From Paraburkholderia largidicola (GTDB lineage: Bacteria; Pseudomonadota; Gammaproteobacteria; Burkholderiales; Burkholderiaceae): DNA of 64,000 bases. Positions 1 through 64,000 of this stretch are shown in pieces (the stretch's first letter is position 1; every line of letters begins with the position of its first letter). The stretch covers positions 1,612,001-1,676,000 of the forward strand of contig NZ_AP023175.1 of NCBI RefSeq assembly GCF_013426895.1. Direction: 5' to 3'. The position numbers were made by a program, and so were the translations under genes. A model generated the notes under the pieces. It worked only from the letters and a program-made list of their open reading frames with translations, did not search any database and was not told where the DNA came from.

Positions 1-433
1 GCGTCAGCAGACCCCACGGCCTGCCGCCGATCAGCAGCGGACAGCCGAGACAGTCGTGCACTTCCAGATGGCCGCTCACGCCCTGCACGAGGCCGTCGTA
101 GGGGTCGGGCAAATCGGAGGCGGCGGGAAAGCGCGTGGGCTCTTCACTCGACAGCAGCGCTTCGAATCGCGGATGGTCGCTCACACGAAAGCGGCGGCCG
201 AGCGTGTCGCTGGACAGGCCGTCGATGGCGAGCGGCACGAGGGTGTCTTCATCGAGACGCAACAGGGCCGCTGCATCGCCGGGGAAAAGCGTGCGCAGCG
301 TCGTCAGAAGACGGCGATAGCGCTCGCGCTCCGGCAGGTCGCGCGACAGGTCTTCGACCAGCGGAATCAGCGCGTCGAGCACCTCGGATGCAGTCAGTTT
401 AACCTCGGACGAGGTCGTTTTAACCCTTGTCAT
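1..433 (-). CDS. norR: Nitric oxide reductase transcription regulator NorR, N-terminal part (cut by window edge)
   Basis: This is the amino-terminal ~144 residues of a sigma54-dependent activator that senses nitric oxide. Only the GAF sensor domain is inside the window; the AAA+ and DNA-binding domains would lie beyond position 1. Residues such as RRLLTTLR, LVPLAIDGLS, DTLGRRF and FPAASDLPDPYDGL match the NorR GAF domain closely. It is divergent from hmp, the usual arrangement for NO detoxification loci. The ATG at 433 is the longest start. An in-frame GTG at 382 would better match the length of enterobacterial NorR and would leave the three candidate NorR boxes (393-439) outside the coding sequence. 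Family call is firm; the start is uncertain. Confidence 0.88.
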   Translation of the reverse strand, partial: MTRVKTTSSEVKLTASEVLDALIPLVEDLSRDLPERERYRRLLTTLRTLFPGDAAALLRLDEDTLVPLAIDGLSSDTLGRRFRVSDHPRFEALLSSEEPTRFPAASDLPDPYDGLVQGVSGHLEVHDCLGCPLLIGGRPWGLLT

Positions 434-439
434 ATTCAC
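393..439. promoter_or_regulatory. Three candidate NorR enhancer boxes (GT-N7-AC)
   Basis: Three GT-N7-AC dyads occur at 393-403, 414-424 and 429-439. The middle one is the fuller GGT-N7-ACC form (413-425). NorR is known to bind three such inverted repeats upstream of its sigma54 target promoters. They lie 43 to 103 bp upstream of the sigma54-type promoter of hmp, a suitable enhancer position. Two of them overlap the 5' end of norR as started at 433. The spacing (21 and 15 bp between boxes) is irregular, so one box may be fortuitous. Confidence 0.6.
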
Positions 440-481
440 GTCTGATGTTTCTAAGCTGCTGATTTTACGGTTGTTTGAAGC

Positions 482-496
482 TGGCCCGATAGATGC
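482..496 (+). promoter_or_regulatory. Sigma54 (-24/-12) promoter of hmp
   Basis: The sequence TGGCCCG-N4-ATGC has the invariant GG and GC at the correct 10-bp spacing and differs from the sigma54 consensus TGGCACG-N4-TTGC at only two positions. It is about 70 bp upstream of the hmp start and directly downstream of the candidate NorR boxes, as expected for a NorR-activated promoter. Confidence 0.7.
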
Positions 497-567
497 ATAA
501 GAGATTACCCGAAGCCCGCCGAATTCGCGCGGGACCCCCACTCACCCCAACTGCGAGGAATCAACTC

Positions 568-1749
568 ATGCTGTCAGCCGAACATCGCGCAATCGTCAAG
601 GCAACTGTTCCGCTGCTCGAAAGCGGCGGCGAAGCGCTCACGACGCACTTCTACCAGACCATGCTGGCGGAGTACCCGAGTGTGCGCCCGCTGTTCAACC
701 AGGCGCACCAGCAATCGGGCGATCAGCCGCGCGCGCTCGCAAATGCCGTGCTGATGTACGCGCGTCATATCGATCAACTCGAACAACTCGGCGGACTGGT
801 TTCGCAAATCGTCAACAAGCACGTCGCGCTCAACATCCTGCCCGAGCATTATCCGATCGTCGGCGCATGTCTGCTGCGCGCGATCCGCGAAGTGCTCGGA
901 GCGGAAATCGCTACGGATGCCGTGATCGAAGCGTGGGGCGCCGCGTATCAGCAACTGGCCGATCTGCTGATCGGCCTCGAAGAAAAGGTGTATGTCGAGA
1001 AGGAAACCGCGACGGGCGGCTGGCGTGGCACGCGCCCGTTCGTCGTGGCGCGCAAGGTCAAGGAGAGCGACGAAATCACGTCGTTCTATCTGCGTCCCGC
1101 CGACGGCGGCGAGCTGCTCGAATTCCATCCGGGCCAGTACATTGGCCTGAAACTGATCGTCGATGGAGAAGAAATTCGCCGCAACTATTCACTGTCGGCT
1201 GCGGCAAACGGCCGCGAATATCGGATCAGCGTGAAGCGCGAGCCGAACGGCAAGGCGTCGAATTATCTGCACGACTCGGTGAATGAAGGCGCGACGCTGA
1301 ATCTGCTCACGCCGTCGGGCGATTTCACACTGGAGCACAACGACAAGCCGCTCGTGCTGATCAGCGGCGGGGTCGGCATTACGCCGACGCTCGCGATGCT
1401 CAATGCCGCACTGCAAACGTCGCGTCCCATTCACTTCATTCACGCCGCGCGAGACGGTGGCGTGCATGCGTTCCGCGACCACATCGACGAACTGGCGGCA
1501 CGTCATCCGCAACTGAAGCGCTTCTATGTATATGAGAAGCCGCGTCAGGACGACGACGCGCATCACGCGGAAGGTTATATCGACGAAGCGCGCCTGATCG
1601 AATGGCTGCCGGCCACCCGTGATGTCGATGTGTATTTCCTCGGACCGAAGCCGTTCATGAAGGCAGTGAAGCGCCATCTGAAGGCGATTGGCGTGCCGGA
1701 AAAGCAGAGCCGTTATGAGTTCTTCGGTCCCGCTTCCGCACTCGACTGA
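568..1749 (+). CDS. hmp: Flavohemoprotein (nitric oxide dioxygenase)
   Basis: Oxidises NO to nitrate with O2 and NAD(P)H in the cytoplasm. The 393-residue protein has the family length. It has an N-terminal globin domain with the proximal His in VNKHVALNI, a central FAD domain with RNYSLS, and a C-terminal NAD domain with GGVGITP and YFLGPKPFM, ending in the typical YEFFGP tail. The ATG at 568 follows a GAGGAA ribosome site; an in-frame ATG at 493 lies inside the sigma54 promoter and is rejected. Divergent norR and the sigma54-type promoter indicate NO-induced, NorR-controlled expression. A strong terminator follows. Confidence 0.96.
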   Translation: MLSAEHRAIVKATVPLLESGGEALTTHFYQTMLAEYPSVRPLFNQAHQQSGDQPRALANAVLMYARHIDQLEQLGGLVSQIVNKHVALNILPEHYPIVGACLLRAIREVLGAEIATDAVIEAWGAAYQQLADLLIGLEEKVYVEKETATGGWRGTRPFVVARKVKESDEITSFYLRPADGGELLEFHPGQYIGLKLIVDGEEIRRNYSLSAAANGREYRISVKREPNGKASNYLHDSVNEGATLNLLTPSGDFTLEHNDKPLVLISGGVGITPTLAMLNAALQTSRPIHFIHAARDGGVHAFRDHIDELAARHPQLKRFYVYEKPRQDDDAHHAEGYIDEARLIEWLPATRDVDVYFLGPKPFMKAVKRHLKAIGVPEKQSRYEFFGPASALD

Positions 1750-1806
1750 TATAGCGTTTTTTTGCTGTAGTTGTTGTTGTCTGTTGGGCTACCCTGGTAG
1801 TGTTTT

Positions 1807-1841
1807 GGAAGAGACGGTACTCCGCGTCTCTTCCTTTTTTT
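1807..1841 (+). terminator. Rho-independent terminator of hmp
   Basis: A perfect 10-bp stem (GGAAGAGACG, 1807-1816, with its complement at 1825-1834) encloses an 8-nt loop and is followed by seven T residues (1835-1841). There is no T tract on the opposite strand, so it serves hmp and not catC. Confidence 0.9.
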
Positions 1842-1855
1842 ATTTGCGTGAGCGC

Positions 1856-2146
1856 CTAGCGATCGTCTTCGTGAATCGACGAAGGATGGCGGCACATCGC
1901 ATCCACCGTCACTTCCATATACGGATAAAGCGGCAGCTGCATGAGGATGTCATTGAGTTGCGCGGGGCTTTCCACGTCGAACACGCTGAAATTCGCGTAC
2001 AGGCCCGCAATGCGCCAGAGATGCCGCCAGATGCCTTCCTTTTGCAGACGCTGCGCCATGGCCTTTTCGGTGGCCTTCAATTCATTGGCGCGCTCGACGG
2101 GCATATCGGGCGGCAGCTTAACGACCATCTTCACGTGAAATAGCAT
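1856..2146 (-). CDS. catC: Muconolactone delta-isomerase
   Basis: Converts muconolactone to 3-oxoadipate enol-lactone, the third step of the catechol ortho-cleavage (beta-ketoadipate) pathway. The 96-residue length is typical. MLFHVKMVVKLP at the start and the WRHLWRIAGLYANFSVFDVES segment are family hallmarks. The ATG at 2146 has a GGGAGT ribosome site just upstream and is preferred over longer in-frame starts. It is the last gene of catB-catA-catC, all on the minus strand. The gap to catA is 120 bp. Confidence 0.95.
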   Translation of the reverse strand: MLFHVKMVVKLPPDMPVERANELKATEKAMAQRLQKEGIWRHLWRIAGLYANFSVFDVESPAQLNDILMQLPLYPYMEVTVDAMCRHPSSIHEDDR

Positions 2147-2266
2147 TCGTGGACTCCCTGTAGATTCATTGCGAGTGCGCGGCTGTGACTGCATGCCGCG
2201 CTTTCAAACAATGCGGCCACGTCGAGTGGCGGCCGCATTCATGCACTTGCATCGATACCGCTGATA

Positions 2267-3169
2267 TCAGGCGCGCACGCGTTCCACTTCGCTCGTCGGC
2301 ACGTTGTTGCGTTCCTTGACGAGGCTGAAGTCGAAGTCGATCAACGCGAACTGGCCGTCGATACCATAAGGCTTGCCCGTTGCACCTTCTTCCTTCTTGA
2401 CGGCGGGCACGAGACCTTCGCGTGTGGCGAACGCGAAGTCGTCCCACAGATACGGATCGCCTTCGATGTTGATCTGCGTCGTCAGCTTGCGATGACCGGG
2501 CGCCGACACGAAGAAGTGGATATGCGCCGGGCGATGACCGTGACGGCCGAGCAGATCGAGCAGTTGCTGCGTCTTGCCTTCCGGCGGCACGCTATAGCCG
2601 ATCGGCACCACGCTGCGGAAGCTGTACGTGCCGTTTTCGTCGGTGCGAATCGAGCGGCGCAGGTTGAATTCGGCTTGCGACTTGTCGAAGTGCGAGTAGT
2701 TGCCCAGATGGTTCGCGTGCCACACTTCGACCAGCGCGCCGCGCACCGGTTGACCGTCTTCGCCGAGCACACGGCCGCGCATCACGAGCGTTTCGCCCGG
2801 CTCATTGCCGTTGTCGAGACGCGCATGACCCGTCGACTCCGGCGCGCCCGCCACGTACAGCGGACCTTCGATCGTGCGCGGCGTGCCGCCCGCGAGGCCA
2901 GCCTTCGTTTCCGCTTCGTCGAGACGCACGTCGAGGAAATGCTCGAACCCGAGACCTGCTGCCAGCAAACCCAGTTCGCCGCTTTGACCCGCTTCGCCGA
3001 GGTAGTTGAGCGCGGACCAGAACTCATTCGGCGTCACGTCGAGTTCGTCGATCGTGATGAACAGATCGCGGATGATGCGGTTGACTACCTGCTTCGTGCG
3101 GGCGTTGCCTTCGTGCGTCGCGCTTTCGTTGATCTTGTTCAACAGGGCGTCGATGGTTTTGATGTCCAT
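2267..3169 (-). CDS. catA: Catechol 1,2-dioxygenase
   Basis: Intradiol ring cleavage of catechol to cis,cis-muconate using non-haem Fe(III). The 300-residue protein has an N-terminal helical dioxygenase domain and a C-terminal intradiol core. The four iron ligands can be placed: Tyr in GNYSHFD, Tyr in PIGYSVP and the two His of RPAHIHF. The ATG at 3169 follows AAGGAGAC; a longer in-frame start lacks such a site. It lies between catB (79 bp upstream) and catC. Confidence 0.96.
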   Translation of the reverse strand: MDIKTIDALLNKINESATHEGNARTKQVVNRIIRDLFITIDELDVTPNEFWSALNYLGEAGQSGELGLLAAGLGFEHFLDVRLDEAETKAGLAGGTPRTIEGPLYVAGAPESTGHARLDNGNEPGETLVMRGRVLGEDGQPVRGALVEVWHANHLGNYSHFDKSQAEFNLRRSIRTDENGTYSFRSVVPIGYSVPPEGKTQQLLDLLGRHGHRPAHIHFFVSAPGHRKLTTQINIEGDPYLWDDFAFATREGLVPAVKKEEGATGKPYGIDGQFALIDFDFSLVKERNNVPTSEVERVRA

Positions 3170-3248
3170 GGGGATGTCTCCTTTTAGTCCAATCACTGAT
3201 GACGATGCCAAATGTGCTTAGGGCGCTGCGGATTCAGCACCGCCATAG

Positions 3249-4406
3249 CTAACCTTTGACTACACTCGCGCCGTGCTTCGAGTCGCGGCGCAGTCTCCCG
3301 ATCTTGTCGAGGTCGAGTTGAATACCGAGTCCCGGGCCTTGCGGCAATTGCAACGAGAAGTTCTCGTAGCGCAGCGGCTCGGTGAGAATTTCTTGCGTGA
3401 GAAGCAGCGGTCCGAACAGTTCGGTGCCCCACTTCAGTTCGCGGAACGTGCTGAACAGTTGCGCGGAAGCGATCGTGCCGACCGCGCCTTCCAGCATCGT
3501 GCCGCCGTACAGGTCGACGCCCGCGGCAAGCGCAATCGCGGCCACGCTCGCCGCGCCCGTCAGGCCGCCCGATTGCGCGATCTTCACGGCGAAGACATCG
3601 GCTGCATGTGCGCTGGCGACATCGAATGCATCGACGGGACCATGCAGCGCTTCGTCGGCCATGATGGGCACTTTCGAGCGATGCGTGAGACGCTTGAGAC
3701 CACGGCGGTCGTCGGCAGCAATGGGTTGCTCGATCAGATTGCAGCCCGCGTCCGCGAGGCGTTCGCTTGCCCATAGCGCTTCCGCCTGGCTCCACGCCTG
3801 ATTCACGTCCACGCGCACTTCGGCACGGTCGCCCACGGCCGCCTTGATCGCGGCGACGTGCGCGATGTCCTCGGCCGGCGCACGCGTGCCGATCTTCAGC
3901 TTGAACACGCGGTGCCGCTTCATTTCCAGCATCTGATGCGCTTCGTCGATATCGCGGCCCGTGTCGCCGCTCGCCAGCGTCCATGCGACTTCGACGGAAT
4001 CCGTCACGCGGCCGCCGAACAACTCGGATAGCTGCACGCCGAAACGCTGTGCCTGCGCGTCGAACAACGCTGTTTCGATCGCGCACTTCGCAAAGCGGTT
4101 GCCCTGGAAGCATTCGCGCAGCTTCGCCATCGCCTGGCCGGGACGGGTCGCGTCCATGCCCTTGAGCAGCGGCGCAAAATAGGTGTCGATGTTGGTCTTG
4201 ATGCTTTCGGGGCTTTCCTCCCCGTACGCAAGGCCACCGATCGTGGTCGCCTCGCCCCAGCCCGTTATACCATCCGCGCATTGAATGCGGACCAGCACGA
4301 GGGCCTGGCAATTCATCGTGGCGACCGACAGGCGGTGCGGGCGAATCGTCGGAACATCGACGAGAATAGTCTCTACAGCTTGTATCTGAACGGCGCTTGG
4401 TATCAT
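3249..4406 (-). CDS. catB: Muconate cycloisomerase
   Basis: Cycloisomerises cis,cis-muconate to muconolactone. The 385-residue enolase-superfamily protein shows the KxK catalytic motif (KLKIGTRAP), the metal ligands in DVNQAW, LIEQPI and MADEALHG, and the second catalytic Lys in FAVKIAQSGG. The ATG at 4406 is preceded by AGGAGA. First gene of the cat operon, divergent from catR with a 90-bp shared promoter region. A much longer reading frame extends upstream through antisense catR but has no protein-family support. Confidence 0.95.
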   Translation of the reverse strand: MIPSAVQIQAVETILVDVPTIRPHRLSVATMNCQALVLVRIQCADGITGWGEATTIGGLAYGEESPESIKTNIDTYFAPLLKGMDATRPGQAMAKLRECFQGNRFAKCAIETALFDAQAQRFGVQLSELFGGRVTDSVEVAWTLASGDTGRDIDEAHQMLEMKRHRVFKLKIGTRAPAEDIAHVAAIKAAVGDRAEVRVDVNQAWSQAEALWASERLADAGCNLIEQPIAADDRRGLKRLTHRSKVPIMADEALHGPVDAFDVASAHAADVFAVKIAQSGGLTGAASVAAIALAAGVDLYGGTMLEGAVGTIASAQLFSTFRELKWGTELFGPLLLTQEILTEPLRYENFSLQLPQGPGLGIQLDLDKIGRLRRDSKHGASVVKG

Positions 4407-4458
4407 ACGGCTCTCCTGCTGATGTGCCCATACTAGGGGCGCCGGCAGAATCCGTCCA

Positions 4459-4473
4459 AGACCGATTAAGTCT
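4459..4473. promoter_or_regulatory. Candidate CatR operator
   Basis: An interrupted dyad AGAC-N7-GTCT lies in the catB-catR gap, centred about 60 bp upstream of the catB ATG and 31 bp upstream of the catR ATG. LysR-type regulators of the CatR/BenM group bind dyads of four-base arms with a seven-base spacer at this location. A second small dyad (GTAT-C-ATAC, 4400-4408) overlaps the catB start. Assignment is by position and symmetry only. Confidence 0.45.
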
Positions 4474-4496
4474 ATTTCCATACCTTCAGGGCATAG

Positions 4497-5390
4497 ATGG
4501 AACTGCGCCAACTTCGCTATTTCGTGGCGGTCGCCGAGGAAAGGAACTTCACCCGGGCCGCCGAACGCCTGAACATGACGCAGCCGCCGCTCTCGCGGCA
4601 GATCCAGCAGATCGAAGACAGCGTGGGGCTCGCGCTGTTCGAACGCGGCGCGCGCCCGCTCAAGCTGACGGAAGCCGGGCGCGTGTTTTATGTGCAGGCC
4701 AAGCGCCTGCTTGAAGAAAGCGATGAGTTGCTGCCGCTCACGCGGCGGCTCGCGCAACTCGCGGAGCGCATCGTGATCGGCTTCGTGCCGTCCACGCTGT
4801 ATGGCCCACTGCCTGACGTGATCCGCGCGTTCCGGGAAGCCGCGCCGCTGATCCAGATTTCGCTGATCGAGATGTTCACGATCGAGCAGTTGAGCGCGCT
4901 CAAGGGCGGACGCATCGACGTGGGCTTTGGCCGGCTGCGTTTCGACGAATCGCAACTGGCGCGCGAAGTGCTCGTCGAAGAGCCGTTGATTGCCGCATTG
5001 CCCGCGGGCCATGCGCTCGCCGACGCCGCGCAACTGACGCTCGATGCGCTGTCGAAAGAAACGCTGATCATCTATCCGTCGACGCCGCGCCCGAGCTACG
5101 CGGATCAACAGTTGTCCGCGTTCCGCGACCATGCCGTCGAACCGGCCGCCATTCATGAGGTACGAGAACTGCAAACCGCCTTGGGGCTCGTCGCCGCTCA
5201 AGTGGGCGTGTGTCTCGTGCCCGAAAGCGTGCGGGGTTTGCGGGCGCGCGGCGTGACCTATCGGTCGATCGAGGAAACGAATGTGTCGTCGCCGATCATC
5301 ATGAGCCGGCGTTTGCAGGATCAAAGCGCAACGACAGATTTGTTCTGCTCGATTGCGCGTGATCTGTTCAAGAGGCCGATGTCTGTCTAG
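4497..5390 (+). CDS. catR: LysR-family activator of the catechol operon
   Basis: A 297-residue LysR-type regulator with a winged HTH in the first ~60 residues (MELRQLRYFVAVAEERNFTRAAERL, then PPLSRQIQQIE) and a C-terminal effector domain with RIDVGFGRL and VCLVPESV. It is divergent from catB, so it is expected to activate catBAC with cis,cis-muconate as co-inducer and to repress itself. The N-terminal sequence and length match CatR/BenM/ClcR. CatR is chosen over ClcR or BenM from the adjoining catBAC genes. Confidence 0.9.
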   Translation: MELRQLRYFVAVAEERNFTRAAERLNMTQPPLSRQIQQIEDSVGLALFERGARPLKLTEAGRVFYVQAKRLLEESDELLPLTRRLAQLAERIVIGFVPSTLYGPLPDVIRAFREAAPLIQISLIEMFTIEQLSALKGGRIDVGFGRLRFDESQLAREVLVEEPLIAALPAGHALADAAQLTLDALSKETLIIYPSTPRPSYADQQLSAFRDHAVEPAAIHEVRELQTALGLVAAQVGVCLVPESVRGLRARGVTYRSIEETNVSSPIIMSRRLQDQSATTDLFCSIARDLFKRPMSV

Positions 5391-5446
5391 ACGTGGAGGC
5401 AGAGCATCTGCGAAATGCAGTGCCAGGAAGGCTTTTTACTCTCTTT

Positions 5447-5944
5447 CTAAGGCCGCTGGATGCTTCCGTCGTCGTCATGCCATGACGCGACATCGATCGC
5501 CGCTGGGCGCGTGACGCGCGACAGCCCCAATGCGAGCAGAGCACCCGCCTTGAGCACACACTCGACGAGCGATTGCGTAAAGATCCATGCCGATTCGTTC
5601 AGCTCGATGGGCAGGCCCGGCACGATGGCGACGAGACTCAGCCCGCACAGAAACGAAAAGATCCACTGCGCGCGCTTCATTCCACGCGCGGCCGCCAGGC
5701 CGATCACGATCCATGCAATCTTCGCCAATGCGAGGGCCGCGATGCCCAGGTCGCCTGCGGAAGGATCGTACTCCGCAGGCGTTTCGATCAGCGACCAGCC
5801 GCACACGCCGAGAATGAGCAGACGCGGTACGAGCGCAAGCCGGGGGCTGCCGCGTTGCAACGACGGCGGCAGCACGCCTTCGGGACGCTGCGCATCGGCG
5901 ACGTCCACGGCGTTCCGGAACGAGCGGTCCACGCCTGCCTTCAC
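5447..5944 (-). CDS. Hypothetical four-helix membrane protein
   Basis: A 165-residue protein of unrecognised family. It has a polar N-terminus of about 35 residues. Hydrophobic segments follow around LALVPRLLILGVCGWSLI, IAALALAKIAWIVIGLAAA, WIFSFLCGLSLVAIVPGL and VLKAGALLALGLS, suggesting four inner-membrane helices. The start is GTG at 5944 with a clear GGAGG eight bases upstream. It is convergent with catR (56-bp gap) and follows nothing co-directional within 180 bp, so it is probably monocistronic. No function can be assigned from sequence alone. Confidence 0.65.
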   Translation of the reverse strand: MKAGVDRSFRNAVDVADAQRPEGVLPPSLQRGSPRLALVPRLLILGVCGWSLIETPAEYDPSAGDLGIAALALAKIAWIVIGLAAARGMKRAQWIFSFLCGLSLVAIVPGLPIELNESAWIFTQSLVECVLKAGALLALGLSRVTRPAAIDVASWHDDDGSIQRP

Positions 5945-6131
5945 GTTCGAAACCTCCGCGTCGATACACGCACGTCATTGCGAAACTGGAAGTAGGAATT
6001 GTCGGTCGCGGAAAACGTGAGCGGTAGTTAATCCTTGTTAACGTCACGCATGCGCAGCGCCCGGTCATCCTCTCTAAACGACCTGATCGGGCGCGCTTTT
6101 CAAACGATGAGTCACGCAGCGGCTTTTTGTT

Positions 6132-7367
6132 TTATCCGTTGTTCTGTTTTTGATCAGTCTCTCGTACAAACAACGGCGCCACCCAGTCGACTACGACGAC
6201 GAACACAAGCGCGACCGCGCCAATTGCAAAGAGTAGACGATGGTTGCCACCGCTGCTATTGAACAATGCCGAATACGTGTAGCCCGCGAGCGCCTGAAAT
6301 GCCGCAAACGTCGTCGTGGCGCGGCTCCAGCTCTTGTGCTGCCCGACATGGTCGTTCGGCAGGACCTCGTGTATGCGCGCAAGCATCATCGGCACGATGC
6401 CCGGCGGATAGCTACCAATGATGAGCGTCAGCACGCCGATCAAGATGTAGTTGCTGGACATCGCAAACGCTGCGACCACGACGATCTGCAACAACGACAG
6501 CGCGCGGATCGCAAAGCGTCCGCCTAAGCGGTCCGCGACGAGACCATACACGGGCGCACCGAAAATTGCACCGACGCCATACAGAATCCAATATGCCGCG
6601 CCGAGATGCGCGCCCGCGCCAAGTCCGCGCGCAATGAAATCGACGAGGAAAACCATAGTGGGAACGAGGCCGACGGCCATCAACGCGTACTCGGCGTAGA
6701 GGACGCGGACCGTCGACGGGTTGTGCGCTTTCGCAGTTGGAGTTGCATGCGCAGAATGTGCGTGCGCTTTCGTCGCCGACGGCCACGCGTACCACGTCGC
6801 CAGCGTCAAAATCGCCGAGAGAATCGCGATGCCGATCCACGTGTTACGCAAGCCGAGATTGAGCAACAGCGGGACGATCGTCCCCGATGCCGCGATGCCG
6901 ACGCCCAGGCCAAGAAAGATCGCACCGCTCGCCAGTCCCTTCCGATCCGCGGGCACGTGCGGCAGCACCGTAGCGGCGACCAGCACCATGATCGCTCCGC
7001 CCGCCACGCCCGACAGCAACCGCCAGAAGAAGAACCACGCAACCGAGACGGGAAACGCGCACGCTAAAAAGGTCGCTGTGACCAGCACCATCATCGCCCG
7101 CAACGTATGCGTGTTCGTCAGACGGTGCGCAACAGGACGGCCGAGCAGCGCACCAAGCAGATAGCCGGCGAGGTTCGCCGCGCCCAGATACACCACGTCC
7201 GATGCGGCGAACCAGTGAGCCTGAATGAGCGGCGGAATCAGCGGTGTATAGGCGAAGCGTGCCAGCCCAATACTGACGAGGCTCGCGCAGAAGCCCGCGA
7301 AGATGTGCCGCCATACGGCAGTTCGACCGCTGGCAGTTGTGATTGGAAGTGATGCATCGGTGGACAT
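6132..7367 (-). CDS. MFS transporter of the YbfB/YjiJ family
   Basis: A 411-residue major facilitator protein with about twelve hydrophobic helices. The start (HIFAGFCASLVSIGLARFAYTPLIPPL) is the conserved first helix of the YbfB/YjiJ group, whose substrates are mostly unknown but which are thought to be exporters. A His-rich cytoplasmic loop (HAHSAHATPTAKAHN) separates the two six-helix halves. The ATG at 7367 is accepted though its ribosome site (GGAACC) is weak. Large dyads at 7433-7500 lie just upstream and are a plausible operator. Confidence 0.85.
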   Translation of the reverse strand: MSTDASLPITTASGRTAVWRHIFAGFCASLVSIGLARFAYTPLIPPLIQAHWFAASDVVYLGAANLAGYLLGALLGRPVAHRLTNTHTLRAMMVLVTATFLACAFPVSVAWFFFWRLLSGVAGGAIMVLVAATVLPHVPADRKGLASGAIFLGLGVGIAASGTIVPLLLNLGLRNTWIGIAILSAILTLATWYAWPSATKAHAHSAHATPTAKAHNPSTVRVLYAEYALMAVGLVPTMVFLVDFIARGLGAGAHLGAAYWILYGVGAIFGAPVYGLVADRLGGRFAIRALSLLQIVVVAAFAMSSNYILIGVLTLIIGSYPPGIVPMMLARIHEVLPNDHVGQHKSWSRATTTFAAFQALAGYTYSALFNSSGGNHRLLFAIGAVALVFVVVVDWVAPLFVRETDQKQNNG

Positions 7368-7432
7368 GAGAAAGGGTTCCGGTTGAAGCCACGCGTCGCG
7401 TGGCAGTTTTGTCAGCTGCAGGTCATTTTCGC

Positions 7433-7500
7433 GCCATCTTTGACAGTCTTGTCAATTTCGCGAATTCTAGACATGCTTGACAAAGATGGCAAGAATCCAT
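7433..7500. promoter_or_regulatory. Nested inverted repeats upstream of the MFS gene
   Basis: GCCATCTTTG at 7433-7442 is perfectly inverted at 7491-7500. Overlapping its left arm is a second dyad, TTGACA-N4-TGTCAA (7440-7455), and a third TTGACA occurs at 7477-7482. The arms resemble repressor half-sites. The spot is 66-133 bp upstream of the MFS start and in the shared gap with the cupin gene. Confidence 0.4.
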
Positions 7501-7574
7501 TTCGCCAAAAGGGAAATGACGCACGTGCAAACGTACGTTTCGTTGCATGCCGTCAAAAAAGCGTTTACTCTCCG

Positions 7575-7599
7575 AACTACGACTCACTTAGTCGCAGTT
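7575..7599. promoter_or_regulatory. Shared 25-bp operator, copy 1 (cupin promoter)
   Basis: AACTACGA-N9-TCGCAGTT. The same arms and the same nine-base spacer recur at 9316-9340 (azoreductase), and a variant is at 10669-10693 (Rrf2 gene). It ends 75 bp before the cupin start codon. Likely target of the Rrf2 regulator encoded at 10102-10665, by inference from the co-occurrence. Confidence 0.65.
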
Positions 7600-7674
7600 A
7601 AGAAGTTTCAGATGCGGGCTTGCGTTACCTGATGCGCAGCCCATCGCAAATCATTCATTCTTCGGAGAGTTAAA

Positions 7675-8106
7675 GTGAATTTCGTTCAGACCGTTCTTGC
7701 ATCCACGGCCGCAGCCTGCATCGCATTGACGGCGCCGCACGCGGCGCACGCGCATGGTGTCGATGGGCCGCGCGAGCACATCAGCCCGGCGTTCCAGACG
7801 CCTATTACAAATGTGCCGGGTAAGACCATGACGGCCATCGTGGTCGACTACAAACCAGGCGGCGTGTCACCGTCGCATCGTCATGGTCAGGCGTTCGTGG
7901 TCGGCTACGTGCTTCAGGGCGAGATCCGAAGCAAGGTCGACGATGGCGAAGAGCGGGTGTATCACGCAGGTGAAAGCTGGACGGAAGCACCGGGCGTGCA
8001 CCACATGGTCAGCGAGAACGCAAGCAAGACCAAACCTGCGAAGCTGCTTGCCATCTTTGTCGCCGACGACAACGATAAAGACCTCGTCACATGGGACAAG
8101 AAGTAA
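7675..8106 (+). CDS. Secreted cupin-domain protein
   Basis: A 143-residue protein with a Sec signal peptide (cleavage after HAAHA near residue 26) and one cupin domain. The metal-binding first motif is visible as HRHGQAFVVGYVLQGEI, and the second motif His in the APGVHHMV segment. It is exported to the periplasm; enzymatic role unknown. The start is GTG at 7675 after GGAGAG. The promoter carries the dyad shared with the azoreductase gene, so a redox or electrophile response is a reasonable guess. Confidence 0.8.
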   Translation: MNFVQTVLASTAAACIALTAPHAAHAHGVDGPREHISPAFQTPITNVPGKTMTAIVVDYKPGGVSPSHRHGQAFVVGYVLQGEIRSKVDDGEERVYHAGESWTEAPGVHHMVSENASKTKPAKLLAIFVADDNDKDLVTWDKK

Positions 8107-8424
8107 TGGCAATACATCTTTAAGCCGACATGCTCGCCGTGTAAAGCGGGCTTTGTCGTGCGTTAAGGAAAGACACCTGAAGCGGAAAGTATTACGTTGC
8201 ACTTTCCGGTTAACAACGCTTAACTTGCTGTATGGCCGCCTGAACGTCCAATATGGAGTCACGGCGCGTTGATGTCGGGACCTGGTTTCGCGTATCGCTG
8301 CGCGCCATGCAGGCAAGTCGCTGGATCTGCCTTGCGAGCCACACCGTACAACACTGTTGACGTCAGCAGCAGCACCTCGGCCGCGAAGGAGCGTGCCGCC
8401 AGCCAAACTCTGTGACGGAGGTGA
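8107..8424. other. Gap between cupin and DUF3331 genes
   Basis: About 320 bp with no supported gene. No convincing terminator with a T tract or named regulatory site was seen; the DUF3331 ribosome site GGAGGT is at 8417-8422. Confidence 0.5.
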
Positions 8425-8865
8425 ATGATGACTCGTCCGGTTGAAGAAGATATCGTTAGACGCGCATTGGTAGGCGTCCTGATGCCTACACCCGTTGAAT
8501 CAGCAAAGAAAGCACAATACGGTCCAAAAAAGAAATTCCGCATGACCAAGCGGCCGCCGCCTGAAGCGCTCGAGCCTGTCGAGGTCGAACCACCGCCGGC
8601 GCATATCTCCATTCTCGAACAACTGTCGTCGAAAACGCTTAGCGTATGCTGGAGCGATCCACGCTCAGGTCATTACGCCGATCAGGTATGGCGAATCGGG
8701 CTTGCACGCATGGACTCGTTCTGCGTGCTGACGGGCATGCCGATCCGGCGCGGCGACCCCGTGTTTCGACCAAGAGCTTGCGAAAGCTATTTCCCGGCTA
8801 ACCGCGACAGGATGATTCTGGCATCCGCTGTGCCGTCCTGTCCGAGCGGAATCATGCTCGATTAA
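8425..8865 (+). CDS. DUF3331-domain protein
   Basis: A 146-residue cytoplasmic protein. The C-terminal half (TLSVCWSDPRSGHYADQVWRIGLARMDSFCVLTGMPIRRGDPVFRP) matches the DUF3331 family, which is largely restricted to Burkholderiaceae and has no known function. Two Cys and the RRGD turn resemble a small treble-clef or zinc-ribbon-like fold, but this is a guess. The N-terminal ~60 residues are charged and Pro-rich and probably disordered. A strong GGAGGT precedes two adjacent ATG codons (8425 and 8428); either may be used. Confidence 0.8.
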   Translation: MMTRPVEEDIVRRALVGVLMPTPVESAKKAQYGPKKKFRMTKRPPPEALEPVEVEPPPAHISILEQLSSKTLSVCWSDPRSGHYADQVWRIGLARMDSFCVLTGMPIRRGDPVFRPRACESYFPANRDRMILASAVPSCPSGIMLD

Positions 8866-9353
8866 TTTCGCATGCATGTTTCTCTGTGCATCGGGAAACC
8901 TGAACAAATCTTAAGCGCCCCACGTTGCAAAGTCCTGGCGCTTCCACATATTGGTGCTGCGCGCTGTTGATCGGCGCGTTACCTTCGTCACGCATGGCCT
9001 GATATGGCCTCGCGTGACTTTGTCATACGCATGACTTTTGCAATGGTTAGGCGAAGCGTGCCCACGCGATAGCGCGACGGCACAGCGGTGACACCTGCGT
9101 CGCGACCGCATCGACCAAGGTCGCAACCGCATTCGTCCCGCGCAACACTGAATCTCGTTTTTCTCCCCTATCACTCTGCCGCGTTGCCGCAACAAGCGCG
9201 TAATGCCTTGCTACATAAGGCGTGCGCCGCTTTCCTGCGAGCCTTCGAAACACACCTGCGTCCGTCCGCGCGCGCCCTCTCCGTTGCGCATTGCAAGCAA
9301 ATTCCTTATCCTCACAACTACGACAACTTTGATCGCAGTTACCGGAGAGCAAG
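8866..9353. other. Intergenic region with dyads and the azoreductase promoter
   Basis: About 490 bp without a supported gene. It holds an imperfect palindrome with arms GTCACGC (8987-8993) and GCGTGAC (9012-9018) and inner GGCC pairs, followed at once by GTCAT-N4-ATGAC (9022-9035). The shared operator is at 9316-9340. The remainder shows nothing recognisable. Confidence 0.6.
9316..9340. promoter_or_regulatory. Shared 25-bp operator, copy 2 (azoreductase promoter)
   Basis: AACTACGA-N9-TCGCAGTT, arms identical to copy 1 at 7575-7599 although the spacers differ in sequence. It ends 13 bp before the azoreductase start, next to the GGAGAG ribosome site, so binding would block initiation. Confidence 0.7.
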
Positions 9354-10025
9354 ATGAAAATTTTCCACGTCGATTCAAGCGCCAAGCGCGAACGGTCCAA
9401 TTCCCGCGCCCTGTCGCGTCAGTTCATCGAAAATCTGCGCGCCGAGGGCGTGGATGTCGAGGTCGACTATCTGGACGTCACGGTCGATACGCCGCCGCAC
9501 GTCACCGAGGCCTTTGCCATTGCAACGTACAAGGAAGAGCACGAGCGCACGGCCGAGATGCGCGCCACGCTTGCCGCCTCCGACGCGCTCTGCAAGCGCC
9601 TGCTCGAAGCCGACGCCTTCGTGTTTGCAATGCCGATGTACAACTGGTCGATGCCCTCGGCGTTCAAGGCGTTCATCGACAGCGCCACGCGTCCCGGCAT
9701 TACCTACAAGACGAGCGCCGACGGGAACATCGTCGGCCAGCTGAATCGCCAGAAGGTGTTGTTCATCACGACGCGCGGCGCCGATCTGCGTCCCGGCACC
9801 CCGTTTTCGTCGATGGATGCGCTGACGCCGGCGCTCAAAGCCGCATTTGCTTTCATCGGTGCCAACGATCCGCGCTTCGTCGACGCGCAGCCGTTGCAGT
9901 TCTCGGATCAGGAAGCACGCATCGAAGCGCTGAAGCGCGCGAACGCCGAACTGGCAGCCGTGGCCGCCGACTGGGCCACATGGGAACGTGCACGCGTCGG
10001 CAGTGAGTTGCAAGAAACGGCGTAA
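9354..10025 (+). CDS. FMN-dependent NADH-azoreductase / NAD(P)H quinone reductase
   Basis: A 223-residue flavodoxin-fold reductase of the AzoR/NQO group. The N-terminal KIFHVDSSAKRERSNSRALS is the FMN phosphate-binding loop, and AMPMYNWSMPSAFKAFIDSATRPG is the conserved flavin and dimer motif. Such enzymes reduce quinones and azo bonds by two electrons and protect against electrophiles. ATG at 9354 follows GGAGAG. It faces the Rrf2 regulator gene convergently across a two-way terminator, and both carry the same operator type, which suggests that the regulator controls this enzyme. Close relatives are annotated azoR, but true azo substrates are unproven. Confidence 0.88.
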   Translation: MKIFHVDSSAKRERSNSRALSRQFIENLRAEGVDVEVDYLDVTVDTPPHVTEAFAIATYKEEHERTAEMRATLAASDALCKRLLEADAFVFAMPMYNWSMPSAFKAFIDSATRPGITYKTSADGNIVGQLNRQKVLFITTRGADLRPGTPFSSMDALTPALKAAFAFIGANDPRFVDAQPLQFSDQEARIEALKRANAELAAVAADWATWERARVGSELQETA

Positions 10026-10050
10026 TCGTCAGTACAAAGGCCAAAACGAA

Positions 10051-10079
10051 AAGGCCGCAGCTTTCAAGGCTGCGGCCTT
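10051..10079. terminator. Bidirectional terminator between azoreductase and Rrf2 genes
   Basis: A perfect 11-bp stem (AAGGCCGCAGC, 10051-10061, complement 10069-10079) with a 7-nt loop lies between two convergent genes. T-rich sequence follows on both sides, better on the minus strand (TTCGTTTTGG). Confidence 0.85.
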
Positions 10080-10101
10080 CGTTCTGCAGACAGCGTGTCG
10101 C

Positions 10102-10665
10102 TTAGGAACGCGAGCCGGGCGTCGAACCATTGCGCGAACCGCCACGATCGCGGCGCCTGCCCGTCGTGCGGCCGTCCAGCCACTTCACGACTTGCGGTCC
10201 ATATGTGCGCGGCGCCTTCGCCGTCGTGCGGACCGCCAGGTCCTCCAGCGATTGCGTTGCCAGCGCCTCGCGCATGCGCTTCTCGGCGTTCTGCATCACG
10301 GCATGAATCGAGCACACGCCGCTCGTCGCCCAGGTCGGCGCCGTCTCGCCGAACACTGCGCAACGCGTGCGCACTTCACGGCACTCGAACAAGGACTTGT
10401 CGCCGTCGATCGCCGTCACCACGTCGAGCACCGAAATCTGGTTTGCCGGACGCGCGAGCGCAAAACCGCCCTTCGCCCCTTCCGTCGCGATGACCAGCCC
10501 GGCCTTATGCAATTTCGTAAATAATTTCGCCACGTAGTCGGCGGGCACGCCTTGAAGTTCCGCGAGATCGCGCACGCTCGCTTCGGGCACGCCGCCGGGC
10601 GCCGCTTCCGTCAGGAAAAGCAGGCAGTGCAATCCGTATTCGACGCCTGCGCTGATGTGAGACAT
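10102..10665 (-). CDS. Rrf2-family regulator with three conserved cysteines
   Basis: A 187-residue Rrf2-type regulator. It begins MSHISAGVEYGLHCLLFL, has a winged HTH (VRDLAELQGVPADYVAKLFTKL; wing GAKGGFALARP), and a Cys cluster at C95, C102 and C118 (C-x6-C-x15-C). This spacing is wider than in IscR or NsrR, so an Fe-S cluster is possible but thiol sensing is equally possible. The C-terminal ~30 residues are Arg/Gly/Ser-rich and probably disordered. The start at 10665 has GGAGTG upstream, and a candidate operator overlaps that site, implying autoregulation. The likely regulon in this window is this gene, the azoreductase and the cupin. Confidence 0.9.
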   Translation of the reverse strand: MSHISAGVEYGLHCLLFLTEAAPGGVPEASVRDLAELQGVPADYVAKLFTKLHKAGLVIATEGAKGGFALARPANQISVLDVVTAIDGDKSLFECREVRTRCAVFGETAPTWATSGVCSIHAVMQNAEKRMREALATQSLEDLAVRTTAKAPRTYGPQVVKWLDGRTTGRRRDRGGSRNGSTPGSRS

Positions 10666-10668
10666 AGT

Positions 10669-10693
10669 CACTCCGACAAATGCGATCGGAGTT
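10669..10693. promoter_or_regulatory. Shared 25-bp operator, copy 3 (Rrf2 gene)
   Basis: CACTCCGA-N9-TCGGAGTT, a more symmetric variant of the dyad found before the cupin and azoreductase genes, with the same nine-base spacer. It covers the ribosome site and ends three bases from the Rrf2 start codon, fitting autorepression. Confidence 0.65.
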
Positions 10694-10771
10694 AGGCTAC
10701 CTGCTTTTGCAAACCGGTGCAACTCGGCGTCGCGCATCACCTGTTCAAGTCTGAACAATCCGGGCGCGTCG

Positions 10772-11698
10772 CTAAAGCGGTCGTAGACTGTCCAGCGGAT
10801 GAAGTTCGAGCGTGTCGTCGACGGACAGCTCGCGCGCAATGAAGTCGATGAACGTGCCGACGCGGCGGCTCGGCACCGCGCCCGCATAGACCGCGAACAG
10901 ATCGACGCGCTCGCCAATGAACGAGTCGAGCGCCGTTTCCAGTCTGCCCGACATCAGCTCGTGATAGATATCCCAGCGGTTCTTCAGGATCACGCCGTAG
11001 CCATGCACGGCCCATTCGCGCAACACGCCGCCGTCGCTCGCCACGCGGTTACCCGACACTCTCACCGCGACCTGCTTGCCATCGACGACGAACGGCCAGT
11101 TCGAGAACGGCGCATCGGGCCGCGCAAGAATCAGGCAGTTGTGCGAAGACAACTGGGCCGGATGCATCGGCTTGCCGTGCGTCGCCCAATACGATGGCGC
11201 GGCGCACACGACGCGCGGCCCCGTCAGCAACAGCCGCGCCTTGAGCCGCGAATCGATCAGCGGCCCGTTGCGCAGCGCAAGATCCAGATGTTGATCGACG
11301 AGATCGACGTGACCATCCGTCAGCATCAGCGACACCTGCACCTGCGGATGCTCGCTCATGAACTTGTCGAGCAATGGCACGACGCGCGTGCGGCCGAAGT
11401 CGTTGCTGGCAGTCAGCCTGATCGGACCGTTCAATGGCCCGTCTTCGCGCAGGCTCAGAATCGCGGCATCCCAATCGGCGAGTACGCGGCGCGCGTCGTC
11501 AAGAAAGCGTTGCCCCTCGTGTGTAAAAGCGAGGCGGCGCGTCGTGCGCATGATGAGGCGCGCGCCCACTTCCTCTTCCAGCTTTTGCAGCGCGAGCGTA
11601 ACCGTCGATGTCGACACGGTGCTCTTTCGCGCGGCCGCGGAAAAGCTCCCGGCTTCGGCGATTTCGACAAACAGCCTTAACGCGTCAAGCCGGTCCAT
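10772..11698 (-). CDS. LysR-family transcriptional regulator (CrgA/DsdC-like group)
   Basis: A 308-residue LysR-type regulator. The HTH is MDRLDALRLFVEIAEAGSFSAAARKSTVSTSTVTLALQKLEEEVGARL, and the effector domain includes RLTASNDFGRTRVVPLLDKF and DLALRNGPLIDSRL, typical of the large CrgA-like subgroup. ATG at 11698. It lies upstream of and co-directional with the Rrf2 gene (106-bp gap) and downstream of the NCS1 permease. No obvious divergent partner exists, so its target cannot be inferred from position. Confidence 0.88.
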   Translation of the reverse strand: MDRLDALRLFVEIAEAGSFSAAARKSTVSTSTVTLALQKLEEEVGARLIMRTTRRLAFTHEGQRFLDDARRVLADWDAAILSLREDGPLNGPIRLTASNDFGRTRVVPLLDKFMSEHPQVQVSLMLTDGHVDLVDQHLDLALRNGPLIDSRLKARLLLTGPRVVCAAPSYWATHGKPMHPAQLSSHNCLILARPDAPFSNWPFVVDGKQVAVRVSGNRVASDGGVLREWAVHGYGVILKNRWDIYHELMSGRLETALDSFIGERVDLFAVYAGAVPSRRVGTFIDFIARELSVDDTLELHPLDSLRPL

Positions 11699-11939
11699 CT
11701 TCGTGTCCGTTCGAAAGTCGTAGCAGTATGGAGTTATTTCGATTCAGTGACCTTGCCGTCATATGCGATTGGATATGCACGCATAAAACGGCCGTGCCGC
11801 ACCATCGCACGTCACGAATCGACTCCTGAGTATCGAATAATTCGATCGGTCTCTAAAGACAAACTAGCGCCTAAATCGGTCCATAACGCTAATGCGTCGG
11901 CATTCGTGCTATAGCGCCAGGCGGTCAGTTTCAGTTGCG

Positions 11940-13409
11940 TCAGGTTCTGCGTGCAGCGCGCATCATCCCAACGTAGAGCACCGCGCCCGCCACCGCGCCG
12001 ATCAGCCAGCCAAAGTTGTTTTCAGGCAGGACGTGCAGTAGTTGCGTGCACAATTCCCAGCCAATAGAAATGCAGCCCGACAGCACGAGCGCCGCGACGC
12101 CAACCCGGTTCCAGCCACCGTCGTAATAGAAACGGCCCGTCGACGACATCGTGTACAACTCGGCCGTTTGCACCTGCTGTTTCTTGATTAAATAGAAGTC
12201 GGCCATCATCACGCCATAGAGCGGCGCAAGCACGGCGCCAAATACGCTGACGAAAATCGTAATGGCCTTGGGACTGTCGACGAATATCCACGGGCACACG
12301 AGTACCGCGAGAATGGAAGCGATCAGGCCGCCGCGCTTGAAATCGACATGTTTGGGGAAAAGATTCGCAATGTCGTAAGCGGGCGACACGAAATTGGCGA
12401 CGATATTGATACCCATCGTCGCCACGATAAACGTGACGCTGCCAATCACGACGGCCACTTTATTCTGGATATGCGCGACGATCGCCACCGGGTCCATGAT
12501 CATCGATCCGAACACGGTCGCGCTACCCGACGTGACGATCACCGTGATGATCGCGAACACGATGAAATTGACGGGTAACCCCAAAAAGTTGCCGACTTTC
12601 ATTTGATGTTCGCTTTTCGCAAAGCGCGAAAAGTCGCCGAAATTCAGCAGCAGCGCGGCGAAATAGCTGATGACGAGTAGCACCGCATTGCCCATGCCCG
12701 CGAATTGCTCCGCACCGGTTAGCGTTTTGCCGCCAAGCGTCAGACTCAGGCTGCCAAGCCCGGCCTGCGAAAGTATCCACGCCATCAATACGAACATCAC
12801 CACATACACGGCCGGCCCGCAAAAATCGATGAACTTGCGGATGGTCTCCATGCCGCGCTGAAAGATCACTAACTGGAAGAACCACATGAACAGGAAGCTC
12901 ACCCACCCCAAACCGTCGAGGCGCAGAAAGCTGACACCTTGCAATGCCGTCGAGGCAGGCACGAACAAAACCAGCAGCGTCGCAACCGCTTTCGAAGCGA
13001 AGTAAGTCTGCACGCCATACCAGACGATGCCGACCACACCACGAATCACGGCTGCGAGGTTCGCGCCCATCACGCCCATGCTCACGCGCGCCATGACCGG
13101 GAACGGAATGCCGTGCATATAGCTCGGCTTGCCCACCCAGTTCATCAGCACGTAGACGACGAGAATGCCGACCGTCAGTGCAGTCAGCACCTGCCAGCCG
13201 GAAATACCGAGCAGAAACAGGCTCGCTGCGAACGTATAGCCGCCGACGCTATGCACATCGGACATCCACATCGCGAAGATGCTATAGCCCGTCCACGTCC
13301 GCCGGGTGTGCGGCACGGGCGCGAGATCGTGATTGTGCAAACGTGAGTCGGCCTGTTCGGCGGAATCGCCAAGACCGTGCGGCGCATCGAAAAGCGGTGA
13401 CGTAGACAT
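11940..13409 (-). CDS. NCS1-family purine/pyrimidine/hydantoin-type permease
   Basis: A 489-residue inner-membrane transporter with about twelve helices. The segments TWTGYSIFAMWMSDVHSVGGYTFAASLFLLGI, GVVGIVWYGVQTYFASKA and NFGDFSRFAKSEHQMKVGNFLGLPV are signatures of the NCS1 family (cytosine, uracil, allantoin and hydantoin transporters). Substrate cannot be fixed from sequence; no catabolic enzyme genes adjoin it. The ATG at 13409 follows GGGGGAG, which decides against a 25-residue-longer start. Divergent from the Lrp/AsnC gene with a long regulatory gap. Confidence 0.88.
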   Translation of the reverse strand: MSTSPLFDAPHGLGDSAEQADSRLHNHDLAPVPHTRRTWTGYSIFAMWMSDVHSVGGYTFAASLFLLGISGWQVLTALTVGILVVYVLMNWVGKPSYMHGIPFPVMARVSMGVMGANLAAVIRGVVGIVWYGVQTYFASKAVATLLVLFVPASTALQGVSFLRLDGLGWVSFLFMWFFQLVIFQRGMETIRKFIDFCGPAVYVVMFVLMAWILSQAGLGSLSLTLGGKTLTGAEQFAGMGNAVLLVISYFAALLLNFGDFSRFAKSEHQMKVGNFLGLPVNFIVFAIITVIVTSGSATVFGSMIMDPVAIVAHIQNKVAVVIGSVTFIVATMGINIVANFVSPAYDIANLFPKHVDFKRGGLIASILAVLVCPWIFVDSPKAITIFVSVFGAVLAPLYGVMMADFYLIKKQQVQTAELYTMSSTGRFYYDGGWNRVGVAALVLSGCISIGWELCTQLLHVLPENNFGWLIGAVAGAVLYVGMMRAARRT

Positions 13410-13883
13410 GGCTCCCCCTGCTGGATGAAGCACGGCCGTCTTGTGAAGACCGCCGTGATCGGATGCGACGTGGCATGCAGGCACGGTCTACTACAGGCCC
13501 GATGGAAATCGCGATTCGCGATGAAGGGTCTTGTTTCTGCAATATAGATTGTTTTAGTAATAAAAGCGTCTGTCGATGCTTTCAAAAAGGCGCGGAGCAC
13601 AAGGAGGGAGAAAAGCGCGGAGGGGTGAATGCTTCCGTGACCGATGAACGCGTCGCACGGCGTGGGTTTCGCCGCTGACCGCCCCTGCCGGCGTCATCTT
13701 GCGAATGACGCGGCGCCCGTCTGCGGAGGGTAATCCGCCCGTCGTTGCGGGCAAGGAAGCATGGTGAAGAATATACCGGCTGATCTCCTGGATAGGCTTC
13801 CTGTTTGCAGGCCCTGATCGCCTTAACCCGGAAGACTATTCCTGTAGAATCGCCATAAGCCGAACATTCTTCCGGATCCAATC
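13410..13883. other. Regulatory gap between NCS1 permease and Lrp/AsnC genes
   Basis: No gene is supported in these 474 bp. A hairpin (12-bp stem with one mismatch, 13431-13457) lies in the permease leader. A palindrome is at 13508-13522. An AT-rich stretch at 13541-13566 contains a minus-strand TATATT. An 8-bp dyad CCGGAAGA/TCTTCCGG (13828-13835 and 13868-13875) flanks the Lrp promoter. None matches a riboswitch class I can recognise. Confidence 0.5.
13508..13522. promoter_or_regulatory. Candidate operator of the NCS1 permease gene
   Basis: ATCGCGA-T-TCGCGAT, a perfect 15-bp palindrome about 100 bp upstream of the permease start and 19 bp downstream (minus strand) of a TATATT -10-like hexamer at 13541-13546. 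The binding protein is unknown; the divergent Lrp-type regulator is one candidate. Confidence 0.4.
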
Positions 13884-14357
13884 ATGCAAGCCCGCAATCG
13901 TCCGCTGGACAACCAGGACCGCGCGATCATGCGCGCGCTGCAGAAGAACGCGCGACTGTCGAATGCCGAACTCGCCGAGATCGTCGGCATGTCGACGACC
14001 GCTTGCTGGAACCGCACGCGCCAGCTGGAAGCCGACGGCTATATCCGCGGCTACGTCGCGTTGCTGGATCAGCAGAAGCTCGGCTTCGCGGATGTCGTGC
14101 TGATCGAAGTCACGCTCGACCGGCACGACGAGAACGCACTGGCGCGCTTCGGCGACGAACTTGCGACGCTGCCAGAAGTGCTCGAAGCGTATCTGGTGTC
14201 GGGCGAGTATGACTATCTGATCAAGGTTGCCGTCGACGGCACCGCCGGCTACGAGCGCTTCCTGCGCGAAAAGCTCTACAAGATCTCCGGCATTCGCCAC
14301 AGCCGCTCGATGTTCGCGCTGCGCTGCATGAAGAACATACCGTCGGTGCAGGTCTAG
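13884..14357 (+). CDS. Lrp/AsnC-family transcriptional regulator
   Basis: A 157-residue feast/famine regulator with an N-terminal HTH (LDNQDRAIMRALQKNARLSNAELAEIVGMSTTACWNRTRQLEADGYIRGYVALLD) and a C-terminal RAM ligand-binding domain (VLEAYLVSGEYDYLIKVAVDG). These proteins form octamers and respond to amino acids. ATG at 13884. Divergent from the NCS1 permease and convergent with orbL (12-bp gap), so it is more likely tied to the permease than to the siderophore genes. Confidence 0.92.
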   Translation: MQARNRPLDNQDRAIMRALQKNARLSNAELAEIVGMSTTACWNRTRQLEADGYIRGYVALLDQQKLGFADVVLIEVTLDRHDENALARFGDELATLPEVLEAYLVSGEYDYLIKVAVDGTAGYERFLREKLYKISGIRHSRSMFALRCMKNIPSVQV

Positions 14358-14369
14358 CCGCGCGACACC

Positions 14370-15317
14370 TCAAGGCCCGAACTGCCCGAAGTACGTCTCG
14401 CGCTCGACGATCACAAGCGCCGCACGCTTGTGCGGAAAATCGAACTCCTTCAGCGTGAAAGCGCCCAGCCGGTGCATCCAGGCAATGTGCCGCGTGTGAT
14501 CGATGCGCGGCTCGCCGACAATGCGTTGCGTGCGTGGATCGTCGAGAAACATGTAATGCAGGATGCCGTTGAACCACGCGCGCAGCTTGCCCGCGCTCTG
14601 ATAGTCGCTGTTGCCGACGAGCAGATGCAGGCCGCGATCGAAATCGCCGGCGTCATAGAACGGTGCAACGCGATCTTCCTTCGCCCAATAGACCTCGAAG
14701 TACGCAAACGGCTCGTCATCGAAGCAACCGATCAGCGGATGCACATGCGGGTCCGCGCACTGCTCGGTCAGGTACGCCGCATGCTCCTCGCGCGTGCCCT
14801 TGAAGTCCCAGAAGTGCGCAACGCGATCCTGATTCTGCCAGGCGTGAAACGTATCCGTATCACGCTCGACATCGACCGTGCGCAGCGTGAAGGTCATACC
14901 GACCGTCGGCATGAAGCGGCGATACACCGTGCCTTGCGGTTTCGGCGCGCGCACGGGATGACGGCGGTTGTGATGGATCGTGTAGCGCACCGGCATACCC
15001 GCAGAAGAAGGCGCCGTGAGCCACAGCGACGGCTGCTGCCAGAAGGTCGCGCGCGACGTCGTGAGCCGCAGTGTCGAGCCTTCGTGCGCCGCGGTATCCA
15101 CGATACCCTCGCGGATCGCACGCATGACGAACGCGTGCGTCGCGTCGTCGTGTTCGAACGGCAAGGTTAGCGACACCTGCTGTCGCTTCGCATCGCGGCA
15201 AAAGATCTCCGCGAGCGCGGGCAATAGCTGCACGGGTGCCGCATCGCGCGGCCACGCCGACAATGCAAAGCCGTCCGGCGTCGGAACAAGTTCCTCAAAG
15301 GCCACGCGAGCGTTCAT
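14370..15317 (-). CDS. orbL: Siderophore GNAT acyltransferase (N5-hydroxyornithine acyltransferase, OrbL-like)
   Basis: A 315-residue protein with a C-terminal GNAT domain of the IucB/AlcB/RimJ-like siderophore acetyltransferase type (TFHAWQNQDRVAHFWDFKGTREEH, then PLIGCFDDEPFAYFEVYWAKEDRVAPFYDAGDFDRGLHLLVG and YMFLDDPRTQRIVGEP). In ornibactin producers such enzymes acylate the N5-hydroxyl ornithine side chain. ATG at 15317 follows AGGAAG. It is the last gene of the operon, 48 bp after orbA. It is clearly paralogous to the enzyme at 19054-20052. Which of the two carries the longer acyl group cannot be read from sequence. Confidence 0.85.
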   Translation of the reverse strand: MNARVAFEELVPTPDGFALSAWPRDAAPVQLLPALAEIFCRDAKRQQVSLTLPFEHDDATHAFVMRAIREGIVDTAAHEGSTLRLTTSRATFWQQPSLWLTAPSSAGMPVRYTIHHNRRHPVRAPKPQGTVYRRFMPTVGMTFTLRTVDVERDTDTFHAWQNQDRVAHFWDFKGTREEHAAYLTEQCADPHVHPLIGCFDDEPFAYFEVYWAKEDRVAPFYDAGDFDRGLHLLVGNSDYQSAGKLRAWFNGILHYMFLDDPRTQRIVGEPRIDHTRHIAWMHRLGAFTLKEFDFPHKRAALVIVERETYFGQFGP

Positions 15318-15365
15318 GCTTGTCTTCCTTCCTCAAATGATTCAATGGTCGTGGCGCGTTACCAC

Positions 15366-17555
15366 TTACCAGTCGTAACGCGCCGTCGCCAGCACCGTGC
15401 GCTGGTTGCCGTAGAAGCACGCGAACGCGCTCTGGCAACCCGTCACATAGCGGCGGTTGAAAATGTTCGTCGCGTTCACGGCGAAACGCCACTTGCTGAT
15501 GTTGTAGTGCACGGCCGCGTCGTACACGGTGTAGCCCGGCACATGCAGCGAGTTGTCCGCCGCGCCCGCGCTATAGCTCGCGTAACGCAGGCCAGCGCCG
15601 AAGCCGAGACCCGTCAGCGGCCCCGTGTGCCAGGTCCAGTCTGCCCATAGCGAAGCCGTCTGGTGCGGCAACGGAATCGCCACGGGCCACTTGTTCAGCG
15701 AATCGTCGTTGGCTTTGATGTTCTTCACATCCTGATACGCGTACGAAGCGATGATGCTCAGATCGCGCGTCACGTTGCCGACCGCGCTGAACTCGATGCC
15801 GCGCGAGCGCACTTCACCCGTCTGCACGCTGAACGTTCCCGTTGGATCGTTCGGATCGGGCGTCGTAACGTTGGTCTGATTGATCTGATAGATGGCCGCG
15901 TTCAACATCAGGTTCTTGTTGAACGGCTGCCAGCGCAAACCGAGTTCGATCTGCTTTCCCTTCGTCGGCTGGAAAGGCGTGCCGTCCGCGTTCACGCCGA
16001 TCACGGGATTGAACGACGTCGCGTAGCTGATGTATGGCGACAAACCGTAATCGCCGAGATACACGGCGCCCACGCGATACGTGAACGCATGATCGTTCTG
16101 TCGCTGCTCGGTGTTCGCGACGGTATCCGTCGTCGTGTTGCGGCTCCAGTCCTGGCGCCCGCCAATCGTGAAGACGATGCGCGGCGTCAGCTTGATCTGG
16201 TCCTGCGCGTAGACGCCGAAGCTGTCGAGCTTCGTTTTCGTATCGCTATAACCGAAGGAATTCGGTCCGCTGAAGATATCCGACGTCACGGGAACGTAGA
16301 CGGGATTGAACATGTTCAGGCTTGGCGCCAGCGCAAGCTGTTCGCTGTCCGTCGACAACTGCCGGTTGTATTCGAAGCCGAGCAGCACCGTATGCCCGAT
16401 CGAGCCCGTCTGGAATTGCGCCTGTGCCTGATTGTCGATGTCGAAGCGCGAGTAGTTCGGCTGGAACAGGCCCGCGTAACGCGTCAGCGACGCTTCCGTC
16501 GGGTCGGTCGGATCGAGGCCACCGCCGTACACCGTCGAGTTGTTCAACGACAGATGCATGTAGCGCGTGTTCTGGCGGAACGTCCACGTCGGATTCAGGC
16601 GCTGCTCGAACTGATAACCGACAGACCACTGCCGCTTGTCGTAACGCGCGAAGTTGCCGTCGCCCGTATAGAGGTCGTTCGAAATCACCCCATTCGGGTT
16701 CGGCAGAATCGTGCCGGACGCGGGCAGAAAGTTATCCGACACGTCCGTGTTGTCGCGCAGATAAGTCGCGTACAGCGTCAACGAGGTATCGGCCGTGGGC
16801 TGCCATTTGATCGACGGCGCGAACATCAGGCGTTGATCCGCGTTCGGCCCCGTCGGCATGTTGCCGTCGCGGCCTACGCCCACGAAGCGATAGGTCAGCG
16901 TGCCGTCCTTATCGATCTTGCCGCCCAGGTCGATGGCGATCTGCTTGCGCGCATCCGTGCCGATCTGCAATTCGATTTCGCGGATGCGTTCGGCTGTCGG
17001 CTGCTTGGTCTGAATATCGACGAGCGAACCCGGGTCGCCCTGTCCGTATAGCACCGACGTCGGCCCGCGCAGCACCGTGATGCTTTCGACCTGATACGGA
17101 TCGACGCGCCAGCTCGCGAGGTTCAGCGTATTCGGCACCTGCAAGCCATCCACGAACACGCTCGGCGTAAAGCCGCGAATCGCCGTGTACCAGTCCGAGC
17201 GTGTGCTCGCACCGTACGACGAGAAGCCCGGCACGTAACGCAGCGCCTGGTTGATCGACGTCGCGCCCTGCTCTTCGATTTGCGCCGCCGTCACGACGTT
17301 CACCGTCTGCGGCACTTCATCGAGCGGCGTGTCCGTCTTCGTCGCCGTCGCAGTGCGATGCGCGACGAAGCCCTCCGTATCGCCCGCCGCCGTGCCTTGC
17401 ACTTTCACGGCGGGCAATGTCGCGGCACTGTCTCGCGCGTCGTTCTGGTTATCCGGCGTCTGTTGCGCGTGTGCCTGACCCGTTGCGGCTGCGAGAAAAG
17501 TCATGCTGGCTGCCGCAGCAATGGCACGCCGTTGCGTGCCTTTGACCCACTCCAT
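15366..17555 (-). CDS. orbA: TonB-dependent ferric-siderophore outer-membrane receptor
   Basis: A 729-residue outer-membrane beta-barrel receptor with a signal peptide (cleavage near GQAHA-QQ), a TonB-box-like stretch (LPAVKVQG), a plug domain (DEVPQTVNVVTAAQIEEQG, RGPTSVLYGQGDPGSLVDIQTK) and a barrel ending in the aromatic C-terminus RTVLATARYDW. It belongs to the FhuA/FpvA-like hydroxamate siderophore group. ATG at 17555 after GAGGT. It directly follows pvdA with a 48-bp gap; in ornibactin loci a pvdF formyltransferase gene normally intervenes. It imports the ferric form of the siderophore made by the surrounding genes. Confidence 0.93.
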   Translation of the reverse strand: MEWVKGTQRRAIAAAASMTFLAAATGQAHAQQTPDNQNDARDSAATLPAVKVQGTAAGDTEGFVAHRTATATKTDTPLDEVPQTVNVVTAAQIEEQGATSINQALRYVPGFSSYGASTRSDWYTAIRGFTPSVFVDGLQVPNTLNLASWRVDPYQVESITVLRGPTSVLYGQGDPGSLVDIQTKQPTAERIREIELQIGTDARKQIAIDLGGKIDKDGTLTYRFVGVGRDGNMPTGPNADQRLMFAPSIKWQPTADTSLTLYATYLRDNTDVSDNFLPASGTILPNPNGVISNDLYTGDGNFARYDKRQWSVGYQFEQRLNPTWTFRQNTRYMHLSLNNSTVYGGGLDPTDPTEASLTRYAGLFQPNYSRFDIDNQAQAQFQTGSIGHTVLLGFEYNRQLSTDSEQLALAPSLNMFNPVYVPVTSDIFSGPNSFGYSDTKTKLDSFGVYAQDQIKLTPRIVFTIGGRQDWSRNTTTDTVANTEQRQNDHAFTYRVGAVYLGDYGLSPYISYATSFNPVIGVNADGTPFQPTKGKQIELGLRWQPFNKNLMLNAAIYQINQTNVTTPDPNDPTGTFSVQTGEVRSRGIEFSAVGNVTRDLSIIASYAYQDVKNIKANDDSLNKWPVAIPLPHQTASLWADWTWHTGPLTGLGFGAGLRYASYSAGAADNSLHVPGYTVYDAAVHYNISKWRFAVNATNIFNRRYVTGCQSAFACFYGNQRTVLATARYDW

Positions 17556-17603
17556 CTGATACCTCGGAAGATTGATGACGGCGCATCGCGCCGCTTGTTG
17601 TTA

Positions 17604-18989
17604 TCAAAGAGCGAAAGCCACGCGGCCGCCGCTCACCCCGGTTTGCGCCCCTGTGCGCGTTTGAACTGCGAAACTGTTGTCGTTGTTGCCGGCTTCGAGC
17701 GAGCCGGCGATTTCATCTGCACGGCGCGCGAGGATCGAGAGCAACGTGTCGCTCAAGCCGTGGCTGTCTTCGCAGCACCCTTGCAGATAGATGCGGGGCT
17801 GGAAATGCGCCGGCGTCGCGAGCAGGTAGTCACGCGCCACTTCGCATTGCTCGACGGGTTTGCCCAATGCGTCGGCGAGTGGATCGAGCAATGCGTGGTG
17901 CGCATCGCGCCGATAACCCGTCGCGAGCACGACGGCGTCGAAGCATTCGCCACGCGCATCGCCGTCCATGCGATCGCGCAGACGCATGTCGATTTCATTC
18001 CCGTGCGCACCTTGCACTTCACGCACGGACTCGATCGCACAGTTGTTCAGAAGACGATGACGCGCCGTGCCGCTCACGTTTTGCACGTACAGCAGTTCAT
18101 AGATCTGCTCGATCAACGGCCGGTCCACCACCGAGTAGTTGGTGTCGCGGAACGTATCTAGCAGCGAGCGGCGCGTGTCCTTGGGCTGCGAATAGATGAG
18201 ATCGGTGAACGACGGGTTGAAGATTTCATTGACGAACGGGCTGTCGTCGGCGGGTTTCAATGCGGGCGCGCGCATCACGAGCGTCGCGTCGACGTGCGGG
18301 AAGCGGCGCGTGAGATCGATGAACACTTCAGCCGCGCTCTGGCCGCTGCCCACCACGGCAACGCGACGCCGCGCCGTGTCGCCCTTGCCGTCGCCAATCA
18401 CGCTGCCGATCGTCGTCAGATAGTTCGACGAGTGGATCACGGCGGCGTCGCGCAAGGCCGCGAACGCGGCAGGAATCTGCGGCACACCACCCATGCCGAC
18501 CGACAACGCACGCGTCAACCGATGCCGCACCTTGCCTTGCGCATCGCGCGAATGCACGCGCAGGTGCGTGACGGTGCGCGGGTCGCTCTCGTCCGCGACC
18601 GGCTCGATCTGCGTGACCGACTCGCCGTAATGCACCTGATCGTCGAAGGCGCTCGCGACCCAGCGCAGATAGTCATGAAACTCGATCCGCGTCGGATAGA
18701 AGTTCTTCAGGTTGACGAAATCCTGCAGACGTCCACGCTCGAACAGATAGTTGATGAATGTGAAGCGGCTCTTCGGATCGCGCATCGTGACGAGATCCTT
18801 GAGGAAGGAAATCTGCATGCGGCTGTCGTCGAGCAGCATGCCGCGATGCCAGCCGAATTCCGGCTGCCGTTCGATGAAGCAATGCGCGCCCGGCGCGCCG
18901 CCGTTTTCCGCGAGGCGCACGGCCAGCGCGAGATTAGACGGCCCGAAGCCGACGCCGATCAGATCGTGAATGTATTCTCGTTGACTCAT
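17604..18989 (-). CDS. pvdA: L-ornithine N5-monooxygenase
   Basis: FAD- and NADPH-dependent hydroxylation of the ornithine side-chain amine, the committed step of hydroxamate siderophores. The 461-residue protein has the FAD motif DLIGVGFGPSNLALA, the substrate-region LLDDSRMQISFLKDLVTMRDPKSRFTFINYL, the NADPH motif VAVVGSGQSAAEVF and the DAVVLATGY motif. ATG at 18989 follows GGGAGA. It lies between orbK and orbA in the NRPS operon. Confidence 0.95.
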   Translation of the reverse strand: MSQREYIHDLIGVGFGPSNLALAVRLAENGGAPGAHCFIERQPEFGWHRGMLLDDSRMQISFLKDLVTMRDPKSRFTFINYLFERGRLQDFVNLKNFYPTRIEFHDYLRWVASAFDDQVHYGESVTQIEPVADESDPRTVTHLRVHSRDAQGKVRHRLTRALSVGMGGVPQIPAAFAALRDAAVIHSSNYLTTIGSVIGDGKGDTARRRVAVVGSGQSAAEVFIDLTRRFPHVDATLVMRAPALKPADDSPFVNEIFNPSFTDLIYSQPKDTRRSLLDTFRDTNYSVVDRPLIEQIYELLYVQNVSGTARHRLLNNCAIESVREVQGAHGNEIDMRLRDRMDGDARGECFDAVVLATGYRRDAHHALLDPLADALGKPVEQCEVARDYLLATPAHFQPRIYLQGCCEDSHGLSDTLLSILARRADEIAGSLEAGNNDNSFAVQTRTGAQTGVSGGRVAFAL

Positions 18990-19053
18990 GAAATGTCTCC
19001 CTTCTACCAGTGGCGACGAACGTCGTGCGTGTGACGGAAAGCGCAGCGGGCCA

Positions 19054-20052
19054 TCACAGATGACGACCATCGAAGAACGCTTCGCGAACCACGCGCATCA
19101 GCAACGCCCGTTTGTGCGGAAATTCGAAATGCGCGATGCTGGAAAAACCATGCTGCTTCAGGTAATCGATCATGCGAGCGTTGTCGTGACGCGGCTCGCA
19201 CACCACCGCCTGCGTGCGCGGATCGTCGAGAAAGAGGTAATGAACCAGTGACGGTAGCCATGCGGCCACACAGGCAGCGCCGCGCCAGCGCGTGTCGCCG
19301 ACGAGCATGTGCAGGCCGCGATCGAAATCCGCCGATGCCGCGAACGGCGCAATGCGGTCTTCCTTCGCCCAGTACGCTTCGAAGTAACCGAACGGCTCGC
19401 CGTCGAATGCGCCGATCAACGGATGCACATGCGGTGTCGACAGCACGCGTTCGAGATACGCGCGATGCGCGTCGAGTGTGCCCGCCTCGCCCCAGAACGC
19501 GTTGACGCGCGGCTCGTTCATCCACGCGTGCAGGTGTTCGAGGTCCTGCGCGACGGATGCGGTGTGCAACGTGAGGCGATGCCCGAACCCGGGCACATCG
19601 CGCGCATAGACGACGCCGTCTGCATGAGGCGCGCGCCGCGGATGCCGCGCGCCGTCCGTCATCGCGTAAGACAGCGCTGCGTGAGGGATCGACGCATCGC
19701 GCGTGAGCCACAGATCAGGCTGCTGCGCCCATGCATCGCGCAGGCATAGGTGCTGCGCCGTCAACACGCCGCTGTGGCGCAGCGCGTCGTACGCCTCGCG
19801 ATGCAGCCCGTCGCTATCGAGCGCGATGGACTTGCTGTCGCGGCTCGCGCCGAACGCCGCACGCAATGCGGCCAGTACCGCGCGCCGTTGCCCCAGCGGC
19901 GAAATCCCCTTGCACCATTCGACGATGTGCAAACCATCTTCGTGCGTCCAGCGCGCATTCAGAACGATGCCCTCTGCGCGGCCGTCTTCTGCCACCGTGA
20001 TCGCATCGCCTTCCAGATATGCCGCCAGCGACGGCTGTTTGAACGTGTTCAT
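19054..20052 (-). CDS. orbK: Siderophore GNAT acyltransferase (OrbK-like)
   Basis: A 332-residue paralogue of orbL. The first ~150 residues are a degenerate N-terminal half. The C-terminal GNAT domain contains HLHAWMNEPRVNAFWGEAGTLDAH, PLIGAFDGEPFGYFEAYWAKEDRIAPF, DFDRGLHMLVGDTRWRG and YLFLDDPRTQAVVCEP, all typical of IucB/MbtK-like siderophore acyltransferases. ATG at 20052 follows GGAG, 16 bp after the orbJ stop. Together with PvdA it would supply acylated N5-hydroxyornithine to the synthetases. With no formyltransferase in the locus, this enzyme or OrbL may serve both ornithine residues. Confidence 0.85.
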   Translation of the reverse strand: MNTFKQPSLAAYLEGDAITVAEDGRAEGIVLNARWTHEDGLHIVEWCKGISPLGQRRAVLAALRAAFGASRDSKSIALDSDGLHREAYDALRHSGVLTAQHLCLRDAWAQQPDLWLTRDASIPHAALSYAMTDGARHPRRAPHADGVVYARDVPGFGHRLTLHTASVAQDLEHLHAWMNEPRVNAFWGEAGTLDAHRAYLERVLSTPHVHPLIGAFDGEPFGYFEAYWAKEDRIAPFAASADFDRGLHMLVGDTRWRGAACVAAWLPSLVHYLFLDDPRTQAVVCEPRHDNARMIDYLKQHGFSSIAHFEFPHKRALLMRVVREAFFDGRHL

Positions 20053-20068
20053 GTCACTCCGTGTGAAA

Positions 20069-23000
20069 TCAGCGTGCATCGCGCAGCTCCGTCGCCGGTT
20101 CGCGTGCTTCGGGCGCGATGTTCGCGTCGGTCCGCAGCGCCAGCGCATGGGCCACGCGCGTCAGCGTTTGATGAACGAACACGTGGTCGATCCTGATTGC
20201 GTAGCCCGCCGCGTTCGCCGCATCGACGAAGCGCACGACATCGAACGACGTCGCGCCGGCCTCGAACAGGTTGTCGTCGTGATCGGGCGCATGGCCGTCG
20301 AAGGTATTGGCCCAGATTCGCGCGAGCGTCTGCGTGAGTCGTGCAGTGCGCGGCGTTGGATCGACTGGCGTGTGATGCGATTCCGACTGCGTGGGATTGG
20401 ACGGCTCGCCCGAAATGACAATCGCTTCTTCCGGCGCATCAATAAAACGCGTGACAGCGGCCAGATAACCGGCGCACAACCGCGCGACGAACTCGCCATC
20501 CACCAGTTCGCGTCCATACGAGAACGCGCCCGTCACGCGGCCATCCGGATGCTCGACGATATCGAGTTCGAGATCGAACACGACGCGATGACGCACGTCG
20601 TTGAATTCATCCACTTCGACGCCGTGCCACTCGCGCGTATCGCTTTGCGCAGGCCGCAGATAGTTGAACATCACCTGGAACAGCGGATTGCCGTTCGCGG
20701 TGCGCGACGCTCGCACACTGTCGACGACCTGCGCGAACGGCGCCGCGACATGCGCATACGCACCCAGCGCCGCTTCGCGCACGGCGGCAATCACCTCGCG
20801 CGGCGAGCCCGCTTCGCGCATCGCCGTGCGCACGACGACCGCGTTGATGAAGAGACCGATTACGTCGTCGGTGGCGGCATCGCGTGTCGATGCGAGTACG
20901 CCCACCGCCTGATCGAGCGCGCCCGTCTGCCGTGCGAGCGCGACGTTCAGCACCGCGTGCAACAGCATCGGCAGCGTGGCGTGCGACGACATCGCCAACG
21001 CCTTCGCGCGTTCGACCGTCTGCGCGTCGAACTCGAACGCGATGCGTCCCGCGCTCCATTCGGGCGAAACGGGGCGCTCGCGCGCAGGCTGCGGCAAACG
21101 CATAAACGGTATGTCGCGCAATGCATCGCGCCAGTACTTCAGGTCGGCTTGTTTCGGTTTCGTGCGTGCGGCGAAAGCGGGTTTCATCGACGACGTGCTC
21201 AACGGCCCGCCTGTCGCGGATGCCGCGTAAGCGCGTTGCACGTCGTTGAGCCACACGTCGATCGAATGACCGTCGGCGACGATGTGATGGATCACGACCG
21301 ACAGCACATGCTCCTCGTCGTCGAGGCGGATCAGGCGCGCGCGCCACAGCGGCGCCTGGGCGAGATCGAATGGCGCTAGCGCGTCTTCATCCGTAAGCTG
21401 CGTCGCCCGCGCAATGCGTTCATCCATCGACGCAAGCGCGTGCAGATCGACCACGGGCAACGTCACGCGTCGATGCGCGTCGATCACCTGACGCGGTTCG
21501 GCCGCGCCCTTGGCCGATACCAGGCGTGCGCGCAACGCGGGATGCTTGCGCGCTGCATGATCGAATGCGTTTTCGAGTGCGGTCGCATCCACGGCGCCCC
21601 GCAGGCGCAATGCGACGGGAATGTTGTACGCGGCGCTTTCCGGCTGCGCGCGCCACAAGAACCACAGCGCGCGTTGCGCATCGCTCAGCGCGAGATCGGT
21701 TGCCTCTTTCACTTCCGGCTCTTCACGCTCGATCTCGCGCGCCCCGACACGCGGCGACTCAGCCACGCGTTGTGCGTATGAAGCGAGCGTCGACGCCTCG
21801 AACAGCGTGCGAACGGGCACATCGTGCGCGAGCCGTTCGCTGACGCGCGTCGCGACGCTCACGGCCGCTAGCGAATGACCGCCCAGTTCGAAGAAATGAT
21901 CGGCGCGGCTCACGCGCTCGACGCGCAGCACGTCGCACCAGATCGCCGCGAGCGCCGTTTCGATGCCAGCTGCGGGTGCGTCGAATGCGCGCTCGACGCG
22001 CACCGGTTCCGGCAACGCCGCGCGATCGATCTTGCGGTTCGCGTTACGCGGTAATGCATCCAGCACGACGATCTGCGGCGGCACCATATAGTCCGGTAGC
22101 GCGCGGCGCAAATGCGCAGCGAGCGCATCGCCATCGACTCGCTCGCTGCGCTCGCGCGCCGCGTCGCTGAGTTCGACATAGGCAGCGAGCGCCGCATCCA
22201 CGCCACTGCCACGCACGACGGCCACCGCATCGCGAACATCGTCGTGCGTCATCAGGCGCGCTTCGATCTCGCCAAGCTCGATACGCAAGCCCCGCACCTT
22301 CACCTGATGATCGATACGGCCGACGAATTCCAGTACGCCGTTCGTGCGCCGCCGAACCAGATCGCCCGTTCGATACAGCCGCGCGCCCGGCGCGCCGAAC
22401 GGATCGGGCACGAAGCGCTCGGCCGTCAGCGCAGCGCGCGCGTGATAACCGCGCGCGACGCCCGTGCCGCCCAGATACAGTTCGCCCGTCACGCCGACCG
22501 GCAGCGGCCGCAGGTTCGCGTCGAGCACATGCGCGGTGCGTTCGCCCACCGGCGTGCCGATGGGCAGATATGCGGCATCCGCGATATCGCTGGCGTCCTC
22601 GTGCGCGTCGATCATCCACAGCAACGGCGTAATCACCGTCTCCGTCGGACCGTAGCCGTTCACGACGCGCACATCGGGAAACGCCTGCCGCAGCGCCGCG
22701 AACGCTTCACGCGAGGTCGCCTCGCCGCCGACCGTGAGCGAGCGCAGCGAACGCGGGGCGCCGTGTGCGCGCGCCCATTCGGCCATTTGCAATGCGTAGC
22801 TCGGCGGGAATGCCGCAATCGTGATCCGTTCGCTCGCGATCGTTTCGCAGGTTTGCGCGGGCGGCCACAACGCATCGTCGGTGATGCGGATGTCGACGCC
22901 TGCTGTCAACGGCGCGAGCCAGCATTCATGTGCGCCATCGAAATTGATCGACATGAAGTGCAGCACGCGGTCTTTCTCGCGCATGCCGTATCGCGCGGCA

Positions 23001-25051
23001 ATCGCCGCGCAGTGCATCGCGATCGAAGCGTGATCGACGACCACGCCTTTCGGCTTTCCCGTCGAGCCGGACGTGTAGATCAGATACGCGGCCTGCGTCG
23101 GCGCAATGGTCGGTTCGTGATATTCAACTTCACTTTGCGACGCTTCATCTTCCGCGTCGATTAGCCATACGCGCGTGCCGTGCCGCAGCGGGAGTTTGGG
23201 CACATGTCGTCGTTCAGTAACGACATGTTCGATCGACGCGTCGTCGACGATGTGCGCGAGCCGGTCGCGCGGATGCGTCGGGTCGAGCGGCACGAATGCG
23301 CCACCCGACTTGAGGATAGCAAGCAGGCCCACGAACAGATCCGTCGAGCGACCGACCGCGATGCCGACTCGCGTTTCCGCGCCGACACCCGCCGCCATCA
23401 TCCGCGCCGCAAGCCGCGCGGCGCGTACGTCGAGTTCTGCCCGCGTGAGCGTCTTTTCGGCGTCGATCACCGCGCTTACATCGGGCTTCTTCTTCGCGTG
23501 CTGCGCGAGCTTCGCATGCACAGGGACGAACGGCGCATCCGTATGTTCGTACGCATTCCACGCATCCAGCTGCGCGCGCTCGTCCCGTGTCAGCCATTCG
23601 AGGTCGCCGACGGGCGCGTGCGACGATGCAAGCGCGCTGTCGAGCAATTGTGCGTACTCGCCCGCAATCCGCTGCACGGCCTGCGCGTTGAACAGATCGG
23701 TCGAGTAGACGAACGCGGCATCGAGCGCGCCGTCTTCGCGCTCCTCGAACCCGAGCGTCAGGTCGAACTTCGCATAAGGCGCGCCGAACGGAAGACCGGT
23801 CATGCGCACGTCGCCGAATGCGGGCAACGCCCGGCGCGCCCCATACGACGCCATCACCTGAAACAGCGGATGATGACTCGCGCTGCGCGGCACGCCGAGC
23901 GCTTCGACCACCTGCTCGAACGGCACGTCCTGATGCGATTGGCCATCGACGAGCGCACGCTGCACGCTGTCGATCAACGCGTCGAACGGCTTGCGCATAT
24001 CGACCGTCGCGCCTACCGCGAGCGTATTAACGAAGAAGCCAATCAGCCCCGCCGTTTCCGCGCGCTCGCGATTCGCGGCCGGCACGCCGATCTGCACATG
24101 CGTCTCGCCGCTCGCCCGCGCGAGCAATGCATGCAAGGCCGCGAGCAGCACCGCGAACGGCGTCGCGCGACGCGCCTGCGCGAGCGCACGCACGCGCTGC
24201 GCGGTCGTTGTATCGATGGTGAAGTAGTGACGTCCGCCGTGCGCGCTGCGCTGCATCGGCCGCGCGCCGCTGCCCGGCAACGCGATCACGCCCGCATCGG
24301 CCTTCACCTGTTCGCGCCAGAATTGCAGCTGACGTTCGGCCTCGCCCGCATCGAGCCAGCGGCGCTGCCACAGCGAAAAGTCCGCGTATTGAACGGGCAG
24401 CGGCGCGAGTTCAACAGTCTCGCCATTCGCGTATGCGCGGTAGAACGCGGCCAGTTCTTCAAGCAACACATCGATCGACCAGCCGTCGGAGACGATGTGG
24501 TGCATCGTCAGCACGAGCCAGTGCGTCGAGTCGCCGAGCGCGATCAGATGGACGCGCACGAGCGAGTCCTGCGCGAGATCGAACGGTTGGTCTTCGTCTT
24601 TCGCCGCCACATCGGCAGCGATGCGTTCACGCTCGTCGCTTGCCGCGCGCGACAGATCGGTGAAGCGCCACGGGCACCGCGCAGGCGCTTGCACGACCTG
24701 TTCGACGCCGCCATCGGCGGATTCGGCAAAGGTCGTGCGCAACGCTTCATGACGCGCAATCAGCGCATCGAATGCGTGCCGCAGCACCGCGCGATTCAGG
24801 TCGCCGTCGAGCCGCAGCCGGCTCGTCACGTGATACGCAGCCGGCTCGTCGATCATGCGCGCGTGCAGCCACAGCCGCGTCTGCGCGAACGATGCAGGCA
24901 CGGCCGACGAACGGTCCGCGCGCGCCGGAATCGGCAGTACGCGGAAGTCGATGCCTGCCTCACCGAGCTTCGTGATGAACAGCTTGCGCTGTGCGTCAGG
25001 CAACTGCGCGAAACGCGCGGCAAGCGCCAGCAGATCGGGTTTGGATGTCAT
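20069..25051 (-). CDS. orbJ: Siderophore NRPS, C-A-T-C-T (OrbJ-like)
   Basis: A 1660-residue non-ribosomal peptide synthetase. Domains in order: C (HHIVSDG near residue 186), A (YTSGSTG near 659), T (LGGHS near 1057), a second C (HHIVADG near 1257) and a terminal T whose motif is the atypical GATSFDV (Ser near 1599). No thioesterase. The A-domain code read from FDGAHE, AFPPSY, TVGGEA and NGYGPTETVIT is D-G-E-A-T-G-G-I-T, like the first A domain of OrbI and consistent with a modified ornithine. The terminal C-T pair is typical of ornibactin/malleobactin synthetases, where an amine (putrescine) ends the chain. The start at 25051 has GAGGAA; an ATG at 25066 overlapping the orbI stop (ATGA) is the alternative. 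Confidence 0.93.
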   Translation of the reverse strand: MTSKPDLLALAARFAQLPDAQRKLFITKLGEAGIDFRVLPIPARADRSSAVPASFAQTRLWLHARMIDEPAAYHVTSRLRLDGDLNRAVLRHAFDALIARHEALRTTFAESADGGVEQVVQAPARCPWRFTDLSRAASDERERIAADVAAKDEDQPFDLAQDSLVRVHLIALGDSTHWLVLTMHHIVSDGWSIDVLLEELAAFYRAYANGETVELAPLPVQYADFSLWQRRWLDAGEAERQLQFWREQVKADAGVIALPGSGARPMQRSAHGGRHYFTIDTTTAQRVRALAQARRATPFAVLLAALHALLARASGETHVQIGVPAANRERAETAGLIGFFVNTLAVGATVDMRKPFDALIDSVQRALVDGQSHQDVPFEQVVEALGVPRSASHHPLFQVMASYGARRALPAFGDVRMTGLPFGAPYAKFDLTLGFEEREDGALDAAFVYSTDLFNAQAVQRIAGEYAQLLDSALASSHAPVGDLEWLTRDERAQLDAWNAYEHTDAPFVPVHAKLAQHAKKKPDVSAVIDAEKTLTRAELDVRAARLAARMMAAGVGAETRVGIAVGRSTDLFVGLLAILKSGGAFVPLDPTHPRDRLAHIVDDASIEHVVTERRHVPKLPLRHGTRVWLIDAEDEASQSEVEYHEPTIAPTQAAYLIYTSGSTGKPKGVVVDHASIAMHCAAIAARYGMREKDRVLHFMSINFDGAHECWLAPLTAGVDIRITDDALWPPAQTCETIASERITIAAFPPSYALQMAEWARAHGAPRSLRSLTVGGEATSREAFAALRQAFPDVRVVNGYGPTETVITPLLWMIDAHEDASDIADAAYLPIGTPVGERTAHVLDANLRPLPVGVTGELYLGGTGVARGYHARAALTAERFVPDPFGAPGARLYRTGDLVRRRTNGVLEFVGRIDHQVKVRGLRIELGEIEARLMTHDDVRDAVAVVRGSGVDAALAAYVELSDAARERSERVDGDALAAHLRRALPDYMVPPQIVVLDALPRNANRKIDRAALPEPVRVERAFDAPAAGIETALAAIWCDVLRVERVSRADHFFELGGHSLAAVSVATRVSERLAHDVPVRTLFEASTLASYAQRVAESPRVGAREIEREEPEVKEATDLALSDAQRALWFLWRAQPESAAYNIPVALRLRGAVDATALENAFDHAARKHPALRARLVSAKGAAEPRQVIDAHRRVTLPVVDLHALASMDERIARATQLTDEDALAPFDLAQAPLWRARLIRLDDEEHVLSVVIHHIVADGHSIDVWLNDVQRAYAASATGGPLSTSSMKPAFAARTKPKQADLKYWRDALRDIPFMRLPQPARERPVSPEWSAGRIAFEFDAQTVERAKALAMSSHATLPMLLHAVLNVALARQTGALDQAVGVLASTRDAATDDVIGLFINAVVVRTAMREAGSPREVIAAVREAALGAYAHVAAPFAQVVDSVRASRTANGNPLFQVMFNYLRPAQSDTREWHGVEVDEFNDVRHRVVFDLELDIVEHPDGRVTGAFSYGRELVDGEFVARLCAGYLAAVTRFIDAPEEAIVISGEPSNPTQSESHHTPVDPTPRTARLTQTLARIWANTFDGHAPDHDDNLFEAGATSFDVVRFVDAANAAGYAIRIDHVFVHQTLTRVAHALALRTDANIAPEAREPATELRDAR

Positions 25052-25062
25052 TCGATCGTTCC

Positions 25063-28000
25063 TCATTGCGCTTCGAGTTCGCCGAGCAGCGCGTCGATCG
25101 CGCGCGCTGCGTCGTCGAGTGAGTGAGCGCCGCGCGCTTCGAGCGCCGCGTCGATGGCCGCCGCGCAGCGCGACAGCGTGCGGGCATCGAACAGCGTGCG
25201 CAGCGGCAGCGCGAGAGACCAGTGCAGATTGATTTGCGCATTCGCCTGCGTTGCGAGCAGCGAATGTCCGCCTAGCGCGAAGAAGTCGGCATCGCGGCCA
25301 ATCGCGTGGCTCGCGTCGATGCGCAGCACGCGTGTCCAGATCGCGGCGAGCTCGCGCTCGGTATCGGTCTGCGGCTCGGCCGCTTCTTCCGTTTGCAGCG
25401 ACGGCGCGGGCAACGCGTTGCGGTCGCACTTGCCGTTTGGCGTGACAGGCAGCGCTTCGAGTTCGATCACATGCGCAGGCACCATGTAGGCGGGCAACTG
25501 CGCGTTCAACGTTACGAACAGCGCGGCCTGATCGAATGCTTCTTCAGCGCGTCGTGCGACATAGCCGATCAACTGCTCGTCGCGCACGATCACGACGGCA
25601 TCATGCACGCCGGGCGCAGCCCGCAGCAGCGCTTCGATCTCGCCCGGTTCGATACGCAAGCCGCGCAATTTGACCTGCTGATCGGCACGGCCGAGATAGT
25701 CGAGCACGCCGTCCGCGCGCCGGCAAACGAGATCGCCCGTACGATAGAGACGCGCCCCCGGCGTGAACGGATCGGGGATGAAGCGCTCGGACGTCAGTGC
25801 GGCGCGCCCCAGATAACCGCGCGCGAGTCCAACGCCGCCCAGATACAGTTCACCGATTGCGCCCGCTGGCAACGGATGCAGCGACGCATCGAGCGCATGC
25901 AGTTGAATGTTTGCAATCGGCTTGCCGATGGGGACCGCGTCGGCTTGCGCATCGGCCTCCGTGCACGTCCAGTGCGACACGTCGATCGCCGCTTCCGTCG
26001 GGCCGTACAGGTTGTGCAATTGCGCCTGCGGCAGCAGCACACGTGCGCGTGCCACGAGTTCGGGTGACAGCGCCTCGCCGCTTGCCACGATGCGCGCAAT
26101 GCTCATGCATTGCCCAGCGGCATCGAAGTCCTTCAGATGGCCGAGGAACGCGCCGAGCATCGACGGCACGAAATGCAGCGTCGTTACGCCAAATGTGGCG
26201 ATGGCGGACGCGAGGCGCGCGGGGTCGCGATGATCGCCCGGTGCGGCGATAGCGAGCGTCGCGCCGACTGACAACGGCCACACGAACTCCCATACCGAAA
26301 CGTCGAAGCCGAACGGCGTCTTGTGCAGCACGACGTCTTGCGGCGTCAATCGGTACGCGTCCTGCATCCAGGCGATCCGATTCGCGAGCGCGCGATGCGT
26401 ATTGCCTGCGCCCTTCGGCTTGCCTGTCGATCCCGATGTGTAGATCAGGTACGCAAGCTGATCTTGCTCGACGGTGATGGGCGTTTCGAGCGCGGCATTC
26501 GCATCGAGTTCTTCGACGCACAGCACGCGTGTGCTATCGCTGCGGATCGAAGCGACAACGCGTGCATGCAGCGACCGTTGAGTGAGCACGACGGCGGGCC
26601 GAGCATCGTCGAGCAGATACGCGATGCGATCGGCGGGATAGTCGGGGTCGACGGGCAGATAGGCGGCGCCCGCCTTCAACACGCCGAACAGCGCGACCAC
26701 CATATCGACAGAACGCTCGACGCATAGCGCGACCACGCTGTCCGCCTTGACGCCTGCGTTGAGCAACGATGCGGCCACGCGGTTCGCGCGGTCATCGAGT
26801 TCGGCATACGTGACACGCGTGCGCGTTCCGTTGGCGTCGATGAAGTCCAGCGCGATTGCGTCCGGCGTCGCAGCAGCATGATGTTCGAACTGGCGATGAA
26901 GCGGCAGGTGCTGTTCAGCGAGCCACGTGTGCGCGGTATCGTTGAAACGCGCGAGTTGCGCGCAATCGTCCTGCGTCGCGATCGACACGCTACCGAGCAG
27001 CGCGTGCGGATCGGCGAGAAACGCTTCGATGCTTGCGTTGAACGCGCGATGCAGCACCTGCACGCGCGCTTCGTCGATACGCGCCGTGTCGTAGCCGTAG
27101 TCGATCGTCAGCGTATCGCCTGCCTGCACGACCAGCGTGACGGCCAGATCGGTCGATTCGACGCTGCGAATGTCCGACAGGCGCAGCGCGCGTTCGTCGT
27201 TCGCCGACCACGCCGGATCGACGGGATAGTTTTCGAACACGACCAGCGTGTCGAACATCGCGCCGCCACCCTGTCCGGCCCAACGCTGTATGTCGAAGAG
27301 AGGTGTATGCGCATGCTCGGCATTTGCCGCGTTGTCGCGCTGCAGGTCCGCGAGCCAGTCAGCGATGCGCCGTTGCGGCGCAGGCGTAGCAATGACGGGC
27401 AATGTGTTGATGAACAGGCCGAGCACGCTGTCGACGTCGGGCAATGCATCGGGCCGGCCCGCGACCGTCGCGCCGAATGCGACCGTCGCGTGATGGGTCA
27501 TCCGTTGCAAGGCGAGCGCCCATGCGCCCTGCACCAGCGTATTCACGGTCAACTTGAGGCTGCGCGCGAGCGCGGTCAGCTTCGTGGTCGCGGCCGCATC
27601 GAGTTGCGCGCGCCAGGTGTCACTGGGTGCATCGGCAGCATGGTCTGGCGATACGTTCGGCGCGACGAGCGTCGGCTCGTCGAAGCGGGCGAGGCGTTCG
27701 AGCCAGAATGCCTTATCGGCTTCGTGATCGCGCGCATCGAGCCACGCGATGAAGTCGCGATAGCGCAGCCGCGCCGCCTGTCCAAATGACAACGCGCGGC
27801 GCTCGCTCATATAGTCGCGCAGCAAGTCGGCGAACATGCGCGCCGTGCTCCAGCCGTCGAGCAGCAAGTGATGACGCGTCCACACGAGGCGCCATTCGTC
27901 GTCGGTGAGGCGGATCAGCGTCACACGCATCAGCGGCGCTTGTGTCAGATCGAAGCCTTGTGCGCGATCTTCCGTCAGCCATTGCTCGAAGTTTGGGTCT

Positions 28001-31000
28001 TGCGCATCGCGGCCACGCCAGTCGAGCACGGCGACCGGCAGCTTTGCCTGCCGATGGACGATCTGCAGCGGCACATCGGCGTCATGCCAGAAGCTCGTGC
28101 GCAAGATGTCGTGCTGCGGCACGATGCGATTGAACGCATCCGTCACGCGTGCGATATCCGGCGAGGTCAGCGTCGCGACGAGTTGATTGACATAGGTGGT
28201 GCGATCGGGCGCATACAGCGAGTGGAACAGAATGCCCTGCTGCATCGGCGATAGCGGGTAGATGTCGTCGACCGTGCGCAAATCGAGGTCGAGGCGTTCG
28301 AGCATCGGCTGCGAGAGACCCGCGCGCTGCGCGAGCGGGAAATCGGCGGGCGTGGCGCTCGCGCCGCGTGTCGACACGCGTTCGATACAACGTGCCGTGA
28401 TATCGCGCAACGTGGTTTCAAAGGTGCGCGCAAGTTTTTCGATCGTGCCCGCCTCGAACATCGAGGCGCTATAGACCCAATGCACCTTCAGCTTGCGTGC
28501 GCCGTCGATATGCGCGTGAATCGCCAGTGCATTCGACATCGGACCCGCCGGGTCGCGCTCGCAACCTGCGCCGCCGAAGCGGCCGCTCAGCGCCCGGTCG
28601 TTCGACGCTTCGCCGAACTGGCCCAGGTAGTTGAAGGTCACACGCGGGCGCGGCAGCGCGGCAAGCGTCGCGCGCGTCGCATCGTCGGCGAGATAGCGCA
28701 GCACGCCAAAGCCAACACCTTTGTTCGGCACTGCGCGCAACGCCTCCTTGACGGCCGTGAGCGTATCGGCACCCGACGCACCGACGGGCAGCGCGACGGG
28801 ATAGTGGCTCGTCAGCCAGCTGATCGAGCGGCTCGTGTCGAAGTCTTCGAACAGCGCTTCGCGTCCGTGGCCTTCGAGTTCGATCAGCAGCGAATTCGCT
28901 TCGACGCTTGCACCCAATGTGTGAGCGAGCGCGGCGACGAGCAGATCGAGCGTCTGCGTGCGCCATGCGGCGTTCGCTTCCGTGAGCAGCGTCTGCGTGA
29001 GCGTGGTGTCGATCGTCCATTCGACCGTGCACGCGCCGGCATTGATCGCCGTGCCTTGCGGATCGTCGAACGGCAAGGCGGCGCTCGCGTACTGCATCGA
29101 GGTCCAGTACGGCAGTTCTTGGCTGAATAGCGCCGTTGCGTTGCTGGCGAGACGTTGCGCCCAGTCCGACGCTTGCGCGCCTTGCGCCGCGAGCCTGATG
29201 GAACGCCGCTCGCGTACCGCGACGTAGGCGGCATCGAGATCTTCGAGCAGCACGCGCCACGACACGCCATCGACGATCAGATGGTGAATCGCGATCCACA
29301 CACGCGGCGTGCCATCGGGGAGCATCGCGACGAGCGCGGCCGCAAGCGGACCGCGCGCGAGATCGAAGCTGCGCTGCAACTCGTCGAATTGCGCGAGTGC
29401 GTCGTGTTCGTCGCGGGCTTCAATGGCGATCAGCGGCAGCGTGTCGAACGGTTTGTCGGCGTGGCGCGCGCTCCACGAAGAGGACGCGTCTTGCGTGAAG
29501 CGAAGGCGGAACCCGTCGTGATGCGTGAGCACTGCGTCGAACGCCTGCGCGAATGCGTCGAGATCGAAGCGTTCGGTCGCGTGCAGTTCGATAGCCTGAT
29601 TCCAGTGGTGGCGCGCGGGAATCGTCAACTCGAAAAAGCGCTGCTGCGCAGGCGTCAGCGCGGCATGTGAGGCGTCCGGTTTTGAAACGGAGCGGGCTTC
29701 CGCTTTCGGCTCGGCGGCGGCAACCGCTTGAGCAACTTGCGCGAGTTGCGCGACGGTCGGCTTGTCGAACAGTTGCTTCGGCGTGAAGCGCACCCCGCGT
29801 TTGCGCGAACGCGCAATCACCTGCAACGCGAGAATCGAGTCGCCGCCCAATTCGAAGAAGTTGTCGTCGCGGCCAACGGTTTCCGCGCGCAGCACTTCTT
29901 TCCATACGTCCGCGAGAATGCGTTCCGCGCCTTCGAGCGGCGCTTCGCTCGCGGCTTGCACGACGGGCCGTTGCGCAAGCTCACGCAACTTCACACGGTC
30001 GATCTTGCCGTTCGGCGTGACGGGGAACGCGTCGCACAATATCAACGTCGCGGGCACCATGTAGTCGGGCAGTCGCGCGGAGAGTTGCGCGCGCAGCGAT
30101 GCTTCGTCGCCCGCTCCTTGCACGACGACGAACGACGCGAGCCGCGCGCGGCCGTCTTCATGGATCGCCAGCGTCTCCGCCTGCCTGACGCCATCGAGCG
30201 CACGCAAGGTCGCGCTGATTTCGCCGGGCTCGACGCGATAACCGCGAATCTTCACCTGATCGTCGAGACGGCCCAGATAGTCGATTGCGCCGTCCGCGCG
30301 CAGGCGCACGCGGTCGCCCGTCCGGTACATGCGCGCGCCGGTCGCGTCCGGCACGAAACGCTCCGCAGTCGCCGCGGGCCGGCCCAGATAACCGCGCGCG
30401 ACCCCGGGCCCGCCCAGATACAGTTCACCGATTCCACCGACCGGAACGGGCGCGCCGTTCGCATCGAGTACGCACGCGTGCGCGTTCGGCAACGGACGCC
30501 CGGTGGGCACGCCCGCCGATGCGCTCGCGCCGTTCATGTTCGCGGTCGCGTCGAACGCGAGCGCGCCGACGGTCGCTTCCGTCGGGCCATAGTGATTGAT
30601 CACGCGGCATGCAGGCCTCAACGATTTAATCCGTTCGACGAGCGTCCACGGCAACGGCTCGCCGCCCAGCACCAGCGCGTGCGACGGCAGTACGTCGGCG
30701 GGTTGCTGCGCTTCGAGCAACGCGTGCAGATGACTTGGCACGATCTTCAGCACGCCGACGCCACGTTCGCGCATCGTCGCGGCAAAGCGGTCGGGATCGA
30801 ACGCGGCTTCTTTCGGCAGCAGATGCAGCGTGCGACCCGAGCACAACGCGCCGAACAGCGTCGTGTGGCCGAGATCGGCGGCAACCGTCGATACCATTGC
30901 CATGCTTGCGCCGGGCGCGAATCTCAGTTCGTCGAGCATGCCTTGCACGTAATCGGCGAGCGCGCGATGCGAGACGACGACGCCCTTCGGCGTGCCCGTC

Positions 31001-34000
31001 GAACCTGAGGTGTAGATCAGGTAAGCGGCCTGTTCAGGCGCAATCGAGGCGCATGCGGCTTCGTTGTGCGTGTCGATCAATGTATCGAGCGACAGGACAG
31101 GCGCTTTGGTTTCGATCTGGGGTGCACCGGTGGCCACGATCACACAGCGCGAATCGCATCCGGCGACGGACGCTTCGATACGTTCACGCGGCGCGGCAGG
31201 ATCGAGCGGCACGGCCATCGCGCCCGACTTCAATACCGCGAGCAACGCGACGACGAAATCGACTGAGCGGTCGATGCACACCGCAACCGCCTGCTCCGTG
31301 CCCGCGCCGCGTTTCATCAACGCGTGCGCGGCGAGCGACGACGTGCGGTCGAGTTCTTCGAACGTGAGTTGCCGCTGTGCGTCGGTGACGGCGATCTGCT
31401 TTGGCGTCGTGTTCGCGTGATGCGTGAACGCTGTAACGACATCAGCGAATTCGAACGCCTGCGTACGGCCTTGCAGCACGTTGCCGTCTGAGCCAGCACA
31501 AGCGAACGAACTGACCGACGACGCCGGATTCGCCACGCTATCCGTCAGCAGCGCAACAAAACCGTCGAGCCATGCCAGTGCAGTCGCATCGTCGATGCAA
31601 TCCGTCGCCCACGCCGCGACCAGCTCAATGCCGCGCGTGTCGTCGGTGAAATCCAGCGCGAAATCGAAACGTGCCGCGTTGTCGGGACCAGGCGTCAATG
31701 TCGCGACCGCGCCCGGCAACGCGACAGGTTCGTCGAACACGAACTGCTGCGCGAACTTCACGCGCAGCCATTCTTCGCCGCGCCGCACGGGCGGCTTGAC
31801 GGCATCGATCACCTGATCGAACGGGATGTCCTGATTCGCGTACGCGCCGAGCGTGGTGTCGCGCACTTGCGCGAGCAACGCGCCGAACGGCGCATGGGGC
31901 GACACGTGTGCGCGCAACGCTACGGTGTTGATGAACAGGCCAAGCAGATTCGCTACTTCCTCGCGCTGACGGTTGGCGACAGGCGCGGCAATCACGATAT
32001 CCGTCGCAGCCGTCAGCCGATGCAGCCAGGCATGCAACGCAGTCAGCAGCACGATGAATGTCGATGCATGCGCGCCGCTTGCGAGATCGCGCACAGCGGC
32101 CGATACATGTTGATCAAGACGCCGCGAAGCGCGCTTGCCGATGAGCGTGCGCTCCGCGGGTGCCGTGCGATCGACGGGCAATGCGAGCGGCGCGGGTGCG
32201 TCCTTCAATACATCGCGCCAATAGCCGAGTTGCCGCTCGCGTTCCGCGCCATCGAGCCATTCGCGCTGCCATTGCGCGAAGTCCGCGTATTGCGCGGTGA
32301 GCATCGGCAACGCAGCGGCGCGGTTTTCCGACAGCGCAGCGTAGGCTTCCGCCAGTTCCGCGAATGCGCAACGCGACGACCAGCCGTCGCTGATCGCGTG
32401 ATGCGCTGTCAGCATCAGGCGATGCTCGTCGGCAGCGAGCGTGACGAGCGACGCGCGCAGCAAGGGACCGCGTTGAAGATCGAAAGTCCGCGCTGCGTGT
32501 TCGTCTGCGAGTTCGCTTGCGCGTGCCTTGCGTGACCCGAGCGCGACGCCGCGCAGATCGATTTGCTCGACAGGCACCGCGATTCGCCCATGAACGCGCT
32601 GCATCACGATGCCGTTGTCGTCTTCGTGCAGCGTCGTGCGCCAGGCCTCGTGACGTTCGATCACTTGCGCGAGCGCCTTTTCCAGCAACGGATGATCGAT
32701 CGACCCGCGAATGTTCCAGTGCGCGGCGATGTGATAAGCGTCGCCGGCGTCGCGCGTTTGAGCGAGCACCCAGAAACGCTGCTGCGCAAATGATGCGCGA
32801 TGGTCCGTGTAGACCTTTGCCGTCGTGCTTCGCATGGCGGCTTTCAACGGCAACGGCTGTGTGAGATCTTCTGCTTCGCTAGCATCGACGAGCGCGGCAA
32901 GTTCTTCGAGCGAACGATCGGCAAACAGCGCATCCAGGCGCAGGTTCACGCGCAATTCCGCGCGGATCGCGGCCTGCATGCGCATGATCGCAATCGAGTC
33001 ACCGCCTCGCGCATGAAAGCGGTCATCGAGGCCGACAGGCTCGCCGCCCAGGATCGCATGCCAGATCGCAGCGAGTTTGCGTGCGGTGTCGCCTTGCGGC
33101 TCGCGATACGACGCAACGGCCTCTTGCGACGCAACGCGTGCACGCAGCGCTTCGCGATCAAGCTTGCCGTTCAGCGTATAGGGCAGTGCTTCCAACACCG
33201 CGAAGCGATGCGGCTGCCATGCTTCAGGGAAGTGCCGCGACAGATGCTCACGTAAAGCGCTTTCATCAATTGTGTTCTCAGTCACGACACAAGCGGTCAA
33301 CTGCACACGCCCAGCAATCTGTTCGACCAGCACAGCCGCATCGCGCACGCCGGGATGCGAGCGCAAACATTGCGCGATCTCGCCGGGTTCGATACGCACG
33401 CCACGAATTTGCACCTGATCGTCGATGCGGCCCATGTAGTCATAAGCGTCGTCACTTCCGAGGCAAGCGAGATCGCCGGTGCGATACACCCGCGAACCTG
33501 GCGCGCCATCGGCATCGGGAATGAAACGCTCAGCCGTTTGCGCCGCGCGTCCGTGATAGCCGCGTGCGAGACATGCGCCGCCCAGCAGCAGTTCGCCTGC
33601 CGAGCCCTCTCCGATCGAAGCGCCATCAGCCGATCCGGGCGCGCTCACGCGAGCCGTGCGCAAACCGATCGGCCTGCCGATCGGCAACGATGCGCATGAC
33701 GTGTCATCGAACGAGCCACTCACATCGAGCGGCCACAGCATCGGCGAGATCACCGTCTCCGTCGGGCCGTAGCCGTTGATCAGACGCGCGTTGTTAAACG
33801 TTTGCCTGATTTCAGCGAACACATCGCCGGGCATTGCTTCGCCGCCGAACGCGAGCACACGCAACGCAGCCGGCGCGCCGTGAAGCCGCGCGGCTTGCGC
33901 GAATTCACGCAGATACGCGGGCGGAAACGCGGCAATCGTCACACGCTCCTGCTCCACAAGTGCGCGTGCGTCGTCGGGCGCAACCGCGCCGGGTGCGGTG

Positions 34001-34659
34001 ATTGCGATGCTCGCGCCCGCAGCGAGCGGCGCGAGCCAATATTCGTGCGCGAGATCGAAATTCACGGACGCGAAATGCAGCACGCGGTCCGCGTCCGTCA
34101 TCGGATAGGCATCGATCACGGCGTCGCAATGCGCCGCAAGCGGACCATGCTCGACGACCACGGCTTTCGGCGTGCCCGTCGATCCCGACGTGTAGATCAT
34201 GTACGCAGCCGAGCGCGGATGAACCCGAGCATCGTCGAATGCAAGGGGCTGTGTGATGTCGATGGCATCTGCCTCGATGCAGTGCTCGAATCTCGCGCGC
34301 ATCGTAGCGTCCGCCGCGCGCGTGACGATGCCGTGCTGCAGACCCGCATCGCGCACCATCCAGTCGAGACGTTGCGCGGGATGACGCGGATCGAGCGGCA
34401 CGAACACGCCGCCCGCCTTCAGCACGGCGAGCAACGCGACGAACAGATCGCACGACCTGTCGATGCACACGCCCACCCGCACTTCCGCCCCCACGCCACG
34501 CGCGCGCAACATCGCCGCGACGTGCGACGCGCGAGCGTCGAGTTCGCCGCGCGACATGCGTACGGTATGCGGCGAAAACGCGGCGAGCGCGGGTGCGTTG
34601 GGTGCACTGCGCGCGAGTTCGCGCAGTCGCTGATGCAAGGCAGTCGGAAAAGTCGTCAT
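25063..34659 (-). CDS. orbI: Siderophore NRPS, A-T-C-A-T-E-C-A-T (OrbI-like)
   Basis: A 3198-residue trimodular synthetase. A1 (YTSGSTG near 156), T1 (GGDS near 553), C1 (HHAISDG near 755), A2 (near 1217), T2 (LGGDS near 1606), E (HHLIVDG near 1794), C2 (YPLSPMQQGILFHSL; HHLLLDG near 2265), A3 (near 2740), T3 (LGGHS near 3130). Specificity residues: A1 D-L-E-A-A-G-G-I-S (modified ornithine by analogy), A2 D-L-T-K-V-G-H-V-G (Asp), A3 D-V-W-H-V-S-L-I-D (Ser). E after the Asp module gives D-Asp, and C2 looks like a DCL domain. There is no starter C or CoA-ligase domain, so acylation must be on the ornithine side chain. Same architecture as ornibactin OrbI. ATG at 34659 is chosen over an upstream GTG lacking a ribosome site. 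Confidence 0.95.
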   Translation of the reverse strand: MTTFPTALHQRLRELARSAPNAPALAAFSPHTVRMSRGELDARASHVAAMLRARGVGAEVRVGVCIDRSCDLFVALLAVLKAGGVFVPLDPRHPAQRLDWMVRDAGLQHGIVTRAADATMRARFEHCIEADAIDITQPLAFDDARVHPRSAAYMIYTSGSTGTPKAVVVEHGPLAAHCDAVIDAYPMTDADRVLHFASVNFDLAHEYWLAPLAAGASIAITAPGAVAPDDARALVEQERVTIAAFPPAYLREFAQAARLHGAPAALRVLAFGGEAMPGDVFAEIRQTFNNARLINGYGPTETVISPMLWPLDVSGSFDDTSCASLPIGRPIGLRTARVSAPGSADGASIGEGSAGELLLGGACLARGYHGRAAQTAERFIPDADGAPGSRVYRTGDLACLGSDDAYDYMGRIDDQVQIRGVRIEPGEIAQCLRSHPGVRDAAVLVEQIAGRVQLTACVVTENTIDESALREHLSRHFPEAWQPHRFAVLEALPYTLNGKLDREALRARVASQEAVASYREPQGDTARKLAAIWHAILGGEPVGLDDRFHARGGDSIAIMRMQAAIRAELRVNLRLDALFADRSLEELAALVDASEAEDLTQPLPLKAAMRSTTAKVYTDHRASFAQQRFWVLAQTRDAGDAYHIAAHWNIRGSIDHPLLEKALAQVIERHEAWRTTLHEDDNGIVMQRVHGRIAVPVEQIDLRGVALGSRKARASELADEHAARTFDLQRGPLLRASLVTLAADEHRLMLTAHHAISDGWSSRCAFAELAEAYAALSENRAAALPMLTAQYADFAQWQREWLDGAERERQLGYWRDVLKDAPAPLALPVDRTAPAERTLIGKRASRRLDQHVSAAVRDLASGAHASTFIVLLTALHAWLHRLTAATDIVIAAPVANRQREEVANLLGLFINTVALRAHVSPHAPFGALLAQVRDTTLGAYANQDIPFDQVIDAVKPPVRRGEEWLRVKFAQQFVFDEPVALPGAVATLTPGPDNAARFDFALDFTDDTRGIELVAAWATDCIDDATALAWLDGFVALLTDSVANPASSVSSFACAGSDGNVLQGRTQAFEFADVVTAFTHHANTTPKQIAVTDAQRQLTFEELDRTSSLAAHALMKRGAGTEQAVAVCIDRSVDFVVALLAVLKSGAMAVPLDPAAPRERIEASVAGCDSRCVIVATGAPQIETKAPVLSLDTLIDTHNEAACASIAPEQAAYLIYTSGSTGTPKGVVVSHRALADYVQGMLDELRFAPGASMAMVSTVAADLGHTTLFGALCSGRTLHLLPKEAAFDPDRFAATMRERGVGVLKIVPSHLHALLEAQQPADVLPSHALVLGGEPLPWTLVERIKSLRPACRVINHYGPTEATVGALAFDATANMNGASASAGVPTGRPLPNAHACVLDANGAPVPVGGIGELYLGGPGVARGYLGRPAATAERFVPDATGARMYRTGDRVRLRADGAIDYLGRLDDQVKIRGYRVEPGEISATLRALDGVRQAETLAIHEDGRARLASFVVVQGAGDEASLRAQLSARLPDYMVPATLILCDAFPVTPNGKIDRVKLRELAQRPVVQAASEAPLEGAERILADVWKEVLRAETVGRDDNFFELGGDSILALQVIARSRKRGVRFTPKQLFDKPTVAQLAQVAQAVAAAEPKAEARSVSKPDASHAALTPAQQRFFELTIPARHHWNQAIELHATERFDLDAFAQAFDAVLTHHDGFRLRFTQDASSSWSARHADKPFDTLPLIAIEARDEHDALAQFDELQRSFDLARGPLAAALVAMLPDGTPRVWIAIHHLIVDGVSWRVLLEDLDAAYVAVRERRSIRLAAQGAQASDWAQRLASNATALFSQELPYWTSMQYASAALPFDDPQGTAINAGACTVEWTIDTTLTQTLLTEANAAWRTQTLDLLVAALAHTLGASVEANSLLIELEGHGREALFEDFDTSRSISWLTSHYPVALPVGASGADTLTAVKEALRAVPNKGVGFGVLRYLADDATRATLAALPRPRVTFNYLGQFGEASNDRALSGRFGGAGCERDPAGPMSNALAIHAHIDGARKLKVHWVYSASMFEAGTIEKLARTFETTLRDITARCIERVSTRGASATPADFPLAQRAGLSQPMLERLDLDLRTVDDIYPLSPMQQGILFHSLYAPDRTTYVNQLVATLTSPDIARVTDAFNRIVPQHDILRTSFWHDADVPLQIVHRQAKLPVAVLDWRGRDAQDPNFEQWLTEDRAQGFDLTQAPLMRVTLIRLTDDEWRLVWTRHHLLLDGWSTARMFADLLRDYMSERRALSFGQAARLRYRDFIAWLDARDHEADKAFWLERLARFDEPTLVAPNVSPDHAADAPSDTWRAQLDAAATTKLTALARSLKLTVNTLVQGAWALALQRMTHHATVAFGATVAGRPDALPDVDSVLGLFINTLPVIATPAPQRRIADWLADLQRDNAANAEHAHTPLFDIQRWAGQGGGAMFDTLVVFENYPVDPAWSANDERALRLSDIRSVESTDLAVTLVVQAGDTLTIDYGYDTARIDEARVQVLHRAFNASIEAFLADPHALLGSVSIATQDDCAQLARFNDTAHTWLAEQHLPLHRQFEHHAAATPDAIALDFIDANGTRTRVTYAELDDRANRVAASLLNAGVKADSVVALCVERSVDMVVALFGVLKAGAAYLPVDPDYPADRIAYLLDDARPAVVLTQRSLHARVVASIRSDSTRVLCVEELDANAALETPITVEQDQLAYLIYTSGSTGKPKGAGNTHRALANRIAWMQDAYRLTPQDVVLHKTPFGFDVSVWEFVWPLSVGATLAIAAPGDHRDPARLASAIATFGVTTLHFVPSMLGAFLGHLKDFDAAGQCMSIARIVASGEALSPELVARARVLLPQAQLHNLYGPTEAAIDVSHWTCTEADAQADAVPIGKPIANIQLHALDASLHPLPAGAIGELYLGGVGLARGYLGRAALTSERFIPDPFTPGARLYRTGDLVCRRADGVLDYLGRADQQVKLRGLRIEPGEIEALLRAAPGVHDAVVIVRDEQLIGYVARRAEEAFDQAALFVTLNAQLPAYMVPAHVIELEALPVTPNGKCDRNALPAPSLQTEEAAEPQTDTERELAAIWTRVLRIDASHAIGRDADFFALGGHSLLATQANAQINLHWSLALPLRTLFDARTLSRCAAAIDAALEARGAHSLDDAARAIDALLGELEAQ

Positions 34660-34746
34660 TCGTGTGAAGTCCTTCGGCAAAGCCGCTATGCCGCTGCATC
34701 GGGACGCAGTTTGTCCCGGTCCCAATTTCAGCGGCTTCACACAGGT

Positions 34747-34771
34747 GACGAATCGCGCGAAAAAAAATTTA
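34747..34771 (-). promoter_or_regulatory. OrbS-type ECF promoter of the orbIJK-pvdA-orbAL operon
   Basis: On the minus strand this reads TAAA-N17-CGTC, the pattern used by PvdS/OrbS iron-starvation sigma factors. It starts about 110 bp upstream of the orbI ATG. The same pattern with identical 17-base spacing occurs before orbE and orbH in this window. Confidence 0.75.
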
Positions 34772-34831
34772 CCCCTTCAGGGGAATAAATTCTGCGGAGT
34801 CCTTGATTGCTCGCGCTCGCGGCGGTTTAAC

Positions 34832-34856
34832 TAAAGTTTTGCGAGGCTCAAACGTC
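34832..34856 (+). promoter_or_regulatory. OrbS-type ECF promoter of orbE
   Basis: TAAA-N17-CGTC on the plus strand, ending 10 bp before the proposed orbE ATG at 34867. Such a short distance leaves little leader, which may favour the later in-frame ATG at 34915 as the true orbE start. Confidence 0.75.
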
Positions 34857-34866
34857 TATTCGATGG

Positions 34867-36714
34867 ATGACCCTTCATGCGCTCTGCGCACCTTCACTCT
34901 CACGCCCGCTTTCGATGACTGTTTCCAACGCACCGCCCGTGAATGGTTCGGATCGCCCGAACAAACCCGCTACCCGTCTGCTGTTATCGCTATTACGACG
35001 CTCGCGCGGCGCGCTCGCGCTCGCGCTGGTCGCATGCGTTGCCAATGGCGTGTCGAGCGTATTGCTGGTCGCGACGCTCAATCGCGCGCTGAGCGCGCCC
35101 GCCGCCGCCGATCTGCCGCTCGCGTTGCGCTTCGCTGCATGCGCGCTGGTTGCACTGATTGCGCGCATCGTTTCGGGCGTGTTGTTCGCGGGGCTGTCGC
35201 AGGACACGATGGGCCGCATGCGCGAGCATGTGTCCGCGCGCGTCGCGGCTGCCGAGTTGCGCGACGTCGAGCGTGTCGGCGCGGCGCCCGTGCAATCGAT
35301 CCTCACCGACGACGCCACCAACGTGTCGATGCTGTTCTTCGCGCTGCCGAACATCGTCATGCACGGCTCGATCGTCGCGGGCTGCCTTGCCTATCTCGCG
35401 TGGCTGTCGTGGCCCGTTTGCGTGCTGGCGCTCAGTGCGATCGTCGTCGGCTCGCTGGGTTACCGGTTTGGCGATATTCGCGCGATCGCGTCGCTCGAAG
35501 CCGCGGGCAGCGCGCAAGACCGGCTGTTCGATTACCTCGGCTCGCTGTTCGCGGGTGCGAAAGAACTGAAGCTGCATCGGGAGCGCGCGCGGCAATTCGT
35601 CGACGGGCAACTGGGTGCCGCGATCAACGAAGTGCGCGACCATCGGCGTCGCGCGTTCGTCGCCTATGCGATCGGCGTCGGCTGGATCATCTTTCTGTTC
35701 TACGTATTCCTCGGCGCGGCGACCTTCCTGCCATCCATCGGCGTGCATGCCGATGCGCAAGCCGCCGCCGGTTATGTGATCGTGTTCCTGTTCATGCTGG
35801 TGCCGCTCGATGGTCTGCTGAACAATCTGCCGACGGTCAACGCGGCGCGCGTGTCGCTGGAACGAATCGAGCGTGTGCTCGCGGAGTTCGAGGAGCCGCA
35901 TCACGCGGCGGCCTTGCCAGTGCCTTCCTCCGGCGCTCAGGTCGCGGCCTTTGACACGCTCACGTTGCGCGGCATTACGCATGCGTATTTCCACGAGCGC
36001 GACGAGCGCATGTTCCGCATTGGGCCAATCGACCTGACGTTCAAGCCGGGCGAACTGGTGTTCATCGTCGGCGGCAACGGCAGCGGCAAGACGACGCTCG
36101 CGAAGGTGCTGACGGGTCTGTATGAGCCGGAAGGCGGCGTCATCGAAGTGGATGGTTTGCCCGTCACGCGGGACACGCGGCCTGCGTATCGAGAGCGCTT
36201 CTCGACGGTGTTCAACGACTTTCATCTGTTCGACACGTTGCTCGGCATCGTCGATCCGGACGACACGAACGAAAGCGCCCGCGCCGCCGCCGATGAGCGC
36301 GCCAATGCGTTGATCGCGAAGCTTGCGCTCGATCACAAGGTGAGTGTGGAGAACGGCACGTTCTCGACGCGTGCGCTATCGACGGGGCAGCGCAAGCGCC
36401 TTGCGCTGGTGGTTGCGTATCTTGAAGATCGACCGTTTTATCTGTTCGATGAATGGGCGGCCGATCAGGATCCTTCGTTCAAGGCTGTGTTCTATGAGCA
36501 ACTGTTGCCGGAGTTGCGCGGGCGCGGCAAGACGGTCGTTGTGATTACGCATGATGATCGTTATTTTTCACTTGCTGACCGCGTGCTGAAGCTGGATAAC
36601 GGGGCGATTGTGAATGAGACGCGCGGTGCGCCGCGGGCGGTTGCTGGAAGTGGCACTGTCCGTGTGCCGTCGGTTCAGGTTGATGTGATTCAGACCAAGG
36701 TTGATGCGAGTTGA
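34867..36714 (+). CDS. orbE: Siderophore exporter, PvdE/SyrD-type ABC transporter (OrbE-like)
   Basis: A 615-residue half-size ABC exporter of the cyclic-peptide transporter family. Six membrane helices fill residues ~35-310, and the ATPase domain follows with Walker A GGNGSGKTT, signature LSTGQRKRLAL and Walker B FYLFDEWAADQD. It moves the siderophore or its precursor across the inner membrane. In Burkholderia ornibactin loci orbE is co-directional with the uptake genes and NRPSs; here it is divergent from orbI. A start at 34915 (MTVSNAPP) is equally possible, since neither ATG has a strong ribosome site. Confidence 0.9.
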   Translation: MTLHALCAPSLSRPLSMTVSNAPPVNGSDRPNKPATRLLLSLLRRSRGALALALVACVANGVSSVLLVATLNRALSAPAAADLPLALRFAACALVALIARIVSGVLFAGLSQDTMGRMREHVSARVAAAELRDVERVGAAPVQSILTDDATNVSMLFFALPNIVMHGSIVAGCLAYLAWLSWPVCVLALSAIVVGSLGYRFGDIRAIASLEAAGSAQDRLFDYLGSLFAGAKELKLHRERARQFVDGQLGAAINEVRDHRRRAFVAYAIGVGWIIFLFYVFLGAATFLPSIGVHADAQAAAGYVIVFLFMLVPLDGLLNNLPTVNAARVSLERIERVLAEFEEPHHAAALPVPSSGAQVAAFDTLTLRGITHAYFHERDERMFRIGPIDLTFKPGELVFIVGGNGSGKTTLAKVLTGLYEPEGGVIEVDGLPVTRDTRPAYRERFSTVFNDFHLFDTLLGIVDPDDTNESARAAADERANALIAKLALDHKVSVENGTFSTRALSTGQRKRLALVVAYLEDRPFYLFDEWAADQDPSFKAVFYEQLLPELRGRGKTVVVITHDDRYFSLADRVLKLDNGAIVNETRGAPRAVAGSGTVRVPSVQVDVIQTKVDAS

Positions 36715-36725
36715 AGGGTTTTTTT

Positions 36726-37386
36726 GCGCTGGCATCCGCGTGATGTTATTGGTTCGCAAGCGTTGCCCCTGTGCGGGGCGGCACCTACTTTTCTTTGCCG
36801 CCGCAAAGAAAAGTAGGCAAAAGAAAGCGGCTCACACCGCCAGTTCTTGTGTTTGCCTGAGGGCCCCCATAGGGTCTTGCGCTTCACACGGCAACCATGT
36901 GACCCATGTTCGTTGCCAGCGCTCTTGCGATGCGCCTCACCCGCTTTGCGCTCCCGCGTTACAGCACGCCGTACCAGCTATTCCACCGCCGCCCAGGTGG
37001 CAAACTGTGTGTAGGCCCAAGCACTCCACACGCCTCACTCCGGACCGATAGCGCACGCGTTCCACCCTGTAAAAGCGCTGCCCTATACGACGCGATAACC
37101 TACACACAGTTTGCCACCTGGGCGGCGCAAACCATTCGCTGCCGCTGGCTCAAGTACGGGTATTCGAAGCGGGTGAGGCGTTCATTCGAAGCGATGGCAA
37201 CGAGAACTGGCCAGGGCACTGCCGTGTGAGGGATGCGGACGTTGGGGGCCCGTGGATGAGAACACGGGCTGGCGGTGTGAGCCGCTTTCTTTTGCCTACT
37301 TTTCTTTGCGGCGGCAAAGAAAAGTAGGTGCCGCCCCGCACAGGGGCAACGTTTGCAGACCAATAACATCACGCGGATGCCAACGC
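36726..37386. repeat. ~660-bp nested palindromic repeat element
   Basis: Outer arms of 118 bp (36726-36843 and 37269-37386) are inverted copies with about four mismatches. Inside are further inverted pairs: 14 bp at 36933-36946/37167-37180 and a perfect 29 bp at 36987-37015/37099-37127. Each outer arm itself contains a palindrome built around CTTTTCTTTGC/GCAAAGAAAAG. No transposase or coding potential is seen. The element fills the gap between the convergent ends of orbE and orbB. The arms resemble a dispersed palindromic sequence that I associate with Paraburkholderia genomes, but copy number cannot be checked here. Confidence 0.85.
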
Positions 37387-37471
37387 AAAGGCAAAACAAC
37401 CAAACCGCCCGCGCAACACGAATGCCGCCAAAATCAAAAACCAAAAAACAAAAAGCAAAACCAAACCACCA

Positions 37472-38488
37472 TCACCGCGAAGCGGACGATCCCACCGGCA
37501 GCGAAAGCAACGCATCAGTCATAGCCTGCGACAACCTCAACGCCGACATCGGCCCACCAAACCCCCAAACATTACGCTCGACCAACGTCACCCGTCCCTC
37601 ACGCCGAGCAGGCACAAATCTCCAGACAGGCGAATCGAGCTTCGCATCAAGCGTCACTTCCGGCCCAGTTGCGCTCGTCAGCAACACACTCGTCTGGGGG
37701 CGTTTCAAGAAATCCTCCGACGTCAGATAAGTCGTCCCTTCGCGAGTCGGCTTCGAAGGCCATAGCGTCACACCGAGCTTCTTCGCGACGCCGCCCGCCA
37801 TACTGTTGCTCGTGTAGGCCCAGTACCGGTCGGGCAAACCCAGTTCCTGCAACAACGCAAAGTCAACATGCGAGCGGCCCGCATCGGCCAGACGCTTTGC
37901 ATCGCGTGCGAGGCCCTCATCGAGCTGCCGTTCGACGGCTTGCGCCTGAACCGTGCGCCCCGTAATGCAACCGATCGTATCGAAGATCCTCCGCGCCCAT
38001 TCGAGCTGCGTCGCCTGCGCGCCGTCGAGCTTCATCTCCGGGCTGAACTGGAACAACACGGTCGGCGCGATCGATTGAAGCGCTGCGAAGATCGGCGCGT
38101 GCCGGAAGCCAACGCCGATGATCAGGTCGGGTTTGAGCGCGGCAATCGCTTCGAGGCTCGGCTCCTGGCGCGTTCCGACATCGGGCACGGACTTCATGCG
38201 CTCGACGCCATAGCCGATCCACGACGGGTAATACGCGGTGTCGACCATGCCGGCAGGCGTGACGTCGAGCGAAAGCAGCGCTTCGGCGAACAGGAATTCG
38301 AGCACGACGATGCGCTTAGGATGCGCGGGCAACGTGTCGCTCGCCTGTGTCACGGTGGGATTCGCGGACAGCGGCGTACACGAGAGCGCGACCGCGTCGC
38401 GAGGCGCTGGTGTCGCGCCTGCAGCGTTCGCAGTACAGGCAAACGCAAGGCACGCAGCACATACGGTCGCGCGCAGCGCCTGCTTCAT
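37472..38488 (-). CDS. orbB: Periplasmic ferric-siderophore-binding protein (OrbB-like)
   Basis: A 338-residue class III (FhuD/FecB-like) substrate-binding protein with a signal peptide (cleavage near TANAAG). The core starts with [28 protein letters not shown] and includes [38 protein letters not shown]. It hands ferric siderophore to the OrbD permease. Start ATG at 38488 overlaps the orbF stop (ATGA). It is the last gene of the orbH-G-C-D-F-B operon. In the well-known B. cenocepacia order orbB precedes orbF; here the two are swapped. Confidence 0.9.
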
Positions 38489-39282
38489 CGTATGGCCTCT
38501 TGCCGCGCGAGATCTTCGTCGCTCATCGTGAGTAGTAGCGGACAGCTCGCACACAGTTGATCTTCTCCGGGTATTTCATAGCGCACACAGCAGACGCGGC
38601 GCGCGCGAAACGGCGCGGGCAGCAGCGTCGAACGCGGTGTCACGTTGCGCACGGGCACGCGTAGCGGGTTCGGCTCGTCGCCGCCGAACAGCGCGCGCGA
38701 TTCGAACATCCACGCGGCGTCGCGGGCCGCGCCCGGCATCGCCGCGCATTGCTCGAACAGCGTGTCCAGCAGATTGCCGACGTTGCTCCATAGCACGCGC
38801 GGCGCGATCTTCGTCATGCCCGCGAGCAGATCGATCACGCCACGCAGATGCTCATCGATCAATGACGCATAACGGCGCGCGGGATCGTCCGTCGAGTCCG
38901 CGAGTGCATCGTGCGGCAGATACAGCGCTTCAGGCATGCCTTCGCGCAGCAACAGCACACAGCGCGCGGGGTTCATGTCGAGCGGTCTTTGCAAGGCGAG
39001 CGCGGACACCAGCGCGGCGGGCACGACAAGGCCGAAATAGTATTTGCTCCACTGCGACAGCAGAGCGCGTGCGTGACGTTCGGGATCGCCGCCGTAACGC
39101 ACGAGCATGGCATCGAGCATCGCTTCGCGCTGCGTCGCGAGTTGCGTGAGCGGCACGCGCACTTGCGTGGCGTCGCTGGTGTCTGACGTTTCAACGGGCA
39201 TGCCGAGCCACACGCGTTCGACATACGCGGCAAAGGGCGTATCGGCGACAAGCGACGCGAACGGTTTCGCTGCAGAGAGCAT
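38485..39282 (-). CDS. orbF: FhuF-type ferric-siderophore reductase (OrbF-like)
   Basis: A 265-residue cytoplasmic reductase that releases iron from hydroxamates. The C-terminus carries the FhuF [2Fe-2S] motif CC-x10-C-x2-C ([23 protein letters not shown]), and the middle shows [20 protein letters not shown] typical of the family. Start ATG at 39282, two bases after the orbD stop, with GGACGG upstream. Translationally coupled to orbD and to orbB. Confidence 0.9.
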
Positions 39283-39284
39283 GT

Positions 39285-41411
39285 TCACCGTCCGCGCGTG
39301 CGTTCGCGCCTTGCCTGCACGATCAGCAGCGCGAGCAGATACGGCGCACCGATCAGTGCCGTCAGCACGCCCGCGGGAATTTCGCGCGGCGCGAGCAGCG
39401 TGCGCGCGCCGATGTCGGCAGCGGCAAGAATCGCTGCGCCGCAGATCGCCGCGAGCCACAAGCGCACGCGATGCGCGCGCGCTCCAAGCATCGCCGCGAG
39501 ATGTGGCGCCATCAGGCCGACAAAACCGATCGGTCCGACCGCCGCGACGGCCGCGCAGGCGGCGATTGTCGCCACCGTCAGCGCAAGCGGACGCAGCATC
39601 GCGACGGGCAAGCCGAGCGATGCGGCCTGATCGTCGCCGAGTGCGAGCAGATTGAGCGGACGCGCGAGCAGCACGAACGCAGGCAGCGCGAGCGCGCACC
39701 ACGGCAACAGCGCGAGCACATCGCTCCAGCTGCGGCCATAGGTTCCGCCCACCAGCCACACGACGAAGCGCGCGGGCTGCACGCTTTCCTGCACGATCAC
39801 CCATTGCGCGAGCGTGGTCCACAACGTGCCAACGACCAGCCCCGTCAACGCAACCGCAAGCGGCGCGTAACGCATGCGCCGGTTCAGCGCGAGAATCGCG
39901 ATGAGCGTGACGCCGCCGCCGATCAGCGACGACATAGCAATCGTCGCGTGCGCGGCAAGTGGCCAGAACAGCAGCGCGACGAGCGTCGCAAGTGAGGCGC
40001 CTTGCGCGACGCCCAGCACCTCCGGCCCGGCAAGCGGATTACGCACGACGCTTTGCATCAGCACGCCGCTGGCCGCAAGCATCGCGCCTGCAAGCAACGC
40101 GCACACCACGCGCGGCAAACGCAGATCGAGCAGCATGCGCGCGACACTGTCGCTGCCGTTCAATGCGCTGAGCCAGCGCGACGGATCGAGCGTGGTTTCG
40201 CCCAACGTGCCTGCGGCGTAGATCGAAATAGCCGCGACGGCAATCACGATCGAACCCGCGCCAAGCGGAGAAAGTCCCGTGATCCACGTAGCGAATCGGC
40301 CGCGCGCCGCTTGCGTGGAAGCCTCGCCGGCTTGCGTAAGCGCTGAGGTCCATGCGCCGCCGTGACGGATCATCGCGAGCATCAGCGGCGTGCCGACTAC
40401 CGCGATTGCCACGCCCGTCGACAGCGTGCCGTCCAGATCGAGTGCGAGCACGGCGCTATCGGTTGCGAGCACGAGCAGCGCGCCGACCAGCGCGGACAAC
40501 GGTGCGAGTGCGGCGAGTCGCGTCGAGCGCGAGCCGCGTAAATGACGTAGCAGATTCGGCGCAATCAGCCCGACGTACGACATCGGCCCTGCAACGCTCA
40601 CCGCCACGCTCGCGAAGCCGATCGCGACGAGCAGCGCATAAAAGCGCGCGGTATCCACGCGCACGCCGACGGCAAGCGCTGCGTCGTCGCCGAGCGCGAT
40701 GGGATCGAGTGGACGCACGACGAACGGCAGCGCCGCGAGCGGCAATAGCAGCCACAACACTGCGGTAGCCAGTCCGTCCGCGCCCGGTTGATAAAGGCTG
40801 CCGCTCGCCCACAGCGCGACGCCCGCGATGCTTTGCTCGAAGAACGCGAGCGTGAGCGTCGAAATCGCCGAGAACAGCAGCATGCAGACGCTGCCCGCGA
40901 GCACCATGCGCAACGGCGTCGCGCGCCAGCCGCCCGCTGCCGCCGCGACGCAGGCAGCGGCGAGCAGGCCGCAGCCGAACAGCAGCGGCACGGAAGCCGT
41001 GCCCGCCAGCGCCGGTATCAGCATCGCGGCGAGCAGGCCGAGCTGCGCGCCGCCCGTGATGCCGAGCAGATCCGGCGACGCGAGCGGATTACGCGTCAGC
41101 GACTGGAACAATGCACCCGATACGCCGAGGCATCCGCCCGCCACCAGCGCGGCCAGCACGCGCGGCAAATGCAGATTGAACAGCAGCACATGCGCGAGCG
41201 CGTGTTCGTCGGTGTCATGTGCTGCATTCGACGTTGCGGCGTGCAGCAACATCGACAGATCGGGAGCGAGGCGCAGCGCCGCAATCACGCCGATCATCGC
41301 GAGCAGCGCGAACGTCAACACGCCGACGCGGCTATGCTGCGCCTCACGCCAACTCGGCAACGCGCGTGTCTGCGCGCGCTGCATGCGTTTTCTCGCGGCA
41401 AGCGTGGTCAT
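39285..41411 (-). CDS. orbD: Fused FecCD/FhuB-type ferric-siderophore permease (OrbD-like)
   Basis: A 708-residue inner-membrane permease made of two tandem FecCD domains, as in FhuB. Both halves carry LHLPRVLAALVAGGCLGVSGALFQSLTRNPLASPDLLG or its counterpart LRLPRVVCALLAGAMLAASGVLMQSVVRNPLAGPEVLG, and the ATPase-coupling GPISYVGLIAPNLLR-like loops. About 18-20 helices. Its ATG (41411) overlaps the orbC stop as ATGA. Confidence 0.94.
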   Translation of the reverse strand: MTTLAARKRMQRAQTRALPSWREAQHSRVGVLTFALLAMIGVIAALRLAPDLSMLLHAATSNAAHDTDEHALAHVLLFNLHLPRVLAALVAGGCLGVSGALFQSLTRNPLASPDLLGITGGAQLGLLAAMLIPALAGTASVPLLFGCGLLAAACVAAAAGGWRATPLRMVLAGSVCMLLFSAISTLTLAFFEQSIAGVALWASGSLYQPGADGLATAVLWLLLPLAALPFVVRPLDPIALGDDAALAVGVRVDTARFYALLVAIGFASVAVSVAGPMSYVGLIAPNLLRHLRGSRSTRLAALAPLSALVGALLVLATDSAVLALDLDGTLSTGVAIAVVGTPLMLAMIRHGGAWTSALTQAGEASTQAARGRFATWITGLSPLGAGSIVIAVAAISIYAAGTLGETTLDPSRWLSALNGSDSVARMLLDLRLPRVVCALLAGAMLAASGVLMQSVVRNPLAGPEVLGVAQGASLATLVALLFWPLAAHATIAMSSLIGGGVTLIAILALNRRMRYAPLAVALTGLVVGTLWTTLAQWVIVQESVQPARFVVWLVGGTYGRSWSDVLALLPWCALALPAFVLLARPLNLLALGDDQAASLGLPVAMLRPLALTVATIAACAAVAAVGPIGFVGLMAPHLAAMLGARAHRVRLWLAAICGAAILAAADIGARTLLAPREIPAGVLTALIGAPYLLALLIVQARRERTRGR

Positions 41412-42250
41412 GCGGCAAGGCCCTTGTCGGCGGATGCGCTGGCCAGCTCATCGCTTTCGGCATGAGCGGGCACGCACATCGGTGCGCCCGTCTGCGGATG
41501 CGCGATGCGCAACATCGGCACGCCGAAGGTCGCTTCGAGATGCTGCGGGTCGATGATCGCGTCAGGCGTGCCTTGCGCGACGATACGGCCCGCGCGCATC
41601 AACACGATTTCATCGCTGTATGCAGCGGCCTGATTCAGATCGTGCAGCACCCAGACGATCGTCAGACCGCGCTCGCGATTCAGCCGGCGCAGCTCGCTGA
41701 GAATGTCGAGTTGATGATGAATGTCGAGGTACGTGGTCGGCTCGTCGAGCAGCACGATGGGCGCGCGTTGCGCGAGCGCCATCGCAATCCACGCGCGCTG
41801 GCGCTCGCCGCCAGAGAGCGCGGCGACATCGCGCGCGGCATCGTCGGCGATACCGGCCGCGGCTAGCGCGTCGTCGATCGCCGCGCGATCTTCCTTCGAC
41901 AAGCCGCGCATCCAGCCGCCGTGCGCGTAGCGTCCGTACGCGACCAGATCGCGCACGGAGAGACCGGCGGGAATCTGGTTGAATTGCGAAAGCATCGTCA
42001 GCGTGCGCGCGAGATCGCGCCGTCGATACGACGCAAGCGCCTTGCCCGCGACCGTCACCTCGCCCGCCATTGCGGGCTGCAAACCGGCGAGCGAGCGCAG
42101 CAGCGTACTCTTGCCGCAACCGTTCGGCCCACACAGCGCGGTGACGCGATTCGCGCGAATGTCGATGTCGAGCGAATCGATGACGACGTGATCGCGGTAT
42201 CCCACCGTCAGCGAACGCGCCGACAGTGCCAGGTTCGAACTGCTTTTCAT
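41408..42250 (-). CDS. orbC: ABC transporter ATPase for ferric-siderophore uptake (OrbC-like)
   Basis: A 280-residue FhuC/FepC-type ATPase with Walker A GPNGCGKST, Q-loop SQFNQ, signature LSGGERQRAWIAMALAQ, Walker B IVLLDEPTTYLD and switch His in WVLHDLNQAA. It drives the OrbD permease. The ATG at 42250 lies four bases after the orbG stop; a longer in-frame start would overlap orbG heavily and is rejected. Confidence 0.94.
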   Translation of the reverse strand: MKSSSNLALSARSLTVGYRDHVVIDSLDIDIRANRVTALCGPNGCGKSTLLRSLAGLQPAMAGEVTVAGKALASYRRRDLARTLTMLSQFNQIPAGLSVRDLVAYGRYAHGGWMRGLSKEDRAAIDDALAAAGIADDAARDVAALSGGERQRAWIAMALAQRAPIVLLDEPTTYLDIHHQLDILSELRRLNRERGLTIVWVLHDLNQAAAYSDEIVLMRAGRIVAQGTPDAIIDPQHLEATFGVPMLRIAHPQTGAPMCVPAHAESDELASASADKGLAA

Positions 42251-42254
42251 CGAG

Positions 42255-43280
42255 TCATGTAGCGGTGGCAAATGATCTGAGCGGTCGCGCGCTGGCCGGA
42301 ACGCTGTAGCTTTCCGCCATCGCGACGACGACCTTGCGCGGGCCTTCGAAGGGATCGCGCGCATGTGCCGTCAGCATGTTGTCGAGCATCACCACGTCGC
42401 CGCCCGTCCACGGAAACACGATGCGCTGTTGATCCAGCACGCCGCGAATCTCCGCGAGCGCGTCCGCTTCGAGCGGCGCGCCGTCGCCGTAATAGACGTT
42501 GCGCGGCACGTTGTCGAGGCCCACTGCATCGACGAGCGCTTCCTGCATGTCTTCATCGAGCGCGGACAGATGGAACAGATGCGCCTGGTTGAACCACACG
42601 CGCTCGCCCGTGCGTGGATGCACGGCAACCGCCTGGCAAAGCTCGCGGGTACGAAGCAGCGGTTCGCCGTCATCGTCTTCGCGCCATTCGCAATCGATGC
42701 CGCGCGCCGCGCACATCGCATCGACGGCGCGCGGGTCTTCGGTGCCGAACGCCTGTTGCCACGGCAAGTCGAGCCCCTGGCCGAAATTGCGCACGTACAG
42801 CAGTTCGCGTCGCGCGAAGCGTTCGATCAACGCGGGGTCGAGCGCGCGATAGATCGCGCGGCTGTCGGCGATCGGCGTCGCGCCGCCGGAACGCGCGGCG
42901 AGCGCGCAATGGAACCAGATGCGCATCGGCCATTCGCGCGTGTACGACTGCTCGTTGTGCAGCGGAATCGAGCGATGCGGCGGATATTCCGTCGACGTGT
43001 ACACGGCGCCTTCGACCTGGCTGCGCGGCGTCGACGCGAACTCATAGCCGATCAGCGGCGAGCCGAACGAAGCAGCGAATTGCTGGAACGTGTCGATCGA
43101 CGGCACGGCGAAGCCCGTGAACAGCACGCCGCCGGCGCGCTCGATGCAGTTGTTCGCGATGTCGCGCAACAGCGGCGCGGCGGCTTCGAGCGTGATCGAC
43201 TGGTCGTGGCGCGGCGACACGATGGTCGGCAGGCCGGGCTCGATGCGCAAGTCGTCGAGTGTCGGGAGAGACGCTGTCAT
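42255..43280 (-). CDS. orbG: TauD/SyrP-type Fe(II)/2-oxoglutarate dioxygenase, Asp beta-hydroxylase (OrbG-like)
   Basis: A 341-residue dioxygenase. The Fe(II) facial triad is visible as HNE in IPLHNEQSYTREWP and the distal His in DNMLTAHARDPFEGPRKVVVAM, where the Arg binds 2-oxoglutarate. In ornibactin-type pathways the SyrP-like enzyme hydroxylates the Asp residue tethered to the synthetase, giving the alpha-hydroxycarboxylate iron ligand. The Asp code of OrbI A2 supports this. ATG at 43280 follows GAGGAC. The 139-bp gap to orbH contains a GC-rich hairpin (43350-43377). Confidence 0.9.
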   Translation of the reverse strand: MTASLPTLDDLRIEPGLPTIVSPRHDQSITLEAAAPLLRDIANNCIERAGGVLFTGFAVPSIDTFQQFAASFGSPLIGYEFASTPRSQVEGAVYTSTEYPPHRSIPLHNEQSYTREWPMRIWFHCALAARSGGATPIADSRAIYRALDPALIERFARRELLYVRNFGQGLDLPWQQAFGTEDPRAVDAMCAARGIDCEWREDDDGEPLLRTRELCQAVAVHPRTGERVWFNQAHLFHLSALDEDMQEALVDAVGLDNVPRNVYYGDGAPLEADALAEIRGVLDQQRIVFPWTGGDVVMLDNMLTAHARDPFEGPRKVVVAMAESYSVPASARPLRSFATAT

Positions 43281-43349
43281 GACGTGTCCTCAGTGGCGGG
43301 CCGCGCCGATCATGCGTTGATAACGCATTGACGCGGCTCGAAGAACGGT

Positions 43350-43377
43350 CTCGCGCGGCGCGCTCGTGGCGCGCGAG
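43350..43377. other. GC-rich hairpin in the orbH-orbG gap
   Basis: Perfect 8-bp arms CTCGCGCG (43350-43357) and CGCGCGAG (43370-43377). No T tract follows on the minus strand, so it may stabilise or process the mRNA and need not terminate it. Confidence 0.4.
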
Positions 43378-43419
43378 AATCTTTGCTGCGTTCCGCCTTG
43401 CAGGGCGGCAGCGTAGAGC

Positions 43420-43653
43420 TCAGCGCGTCGTCGGCGCGGCGTCCATGTGACGGCGCAGGCTCGCGGGTCGCATGTCGGTCCACACGGTTTCGATATGTTC
43501 GAGGCACGTGGCTTTCGCTCCGCGCACGCCGACTTCGCGCCAGCCCGAGGGCACGTCGCGAAACGTCGGCCAGATCGAATACTGTTCTTCGTCGTTGATG
43601 ACGACCGTGTATTGAACGTCGTCCTGTGCGTCTTGATGCGTGTTCTGGGTCAT
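43420..43653 (-). CDS. orbH: MbtH-like NRPS accessory protein
   Basis: A 77-residue MbtH-family protein that binds and activates adenylation domains. The family signature is seen in [28 protein letters not shown] and the C-terminal [16 protein letters not shown], including the conserved Trp residues. It is the first gene of the orbH-G-C-D-F-B operon, 58 bp after orbS, and has its own OrbS-type promoter inside the 3' end of orbS. Confidence 0.96.
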
Positions 43654-43711
43654 GTCGTGTCTGCTTGCGTATCAGGTGAGATGCAGTTGAACGTTTGCCT
43701 GCGTGTATTCG

Positions 43712-44428
43712 CTAGGCCGTCATCTGCTTGACGTTCGACGCGCAGCTTTTTTTAGTGCGGCCTGCCGTCTTTCCATACGCGACGTTTTTCGCGCCTGCGT
43801 GCATGCAGTCCGCGCAATGCTTCGCGGCGTCGCGAACCATGAAATGCACGAGCGTCTGCGAGACGTTCAAGGCGCGCGCGGTTTCCTGCAAGGTCTCTTC
43901 GCGCAGACGCACGCGCTCGAAAGCACTGCGCGTGCGTTCGGGCAATTGCGCGAGGGCGTCGAACGCGTGGCGCAGCGAGTCGCGCGTGACGAGCGCGGAC
44001 TCCGGCGTCGGTTCGGGCGATGGCACATCGAGCCCATCTTCCTCGCATGCGTGCCACGTGTTTTCGAGCGACTGACGGCGGCACGCGTCGATCGATGCGT
44101 TGCGCACCATGCGCGCCACGTAGGCGAGCGGTTGCCGCACGTCGTCCTGGTTCGAAAAGCCCGTGAGCTTGATGAAGACGTCGTGCACCACGTCTTCGGC
44201 GCGGCTCGAACAGCCGACGAACGACCGCGCAAGCTGGATCAGCGAGCGGCGATTTTCGATCAGCACGTCGAGCAGCAGTCCTTCGCAGCCGCGTTCTTCG
44301 CTTTCGCTCGCGTGTGCTTCGGTGGGCGTGCCGGACGGCTCGCAATCGATGTCGTCCAGTGCTCCGCTTGCGAACGCCGCCGGATGTCGGTCGATCCGCG
44401 CGGCAAACCTCGCCATTGATTCAGCCAT
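43712..44428 (-). CDS. orbS: ECF iron-starvation sigma factor (OrbS/PvdS-like)
   Basis: A 238-residue extracytoplasmic-function sigma factor. Region 2 is ENRRSLIQLARSFVGCSSRAEDVVHDVFIKLTGF and region 4 is ALAQLPERTRSAFERVRLREETLQETARALNVSQTLVHFMVRDAAKHCADC. Both flanks are extended: a ~50-residue acidic N-terminus and a basic C-terminal tail. It should direct RNA polymerase to the TAAA-N17-CGTC promoters before orbH, orbI and orbE. No anti-sigma gene adjoins, as for PvdS-type factors controlled mainly by Fur. ATG at 44428 follows GGAGA. Confidence 0.93.
   Translation of the reverse strand: MAESMARFAARIDRHPAAFASGALDDIDCEPSGTPTEAHASESEERGCEGLLLDVLIENRRSLIQLARSFVGCSSRAEDVVHDVFIKLTGFSNQDDVRQPLAYVARMVRNASIDACRRQSLENTWHACEEDGLDVPSPEPTPESALVTRDSLRHAFDALAQLPERTRSAFERVRLREETLQETARALNVSQTLVHFMVRDAAKHCADCMHAGAKNVAYGKTAGRTKKSCASNVKQMTA
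43730..43754 (-). promoter_or_regulatory. OrbS-type ECF promoter of the orbHGCDFB operon
   Basis: On the minus strand it reads TAAA-N17-CGTC, about 75 bp upstream of the orbH start and within the last codons of orbS. Same pattern and spacing as the orbI and orbE promoters. Confidence 0.72.
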
Positions 44429-44892
44429 CGAATCGTCTCCATGTCGCTATCGGTCAGATGGAAGCGAATCTAACGTAAACGCGAATCATTCTCAATCAAA
44501 TATCAGCCTATTCTTATTATTTTTTGATGACGTTTATGCTTGACGGATGGGTTTTTTTGAAGGCGTGGGATTGGGCGATGCAGGGCGCATAGCCTTGTGG
44601 GTATTGGGTTTGGGTGGATGGCCCGTTTTGTAGGAAAGCGAGCAGTCCAAGCGCGGCGGCCAAACAGGTGGGCGCATATCCGGAAGGACGGTTAGTTGCG
44701 CGACACGTGCCGAAACGTCGCCGCTCGCAGGCGCGAATTCCGTCTAATCGGATAACGCCGCACGCATGCGGACAAAGCCAATCGCGTCGCGTTGAAGATG
44801 AAATCGGCCCGCCCGTCCGCACACATCGACAGATAACGTCGAGAACGCGAACGCGGCGAGCCGCATGAACGTCGACACATCGACCCGCGCCT
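44429..44892. other. Gap between orbS and the MFS gene
   Basis: Apart from the Fur-like site and an AT-rich promoter stretch (about 44484-44530) near orbS, the remaining ~360 bp show no supported gene, terminator or repeat. Confidence 0.6.
44475..44493. promoter_or_regulatory. Fur-box-like site upstream of orbS
   Basis: Matches 13 of 19 positions of the Fur consensus GATAATGATAATCATTATC, including AATCATT at 44484-44490. It lies 47-65 bp upstream of the orbS ATG, the position expected for Fur repression of an iron-starvation sigma gene. Confidence 0.6.
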
Positions 44893-46224
44893 TTATCCCA
44901 CGACCCGCTTCTCAGGCACCCCACGCAGCAGCGCGATCCCGCTCATGAACAACAATGCCGTCAACAGATACAACGCGTTGTCCATGCTGCCCGTATGCGT
45001 CTTGATGAGGCCAATGACCCACGGACTCACGATGCCGCTCGTAATCCCGATACTGCTGATCAACGCAATACCCGCTGCCGCAGCCTTGCCCGACAGGTAA
45101 CCGGACGGCACCGTCCAGAAGATCGGCAGCGCGGCGAAAATCAGCACGGCGGCAATCGAAAGAATGCCGAGCATCGCGGCAAAGCTGCTCAAATGCAGCG
45201 TCAACAGCGAAAGCGCGATGCCGCCGCCGATCGTGCACGCCGCGAAATGCTTGCGCCGCTCGCCGTGACGATCCGAATGTCGCGCGATCAGAATCAGGCC
45301 AACCGCGCCGATCGCGTTCGGAATCACCGTGTACAGGCTGATCCACAACACGTCGTGCACGCCGAAGTCGCGGATCATCAGCGGCATCCAGAAGTTGAGC
45401 GTCAGCGATGCGCACGTCAGCGAGAAGTAGATGAACGCGAACAGATAGACGCGCGGGTTGCGCAAGGCGTCGATGAATGCGCGCGACGAGTGCGAGTTCG
45501 TGGGCCGATGCTCGGCGTCGCGCTGCTCGATCAGATGCGCCTTTTCCTGCGGCGTGAGCCACGTTGCCTGCTGCGGGCCGTCGACCAGCCAGAACGCCGC
45601 GAGCAGTCCCAGCACGACAGCGGGCGCGCCTTCAATGGCGAACATCCATTGCCAGCCGTACAGGCCCATCACGCCCGCCATGTCGCGCATGATCCAGCCG
45701 GAGACCAGACCGCCGAGCACGCCCGCCACCGCAACGCCTGCGAAGAAAATCGACAGGATCACGGCACGCCGCCGCGCCGGATACCAATACGTCAGATACA
45801 GCACGATGCCAGGAAAGAAGCCCGCTTCGAACACGCCGAGCATGAAGCGCAGCAGATAAAAATGCGAAGCCTGCGACACGAACATCATGCATACCGATGC
45901 AATGCCCCACAGCAGCATGATCCGCGTGAACGTGCGACGCGCGCCAAAGCGCGCGAGCAGCAGGTTGCTCGGCACTTCGCACAGCACATAGCCGATATAG
46001 AAGACGGCCGCGCCGAGTCCGTACATCGCATCGCCGAAGCCGAGGTCGTGCTTCATCTGCAATTGCGCGAAGCCGATGTTGATGCGATCGAGAAACGAAA
46101 TAACGTAGCAGAGAAACAGAAACGGCACGATCCGCAACGTCACCTTGCGATACAGCGCGCTGTCGTCCTGATACGCGGCGGCGGGTTCGCCGGGCTCATA
46201 GGCATGCGTGATTGACTGACTCAT
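44893..46224 (-). CDS. MFS transporter, anion:cation symporter (ACS) type
   Basis: A 443-residue transporter with twelve predicted helices. RIVPFLFLCYVISFLDRINIGFAQLQMKHDLGF and the LCEVPSNLLLARFGARRTFTRIMLLWG loop are hallmarks of the ACS family (phthalate, 4-hydroxyphenylacetate, hexuronate and tartrate carriers). ATG at 46224 after GGAGA. It is the distal gene of a minus-strand cassette with a DUF2783 protein, an FAD monooxygenase and an MBL-fold protein, so it probably imports the aromatic substrate of that monooxygenase. Confidence 0.88.
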   Translation of the reverse strand: MSQSITHAYEPGEPAAAYQDDSALYRKVTLRIVPFLFLCYVISFLDRINIGFAQLQMKHDLGFGDAMYGLGAAVFYIGYVLCEVPSNLLLARFGARRTFTRIMLLWGIASVCMMFVSQASHFYLLRFMLGVFEAGFFPGIVLYLTYWYPARRRAVILSIFFAGVAVAGVLGGLVSGWIMRDMAGVMGLYGWQWMFAIEGAPAVVLGLLAAFWLVDGPQQATWLTPQEKAHLIEQRDAEHRPTNSHSSRAFIDALRNPRVYLFAFIYFSLTCASLTLNFWMPLMIRDFGVHDVLWISLYTVIPNAIGAVGLILIARHSDRHGERRKHFAACTIGGGIALSLLTLHLSSFAAMLGILSIAAVLIFAALPIFWTVPSGYLSGKAAAAGIALISSIGITSGIVSPWVIGLIKTHTGSMDNALYLLTALLFMSGIALLRGVPEKRVVG

Positions 46225-46338
46225 CGAGATCTCCAGGCAATGCGGGTCCATCGGACCCATTGGGTCCGGCGTCTGTTGCGCCGTGTTGTCAGGGAAGACG
46301 GCTCGCGCTTCGTCTAATGGGCGAGCCGCATCGGGTGA

Positions 46339-46587
46339 TCAGGCGGCGACGCGCGGCGCGTCGGCCGTGTGCTGCGCAGCAGATGGATTCGGCTGATCGA
46401 CGCCTTCGAGCGCGTATCGGATCGCCTCCATCAGCGTCGCGTAATCGCCGATATGATTCGCGAGCAGCAGAATCAGCTGTGCGTTGGCGGCCTGGCTTTG
46501 CGCTTCGTCGAAATCGCGGTGCATGTCGATCAGCGCTTCGTAGAAGTCGTCGGGCTGCGTCAGATTGAGTTGCGTGATGAGTGCCAC
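46339..46587 (-). CDS. DUF2783-domain small protein
   Basis: An 82-residue acidic protein (VALITQLNLTQPDDFYEALIDMHRDFDEAQSQAANAQLILLLANHIGDYATLMEAIRYALEG) that I match to DUF2783. Members are usually encoded beside FAD-dependent aromatic monooxygenases, as here, and may be an accessory subunit; no activity is known to me. GTG start at 46587 with GGAGA eight bases upstream. It follows the monooxygenase gene by 43 bp. Confidence 0.8.
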   Translation of the reverse strand: MALITQLNLTQPDDFYEALIDMHRDFDEAQSQAANAQLILLLANHIGDYATLMEAIRYALEGVDQPNPSAAQHTADAPRVAA

Positions 46588-46630
46588 GTTTTGTCTCCAG
46601 CTTTTATCGTTTCGTTGCGCGTCGGCGTGC

Positions 46631-48343
46631 TCAGGCAACGCCTTCCACACACAGCGCCCGCTTGAGCGCCGCCTCGACCTGCGTCGCGTCGAACGTGCGC
46701 CAGCGCGCGCACACGTGCTGGTCCGGACGAATCAGATAGAACGTGCCGGGCGTGGCGTCGTAGCGCGACCATGCGAGGCCTTCCGCGTCTTCGAGCACGG
46801 CGGCATCATGCAGATCATGATGTATTCCGTGCGATGTGACGACAACGAGCCTGAAAGGAATCGAACCCGTCTGCAGCGTCTTCAACGCGCGTTGCGTCTG
46901 CGCATCTATGCCTTCCTTGCCGCAAAAAACGACACCCGTAAAAGCATTGCCGAGTTGCGCTAGCAGCCATGCCGGCGTGCCATTCGATAAAACAGGCGCA
47001 TCCACGCACGAAGCGCCCGGCACCATCTTGCCTTCGAAGCCGTCGTTATCGACCGAGTTGAGCGCCGAATCGCGCAGCACGGCAGGCACCGAAAGCCGCC
47101 CGCTGTTCGCGAGCTGACGCGCAAACGGATGCTTGCGCGCAAGCTTCAATACGGCGTCGCGAAACGTGCGGCTGACAGGCGACTTGGGCGTGATGAAGTC
47201 AGTCGAGCGCGTCGAGTTGCGGATGTTTTCATCGGCGGCGTATTCGCGTTCGCTCGCATACGTGTCGAGCAACGCATCGGGCGCGCGGTCGCCCAGTACC
47301 ATCGCCAGTTTCCACGCCACATTCTCCGCATCCTGAAAGCCGCTATTCGCACCGCGCGCGCCGAACGGCGAAACCAGATGCGCCGCGTCGCCGACGAACA
47401 GCACGTTGCCATGCCGGAAGCGCTCCATGCGCAGACACGAGAACGTATAAACGCTGACCCATTCCAGCTCGAACTTGACGTCCGGCCCGAGCAGCGCGCG
47501 TACGCGCGGCAGCACACGTTCAGGCGTTTTCTCAAGCGCAGGGTCAGCGTCCCAGCCGAGTTGAAAATCGATCCGCCACACGTTATCCGGCTGCCGATGC
47601 AACAACACCGATTGATTAGGATGAAACGGCGGATCGAACCAGAACCAGCGTTCGCTCGGAAACTCCGCTTCCATCTTCACGTCGGCGATCAGAAAACGGT
47701 CCTTGAACACGCGGCCCTTGCTGTCGAGGCCCATCATGTTGCGGATCGGGCTGCGCGAGCCGTCGGCCGCGACCACATAGCGGCCGCACAATGCGTACTC
47801 GCCTTCGGGCGTCTCCACGGTGAGCGTGACGAATGCGTCCGCCGAACCCGGCTCGCCTTGCTGCTGCAAGCCGACCACCTTGCTCTTCCAGCGGATGTCG
47901 ATGTTCGGCAGCGACTGCGCGCGTTCGAGCAGAAACCCTTCGACGTAGTACTGCTGCAGATTGATGAACGCGGGCCGATGATGCCCCGCCTCCGGCAGCA
48001 GATTGAACGTGTACACCATCTCGTCCTGCAGGAACACCTTGCCGACGTTCCAGCTGATGCCCTTGTCGACCATGCGGTCGCCGCAGCCGAGGCGGTCGAA
48101 GATATCGAGCGATCGCTTCGAAAAACAGATTGCGCGCGAACCGGTAGCGAGCGAGCAATCGTCGTCGACGAGCACGACGGAAATGCCTTGCTGCGCGAGA
48201 TCGATCGCCGTCGCGAGACCGACAGGCCCCGCCCCGACCACGATGACAGGATGCCGCGCCGCGTCTGTCGTCGCTGCGACTGCGTCCTGCTCGGCACAGC
48301 GCCGGTATTCGAACGACAAAGTCTGATAGTTGATGCTGCTCAT
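46631..48343 (-). CDS. FAD-dependent aromatic monooxygenase (PheA/TfdB/MhpA-like)
   Basis: A 570-residue group A flavoprotein hydroxylase. The N-terminal dinucleotide fold PVIVVGAGPVGLATAIDLAQQGISVVLVDDD, the DG motif (RYVVAADGSRSPIRNMMGL) and the GD motif (NVLFVGDAAHLVSPFGARGANSGFQDAENVAWKL) are intact, and a thioredoxin-like C-terminal domain follows. Likely an NAD(P)H-dependent ring hydroxylase of a phenolic compound; substrate unknown. ATG at 48343 after GGAGA. 42 bp downstream of the MBL-fold gene in the same operon. Confidence 0.88.
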   Translation of the reverse strand: MSSINYQTLSFEYRRCAEQDAVAATTDAARHPVIVVGAGPVGLATAIDLAQQGISVVLVDDDCSLATGSRAICFSKRSLDIFDRLGCGDRMVDKGISWNVGKVFLQDEMVYTFNLLPEAGHHRPAFINLQQYYVEGFLLERAQSLPNIDIRWKSKVVGLQQQGEPGSADAFVTLTVETPEGEYALCGRYVVAADGSRSPIRNMMGLDSKGRVFKDRFLIADVKMEAEFPSERWFWFDPPFHPNQSVLLHRQPDNVWRIDFQLGWDADPALEKTPERVLPRVRALLGPDVKFELEWVSVYTFSCLRMERFRHGNVLFVGDAAHLVSPFGARGANSGFQDAENVAWKLAMVLGDRAPDALLDTYASEREYAADENIRNSTRSTDFITPKSPVSRTFRDAVLKLARKHPFARQLANSGRLSVPAVLRDSALNSVDNDGFEGKMVPGASCVDAPVLSNGTPAWLLAQLGNAFTGVVFCGKEGIDAQTQRALKTLQTGSIPFRLVVVTSHGIHHDLHDAAVLEDAEGLAWSRYDATPGTFYLIRPDQHVCARWRTFDATQVEAALKRALCVEGVA

Positions 48344-48385
48344 TCTGCTGTCTCCATCCATCTGCACTGAGCTATTGCTGCGTCA

Positions 48386-49345
48386 TCAAGCCTGCAGCGC
48401 GTCCCACATGTCCTTGTCGCGCTGCGCGGTCCAGATGCGCGGATGCGTGATGCCGCTCGCTTCGTCATACGCACGCGACACGTCGAACGGCAGGCAATGC
48501 TCGTAGATGAAGACATGGCCGAACTTCGGGTCCATCGCCTTGCGCGTGTGCGCCATCGCGGCCTTCAGATCCAGCTTGTCGGCGACGGCTTCGCGGCCGC
48601 TTTGCAGCAACGTCGTGACGAAGTCCTTCGTGTAGTCGAGACCTTTGTTCACGTCTTCCGGCGTGGTCAGCGCGGGGCCGCGACCCGGCACGAGCATGTT
48701 CGCGTTCAACGCGCGCAGCGCCTCGAGCGTGGCGGGCCACTGTTCGAGTTGCGCGTCGCCGCAATAGCAGGCGGCGTCGTATTCGACGAGATCGCCGGAG
48801 AACAGCACCTTCTGCGACGGCAGCCACACGACGGTATCGCCCTTCGTGTGACCTGCGCCGAGATGCGCGATGCGCACTTCGAGCTTGCCGAGGAACAGCG
48901 TGATTTCCTTCTCGAACACGAGCGTCGGCCACGTGAGGCCCGGCACCGTTTCGACGCCTGCAAAGAGACGCGGAAAGCGCTCGATCTCCGACTTCATATC
49001 GGCCTCGCCGCGCTCGACGATCATTTCATACGTGCCGCGACTCGCAATGATCTGCTGCGCGCCCTCTTCGAAATACGCCGATGCGCCGAGCACGCGCACC
49101 GCGTGGTAGTGCGACAGGACGACGTATTTGATCGGCTTGTCGGTGACGCTGCGGATCTTCGCGATCAGGTCTTGCGCCATTGCCGGCGTCGCGGTGGTGT
49201 CGACGATCAGCACGCCGTCGTCGCCTATCACGACGCCCGAGTTCGGGTCGCCCTCCGCCGTGTACGCATACGCGTTCTCGGACAGCTGCGTCCACGTGAT
49301 CTTCTTTTCTTCGAGGTCGGCTTGCGATGCGAATGCCTTGGCCAT
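48386..49345 (-). CDS. MBL-fold protein with a degenerate metal motif
   Basis: A 319-residue metallo-beta-lactamase-fold protein. The usual HxHxDH motif reads H-Y-H-A-V-R (SHYHAVRVLGAS), so the Asp and third His of metal site 2 are lost, while the downstream His (LGAGHTKGD), Asp (FSGDLVEYD) and His (YEHCLPF) remain. It could be a mononuclear enzyme or a non-hydrolytic member. First gene of the operon with the monooxygenase, DUF2783 and transporter genes. ATG at 49345 after GGAGACGAGC. Divergent from the IclR pair, which probably control it. Confidence 0.85.
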   Translation of the reverse strand: MAKAFASQADLEEKKITWTQLSENAYAYTAEGDPNSGVVIGDDGVLIVDTTATPAMAQDLIAKIRSVTDKPIKYVVLSHYHAVRVLGASAYFEEGAQQIIASRGTYEMIVERGEADMKSEIERFPRLFAGVETVPGLTWPTLVFEKEITLFLGKLEVRIAHLGAGHTKGDTVVWLPSQKVLFSGDLVEYDAACYCGDAQLEQWPATLEALRALNANMLVPGRGPALTTPEDVNKGLDYTKDFVTTLLQSGREAVADKLDLKAAMAHTRKAMDPKFGHVFIYEHCLPFDVSRAYDEASGITHPRIWTAQRDKDMWDALQA

Positions 49346-49493
49346 GCTCGTCTCCGTTGATTGAGGGGCGACGGGCGAGACGCGGCGCGCTGGCGCAGCG
49401 GTAGTGAGGTGTCTCGTCCTGTCTGATTGGAATGATGTCCGGCGACTATCAGGCCGGAGTGATTTCATCTTAGACTCTGCCGATTATTTGTCA

Positions 49494-49513
49494 ATAGCGA
49501 AACGTATCGCTAT
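49494..49513. promoter_or_regulatory. Candidate IclR-type operator
   Basis: ATAGCGA-N6-TCGCTAT, a perfect 7-bp dyad in the divergent gap between the MBL-fold operon and the first IclR gene. An additional ATACGCTA half-like stretch follows directly. Confidence 0.5.
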
Positions 49514-49618
49514 ACGCTAATTTCTCGTATACCCTGGGCAGTTCAGGGCTCGAACGGGCCGAAGGTTGGCGTTCGTTTAACATGGACCTTTTTTTCCGAT
49601 ACAGGCGACGTGAGCGGC

Positions 49619-50422
49619 ATGGCGAAGACGGCAAAAGACGACGAGGCGACAGGTTCGGGCAAGCAGCAACGCGGCATCCAGAGCGTCGAGGTCGGCGGAC
49701 GGGTGCTGCATGCGCTCGCGAGAGCACGCACGCCGCTCGCGCTGTCCGATCTCGCGACGAGCGCCGACATCGCGCCCGGCCAGGCGCATGCGTATCTCGT
49801 GAGCCTCACGCGGCTCGGCCTCATCAAGCGCGATGAACTGTCGGGACGCTACGAGCCGGGGCCGCTGTCTTTAAGGCTTGGCCTGATGCAGCTGGCGAAC
49901 CAGCCGGCGTTTCGCGCCGCCGTGCCGCGCGTCGCGGCTTTGGCGGAAGAAATTGGATTCAGCGTTGCGATCTGCACGGTGGCGCCGCAAGGCCCGACCA
50001 TCGTTCGATACGAACATGCGGGGTTTCCGCTGCATGTGAACCTGCACGTGGGCACGGTGATGTCGTTGCCCGCGACATCGACGGGACGCGTGTTCTGCGC
50101 GCACCTCGCGCCCGAGACCTTGCAGACGATGTGGGCGAACCAGTCGGGCGGCGCGGGCGAGATCGTGGCGCCTTCGGAGCGCAAAGCATTCGACGCGACG
50201 CTCGCGGCGATCCGCGAGCGCGGCATCGAACGCGGCATCGATGCGCCCAGCCCCGGCATCAGCAGCCTTGCCGCGCCGGTGCTCGATGCCCACGGGCAAC
50301 TGTGTCTCGCGCTGACGGTGATCGGGCCGAGCGGCGCGATCGATGTGAACTGGGACGGACCCGTCGCGGGCGCGCTTCGACAGGCGGCACGTGACATCGG
50401 CGCGGATATCGCGGCGGATTGA
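49619..50422 (+). CDS. IclR-family transcriptional regulator (first of a tandem pair)
   Basis: A 267-residue IclR-type regulator: winged HTH (RGIQSVEVGGRVLHALARARTPLALSDLATSADIAPGQAHAYLVSLTRLGLIKRD) and a C-terminal effector-binding domain (PHVNLHVGTVMSLPATSTGRVFCA-like segment, GIDAPSPGISSLAAPVLD). It is divergent from the monooxygenase operon and probably regulates it with an aromatic effector. ATG at 49619 is taken; a GTG nine bases earlier is possible. Confidence 0.9.
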   Translation: MAKTAKDDEATGSGKQQRGIQSVEVGGRVLHALARARTPLALSDLATSADIAPGQAHAYLVSLTRLGLIKRDELSGRYEPGPLSLRLGLMQLANQPAFRAAVPRVAALAEEIGFSVAICTVAPQGPTIVRYEHAGFPLHVNLHVGTVMSLPATSTGRVFCAHLAPETLQTMWANQSGGAGEIVAPSERKAFDATLAAIRERGIERGIDAPSPGISSLAAPVLDAHGQLCLALTVIGPSGAIDVNWDGPVAGALRQAARDIGADIAAD

Positions 50423-50424
50423 AC

Positions 50425-51249
50425 ATGAAAGAAGCACTCGAAAACACATCGTCCGAGAATGCCGACGCGAAACAGCAGCGCGGCATCCAGTCGCTCGACA
50501 GTACGGGCGAACTGCTAACGGCTTTGGTCGCGGCGGGCAAGCCGTTGTCGCTGCGCGATCTCGCCGCGGCAGCGGATATGCCGCCTGCGAAGGCGTTTCC
50601 TCATCTGGTGAGCCTGCAGAAGATCGGCCTGTTGAGCCGCGATGCGTCCGGCTGTTTCGAAGCGGGGCCGCTCGCGCTCGAACTCGGGCTGATCGGTTTG
50701 CAGCGTCTGTCGCCGACCCGCGAGGCCGAGCCGGAAATCGTCGATCTCGCGGTGACGACGGGCATGAGCGTCGCGATGGCCGTGCTCGGTCCGCTCGGGC
50801 CAACTGTCGTGCGGCTCGAAGAATCCGCGCGGCCACTGCATGTGAGCTTGCGCGTCGGTACGGTGATGTCGCTCGTGAACACGGCGATTGGCCGCGTGTT
50901 CGCCGCCTACGTCGCCGACGATGTGCGCCAGGGTCTGCTTGCGCAAGATCATCTACGGCTGGCAGGCGCGTCGGCCTCGGATACGCACGATGCAAAGCTC
51001 GCGCCGCCGTATGCGGAACGTCTCGCGCAAATTCGCGAGCAGGGCATCGACACCGCGCTCAACAGGCCGATCCCAGGCATCAGCACGCTGGCCGCGCCCG
51101 TGTTCGATCACACCGGCAGCATCGTGCTGGTGATCGCGTTGATGGGCACGGCGGGAAGTTTCGACAGCGATACACAAGGTGGCGCCGCGCAAACGTTGCT
51201 GGCGGCGACGCAAAGATTGTCGCGAAGGTTTGGGTACGTGCAGGGCTGA
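50425..51249 (+). CDS. IclR-family transcriptional regulator (second of a tandem pair)
   Basis: A 274-residue paralogue of the preceding gene, starting two bases after its stop. HTH: QQRGIQSLDSTGELLTALVAAGKPLSLRDLAAAADMPPAKAFPHLVSLQKIGLLSRD; effector domain: PLHVSLRVGTVMSLVNTAIGRVFAAYVADDV and NRPIPGISTLAAPVFD. The shared QQRGIQS start and the domain-by-domain similarity point to tandem duplication. The two may respond to different ligands or form heteromers. Confidence 0.9.
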   Translation: MKEALENTSSENADAKQQRGIQSLDSTGELLTALVAAGKPLSLRDLAAAADMPPAKAFPHLVSLQKIGLLSRDASGCFEAGPLALELGLIGLQRLSPTREAEPEIVDLAVTTGMSVAMAVLGPLGPTVVRLEESARPLHVSLRVGTVMSLVNTAIGRVFAAYVADDVRQGLLAQDHLRLAGASASDTHDAKLAPPYAERLAQIREQGIDTALNRPIPGISTLAAPVFDHTGSIVLVIALMGTAGSFDSDTQGGAAQTLLAATQRLSRRFGYVQG

Positions 51250-51263
51250 GCGCGCTGTGAAGA

Positions 51264-52136
51264 CTATTGCGCCCCATCCTCCGCCGCCGCATCCGTCTCC
51301 TGCGACAGCCGCGCCTTCGCATGGCGCATCTTCTCCAGCGTGTGCGGCTCCAGCCGCAACGCGACGCCAATCGCAAGCGCATCCATCACACACAGATGTA
51401 CGAGCCGCGACACGCCCGGCGTGTTCGGATCGATAGGACTCGGCACGCGCAGCAGCAGCGGAATATCGACGAGCCACGCCAGCCGCGAGCCGACATTGGT
51501 CAGCGCGATCGTCGTCGCGCCGCGCTCCTTCGCAATCTGCATGCTCTCGTTCACTTCGACGCTGCGGCCCGAGTGCGAAATGGCGAACGCGACATCGCCG
51601 GGTTCGAGCAGGCCCGCGTAAAGCCGCTGCAAATGCGCATCCGTGAAAGCGCTCGCGGCGATATCGAGCCGCAAAAAACGCAACGCCGCGTCTTGCGCGA
51701 CGAGTCCCGAACCCGAGCCGACACCGAAGAAATACACGCGCCGCGCGCTCGCCAGCGCCGCGAGCGCAGCATTCACCGCAACAGGATCGATTGCGCTGCG
51801 CGCCTGCGTGATGCCCTCGACAGCCGCTTCGCCGACCTTGTCGATCAGCGTCTGCGTGTCGTCGCCCCGCGCCACGGCCGTCGACGCATACGGCATCCCA
51901 CCCGCGACGCTCTGCGCAAGCTGCATCTTGAAGTCGCGCAAACCATGCGCGCCCACCGCGCGGCAAAAACGCGTGACGGAAGGCTCCGACACGTCCGCGC
52001 GTTGCGCAAGCTCGGTGATGCTCGCGCGCATCGCGAAGTCGACATCGGACAGCACCATGTCGGCGACCTTGCGCTCGGCGGGCCGCAGCGACTCGAGCGC
52101 GCTGCGGATGTGAGGAATCAGGTTCGGTGCGGACAC
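51264..52136 (-). CDS. RpiR-family regulator with SIS domain
   Basis: A 290-residue regulator: N-terminal RpiR HTH (IRSALESLRPAERKVADMVLSDVDFAMRASITELAQRADVSEPSVTRFCRAVGAHGLRDFKMQLAQ) and a SIS phosphosugar-binding domain (ARRVYFFGVGSGSGLVAQDAALRFLRL; AISHSGRSVEVNESMQIAKERGATTIALTN). It resembles HexR-type sugar regulators. GTG start at 52136 after AAGGA. It ends the minus-strand half of the sugar-transport locus and probably controls both halves. Confidence 0.9.
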   Translation of the reverse strand: MSAPNLIPHIRSALESLRPAERKVADMVLSDVDFAMRASITELAQRADVSEPSVTRFCRAVGAHGLRDFKMQLAQSVAGGMPYASTAVARGDDTQTLIDKVGEAAVEGITQARSAIDPVAVNAALAALASARRVYFFGVGSGSGLVAQDAALRFLRLDIAASAFTDAHLQRLYAGLLEPGDVAFAISHSGRSVEVNESMQIAKERGATTIALTNVGSRLAWLVDIPLLLRVPSPIDPNTPGVSRLVHLCVMDALAIGVALRLEPHTLEKMRHAKARLSQETDAAAEDGAQ

Positions 52137-52198
52137 CCGTGCGTTCCTTTGGATGGAAGATGAATCAGCGGCATGTCATCGGTGCCGGTCTGATGCTG

Positions 52199-53272
52199 TC
52201 AGCCCAGTCGGTTGCCGCTCTCCGTGTCGAACAAATGCGTGTGCTGATCCGGAAAGCGCACCGTCACGCGCTGGCCCGGCTCGATCGACGCGCGCTGGCG
52301 CATCGTCACGCACCATGCCGCGCCGCCGATCTTGCCGTACAGATGCGTCTCCGCGCCCGTCGGCTCGACGACCTCGACATCCATCGGAATGCCTTCATTC
52401 GACGCTTCGATATGCTCGGGCCGCACGCCGAGCGTGACCTTCGCGCCCGGCTGCGCTGCCGCCTGGCTCACACCGTGCAGCGGAATCTGCACGCCGTCCG
52501 CGAGTTTCAGTGCGACGCCGTTCGGCGCGCTCACCACTTCGCCCTCGGCGAAATTCATCGAAGGCGAGCCGAGAAAGCTCGCGACGAACAGATTCGCCGG
52601 CCTGTCATAAAGTTCCAGCGGACGCCCGATCTGCTCGATGCGCCCCGCGTTCATCACGACGATACGGTCGGCCATCGTCATCGCTTCAATCTGGTCGTGC
52701 GTGACGTAGATCACTGTGTTCTTCAGCCGCTGATGCAGCGCCTTGATCTCCGTGCGCATCTGCACGCGCAGCTTTGCATCGAGATTCGACAGCGGCTCGT
52801 CGAACAGGAACAGCGACGGCTCGCGCACCACCGCGCGGCCCATCGCGACACGTTGGCGCTGGCCGCCCGACAGCGCGCGCGGCAGGCGGTCCAGATAGCT
52901 GCTGAGATTCAGCATCTTCGCCGCGGCTTCGATGCGCGGCTTGAAACTCGTCGACGCTTCCTTGCGGATACGCGGACCGAACGCGATGTTGTCGTACACG
53001 GACAGATGCGGGTACAGCGCGTAGCTCTGGAACACCATCGAGATATTGCGCTGCTGCGGCGGCAAGCCGTTCGCGCGCGTGCCGCCGATCATCAGATCGC
53101 CGCCGCTGATTTCCTCGAGGCCCGCCACCATCCGCATCAGCGTGCTCTTGCCGCAACCGGACGGGCCGACCAGCACGACGAACTCGCCGTCGTCGATATG
53201 CAGGTCGATGCCGTGCACGACCTGCGTGTCGCCGTAACGCTTGTAGATGCCGCTCAGTTGCACTGCTGCCAT
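52199..53272 (-). CDS. Sugar ABC transporter ATPase (UgpC/MalK-like)
   Basis: A 357-residue CUT1 ATPase with Walker A GPSGCGKST, Q-loop FQSYALYPH, signature LSGGQRQRVAMGRAVV, Walker B LFLFDEPLSNLD and switch His YVTHDQIEA, followed by the C-terminal TOBE/regulatory domain (VTLGVRPEHIE). It would energise the two permeases encoded at 55774-57545 on the opposite strand. Lies between the SDR and RpiR genes with ~60-bp gaps. Confidence 0.94.
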   Translation of the reverse strand: MAAVQLSGIYKRYGDTQVVHGIDLHIDDGEFVVLVGPSGCGKSTLMRMVAGLEEISGGDLMIGGTRANGLPPQQRNISMVFQSYALYPHLSVYDNIAFGPRIRKEASTSFKPRIEAAAKMLNLSSYLDRLPRALSGGQRQRVAMGRAVVREPSLFLFDEPLSNLDAKLRVQMRTEIKALHQRLKNTVIYVTHDQIEAMTMADRIVVMNAGRIEQIGRPLELYDRPANLFVASFLGSPSMNFAEGEVVSAPNGVALKLADGVQIPLHGVSQAAAQPGAKVTLGVRPEHIEASNEGIPMDVEVVEPTGAETHLYGKIGGAAWCVTMRQRASIEPGQRVTVRFPDQHTHLFDTESGNRLG

Positions 53273-53330
53273 GCTGTCCTCATCGTCGGTTGCGGTTGTG
53301 TCGCGTGTTTCGGGCGCTTTTACTCAGGCG

Positions 53331-54104
53331 CTACAGCGATTCGAGCGTCAGTTCTTCGGCCATCAGCCGGTTGCCCGCCATCAGCCCGCCATCGACGGGC
53401 AACACCACGCCCGTAATCACGCGCGCCATCGGCGACGCCAGAAACAGCACGGCGTCGGCGATATCGTCAGGCGTCGCGAAGTCGCGCAGCGGATACCACT
53501 TCTTCAGGTCCTCGAACACCTGCGGATTCTTGTCGACGCGCGCCTGCCATGCCTGTGTCTTCACCGTGCCCGGACACACGATGTTCGCGCGAATCCCGTA
53601 GCGGCCAAGCTCGATCGCCAGCGCTTTTGTGTAGCTGATCAGCCCCGCTTTCGCCGCGCTGTACGCGGGATGGCCGAGCGCCGCCAGGCCGTTCACGGAA
53701 CCGATCAGCACGATCGATCCGTGCTGGCGCTCGATCATCGACGCGCGCACCGCCTCGACCGTGTGATACGTGCCGTTCAGGTTCAACTCGACGTCGCGCC
53801 GCCAGCTCGCGGCGTCCGTCTTCGCGAGCGTCAGTCCTTGCGCCGCGCCAGCGTTGGCAACGAGCACATCGACGGGACCGCGTTTTTCGACTGCCTGCGC
53901 GACCGCTACGCGCACGGCGTCGGCGTCGCACAGATCGACGGCGATGGGCGTCACGCTGTCGGCGCCCAGTTCCGCAGCCAGTTTCTCCAGCGCGGCCGCG
54001 TCGACATCGAGCGCGAGCACCGTCGCGCCGTCCTGCACGAAACGCCGGCACAACACGCTGCCGATCCCGCCGCACGCTCCCGTCACCAGCACGACACGCT
54101 TCAT
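53331..54104 (-). CDS. SDR-family oxidoreductase (probable sugar or polyol dehydrogenase)
   Basis: A 257-residue short-chain dehydrogenase with the cofactor motif TGACGGIGSVLCRRF, NAG motif (LVANAGAAQG), catalytic Ser in IGSVNG, YSAAKAG (Tyr and Lys), and the PGTVKT loop. The acidic residue after the second strand (ALDVDAAAL) favours NAD. First gene of the minus-strand operon beside a sugar transporter, so it probably oxidises the imported sugar or polyol. ATG at 54104. Confidence 0.9.
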   Translation of the reverse strand: MKRVVLVTGACGGIGSVLCRRFVQDGATVLALDVDAAALEKLAAELGADSVTPIAVDLCDADAVRVAVAQAVEKRGPVDVLVANAGAAQGLTLAKTDAASWRRDVELNLNGTYHTVEAVRASMIERQHGSIVLIGSVNGLAALGHPAYSAAKAGLISYTKALAIELGRYGIRANIVCPGTVKTQAWQARVDKNPQVFEDLKKWYPLRDFATPDDIADAVLFLASPMARVITGVVLPVDGGLMAGNRLMAEELTLESL

Positions 54105-54411
54105 GTCCTGTCCTCTTTGCGATGTTCACAACTGCGGGCGGCCTTTTCCGTCCAGCCAAAAGCCGCGCCCGCTTGTAAATTTCCTACATATTGCACATTT
54201 ACACGGTCTGCCAGCCATCCGGACGCTTTCCAGGGCAAACACCCCGCAACGCACAAAAAGCCCATCCTTTACAGCATGTTATGCGCAAAACCGTCCGATA
54301 AAAAATATGGTCAGCCCTACGTGACAAGCTTTTTTTTCGTGTGTAGGATTTTTTCAAACAATTTAACCCAAGCGGCCGGCAACGGCGGCAGACCACCCCA
54401 GGAGAGACGAA
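54105..54411. other. Divergent promoter region of the sugar-transport locus
   Basis: No gene is supported. It contains TTCCTACA (54181-54188) and, 160 bp away, the inverted TGTAGGAT (54342-54349), possible paired repressor half-sites. A pyrimidine/T-rich run is at 54330-54338, and GGAGAG (54401-54406) precedes the binding-protein gene. Confidence 0.5.
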
Positions 54412-55644
54412 ATGTCGTTGCATGCACGTGCTTCCCTTACGCTCGGCAAAGTCGCCGCAGCGCTCGCGTTTGCAGGTCTTGCCCTATCGGCGAACGCCGA
54501 TACGGTGCGTGTGACGGTCGCGCATTACAGCGACGCGACGGCACCGTACTTCGAAAAAATGGCCCGCCAGTTCGAAAAGGCCAACCCCGGCACCACGATC
54601 AAGATCGAGGACGTGAACTGGGACACGCTTCAACAGAAGCTGCAAACGGATATCTCGGGCAACGCCAACGCCGATCTCGCGATCGTCGGCACGCGCTGGC
54701 TGCTCGACTTCGTGAAGGACGACGTCGCCGAGCCGCTCGACCCGTACATGGACGCGAACTTCAAGAACCGCTTCATTGGCCCGTTCCTCGCGCCCGGCCA
54801 GATCAACGGCAAGACCTACGGCCTCCCGATCGCCGCTTCGGCACGCGCGCTGTACTACAACAAGGATCTGCTCGCGAGCGTCGGTTATCCGAATGGCCCG
54901 AAGACGTGGAATGACGTGATCGATGCGTCGAAGAAGCTGAAGGCGAAGGGCGTTGCCGGTTTCGGCCTGCAAGGCAAGGAAATCGAAACCGACGTGTACT
55001 ACTACTACGCGCTGTGGACCAACGGCGGCGACGTGCTGAACAAGCAGGGCAAGGCCGGTTTCGATTCGCCGGCGGGCATCAAGGCGGCGACGCTGTACAA
55101 GTCGATGATCGATCAGGGCCTGACGCAGCCGGGCGTCACGGGCTACAGCCGTGAAGACGTGCAGAACCTCTTCAAGCAGGGCCGTGTCGCGATGATGATC
55201 TCCGCGCCGTTCCTCGCGAAGCAGATCAAGAAGGAAGCGCCGAACCTGAAGTACGGTATCGATCCGCTGCCCGTCGGCACGAATGGCGCGACGTATGCCG
55301 TCACCGATTCGATCGTGATGTTCAAGAACTCGAAGGTGAAGAAGGACGCCTGGAAGTTCCTCGACTATCTGTTCACGAAGGAACCGCGCGTCGAGTTCAC
55401 GAGCACGGAAGGTTTCCTGCCGACCACCAAGGCCGAGGCCGCCGACCCCGCATTCAACGATGCGGACACGAAGGCCTTCATCGCGCTGCTGCCGCAAGCG
55501 CGCTTCGCGCCGACCGTGTCGGGCTGGGAAGACACCGCGAAGGCCGTGACCAACGCGATGCAGGCCGTCTACCTCGGCAAGTCCAAGCCTGACGATGCGC
55601 TGAAACAGGCCGCAAGCCAGGCGAATCAGGCGCTTGGTCAGTAA
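54412..55644 (+). CDS. Sugar ABC transporter substrate-binding protein
   Basis: A 410-residue class I (CUT1, MalE/UgpB-like) periplasmic binding protein with a signal peptide cleaved near LSANADT. The core (DTVRVTVAHYSDATAPYFEKMARQFEKANPGTTIKIEDVNWDTLQQKL, then ADLAIVGTRWLLDFVKDDV and GLPIAASARALYYNKDLL) is typical. ATG at 54412 after GGAGAG. First gene of the plus-strand operon; an intercistronic hairpin follows. Confidence 0.94.
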   Translation: MSLHARASLTLGKVAAALAFAGLALSANADTVRVTVAHYSDATAPYFEKMARQFEKANPGTTIKIEDVNWDTLQQKLQTDISGNANADLAIVGTRWLLDFVKDDVAEPLDPYMDANFKNRFIGPFLAPGQINGKTYGLPIAASARALYYNKDLLASVGYPNGPKTWNDVIDASKKLKAKGVAGFGLQGKEIETDVYYYYALWTNGGDVLNKQGKAGFDSPAGIKAATLYKSMIDQGLTQPGVTGYSREDVQNLFKQGRVAMMISAPFLAKQIKKEAPNLKYGIDPLPVGTNGATYAVTDSIVMFKNSKVKKDAWKFLDYLFTKEPRVEFTSTEGFLPTTKAEAADPAFNDADTKAFIALLPQARFAPTVSGWEDTAKAVTNAMQAVYLGKSKPDDALKQAASQANQALGQ

Positions 55645-55677
55645 CGCGCGGTTTGATGATCTGTTGATGTAGTACTG

Positions 55678-55710
55678 GAAGCCGCATCGGTTTTAGGCCG
55701 ATGCGGCTTC
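55678..55710 (+). other. Intercistronic hairpin after the binding-protein gene
   Basis: A perfect 13-bp stem (GAAGCCGCATCGG at 55678-55690, complement 55698-55710) with a 7-nt loop and no following T tract. Such hairpins commonly protect the binding-protein mRNA or attenuate readthrough, giving more binding protein than permease. Confidence 0.7.
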
Positions 55711-55773
55711 GCATTCGATAAGCGCAGTGCTTTCAAGCAAAGCGCCGCCGGCCCATTCCGTCCCGAGGGCTTC

Positions 55774-56703
55774 ATGAGTTCCAATGCCCAAGCATCCGTC
55801 GATCGAGCACGCATGAGCCGTTCCATTTCGCCACGCGCCGCCGCGCCCTGGTGGCTGATCGCGCCGAGTCTGATCCTCGCGCTGTTCATCATCAGTTACC
55901 CGATCTTCAACATCGTGTATCAGTCGGTACACGATGTCTCGCGCTTCGGCGCGATTCGCGATTTCACCGGCTTGAAGAACTTCTTCACGGTGTTCGCCGA
56001 CCCCGTGTTTCTCGATTCGCTGCGCCGGACCATCGTGTGGACGGCAGCCGTCGTCGGCGGCACGGTGATCATTTCGGTGCCCGTTGCGCTGGTGCTGAAT
56101 CAGGATTTCCACGGTCGCGGCATCGCGCGCACGATCATCATGCTGCCGTGGTCCGTGTCGCTGACGATGACGGCCGTCGTCTGGCGCTGGGCGTTCAACG
56201 ACGACTACGGCATGGTCAACGTGACGCTGCAGCGGCTTGGGTTGATCGGCGGTCCGATTCACTGGCTGGCGACGCCCGAACTGGCGTTTCCCGTCGAGAT
56301 CGCAGTCGGTATTCTCGTGTCGATACCGTTCACGGTGACGATCCTGCTCGGCGGCCTGTCGTCCGTGCCGGGCGACATCTACGAGGCCGCGCGCATCGAC
56401 GGCGCGAGCGCGTGGCAACAGTTCCGTCAATTGACCTTGCCCTTGCTGCGCCCGTTCGTGAACATGGCGATCCTGCTCAACGTGATCTACGTGTTCAACT
56501 CGTTCCCGATCATCTGGGTGATGACGCAAGGCGGCCCCGACAACGGCACACATATTCTCGTCACCTATCTGTACGAACTCGGCTTCAGGCTCGGACGTCC
56601 GGGCCAGGCGGCGGCCGTGTCGCTCGTCATGCTGATCATGCTGTTCGTGTTTTCGGTGCTGTATCTGCGCATTCAGCCGTCGAAAGAAGGAGAGCCCGCA
56701 TGA
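55774..56703 (+). CDS. Sugar ABC transporter permease (MalF/UgpA-like)
   Basis: A 309-residue CUT1 permease with six helices. The EAA coupling loop reads IYEAARIDGASAWQQFRQLTLPLLRP. N-terminal helix WWLIAPSLILALFIISYPIFNIVYQS. ATG at 55774 after GAGGG; an in-frame ATG at 55813 is less likely. Its stop overlaps the start of the next permease (ATGA). Confidence 0.94.
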   Translation: MSSNAQASVDRARMSRSISPRAAAPWWLIAPSLILALFIISYPIFNIVYQSVHDVSRFGAIRDFTGLKNFFTVFADPVFLDSLRRTIVWTAAVVGGTVIISVPVALVLNQDFHGRGIARTIIMLPWSVSLTMTAVVWRWAFNDDYGMVNVTLQRLGLIGGPIHWLATPELAFPVEIAVGILVSIPFTVTILLGGLSSVPGDIYEAARIDGASAWQQFRQLTLPLLRPFVNMAILLNVIYVFNSFPIIWVMTQGGPDNGTHILVTYLYELGFRLGRPGQAAAVSLVMLIMLFVFSVLYLRIQPSKEGEPA

Positions 56704-57545
56704 ACGCGAAGATGAAACGCACCGTGTGGTGCTGGCTCGCGCTGTCGCCGCTTATCGTGGTCGTGTTGTTCCCGTTTGCGGTGATGTTCTTCACCGCGCT
56801 GAAACCTGCGAACGAAGTGTTCGTCTATCCGGCGCGCTGGCTGCCGATGCACTGGCAATGGCAGAACTTCGTCGACATGTGGACGGCCGCGAACTTCGGC
56901 GTCGCCTTGCGCAACAGCACTGTCATCAGCCTGCTGTCGACGGCGCTCGCGCTCGCCGTCAGCCTGCCCGCCGCGTATGCGCTCGCGCGCTTTCCGTTTC
57001 GCGGGCGCGGGCTGTATCGACAGTTTCTGCTCGTCACGCAGATGCTTTCGCCGATTCTGCTCGTGGTCGGGCTGTTCCGTCTCGCCGCGATGATTCCGTA
57101 TGGCGACGGCAATCTCGTCGACTCGAAGATCGGCGTGATCGTCTCGTATGCGGCGTTCAATATCGCCTTCGCCGTGTGGATGCTGTCGTCGTATTTCCAG
57201 ACCGTGCCGCGCGATCTCGAAGAATCCGCGTGGCTCGAAGGATGCAGCCGCACACGCGCCGTGTTCAAGGTGTTTCTGCCCCTCGCGGTGCCCGCCATCG
57301 TCGTGACGGCCATCTTCACGTTCATCAATGCGTGGAACGAGTTCGCCGTCGTCTACACGCTGATCCGCTCGCCCGAGAACAAGACGCTCACCGTGCAGGT
57401 CACGGATATGGTGGCGGGCAAGTACGTCGTCGAATGGCATCTGGTGATGGCCGCGACGCTGTGCGCGACGTTGCCGGTGTCGATCGTGTTCGCGTGGCTG
57501 CAGCGCTATCTCGTGAAGGGCCTCGCACTCGGCGCGGTCAAGTAA
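56700..57545 (+). CDS. Sugar ABC transporter permease (MalG/UgpE-like)
   Basis: A 281-residue CUT1 permease partner. The EAA loop reads LEESAWLEGCSRTRAVFKVFLPLAVPAI, and NAWNEFAVVYTLI and the pattern of six helices are typical. ATG at 56700 overlaps the upstream stop, with AAGGAGAG before it. A terminator follows at 57567. Confidence 0.94.
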   Translation: MNAKMKRTVWCWLALSPLIVVVLFPFAVMFFTALKPANEVFVYPARWLPMHWQWQNFVDMWTAANFGVALRNSTVISLLSTALALAVSLPAAYALARFPFRGRGLYRQFLLVTQMLSPILLVVGLFRLAAMIPYGDGNLVDSKIGVIVSYAAFNIAFAVWMLSSYFQTVPRDLEESAWLEGCSRTRAVFKVFLPLAVPAIVVTAIFTFINAWNEFAVVYTLIRSPENKTLTVQVTDMVAGKYVVEWHLVMAATLCATLPVSIVFAWLQRYLVKGLALGAVK

Positions 57546-57566
57546 GCCCTCTCCTTTCTGTCACAC

Positions 57567-57593
57567 AAGGGCCGTCGCGCCGCGGCGGCCCTT
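57567..57593 (+). terminator. Hairpin terminator of the sugar-transport operon
   Basis: A 12-bp GC-rich stem with one G-T wobble (57567-57578 with 57582-57593) and a three-base loop lies 22 bp after the permease stop. Downstream sequence is only moderately T-rich. Confidence 0.65.
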
Positions 57594-57751
57594 CGTCTGC
57601 GCCCTTTCCTGCCGCCTTGTACAGTGGTTCCGCAACAGCGCAGAAGTGGTTACCTCAAATTGGTAAAAATTGGCCATTTTCTACGGCCAGTTTCACGCCT
57701 AATCTTCATGTGTCGCGCAGATCAATGCGCACTCTCACTGAGGAAACGATC

Positions 57752-58189
57752 ATGGAACAACGTCTCGACTTCTACAAAGCTAACCCACACGCAATCAAGG
57801 CGATGCTCGCGCTCGAAGAGCGCATCGGCAAGAGCGACCTCGAAAAGTCGCTGACGGAACTGGTCCGCCTGCGCGCATCGCAGATCAACGGCTGCGCGTT
57901 CTGCGTCGACATGCACACCGCCGACGCACGCAAGGGCGGCGAGACGGATCGGCGTCTGGCGACGGTCGTCGTATGGCGTGAAACGCCGTTCTTCACGGCG
58001 CGCGAACGCGCGGCACTGGAATGGACGGAAGCCGTGACGCTGGTCTCCGAGAATCACGTGCCGGACGCTGTGTGGGAAGCCGTGAAGCCGCATTTCAGCG
58101 AGGCCGAACTGGTCGACCTGACGCTGCTGATTTCGGCGATCAATGCATGGAACCGCTTCGCGATTTCGTTCCGCAAGACGCCGGCGTAA
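57752..58189 (+). CDS. AhpD-like carboxymuconolactone decarboxylase-family protein
   Basis: A 145-residue all-helical protein with the AhpD core motif NGCAFCVDMHTADARKGGE: a CxxC redox pair and the following His. It therefore resembles alkylhydroperoxidases more than true decarboxylases. Likely a peroxidase or thiol-redox role in the cytoplasm. ATG at 57752 after GAGGAA. Single gene between two terminators. Confidence 0.9.
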   Translation: MEQRLDFYKANPHAIKAMLALEERIGKSDLEKSLTELVRLRASQINGCAFCVDMHTADARKGGETDRRLATVVVWRETPFFTARERAALEWTEAVTLVSENHVPDAVWEAVKPHFSEAELVDLTLLISAINAWNRFAISFRKTPA

Positions 58190-58223
58190 GGCGCCTGTCG
58201 AGCGTTTCGGGCGGCGTGTGAAG

Positions 58224-58250
58224 AAAGCGGGCATCGATGCCCGCTTTTTT
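58224..58250 (+). terminator. Rho-independent terminator of the AhpD-like gene
   Basis: A perfect 11-bp stem (AAAGCGGGCAT, 58224-58234, complement 58237-58247) with a two-base apex and a run of T residues to 58250. Confidence 0.9.
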
Positions 58251-58422
58251 ACGTCGAACAGACTTTGACTTCGCGCCGAACCTCCGCAAAATCGGACAAT
58301 CCTGACGAGCGCTGAAGACAGATCTGATTAACGAAGCTCACTGCTGTCAATACAGTCCTCCGTACGATGACACCTTGATGAACGGTGCATCGTGATCTTC
58401 AGATAACAACGGAGCATTTGAC

Positions 58423-58647
58423 ATGAAAGTGAAATCTGCATTACTTGCGTTGCTCGCTTCATCGATGTTGTCGTGTTTCGCGCAGTCCGCATCGGCAGCA
58501 CCGAACGCGCTGGAAGGGCAACCTTTCGCGATGAAATCGGACGGGCCGAAAAGCGCTTCGGTCGCCGATCAGACACTCGCATTCGGCTACTGGATTTGCG
58601 ATCCCAGCTGGGATCCTTCGGATTGCTACTGGCTTCCGGGCGATTAA
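58423..58647 (+). CDS. Small secreted protein with Trp/Cys-rich C-terminus
   Basis: A 74-residue precursor. Residues 1-25 form a Sec signal peptide (MKVKSALLALLASSMLSCFA, cleavage near SASAA). The mature ~48-residue peptide ends in an aromatic, two-Cys segment (FGYWICDPSWDPSDCYWLPGD) that could form one disulfide loop. No family is recognised. ATG at 58423 has GGAG upstream, and a strong terminator follows, so it is very probably a real monocistronic gene. Confidence 0.75.
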   Translation: MKVKSALLALLASSMLSCFAQSASAAPNALEGQPFAMKSDGPKSASVADQTLAFGYWICDPSWDPSDCYWLPGD

Positions 58648-58675
58648 AGAACCCGCACTGAACGAATGAAGCGCG

Positions 58676-58710
58676 ACACCCTGCAAGCACTCAAGCTTGC
58701 AGGGTGTTTT
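58676..58710 (+). terminator. Rho-independent terminator of the small secreted protein gene
   Basis: A perfect 13-bp stem (58676-58688 with 58695-58707) with a six-base loop, and TTTT at its 3' side. Confidence 0.88.
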
Positions 58711-58791
58711 CATTTCCCGGCCAGGCCCGTGGGCCTGCGTTCGGCCAGCATTGGCGCTATGCTAATGGACCCACTCACCAGGAACACGCTC

Positions 58792-59502
58792 ATGAAAACG
58801 ACCACAGGCTCCATGATCACTTTCAGCCGCCCAGACGGTAAACAACTGCAAGGTTATCTGGCTACGCCCGAGAAAACAGATGGCGCGCCCGCAGTGGTCG
58901 TCATTCAGGAATGGTGGGGCTTGAACGACCAGATTCGCGGCGTCGCAGATCGCCTCGCGGCAGCTGGTTACTTGGCGCTCGTGCCCGATCTGTATCGCGG
59001 CAAGTCGACGGTCGAAGAGGAAGAAGCGCATCACCTGATGGACGGACTCGATTTCGGCGATGCCGCATCGCAGGACGTTCGCGGCGCGGCGCAGTACCTC
59101 AAGCAGCGCTCGGGCCGCGTGGCCGTGATGGGCTATTGCATGGGCGGCGCGCTGACCCTGCTCACGCTGGGTCAAAGCCCGGAAGTATCGGCAGGCGTCG
59201 TGTTCTACGGCTTCCCTCCGCTCGACTATATCGACGCGTCGAAAATCAAGGTGCCGGTTATCGGGCATTACGCGACGCAGGACGCGTTCTTCCCGATCGC
59301 GACGGTCGAAACGCTCGAATCGAAGCTGCGCGACGCGAACGTCGATGTCGAGTTCCATCGCTATCTCGCGCATCACGCGTTCGCCAACGAAACAGCCGTC
59401 GGCTTCAGCCGCATCGCCGGCACGCAGTTCGACCCGGTGTGGTCCGAAATGGCGTGGGATCGGACGCTGACCTTTCTGGGGCGCAAGCTCTGGGAGAAGT
59501 AA
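58792..59502 (+). CDS. Dienelactone hydrolase-family protein
   Basis: A 236-residue alpha/beta hydrolase. The triad can be placed as Cys in MGYCMGGAL, Asp in YATQDAFFP and His in YLAHHAFAN, and the family Glu in VIQEWWGLNDQ. In dienelactone hydrolases the nucleophile is Cys, as here. Substrate may be a lactone of an aromatic pathway, but many members are of unknown role. ATG at 58792 follows AGGAAC; earlier in-frame ATGs lie in the preceding terminator region. Confidence 0.92.
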   Translation: MKTTTGSMITFSRPDGKQLQGYLATPEKTDGAPAVVVIQEWWGLNDQIRGVADRLAAAGYLALVPDLYRGKSTVEEEEAHHLMDGLDFGDAASQDVRGAAQYLKQRSGRVAVMGYCMGGALTLLTLGQSPEVSAGVVFYGFPPLDYIDASKIKVPVIGHYATQDAFFPIATVETLESKLRDANVDVEFHRYLAHHAFANETAVGFSRIAGTQFDPVWSEMAWDRTLTFLGRKLWEK

Positions 59503-59564
59503 AAGTCGCAGCGCGCGATGTGCGCGCGTGAAAAGCGTGTTCGGGTCCGCCCGGCGGGCGCAGT

Positions 59565-60323
59565 TCACCGCGCCCGTCGCGGATACCTCAACAGATCATC
59601 GGCAACGGGCACGGCGGCCAGCACGAGCAACAGCGCCGCGAGGGGCAGCGTCGCAATGAATCCCACCTGTTTGAACGCAATCGCGCCGGCAAGCCCGCCC
59701 GCGAGAAACATGCCGAGCAGCGAGGCGAGCAAACCGAGCCGCCGCATATCGGCGCCGACGTAAGCCGCTTCCGTCGACGGCACGCCCCGGTTCCAGTACA
59801 AGCCCTTGCCGATTTCGATGCCGAGATCCGTCACGAGTCCCGTGACGTGCGTCGTGCGGATTTCCGCTTTCGATATCTTGGTGATCATCGCGTTCTGCAG
59901 CCCCATCACGTAGCAAAGCAGCGTGACGGTGGCGGGCACGAACAGCAGACGGTGCTGCTCCAGGTTCGCGCCGAGCACGCCGAAGCACAACAGCAGTAGC
60001 CCTTCGAGCACGAGCGGCATCGCGTAGACGCTTTGCGTGCCTCGTCGTCGGCCCCAGTTGATCAGAATGGCCGAACTCGCCGCACCCGCGAGAAACGCGA
60101 AGATCGAACTCGCCGCCGACAGCACGAACGCGAGGTTGCCGAGCGCGAGATTGTCGGCGAGCGACGACACCATGCCGGACATGTGCGACGTGTATTGGCC
60201 GATCGCCAGAAAGCCGCCAGCGTTTGCAGCGCCGGCAATCCCGGCGAGCGCGAGGCCAAGCCGCCGGTTGGCGGCGTCAGTGCGAGCGGCCGAGGTAAAG
60301 CCGCGAAGATAGTCAACGGGCAC
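59565..60323 (-). CDS. DUF1275 (YoaK-type) membrane protein
   Basis: A 252-residue inner-membrane protein with about six to seven helices. ANRRLGLALAGIAGAANAGGFLAIGQYTSHMSGMVSSLAD and LCYVMGLQNAMITKISKAEIRTTHVTGLVTDLGIEIG are signature segments of DUF1275, whose function is unknown. The GTG at 60323 (VPVDYLRGFTS) is chosen because family members start with this motif; an in-frame start at 60428 adds 35 unconserved residues. Confidence 0.85.
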   Translation of the reverse strand: MPVDYLRGFTSAARTDAANRRLGLALAGIAGAANAGGFLAIGQYTSHMSGMVSSLADNLALGNLAFVLSAASSIFAFLAGAASSAILINWGRRRGTQSVYAMPLVLEGLLLLCFGVLGANLEQHRLLFVPATVTLLCYVMGLQNAMITKISKAEIRTTHVTGLVTDLGIEIGKGLYWNRGVPSTEAAYVGADMRRLGLLASLLGMFLAGGLAGAIAFKQVGFIATLPLAALLLVLAAVPVADDLLRYPRRAR

Positions 60324-60461
60324 GATGACGCCTGCAAAAGAAGGGAATTTCGACAATCCTACCTTCAAATGGCGCTTATCTCGTTTTTGATGCCCGACAA
60401 CACCCTGCGATGATTTGTCGCAGGGCATCGTCGCCGCTGCGAGATCGTGCCCGTCCGGCCC

Positions 60462-60487
60462 GCGAGTTCGCCGTTCAGCGAACTCGC
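60462..60487. terminator. Hairpin downstream of the glycine-zipper gene
   Basis: Perfect 9-bp arms GCGAGTTCG (60462-60470) and CGAACTCGC (60479-60487), extended by GGCC pairs. It lies about 20 bp after the glycine-zipper stop on the minus strand. No T tract, so terminator function is tentative. Confidence 0.45.
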
Positions 60488-60506
60488 AAGGCCGTCAGTT
60501 CGCCAA

Positions 60507-60959
60507 TCAGTCGTCGTAGTGACGATGCTTGTGCTTGCGCTTGTACGAACCGTGCGAACCGTAACCGCGCGAATAGTCGTCGGCGTACGAGTTGGAACGC
60601 GAGATGTTGCCGCCGAGCGCCGAGCCGGCGCCGCCGCCCAGCGCCGCGCCGACCAGGCCGCCTCCGCGCCCGCCCATCGCGTTGCCCGCCGCGGTGCCTG
60701 CACCGCCACCGAGCGCGCCGCCGATGATCGCGCCCGTGCGCTCACGGCGGTTCGACGTGACCGCGCCACCCGCGCCGCCACCCACCGCGCCGCCGATCAC
60801 GGCGCCCGTGCTACCGCCCACTGCGCCGCCCAATGCCGCGCCGGCGACGCCGCCGAGCGCGCCGCCAAGCGCATTGTTCATATCGCCAGCCATCGCCGGC
60901 AACGAGGCCGCAGCCGTCAGCGCTGCAATGGCCACCATCTGAATGATTCGCTTCGACAT
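60507..60959 (-). CDS. Secreted glycine-zipper protein
   Basis: A 150-residue protein with a signal peptide (MSKRIIQMVAIAALTAAASL, cleavage near AMAGD), then repeated GG-ALGG/AVGG glycine-zipper units (residues ~27-115) and a basic, Tyr/His-rich tail (YKRKHKHRHYDD). Glycine zippers mediate helix packing in membranes; such proteins are often outer-membrane or periplasmic. Function unknown. ATG at 60959 (MSKRII) is chosen by the signal peptide; no good ribosome site is seen. Confidence 0.8.
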   Translation of the reverse strand: MSKRIIQMVAIAALTAAASLPAMAGDMNNALGGALGGVAGAALGGAVGGSTGAVIGGAVGGGAGGAVTSNRRERTGAIIGGALGGGAGTAAGNAMGGRGGGLVGAALGGGAGSALGGNISRSNSYADDYSRGYGSHGSYKRKHKHRHYDD

Positions 60960-61149
60960 AGTTTGATCTGTAGTTTTTGAGACGGGCCGAGTATAACCAA
61001 CGCCCTGAAAGGCATTCGTAACACCGGTCATTCCTCCCGGTAAGAGGTGTAACAATTTCCGCCCGCTTTGGGGCGACTGGCCCGCCAGATAAGGCGCGCG
61101 CGGCTTTCTGAGCCATCGTTGCGCTCAGCAGGACACACTTTTTCGTCGC

Positions 61150-61968
61150 TCAACGTTGTGCAGCGACGACGTGCGCTTGAATCTTCCCGTCGATTGCGTT
61201 AGCCCCGAAACGTTCGCGAAGGGCGGCTGCGCAAACTGCGGTCGCTTCGTCGAGCGTCGCGCCCGGGCGGCTCTCGATTTCGGCGCGCATCGGCGTCCCC
61301 TGGCAGAACGCGATCGCGGCTGCCTGCGCCGACGCCGCGCCGCTGCGTTGCGCGATCGTCTCGATGCGCGGCGGCGGCGCATCGAAGCCACCGTTCGCGA
61401 GGTCGCGCGCAATGATGTTGGTGTCCCAATAGCCGTGCGGCACGCGCTGCATGAACCGCGGCGGGTCCGCCGCATATAGCTTGCCGAGCGCGTCCGAAAC
61501 CGTATCGGCAAACGTGTTCTCTTCGATGCGATCCCAGACGTTGAACAGCAGCACGCCGCCGCTTCGCAGCACGCGCCGCGCTTCGGCATACGCACGCGCC
61601 TTGTCGGGAAAAAACATGGCGCCGAACTGGCAGACGATCAGATCGAAGCTTGCGTCGCCGAATGGCAGGTGCGTCGCATCCGCCTGCTGCCATGTCACGG
61701 GCCTGCGCGTGCCGAGCGTTGCGGCGCAGTCGAGCATCGCCTGATTGAGATCTGTCGCGATGATTTCGACATGCTCGGGCAGCGCCTCCGCCAACGCTCG
61801 CGTGACGACGCCCGTGCCCGCCGCGATTTCGAGCACGCACGACGGTTGAACCGACGCCGCCCTGCTGGCGAGATCGCGTGCGTAGGGTTCGAAGATCATC
61901 GGCACGAGGTAGCGCTCGTAGATTTCAGGGATCGAGCCAGTGAAACCCGTGTCGTTGGATGTGCTCAT
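61150..61968 (-). CDS. Class I SAM-dependent methyltransferase
   Basis: A 272-residue methyltransferase with motif I VLEIAAGTGVVTRALAE, the acidic TDLN after strand 2, and ADATHLPFGDASFDLIVCQFGAMFF, as in UbiE/Methyltransf_11 proteins. Substrate unknown. ATG at 61968 follows GGAGG. Divergent from the ArsR gene with a 97-bp gap, so ArsR may regulate it. Confidence 0.9.
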   Translation of the reverse strand: MSTSNDTGFTGSIPEIYERYLVPMIFEPYARDLASRAASVQPSCVLEIAAGTGVVTRALAEALPEHVEIIATDLNQAMLDCAATLGTRRPVTWQQADATHLPFGDASFDLIVCQFGAMFFPDKARAYAEARRVLRSGGVLLFNVWDRIEENTFADTVSDALGKLYAADPPRFMQRVPHGYWDTNIIARDLANGGFDAPPPRIETIAQRSGAASAQAAAIAFCQGTPMRAEIESRPGATLDEATAVCAAALRERFGANAIDGKIQAHVVAAQR

Positions 61969-62057
61969 CGGACGCCTCCGTTCCGCGCGATTGACGCAAA
62001 GCCCATGTGGACAGCTTAGACGCGCGCCTTCGCTGCGCCACCGTTTTTGCACTATAC

Positions 62058-62073
62058 TTAGCCTTATGGCTAA
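62058..62073. promoter_or_regulatory. Candidate ArsR operator over the start codon, with a -10 just upstream
   Basis: TTAGCC-N4-GGCTAA, a perfect palindrome that includes the arsR ATG (62066). TATACT at 62053-62058 is a good -10 hexamer and would place the transcript start at or beside the ATG. Confidence 0.55.
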
Positions 62074-62434
62074 CTATCATGGCGAAATAAGCGAGGTGTT
62101 CCAGGCGCTGTCCGATCCGACCCGTTGCGCGATCGTCGGCATGCTCGGGCGCGGCGCGCAGACCGTCTCGGTGCTGGCCCAGCCGTTCGACATGGCGTTG
62201 CCGTCGTTCATGAAACACGTCGCCGTGCTGGAGCACAGCGGTCTGATCCGCACGCGCAAGATCGGCCGCGCGCGCACCTGTGAACTGATGCCCGCGAAGC
62301 TGACGGAAGTCGAAACCTGGCTGGCCGCGCAGCGCGCCGCGTGGGAAGCACGATCCGACCGGATGGTCGAATTCGTCGAACAGCTTCATCAAGAGGAGCA
62401 AGCTGATGTCAACCCAACCCGTCGAAAGCGCTGA
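62066..62434 (+). CDS. ArsR-family winged-HTH regulator
   Basis: A 122-residue ArsR/SmtB-type repressor (EISEVFQALSDPTRCAIVGMLGRGAQTVSVLAQPFDMALPSFMKHVAVLEHSGLIRTRKIGRARTCELMP). No metal-binding Cys cluster is seen. It belongs to the group found beside SRPBCC/AHSA1 genes, and its 3' end overlaps that gene by 29 nt. The start has no ribosome site and the -10 lies eight bases before the ATG, suggesting a leaderless mRNA. Confidence 0.92.
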   Translation: MANYHGEISEVFQALSDPTRCAIVGMLGRGAQTVSVLAQPFDMALPSFMKHVAVLEHSGLIRTRKIGRARTCELMPAKLTEVETWLAAQRAAWEARSDRMVEFVEQLHQEEQADVNPTRRKR

Positions 62435-62897
62435 CACGAACGATCTCGTCATCACGCGCGTGCTGCGCGCACCGGTTGCTGCGTTGTGGCGCGCGTGGAC
62501 CGAACCGGACCTGCTGAAGGAATGGTGGTGCCCGAAGCCCTGGACCACTGAAGTCCGCGCGTTCGATCTGCGGCCGGGCGGCGCCTTCCACACCTTCATG
62601 CAAGGTCCCGATGGCGGCACGAGCGACAACCCCGGCTGCTTTCTCGAAGTCGCCCCGCAAGCGCGCATCGTGTTCACGTCGATGCTCACGGCGGGCTGGC
62701 GTCCCAACACGCCCTGGCTCGGCTTCACCGCCGACATCGCCATGTCCGGGGAAGGCGAAGGCAGCCGCTACATCGCGCGCGTCATGCATCCCGATGCCGC
62801 GACGCGCGACCGGCACGAGCAACTCGGCTTCTTCGACGGCTGGAACACCTGCATCACGCAACTCGACGAATTCGCGCTCACGCTAGGCCGGGCGTAA
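62406..62897 (+). CDS. SRPBCC/AHSA1-domain protein
   Basis: A 163-residue START-like (AHSA1) protein: ITRVLRAPVAALWRAWTEPDLLKEWWCPKPWTTEVRAFDLRPGGAFHTFM is the family start, and GFFDGWNTCITQLDEFA the C-terminal helix. These bind hydrophobic ligands; role unknown. Ribosome site AAGAGGAGCAAGCTG upstream of the ATG at 62406. Co-transcribed and overlapping with arsR, typical of this gene pair. Confidence 0.92.
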   Translation: MSTQPVESADTNDLVITRVLRAPVAALWRAWTEPDLLKEWWCPKPWTTEVRAFDLRPGGAFHTFMQGPDGGTSDNPGCFLEVAPQARIVFTSMLTAGWRPNTPWLGFTADIAMSGEGEGSRYIARVMHPDAATRDRHEQLGFFDGWNTCITQLDEFALTLGRA

Positions 62898-63022
62898 GCA
62901 CCGGCGCGTGAGCGGGCCTCGCGCGCTGAACGTCAAACGGTATCAGTGGCCAGAGGCGCCTTCATCGCGCGGCGGTGCCGGGTGAACGGAGAACGACCGT
63001 ACATCGACGTCTCAGCAGGCGT

Positions 63023-64000
63023 TCAACCCGCCTCGACCATTCCCCACTTCATAGCCGGCCCTCGCGAAGTCTCTTCCGCATATCGCGCGGGCGCGCCCGG
63101 CACCGCGCGAACGCGCGCAGGCGTGCGCGACAAGCGGTACGGCACCTTAAGAATCGGCCAGAATGCGCCGCTCGCATCGCGTGCGACGCTCAGCACGTCC
63201 GCGAGAAAATCGCCGTCTTCGATCAGTTCATCGACACGCGCAACAGGCACCGCGCTGACGCCTGCGTTTGCCAGCGCGGCAACCGCCGAGGCCCGCGACA
63301 GCGACCCGCACCGCTCGCGCCTGGCGCAAGCCGCGAGCGCAGCCACATCGAAACGCTCATCGCTTTCGAGCCACACATGTCCGTCGATGCACGCGACAGC
63401 GATCCCCTCCCATGCGGGATTGCCCGACGCAAACAGCGCGCACCAGGCCGCCACGTCCTGCATCGATATTTCGACGAAGGTCCCGGCCTGCCGCGCGGGA
63501 TCGGCGAGGAGCGCGACGATTGCCAGCAGCGCAGCCTGCCCGCCCAGAATGTCCGCGCCCGATGCGCCGAGCTTCACGGGCTGGCCATTGCCGCGCGTCA
63601 GGTCCATGAGGCCGCCCATCGCCTGGATGACCGTGTCGAACGCGGGCCGCGCCGGGTAGGCAGACGCGATGCCGAAACCCGAGATCGAGCAATAGATCAG
63701 GCGCGGGTTGATCTCGCCAAGCGCCTCGCGTCCGAAACCGAGCTTTGCGAGCGCACCCGGCCGCAGATTCTCCACGAGCACATCGGCATCGGCGAGCAGT
63801 GTGCGCAGATGCGCGCGGTCGGCCGGCTGCTTCAGATCGAGCGCCAAGGTCTGCTTGTCCGTGTTGTTGAGCGCGAAGAAGTAGCTCGTGCCCGCCTGCC
63901 CCGGCGTCCATGCGCGCGCGACCTCGCCGTCGGGCGGCTCGATCTTCACGACGTCCGCGCCCAGCGCCGCCAGATGCTTGCCGACCAGCGGCGCCGTCGT
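63023..64000 (-). CDS. CaiB/BaiF-type CoA transferase (N-terminus beyond window)
   Basis: The last ~325 residues of a family III CoA transferase. TAPLVGKHLAALGADVVKIEPPDGE, NTDKQTLALDLKQPADRAHLRTLLADADVLVENLRPGALAKLGFG and LIYCSISGFG (catalytic Asp region just upstream) are diagnostic. It moves CoA between acyl groups such as formyl, oxalyl or carnitine-like acids; the substrate is not evident. The reading frame continues open past position 64000, and a codon at 63949 is internal. Confidence 0.92.
   Translation of the reverse strand, partial: TTAPLVGKHLAALGADVVKIEPPDGEVARAWTPGQAGTSYFFALNNTDKQTLALDLKQPADRAHLRTLLADADVLVENLRPGALAKLGFGREALGEINPRLIYCSISGFGIASAYPARPAFDTVIQAMGGLMDLTRGNGQPVKLGASGADILGGQAALLAIVALLADPARQAGTFVEISMQDVAAWCALFASGNPAWEGIAVACIDGHVWLESDERFDVAALAACARRERCGSLSRASAVAALANAGVSAVPVARVDELIEDGDFLADVLSVARDASGAFWPILKVPYRLSRTPARVRAVPGAPARYAEETSRGPAMKWGMVEAG

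Follow-up and report, generated by a model that had tools for sequence, protein, structure and literature searches.

The window analysed here, a 64,000-nucleotide stretch of the Paraburkholderia largidicola genome, carries at positions 14370-44428 an ornibactin-type siderophore cluster that runs on the minus strand except for orbE. The cluster comprises an ECF sigma factor, a TauD-type dioxygenase, uptake genes, an FhuF-type reductase, an ABC exporter and the NRPS pair orbI and orbJ, together with two GNAT acyltransferase genes (orbK and orbL), pvdA and orbA (Table 1). The sequence-only reading of this DNA had picked out both acyltransferases, and both prove to be Pfam PF13523 proteins with intact motifs; we refer to them as PhmK and PhmL. 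The pvdA reading frame extends to 19070, with the Met at 18989 as the likelier start, and the long orbJ frame probably has its true start further in. On either side of the cluster (window 10772-13484 and 44893-46260) lie genes for a LysR regulator, an NCS1-type permease and an MFS transporter. All three also flank the cluster of P. phymatum STM815 (genome G140), and the LysR regulator and NCS1-type permease flank that of locus L008; these shared neighbours place the cluster at the same site in the genomes concerned.

Table 1. Features of the siderophore cluster and their positions in the window; codes and residues are those read from alignments.
Feature	Position	Strand	Remarks
phmL (orbL)	14370..15317	-	GNAT acyltransferase, SidF/MbtK type; Pfam PF13523; OrbL clade
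phmL catalytic His231	14625-14627	-	His and FPHKR motif both there
orbA-orbL interval	15318..15365		48 bp; pvdF site in B. cenocepacia and most orbA-containing pvdF-bearing loci
orbA	15366..17555	-	OrbA-like TonB-dependent siderophore receptor; 61-62% identity to B. cenocepacia OrbA
pvdA-orbA gap	17556..17603		48 bp; similarly short gap in B. cenocepacia
pvdA	17604..18989	-	Ornithine N5-monooxygenase; Pfam PF13434
phmK (orbK)	19054..20079	-	GNAT acyltransferase; Pfam PF13523; SidF and Rv1347c alignment; ORF extends to 20148
phmK catalytic His280	19309-19311	-	Intact; FPHKR motif at 19108-19122
orbJ (phmJ)	20069..25429	-	NRPS module 4 and extra condensation domain
A4 adenylation domain	22031..23506	-	Code DGEATGGITK; Ala at GrsA position 278 = 22811-22813, Glu239 = 22925-22927
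orbI (phmI)	25063..34740	-	NRPS modules 1-3
orbE	34867..36714	+	ABC exporter
orbB	37472..38554	-	Periplasmic siderophore-binding protein
orbF	38485..39822	-	FhuF-type siderophore-iron reductase
orbD	39285..41411	-	FecCD-type permease
orbC	41408..42364	-	ABC transporter ATP-binding protein
orbG	42255..43280	-	TauD-type dioxygenase, presumed aspartate hydroxylase
orbH	43420..43653	-	ORF of 77 aa, which we take to be MbtH-like from its motif
orbS (phmS)	43712..44428	-	ECF sigma factor

No PvdF-like formyltransferase is encoded in the window, as had been claimed from its letters, and we find none in the whole 9.47-Mb genome either, with a Pfam profile or with a PvdF query. The profile, PF00551, recovers five proteins genome-wide, namely PurN, Fmt, PurU, a second PurU-type protein and an ArnA-like formyltransferase (PRK06988), and NCBIfam gives each of the five the name of another enzyme, housekeeping or sugar-type. 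Because PF00551 barely picks up PvdF itself (28.1 bits for the B. cenocepacia protein, against a cut-off of 26.1), the genomes were also searched with B. cenocepacia PvdF, a stronger test, and this query gives no match at E 0.001 in the window genome or in the four other pvdF-less genomes covered (G000-G004, that is, the window, L006, L007, L047 and L057), and one match each in four of four control genomes; for L008 the search covered 21 kb only. A formyltransferase elsewhere in the genome, the other option that the sequence-only reading had raised, is thus not supported at the sensitivity of these searches. The second PurU-type protein is a formyltetrahydrofolate deformylase (L004, G000:C2:182257-182787) that stands besides the usual PurU (L003).

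The gap between pvdA and orbA, to which the absence was originally tied, has the size reported (the last base of the pvdA stop codon is 17604, the start of orbA 17555), but it is the wrong site for a missing gene, because pvdA and orbA are also adjacent in B. cenocepacia. The order there (L027) is pvdA-orbA-pvdF-orbL, and the counterpart of its pvdF interval in the window is the equally short stretch between orbA and orbL.

Three known cluster types bear comparison with the one in the window. The phymabactin (phm) cluster of P. phymatum STM815 shares its phmS-phmL gene set apart from orbA: the queried genes of the orbS-H-G-C-D-F-B-E-I-J-K-pvdA-L set match in the same order (orbA apart; orbH was not among the queries), the proteins are mostly 76-93% identical, and both clusters lack PvdF and carry the same A1 and A4 codes. 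The window has the combination that marks the phm type, OrbK present without pvdF. Its orbA lies between pvdA and orbL, whereas G140 has neither room for orbA nor a match there; orbA is missing from both L117 (the G140 locus) and L008 (Tr-20389), where pvdA is directly followed by orbL. Ornibactin (orb) clusters of the B. cepacia complex (Bcc) have the same NRPS layout, PvdA, OrbL, OrbA, and uptake and sigma-factor genes as the window, and their A1 likewise combines Glu239 with Ala278, so that OrbL with an acyl-type A1 is common to both, but they differ from it in having pvdF, in the Tyr278 of a formyl-type A4, and in an OrbK with Arg for the catalytic His. Malleobactin (mba) clusters of the P. 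xenovorans LB400 type share the NRPS layout and PvdA, but have a formyltransferase, an A1 with Thr278 and, over the 20-kb locus, no match to OrbK or to OrbL; none of these three features is found in the window.

A wider range of loci was compared. A first set consists of the best 80 of 299 loci found with PvdA, of which 56 are of the orb/mba type (L006-L060 and L062) and were counted; the other 24, including L076 and L083, which are also pvdF-bearing, are more distant and were left out. Within this best 80 of 299, pvdF is present in 51 of the 56 orb/mba-type loci and absent in five (L006, L007, L008 and the Trinickia loci L047 and L057), and it is these five whose OrbK is 64-90% identical to that of the window. 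A survey of 144 genomes of the genus finds PvdA at at least 65% identity in 26, and only a distant PvdA (36-53%) in seven more; 15 of these carry PvdF without a PhmK match, the other 11, among them the phymabactin producer G140, carry PhmK without a PvdF match (threshold E 1e-20 in either case), and pvdF and PhmK are mutually exclusive among these 26 PvdA genomes. Four of the 144 genomes carry other GNATs at 43-52% identity, and G176, which lacks such a PvdA, carries two PvdF pieces. With genomes common to both sets removed, 14 distinct pvdF-less and 58 distinct pvdF-bearing loci remain (the first set being the best 80 of 299), counts that overstate independence, as the loci are related. The 14 phm-type loci belong to at least two genera, Paraburkholderia and Trinickia. 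The comparison with phymabactin and other Paraburkholderia loci that had been proposed thus supports the doubly acylated variant among the original options, in that pvdF absence tracks intact PhmK and A4 Ala278. Two 4.1-Mb genomes, G041 and G115 (L113-L116, L119 and L120), have phm-type clusters with PhmK but without OrbL; orbI of G115 and orbG of G041 are spread over more than one reading frame.

Adenylation-domain codes were taken from multiple alignments, with positions numbered on what we take to be the correct template, which reproduces a published table. For LB400, the A1, A3 and A4 codes read here equal those of Table 2 in PMC4786211, A2 of LB400 lying outside the set. The window's OrbI reads DLEAAGGISK for A1 (Ala278 at 33928-33930), DLTKVGHVGK for A2 and DVWHVSLIDK for A3. 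All 14 distinct pvdF-less loci have the A4 code DGEATGG[IV]TK, and all 57 readable of the 58 distinct pvdF-bearing loci have DGEYTGGITK (50 of 51 in the first set, from the best 80 of 299, where L017 ends before A4, and 15 of 15 in the genus set), and the sole residue that separates the two types is 278, Tyr in the pvdF-bearing and Ala in the pvdF-less loci. Among the 35 A1 domains read, Ala278 is found in all 15 from pvdF-bearing loci with OrbL and all eight from pvdF-less loci, and Thr278 in all 12 from loci with PvdF and without OrbL. At 239 and 278 the pvdF-less A4 matches ornibactin A1, the loader of acyl-hydroxyornithine; at 236, A1 has Leu in the phm type versus Ala in ornibactin. These patterns suggest that in the ornibactin/malleobactin family Ala278 marks acyl- and Tyr278 or Thr278 formyl-hydroxyornithine. 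The end domains of the window do both carry modified-ornithine codes, as initially proposed, but the last of them, with Ala rather than Tyr at 278, does not read as a formyl code. Acylation reportedly precedes assembly in ornibactin biosynthesis.

An exchange in which A4 took over the A1 pocket was suspected from a 40-residue pocket window in which identity to A1 is 58% for the pvdF-less A4 versus 40% for the pvdF type. Trees of the pocket core and of its flanks both keep the A4 domains together (100/100 and 100/99), and a tree that joins pvdF-less A4 to A1 can be rejected for the flanks (p 0.011), though not for the core (p 0.27), so that a swap is not borne out.

PhmK resembles the hydroxyornithine and hydroxylysine acyltransferases SidF (E 9e-43) and MbtK (Rv1347c), and an alignment with them matches at the catalytic His: within its Acetyltransf_8 (GNAT) domain, His280, in a D[RE][RE]?GLH-like motif, is equivalent to Rv1347c His130, a residue needed for activity according to the accessible text of PMC11424930. 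PhmK and the Bcc OrbK proteins form one clade and OrbL another (ACYLTRANSFERASES). The PhmK/OrbK clade groups neither with OrbL nor with the GNAT of a vicibactin-like locus, which we take to be VbsA with a 3-hydroxybutyryl donor, so this tree does not reveal the acyl donor. The catalytic His and FPHKR are both present in 16 of 16 PhmK ORFs, which represent all 14 distinct pvdF-less loci (four of the 16 were read by eye), and in 51 of 51 OrbL ORFs (two pairs come from the same genome). In pvdF-bearing Burkholderia, by contrast, where orbK stands upstream of pvdA, 23 of 23 OrbK ORFs (L009-L034, L058 and L062) have Arg for this His and lack FPHKR, and an OrbK fragment in L017 also has the Arg; judged by these residues, the Bcc OrbK appears catalytically dead. 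Over five loci the dN/dS ratio of phmK is 0.16 and that of phmL 0.09; the values are 0.23 for orbK, 0.19 for orbL, 0.14 for pvdA and 0.12 for pvdF over 22 Bcc loci. Bcc orbK is thus under purifying selection and no free pseudogene, a result that speaks against regarding it as a simple relic.

B. multivorans WS-FJ9 (L033), with OrbK and PvdF but without OrbL, provides an open test of this assignment, as an active OrbK should go with an acyl-type A1 and a dead one with a formyl-type A1; its A1 code, DVETLGGISK, is of the formyl type, which agrees with a dead OrbK. L033 differs from the other Bcc loci read, in that its PvdF is 66% identical to that of B. cenocepacia, and it looks malleobactin-like. 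In Caballeronia glathei (L011), a 292-aa ORF with 47% identity to part of B. cenocepacia OrbK is a possible orbK remnant in a cluster that bears OrbL and PvdF.

The absence of pvdF, the intact PhmK and Ala278 of A4 together lead us to infer that the cluster probably specifies a phymabactin-type member of the ornibactin/malleobactin family, the hydroxyornithines of which are not N5-formylated but acylated at both ends, the C-terminal one probably by PhmK; this is the first of the two outcomes that the sequence-only reading had considered. PvdA would produce N5-hydroxyornithine, and PhmL (OrbL) and PhmK (OrbK) would convert it to N5-acyl-N5-hydroxyornithine, with acetyl, 3-hydroxybutyryl or a longer chain as candidate acyl groups. 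The A1 domain in OrbI and the A4 domain in OrbJ, which share Glu239 and Ala278, would load this residue at the two chain ends, with OrbG and A2 furnishing hydroxyaspartate and A3 serine, for a predicted chain of acyl-hOrn/OH-Asp/Ser/acyl-hOrn, and the last condensation domain would probably add putrescine for release, as in ornibactin. Calculated neutral masses for the predicted product are 650.3235 (acetyl/acetyl), 694.3497 (3-OH-C4/acetyl), 722.3810 (3-OH-C6/acetyl) and 738.3759 (3-OH-C4/3-OH-C4), position isomers being equal in mass; for a ferric formyl/formyl form this calculation yields 675.2037, in agreement with PMC4786211. In pvdF-bearing relatives, A4 with Tyr278 would instead take formyl-hydroxyornithine. 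We lean slightly towards a division of labour in which PhmL serves Orn1 and PhmK Orn4. Reversed roles, or both enzymes acting at both positions, seem rather less probable but deserve serious weight: G041 and G115 have A1 and A4 codes like those of the window with PhmK and without OrbL, so that PhmK alone apparently serves both ends there, while OrbL accompanies the acyl-type A1 in pvdF-bearing loci and intact PhmK accompanies the acyl-type A4.

Other explanations account less well for these features. A C-terminal hydroxyornithine that is left unacylated or cyclised, with only the N-terminal one acylated, would be compatible with Ala278, which shows only that no Tyr closes the pocket, and malleobactin congeners with an unprotected hydroxylamine have reportedly been described; yet the locus retains two intact acyltransferases, and A4 has at 239 and 278 the residues of ornibactin A1, an acyl-hydroxyornithine loader, which makes this outcome improbable. 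Formylation of the C-terminal ornithine by an enzyme outside the cluster, to give an ordinary ornibactin or malleobactin, could draw on the five PF00551 proteins of the genome, including the second PurU-type and the ArnA-like one. Against this stand the empty PvdF search, the other names that NCBIfam gives to all five, and an A4 without the Tyr278 of every readable pvdF-bearing locus, and we regard it as very improbable. Least probable of all, to the point of being hardly credible, is that pvdF was lost recently and the cluster is decaying or its product non-functional. The missing gene itself is what suggests such a loss, but the arrangement recurs in 14 distinct loci and in at least two genera, the nine pvdF-less rows of the PvdA tree all fall outside the clade of 51 pvdF-bearing loci, the dN/dS values of phmK and phmL are low, and the P. 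phymatum cluster makes a siderophore, as the accessible part of PMC10991261 reports.

The direction of change was considered with two trees. In the PvdA tree, one clade (100/99) unites the 51 pvdF-bearing loci and leaves the nine pvdF-less rows outside, although the grouping of the latter among themselves is without support (67/6) and long outgroup branches are flagged. In the pocket-core tree, the formyl-type domains, represented by 13 of 50, sit at the end of the longest A4 branch (1.28). Both trees suit formylation as the later state and neither proves it; a recent loss of pvdF finds no support in the genus survey or the PvdA tree. It is conceivable, at somewhat below even chances, that the formyl-free, doubly acylated form is the older one, and that, in an ancestor common to ornibactin and malleobactin, PvdF entered the cluster, the A4 pocket closed with Tyr278 around formyl-hydroxyornithine and OrbK lost its task; OrbK would then be dead but conserved in the B. 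cepacia complex, and gone or truncated elsewhere, a corollary that we hold with the same reserve.

The phm cluster itself is already in print, and published gene maps may already display the missing pvdF without comment. In the text accessible to us, Esmaeel et al. (PMC4906002) named phymabactin, predicted Asp for A1 and Cys for A4 and reported no orbL, and Vargas-Straube et al. (PMC4786211) placed B. phymatum with the ornibactin-type clusters. Butt and Thomas (PMC5681537, in part) mapped the phm cluster, called its product unknown and noted a receptor gene in other species with the cluster. According to the available portions of two papers by Golaz et al., deletion of phmJK abolishes the only siderophore of P. 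phymatum STM815 (PMC10991261), and the phm siderophore binds Al and Fe (PMC12297923). A 2025 paper (PMC12704434), in the section seen, states that the formyltransferase is absent from ornibactin clusters; contrary to this statement, the Bcc loci compared here carry pvdF. Within the literature searched (main texts, few of them subscription papers, and no figures or supplements), we found neither the formyl-free prediction nor a phymabactin structure, nor, in those main texts, a description of an inactive-looking OrbK.

These comparisons give phymabactin-type siderophores a specific structural prediction, and suggest that one A-domain residue, Ala versus Tyr or Thr at 278, may tell acyl- from formyl-hydroxyornithine in the ornibactin/malleobactin family. 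They also indicate that the two enzymes often regarded as alternative ornibactin acylases, OrbK and OrbL, are not equivalent. If the acylated form is indeed the older one, it would account for the presence of two acyltransferase genes in ornibactin loci, whose product has a single acylated residue.
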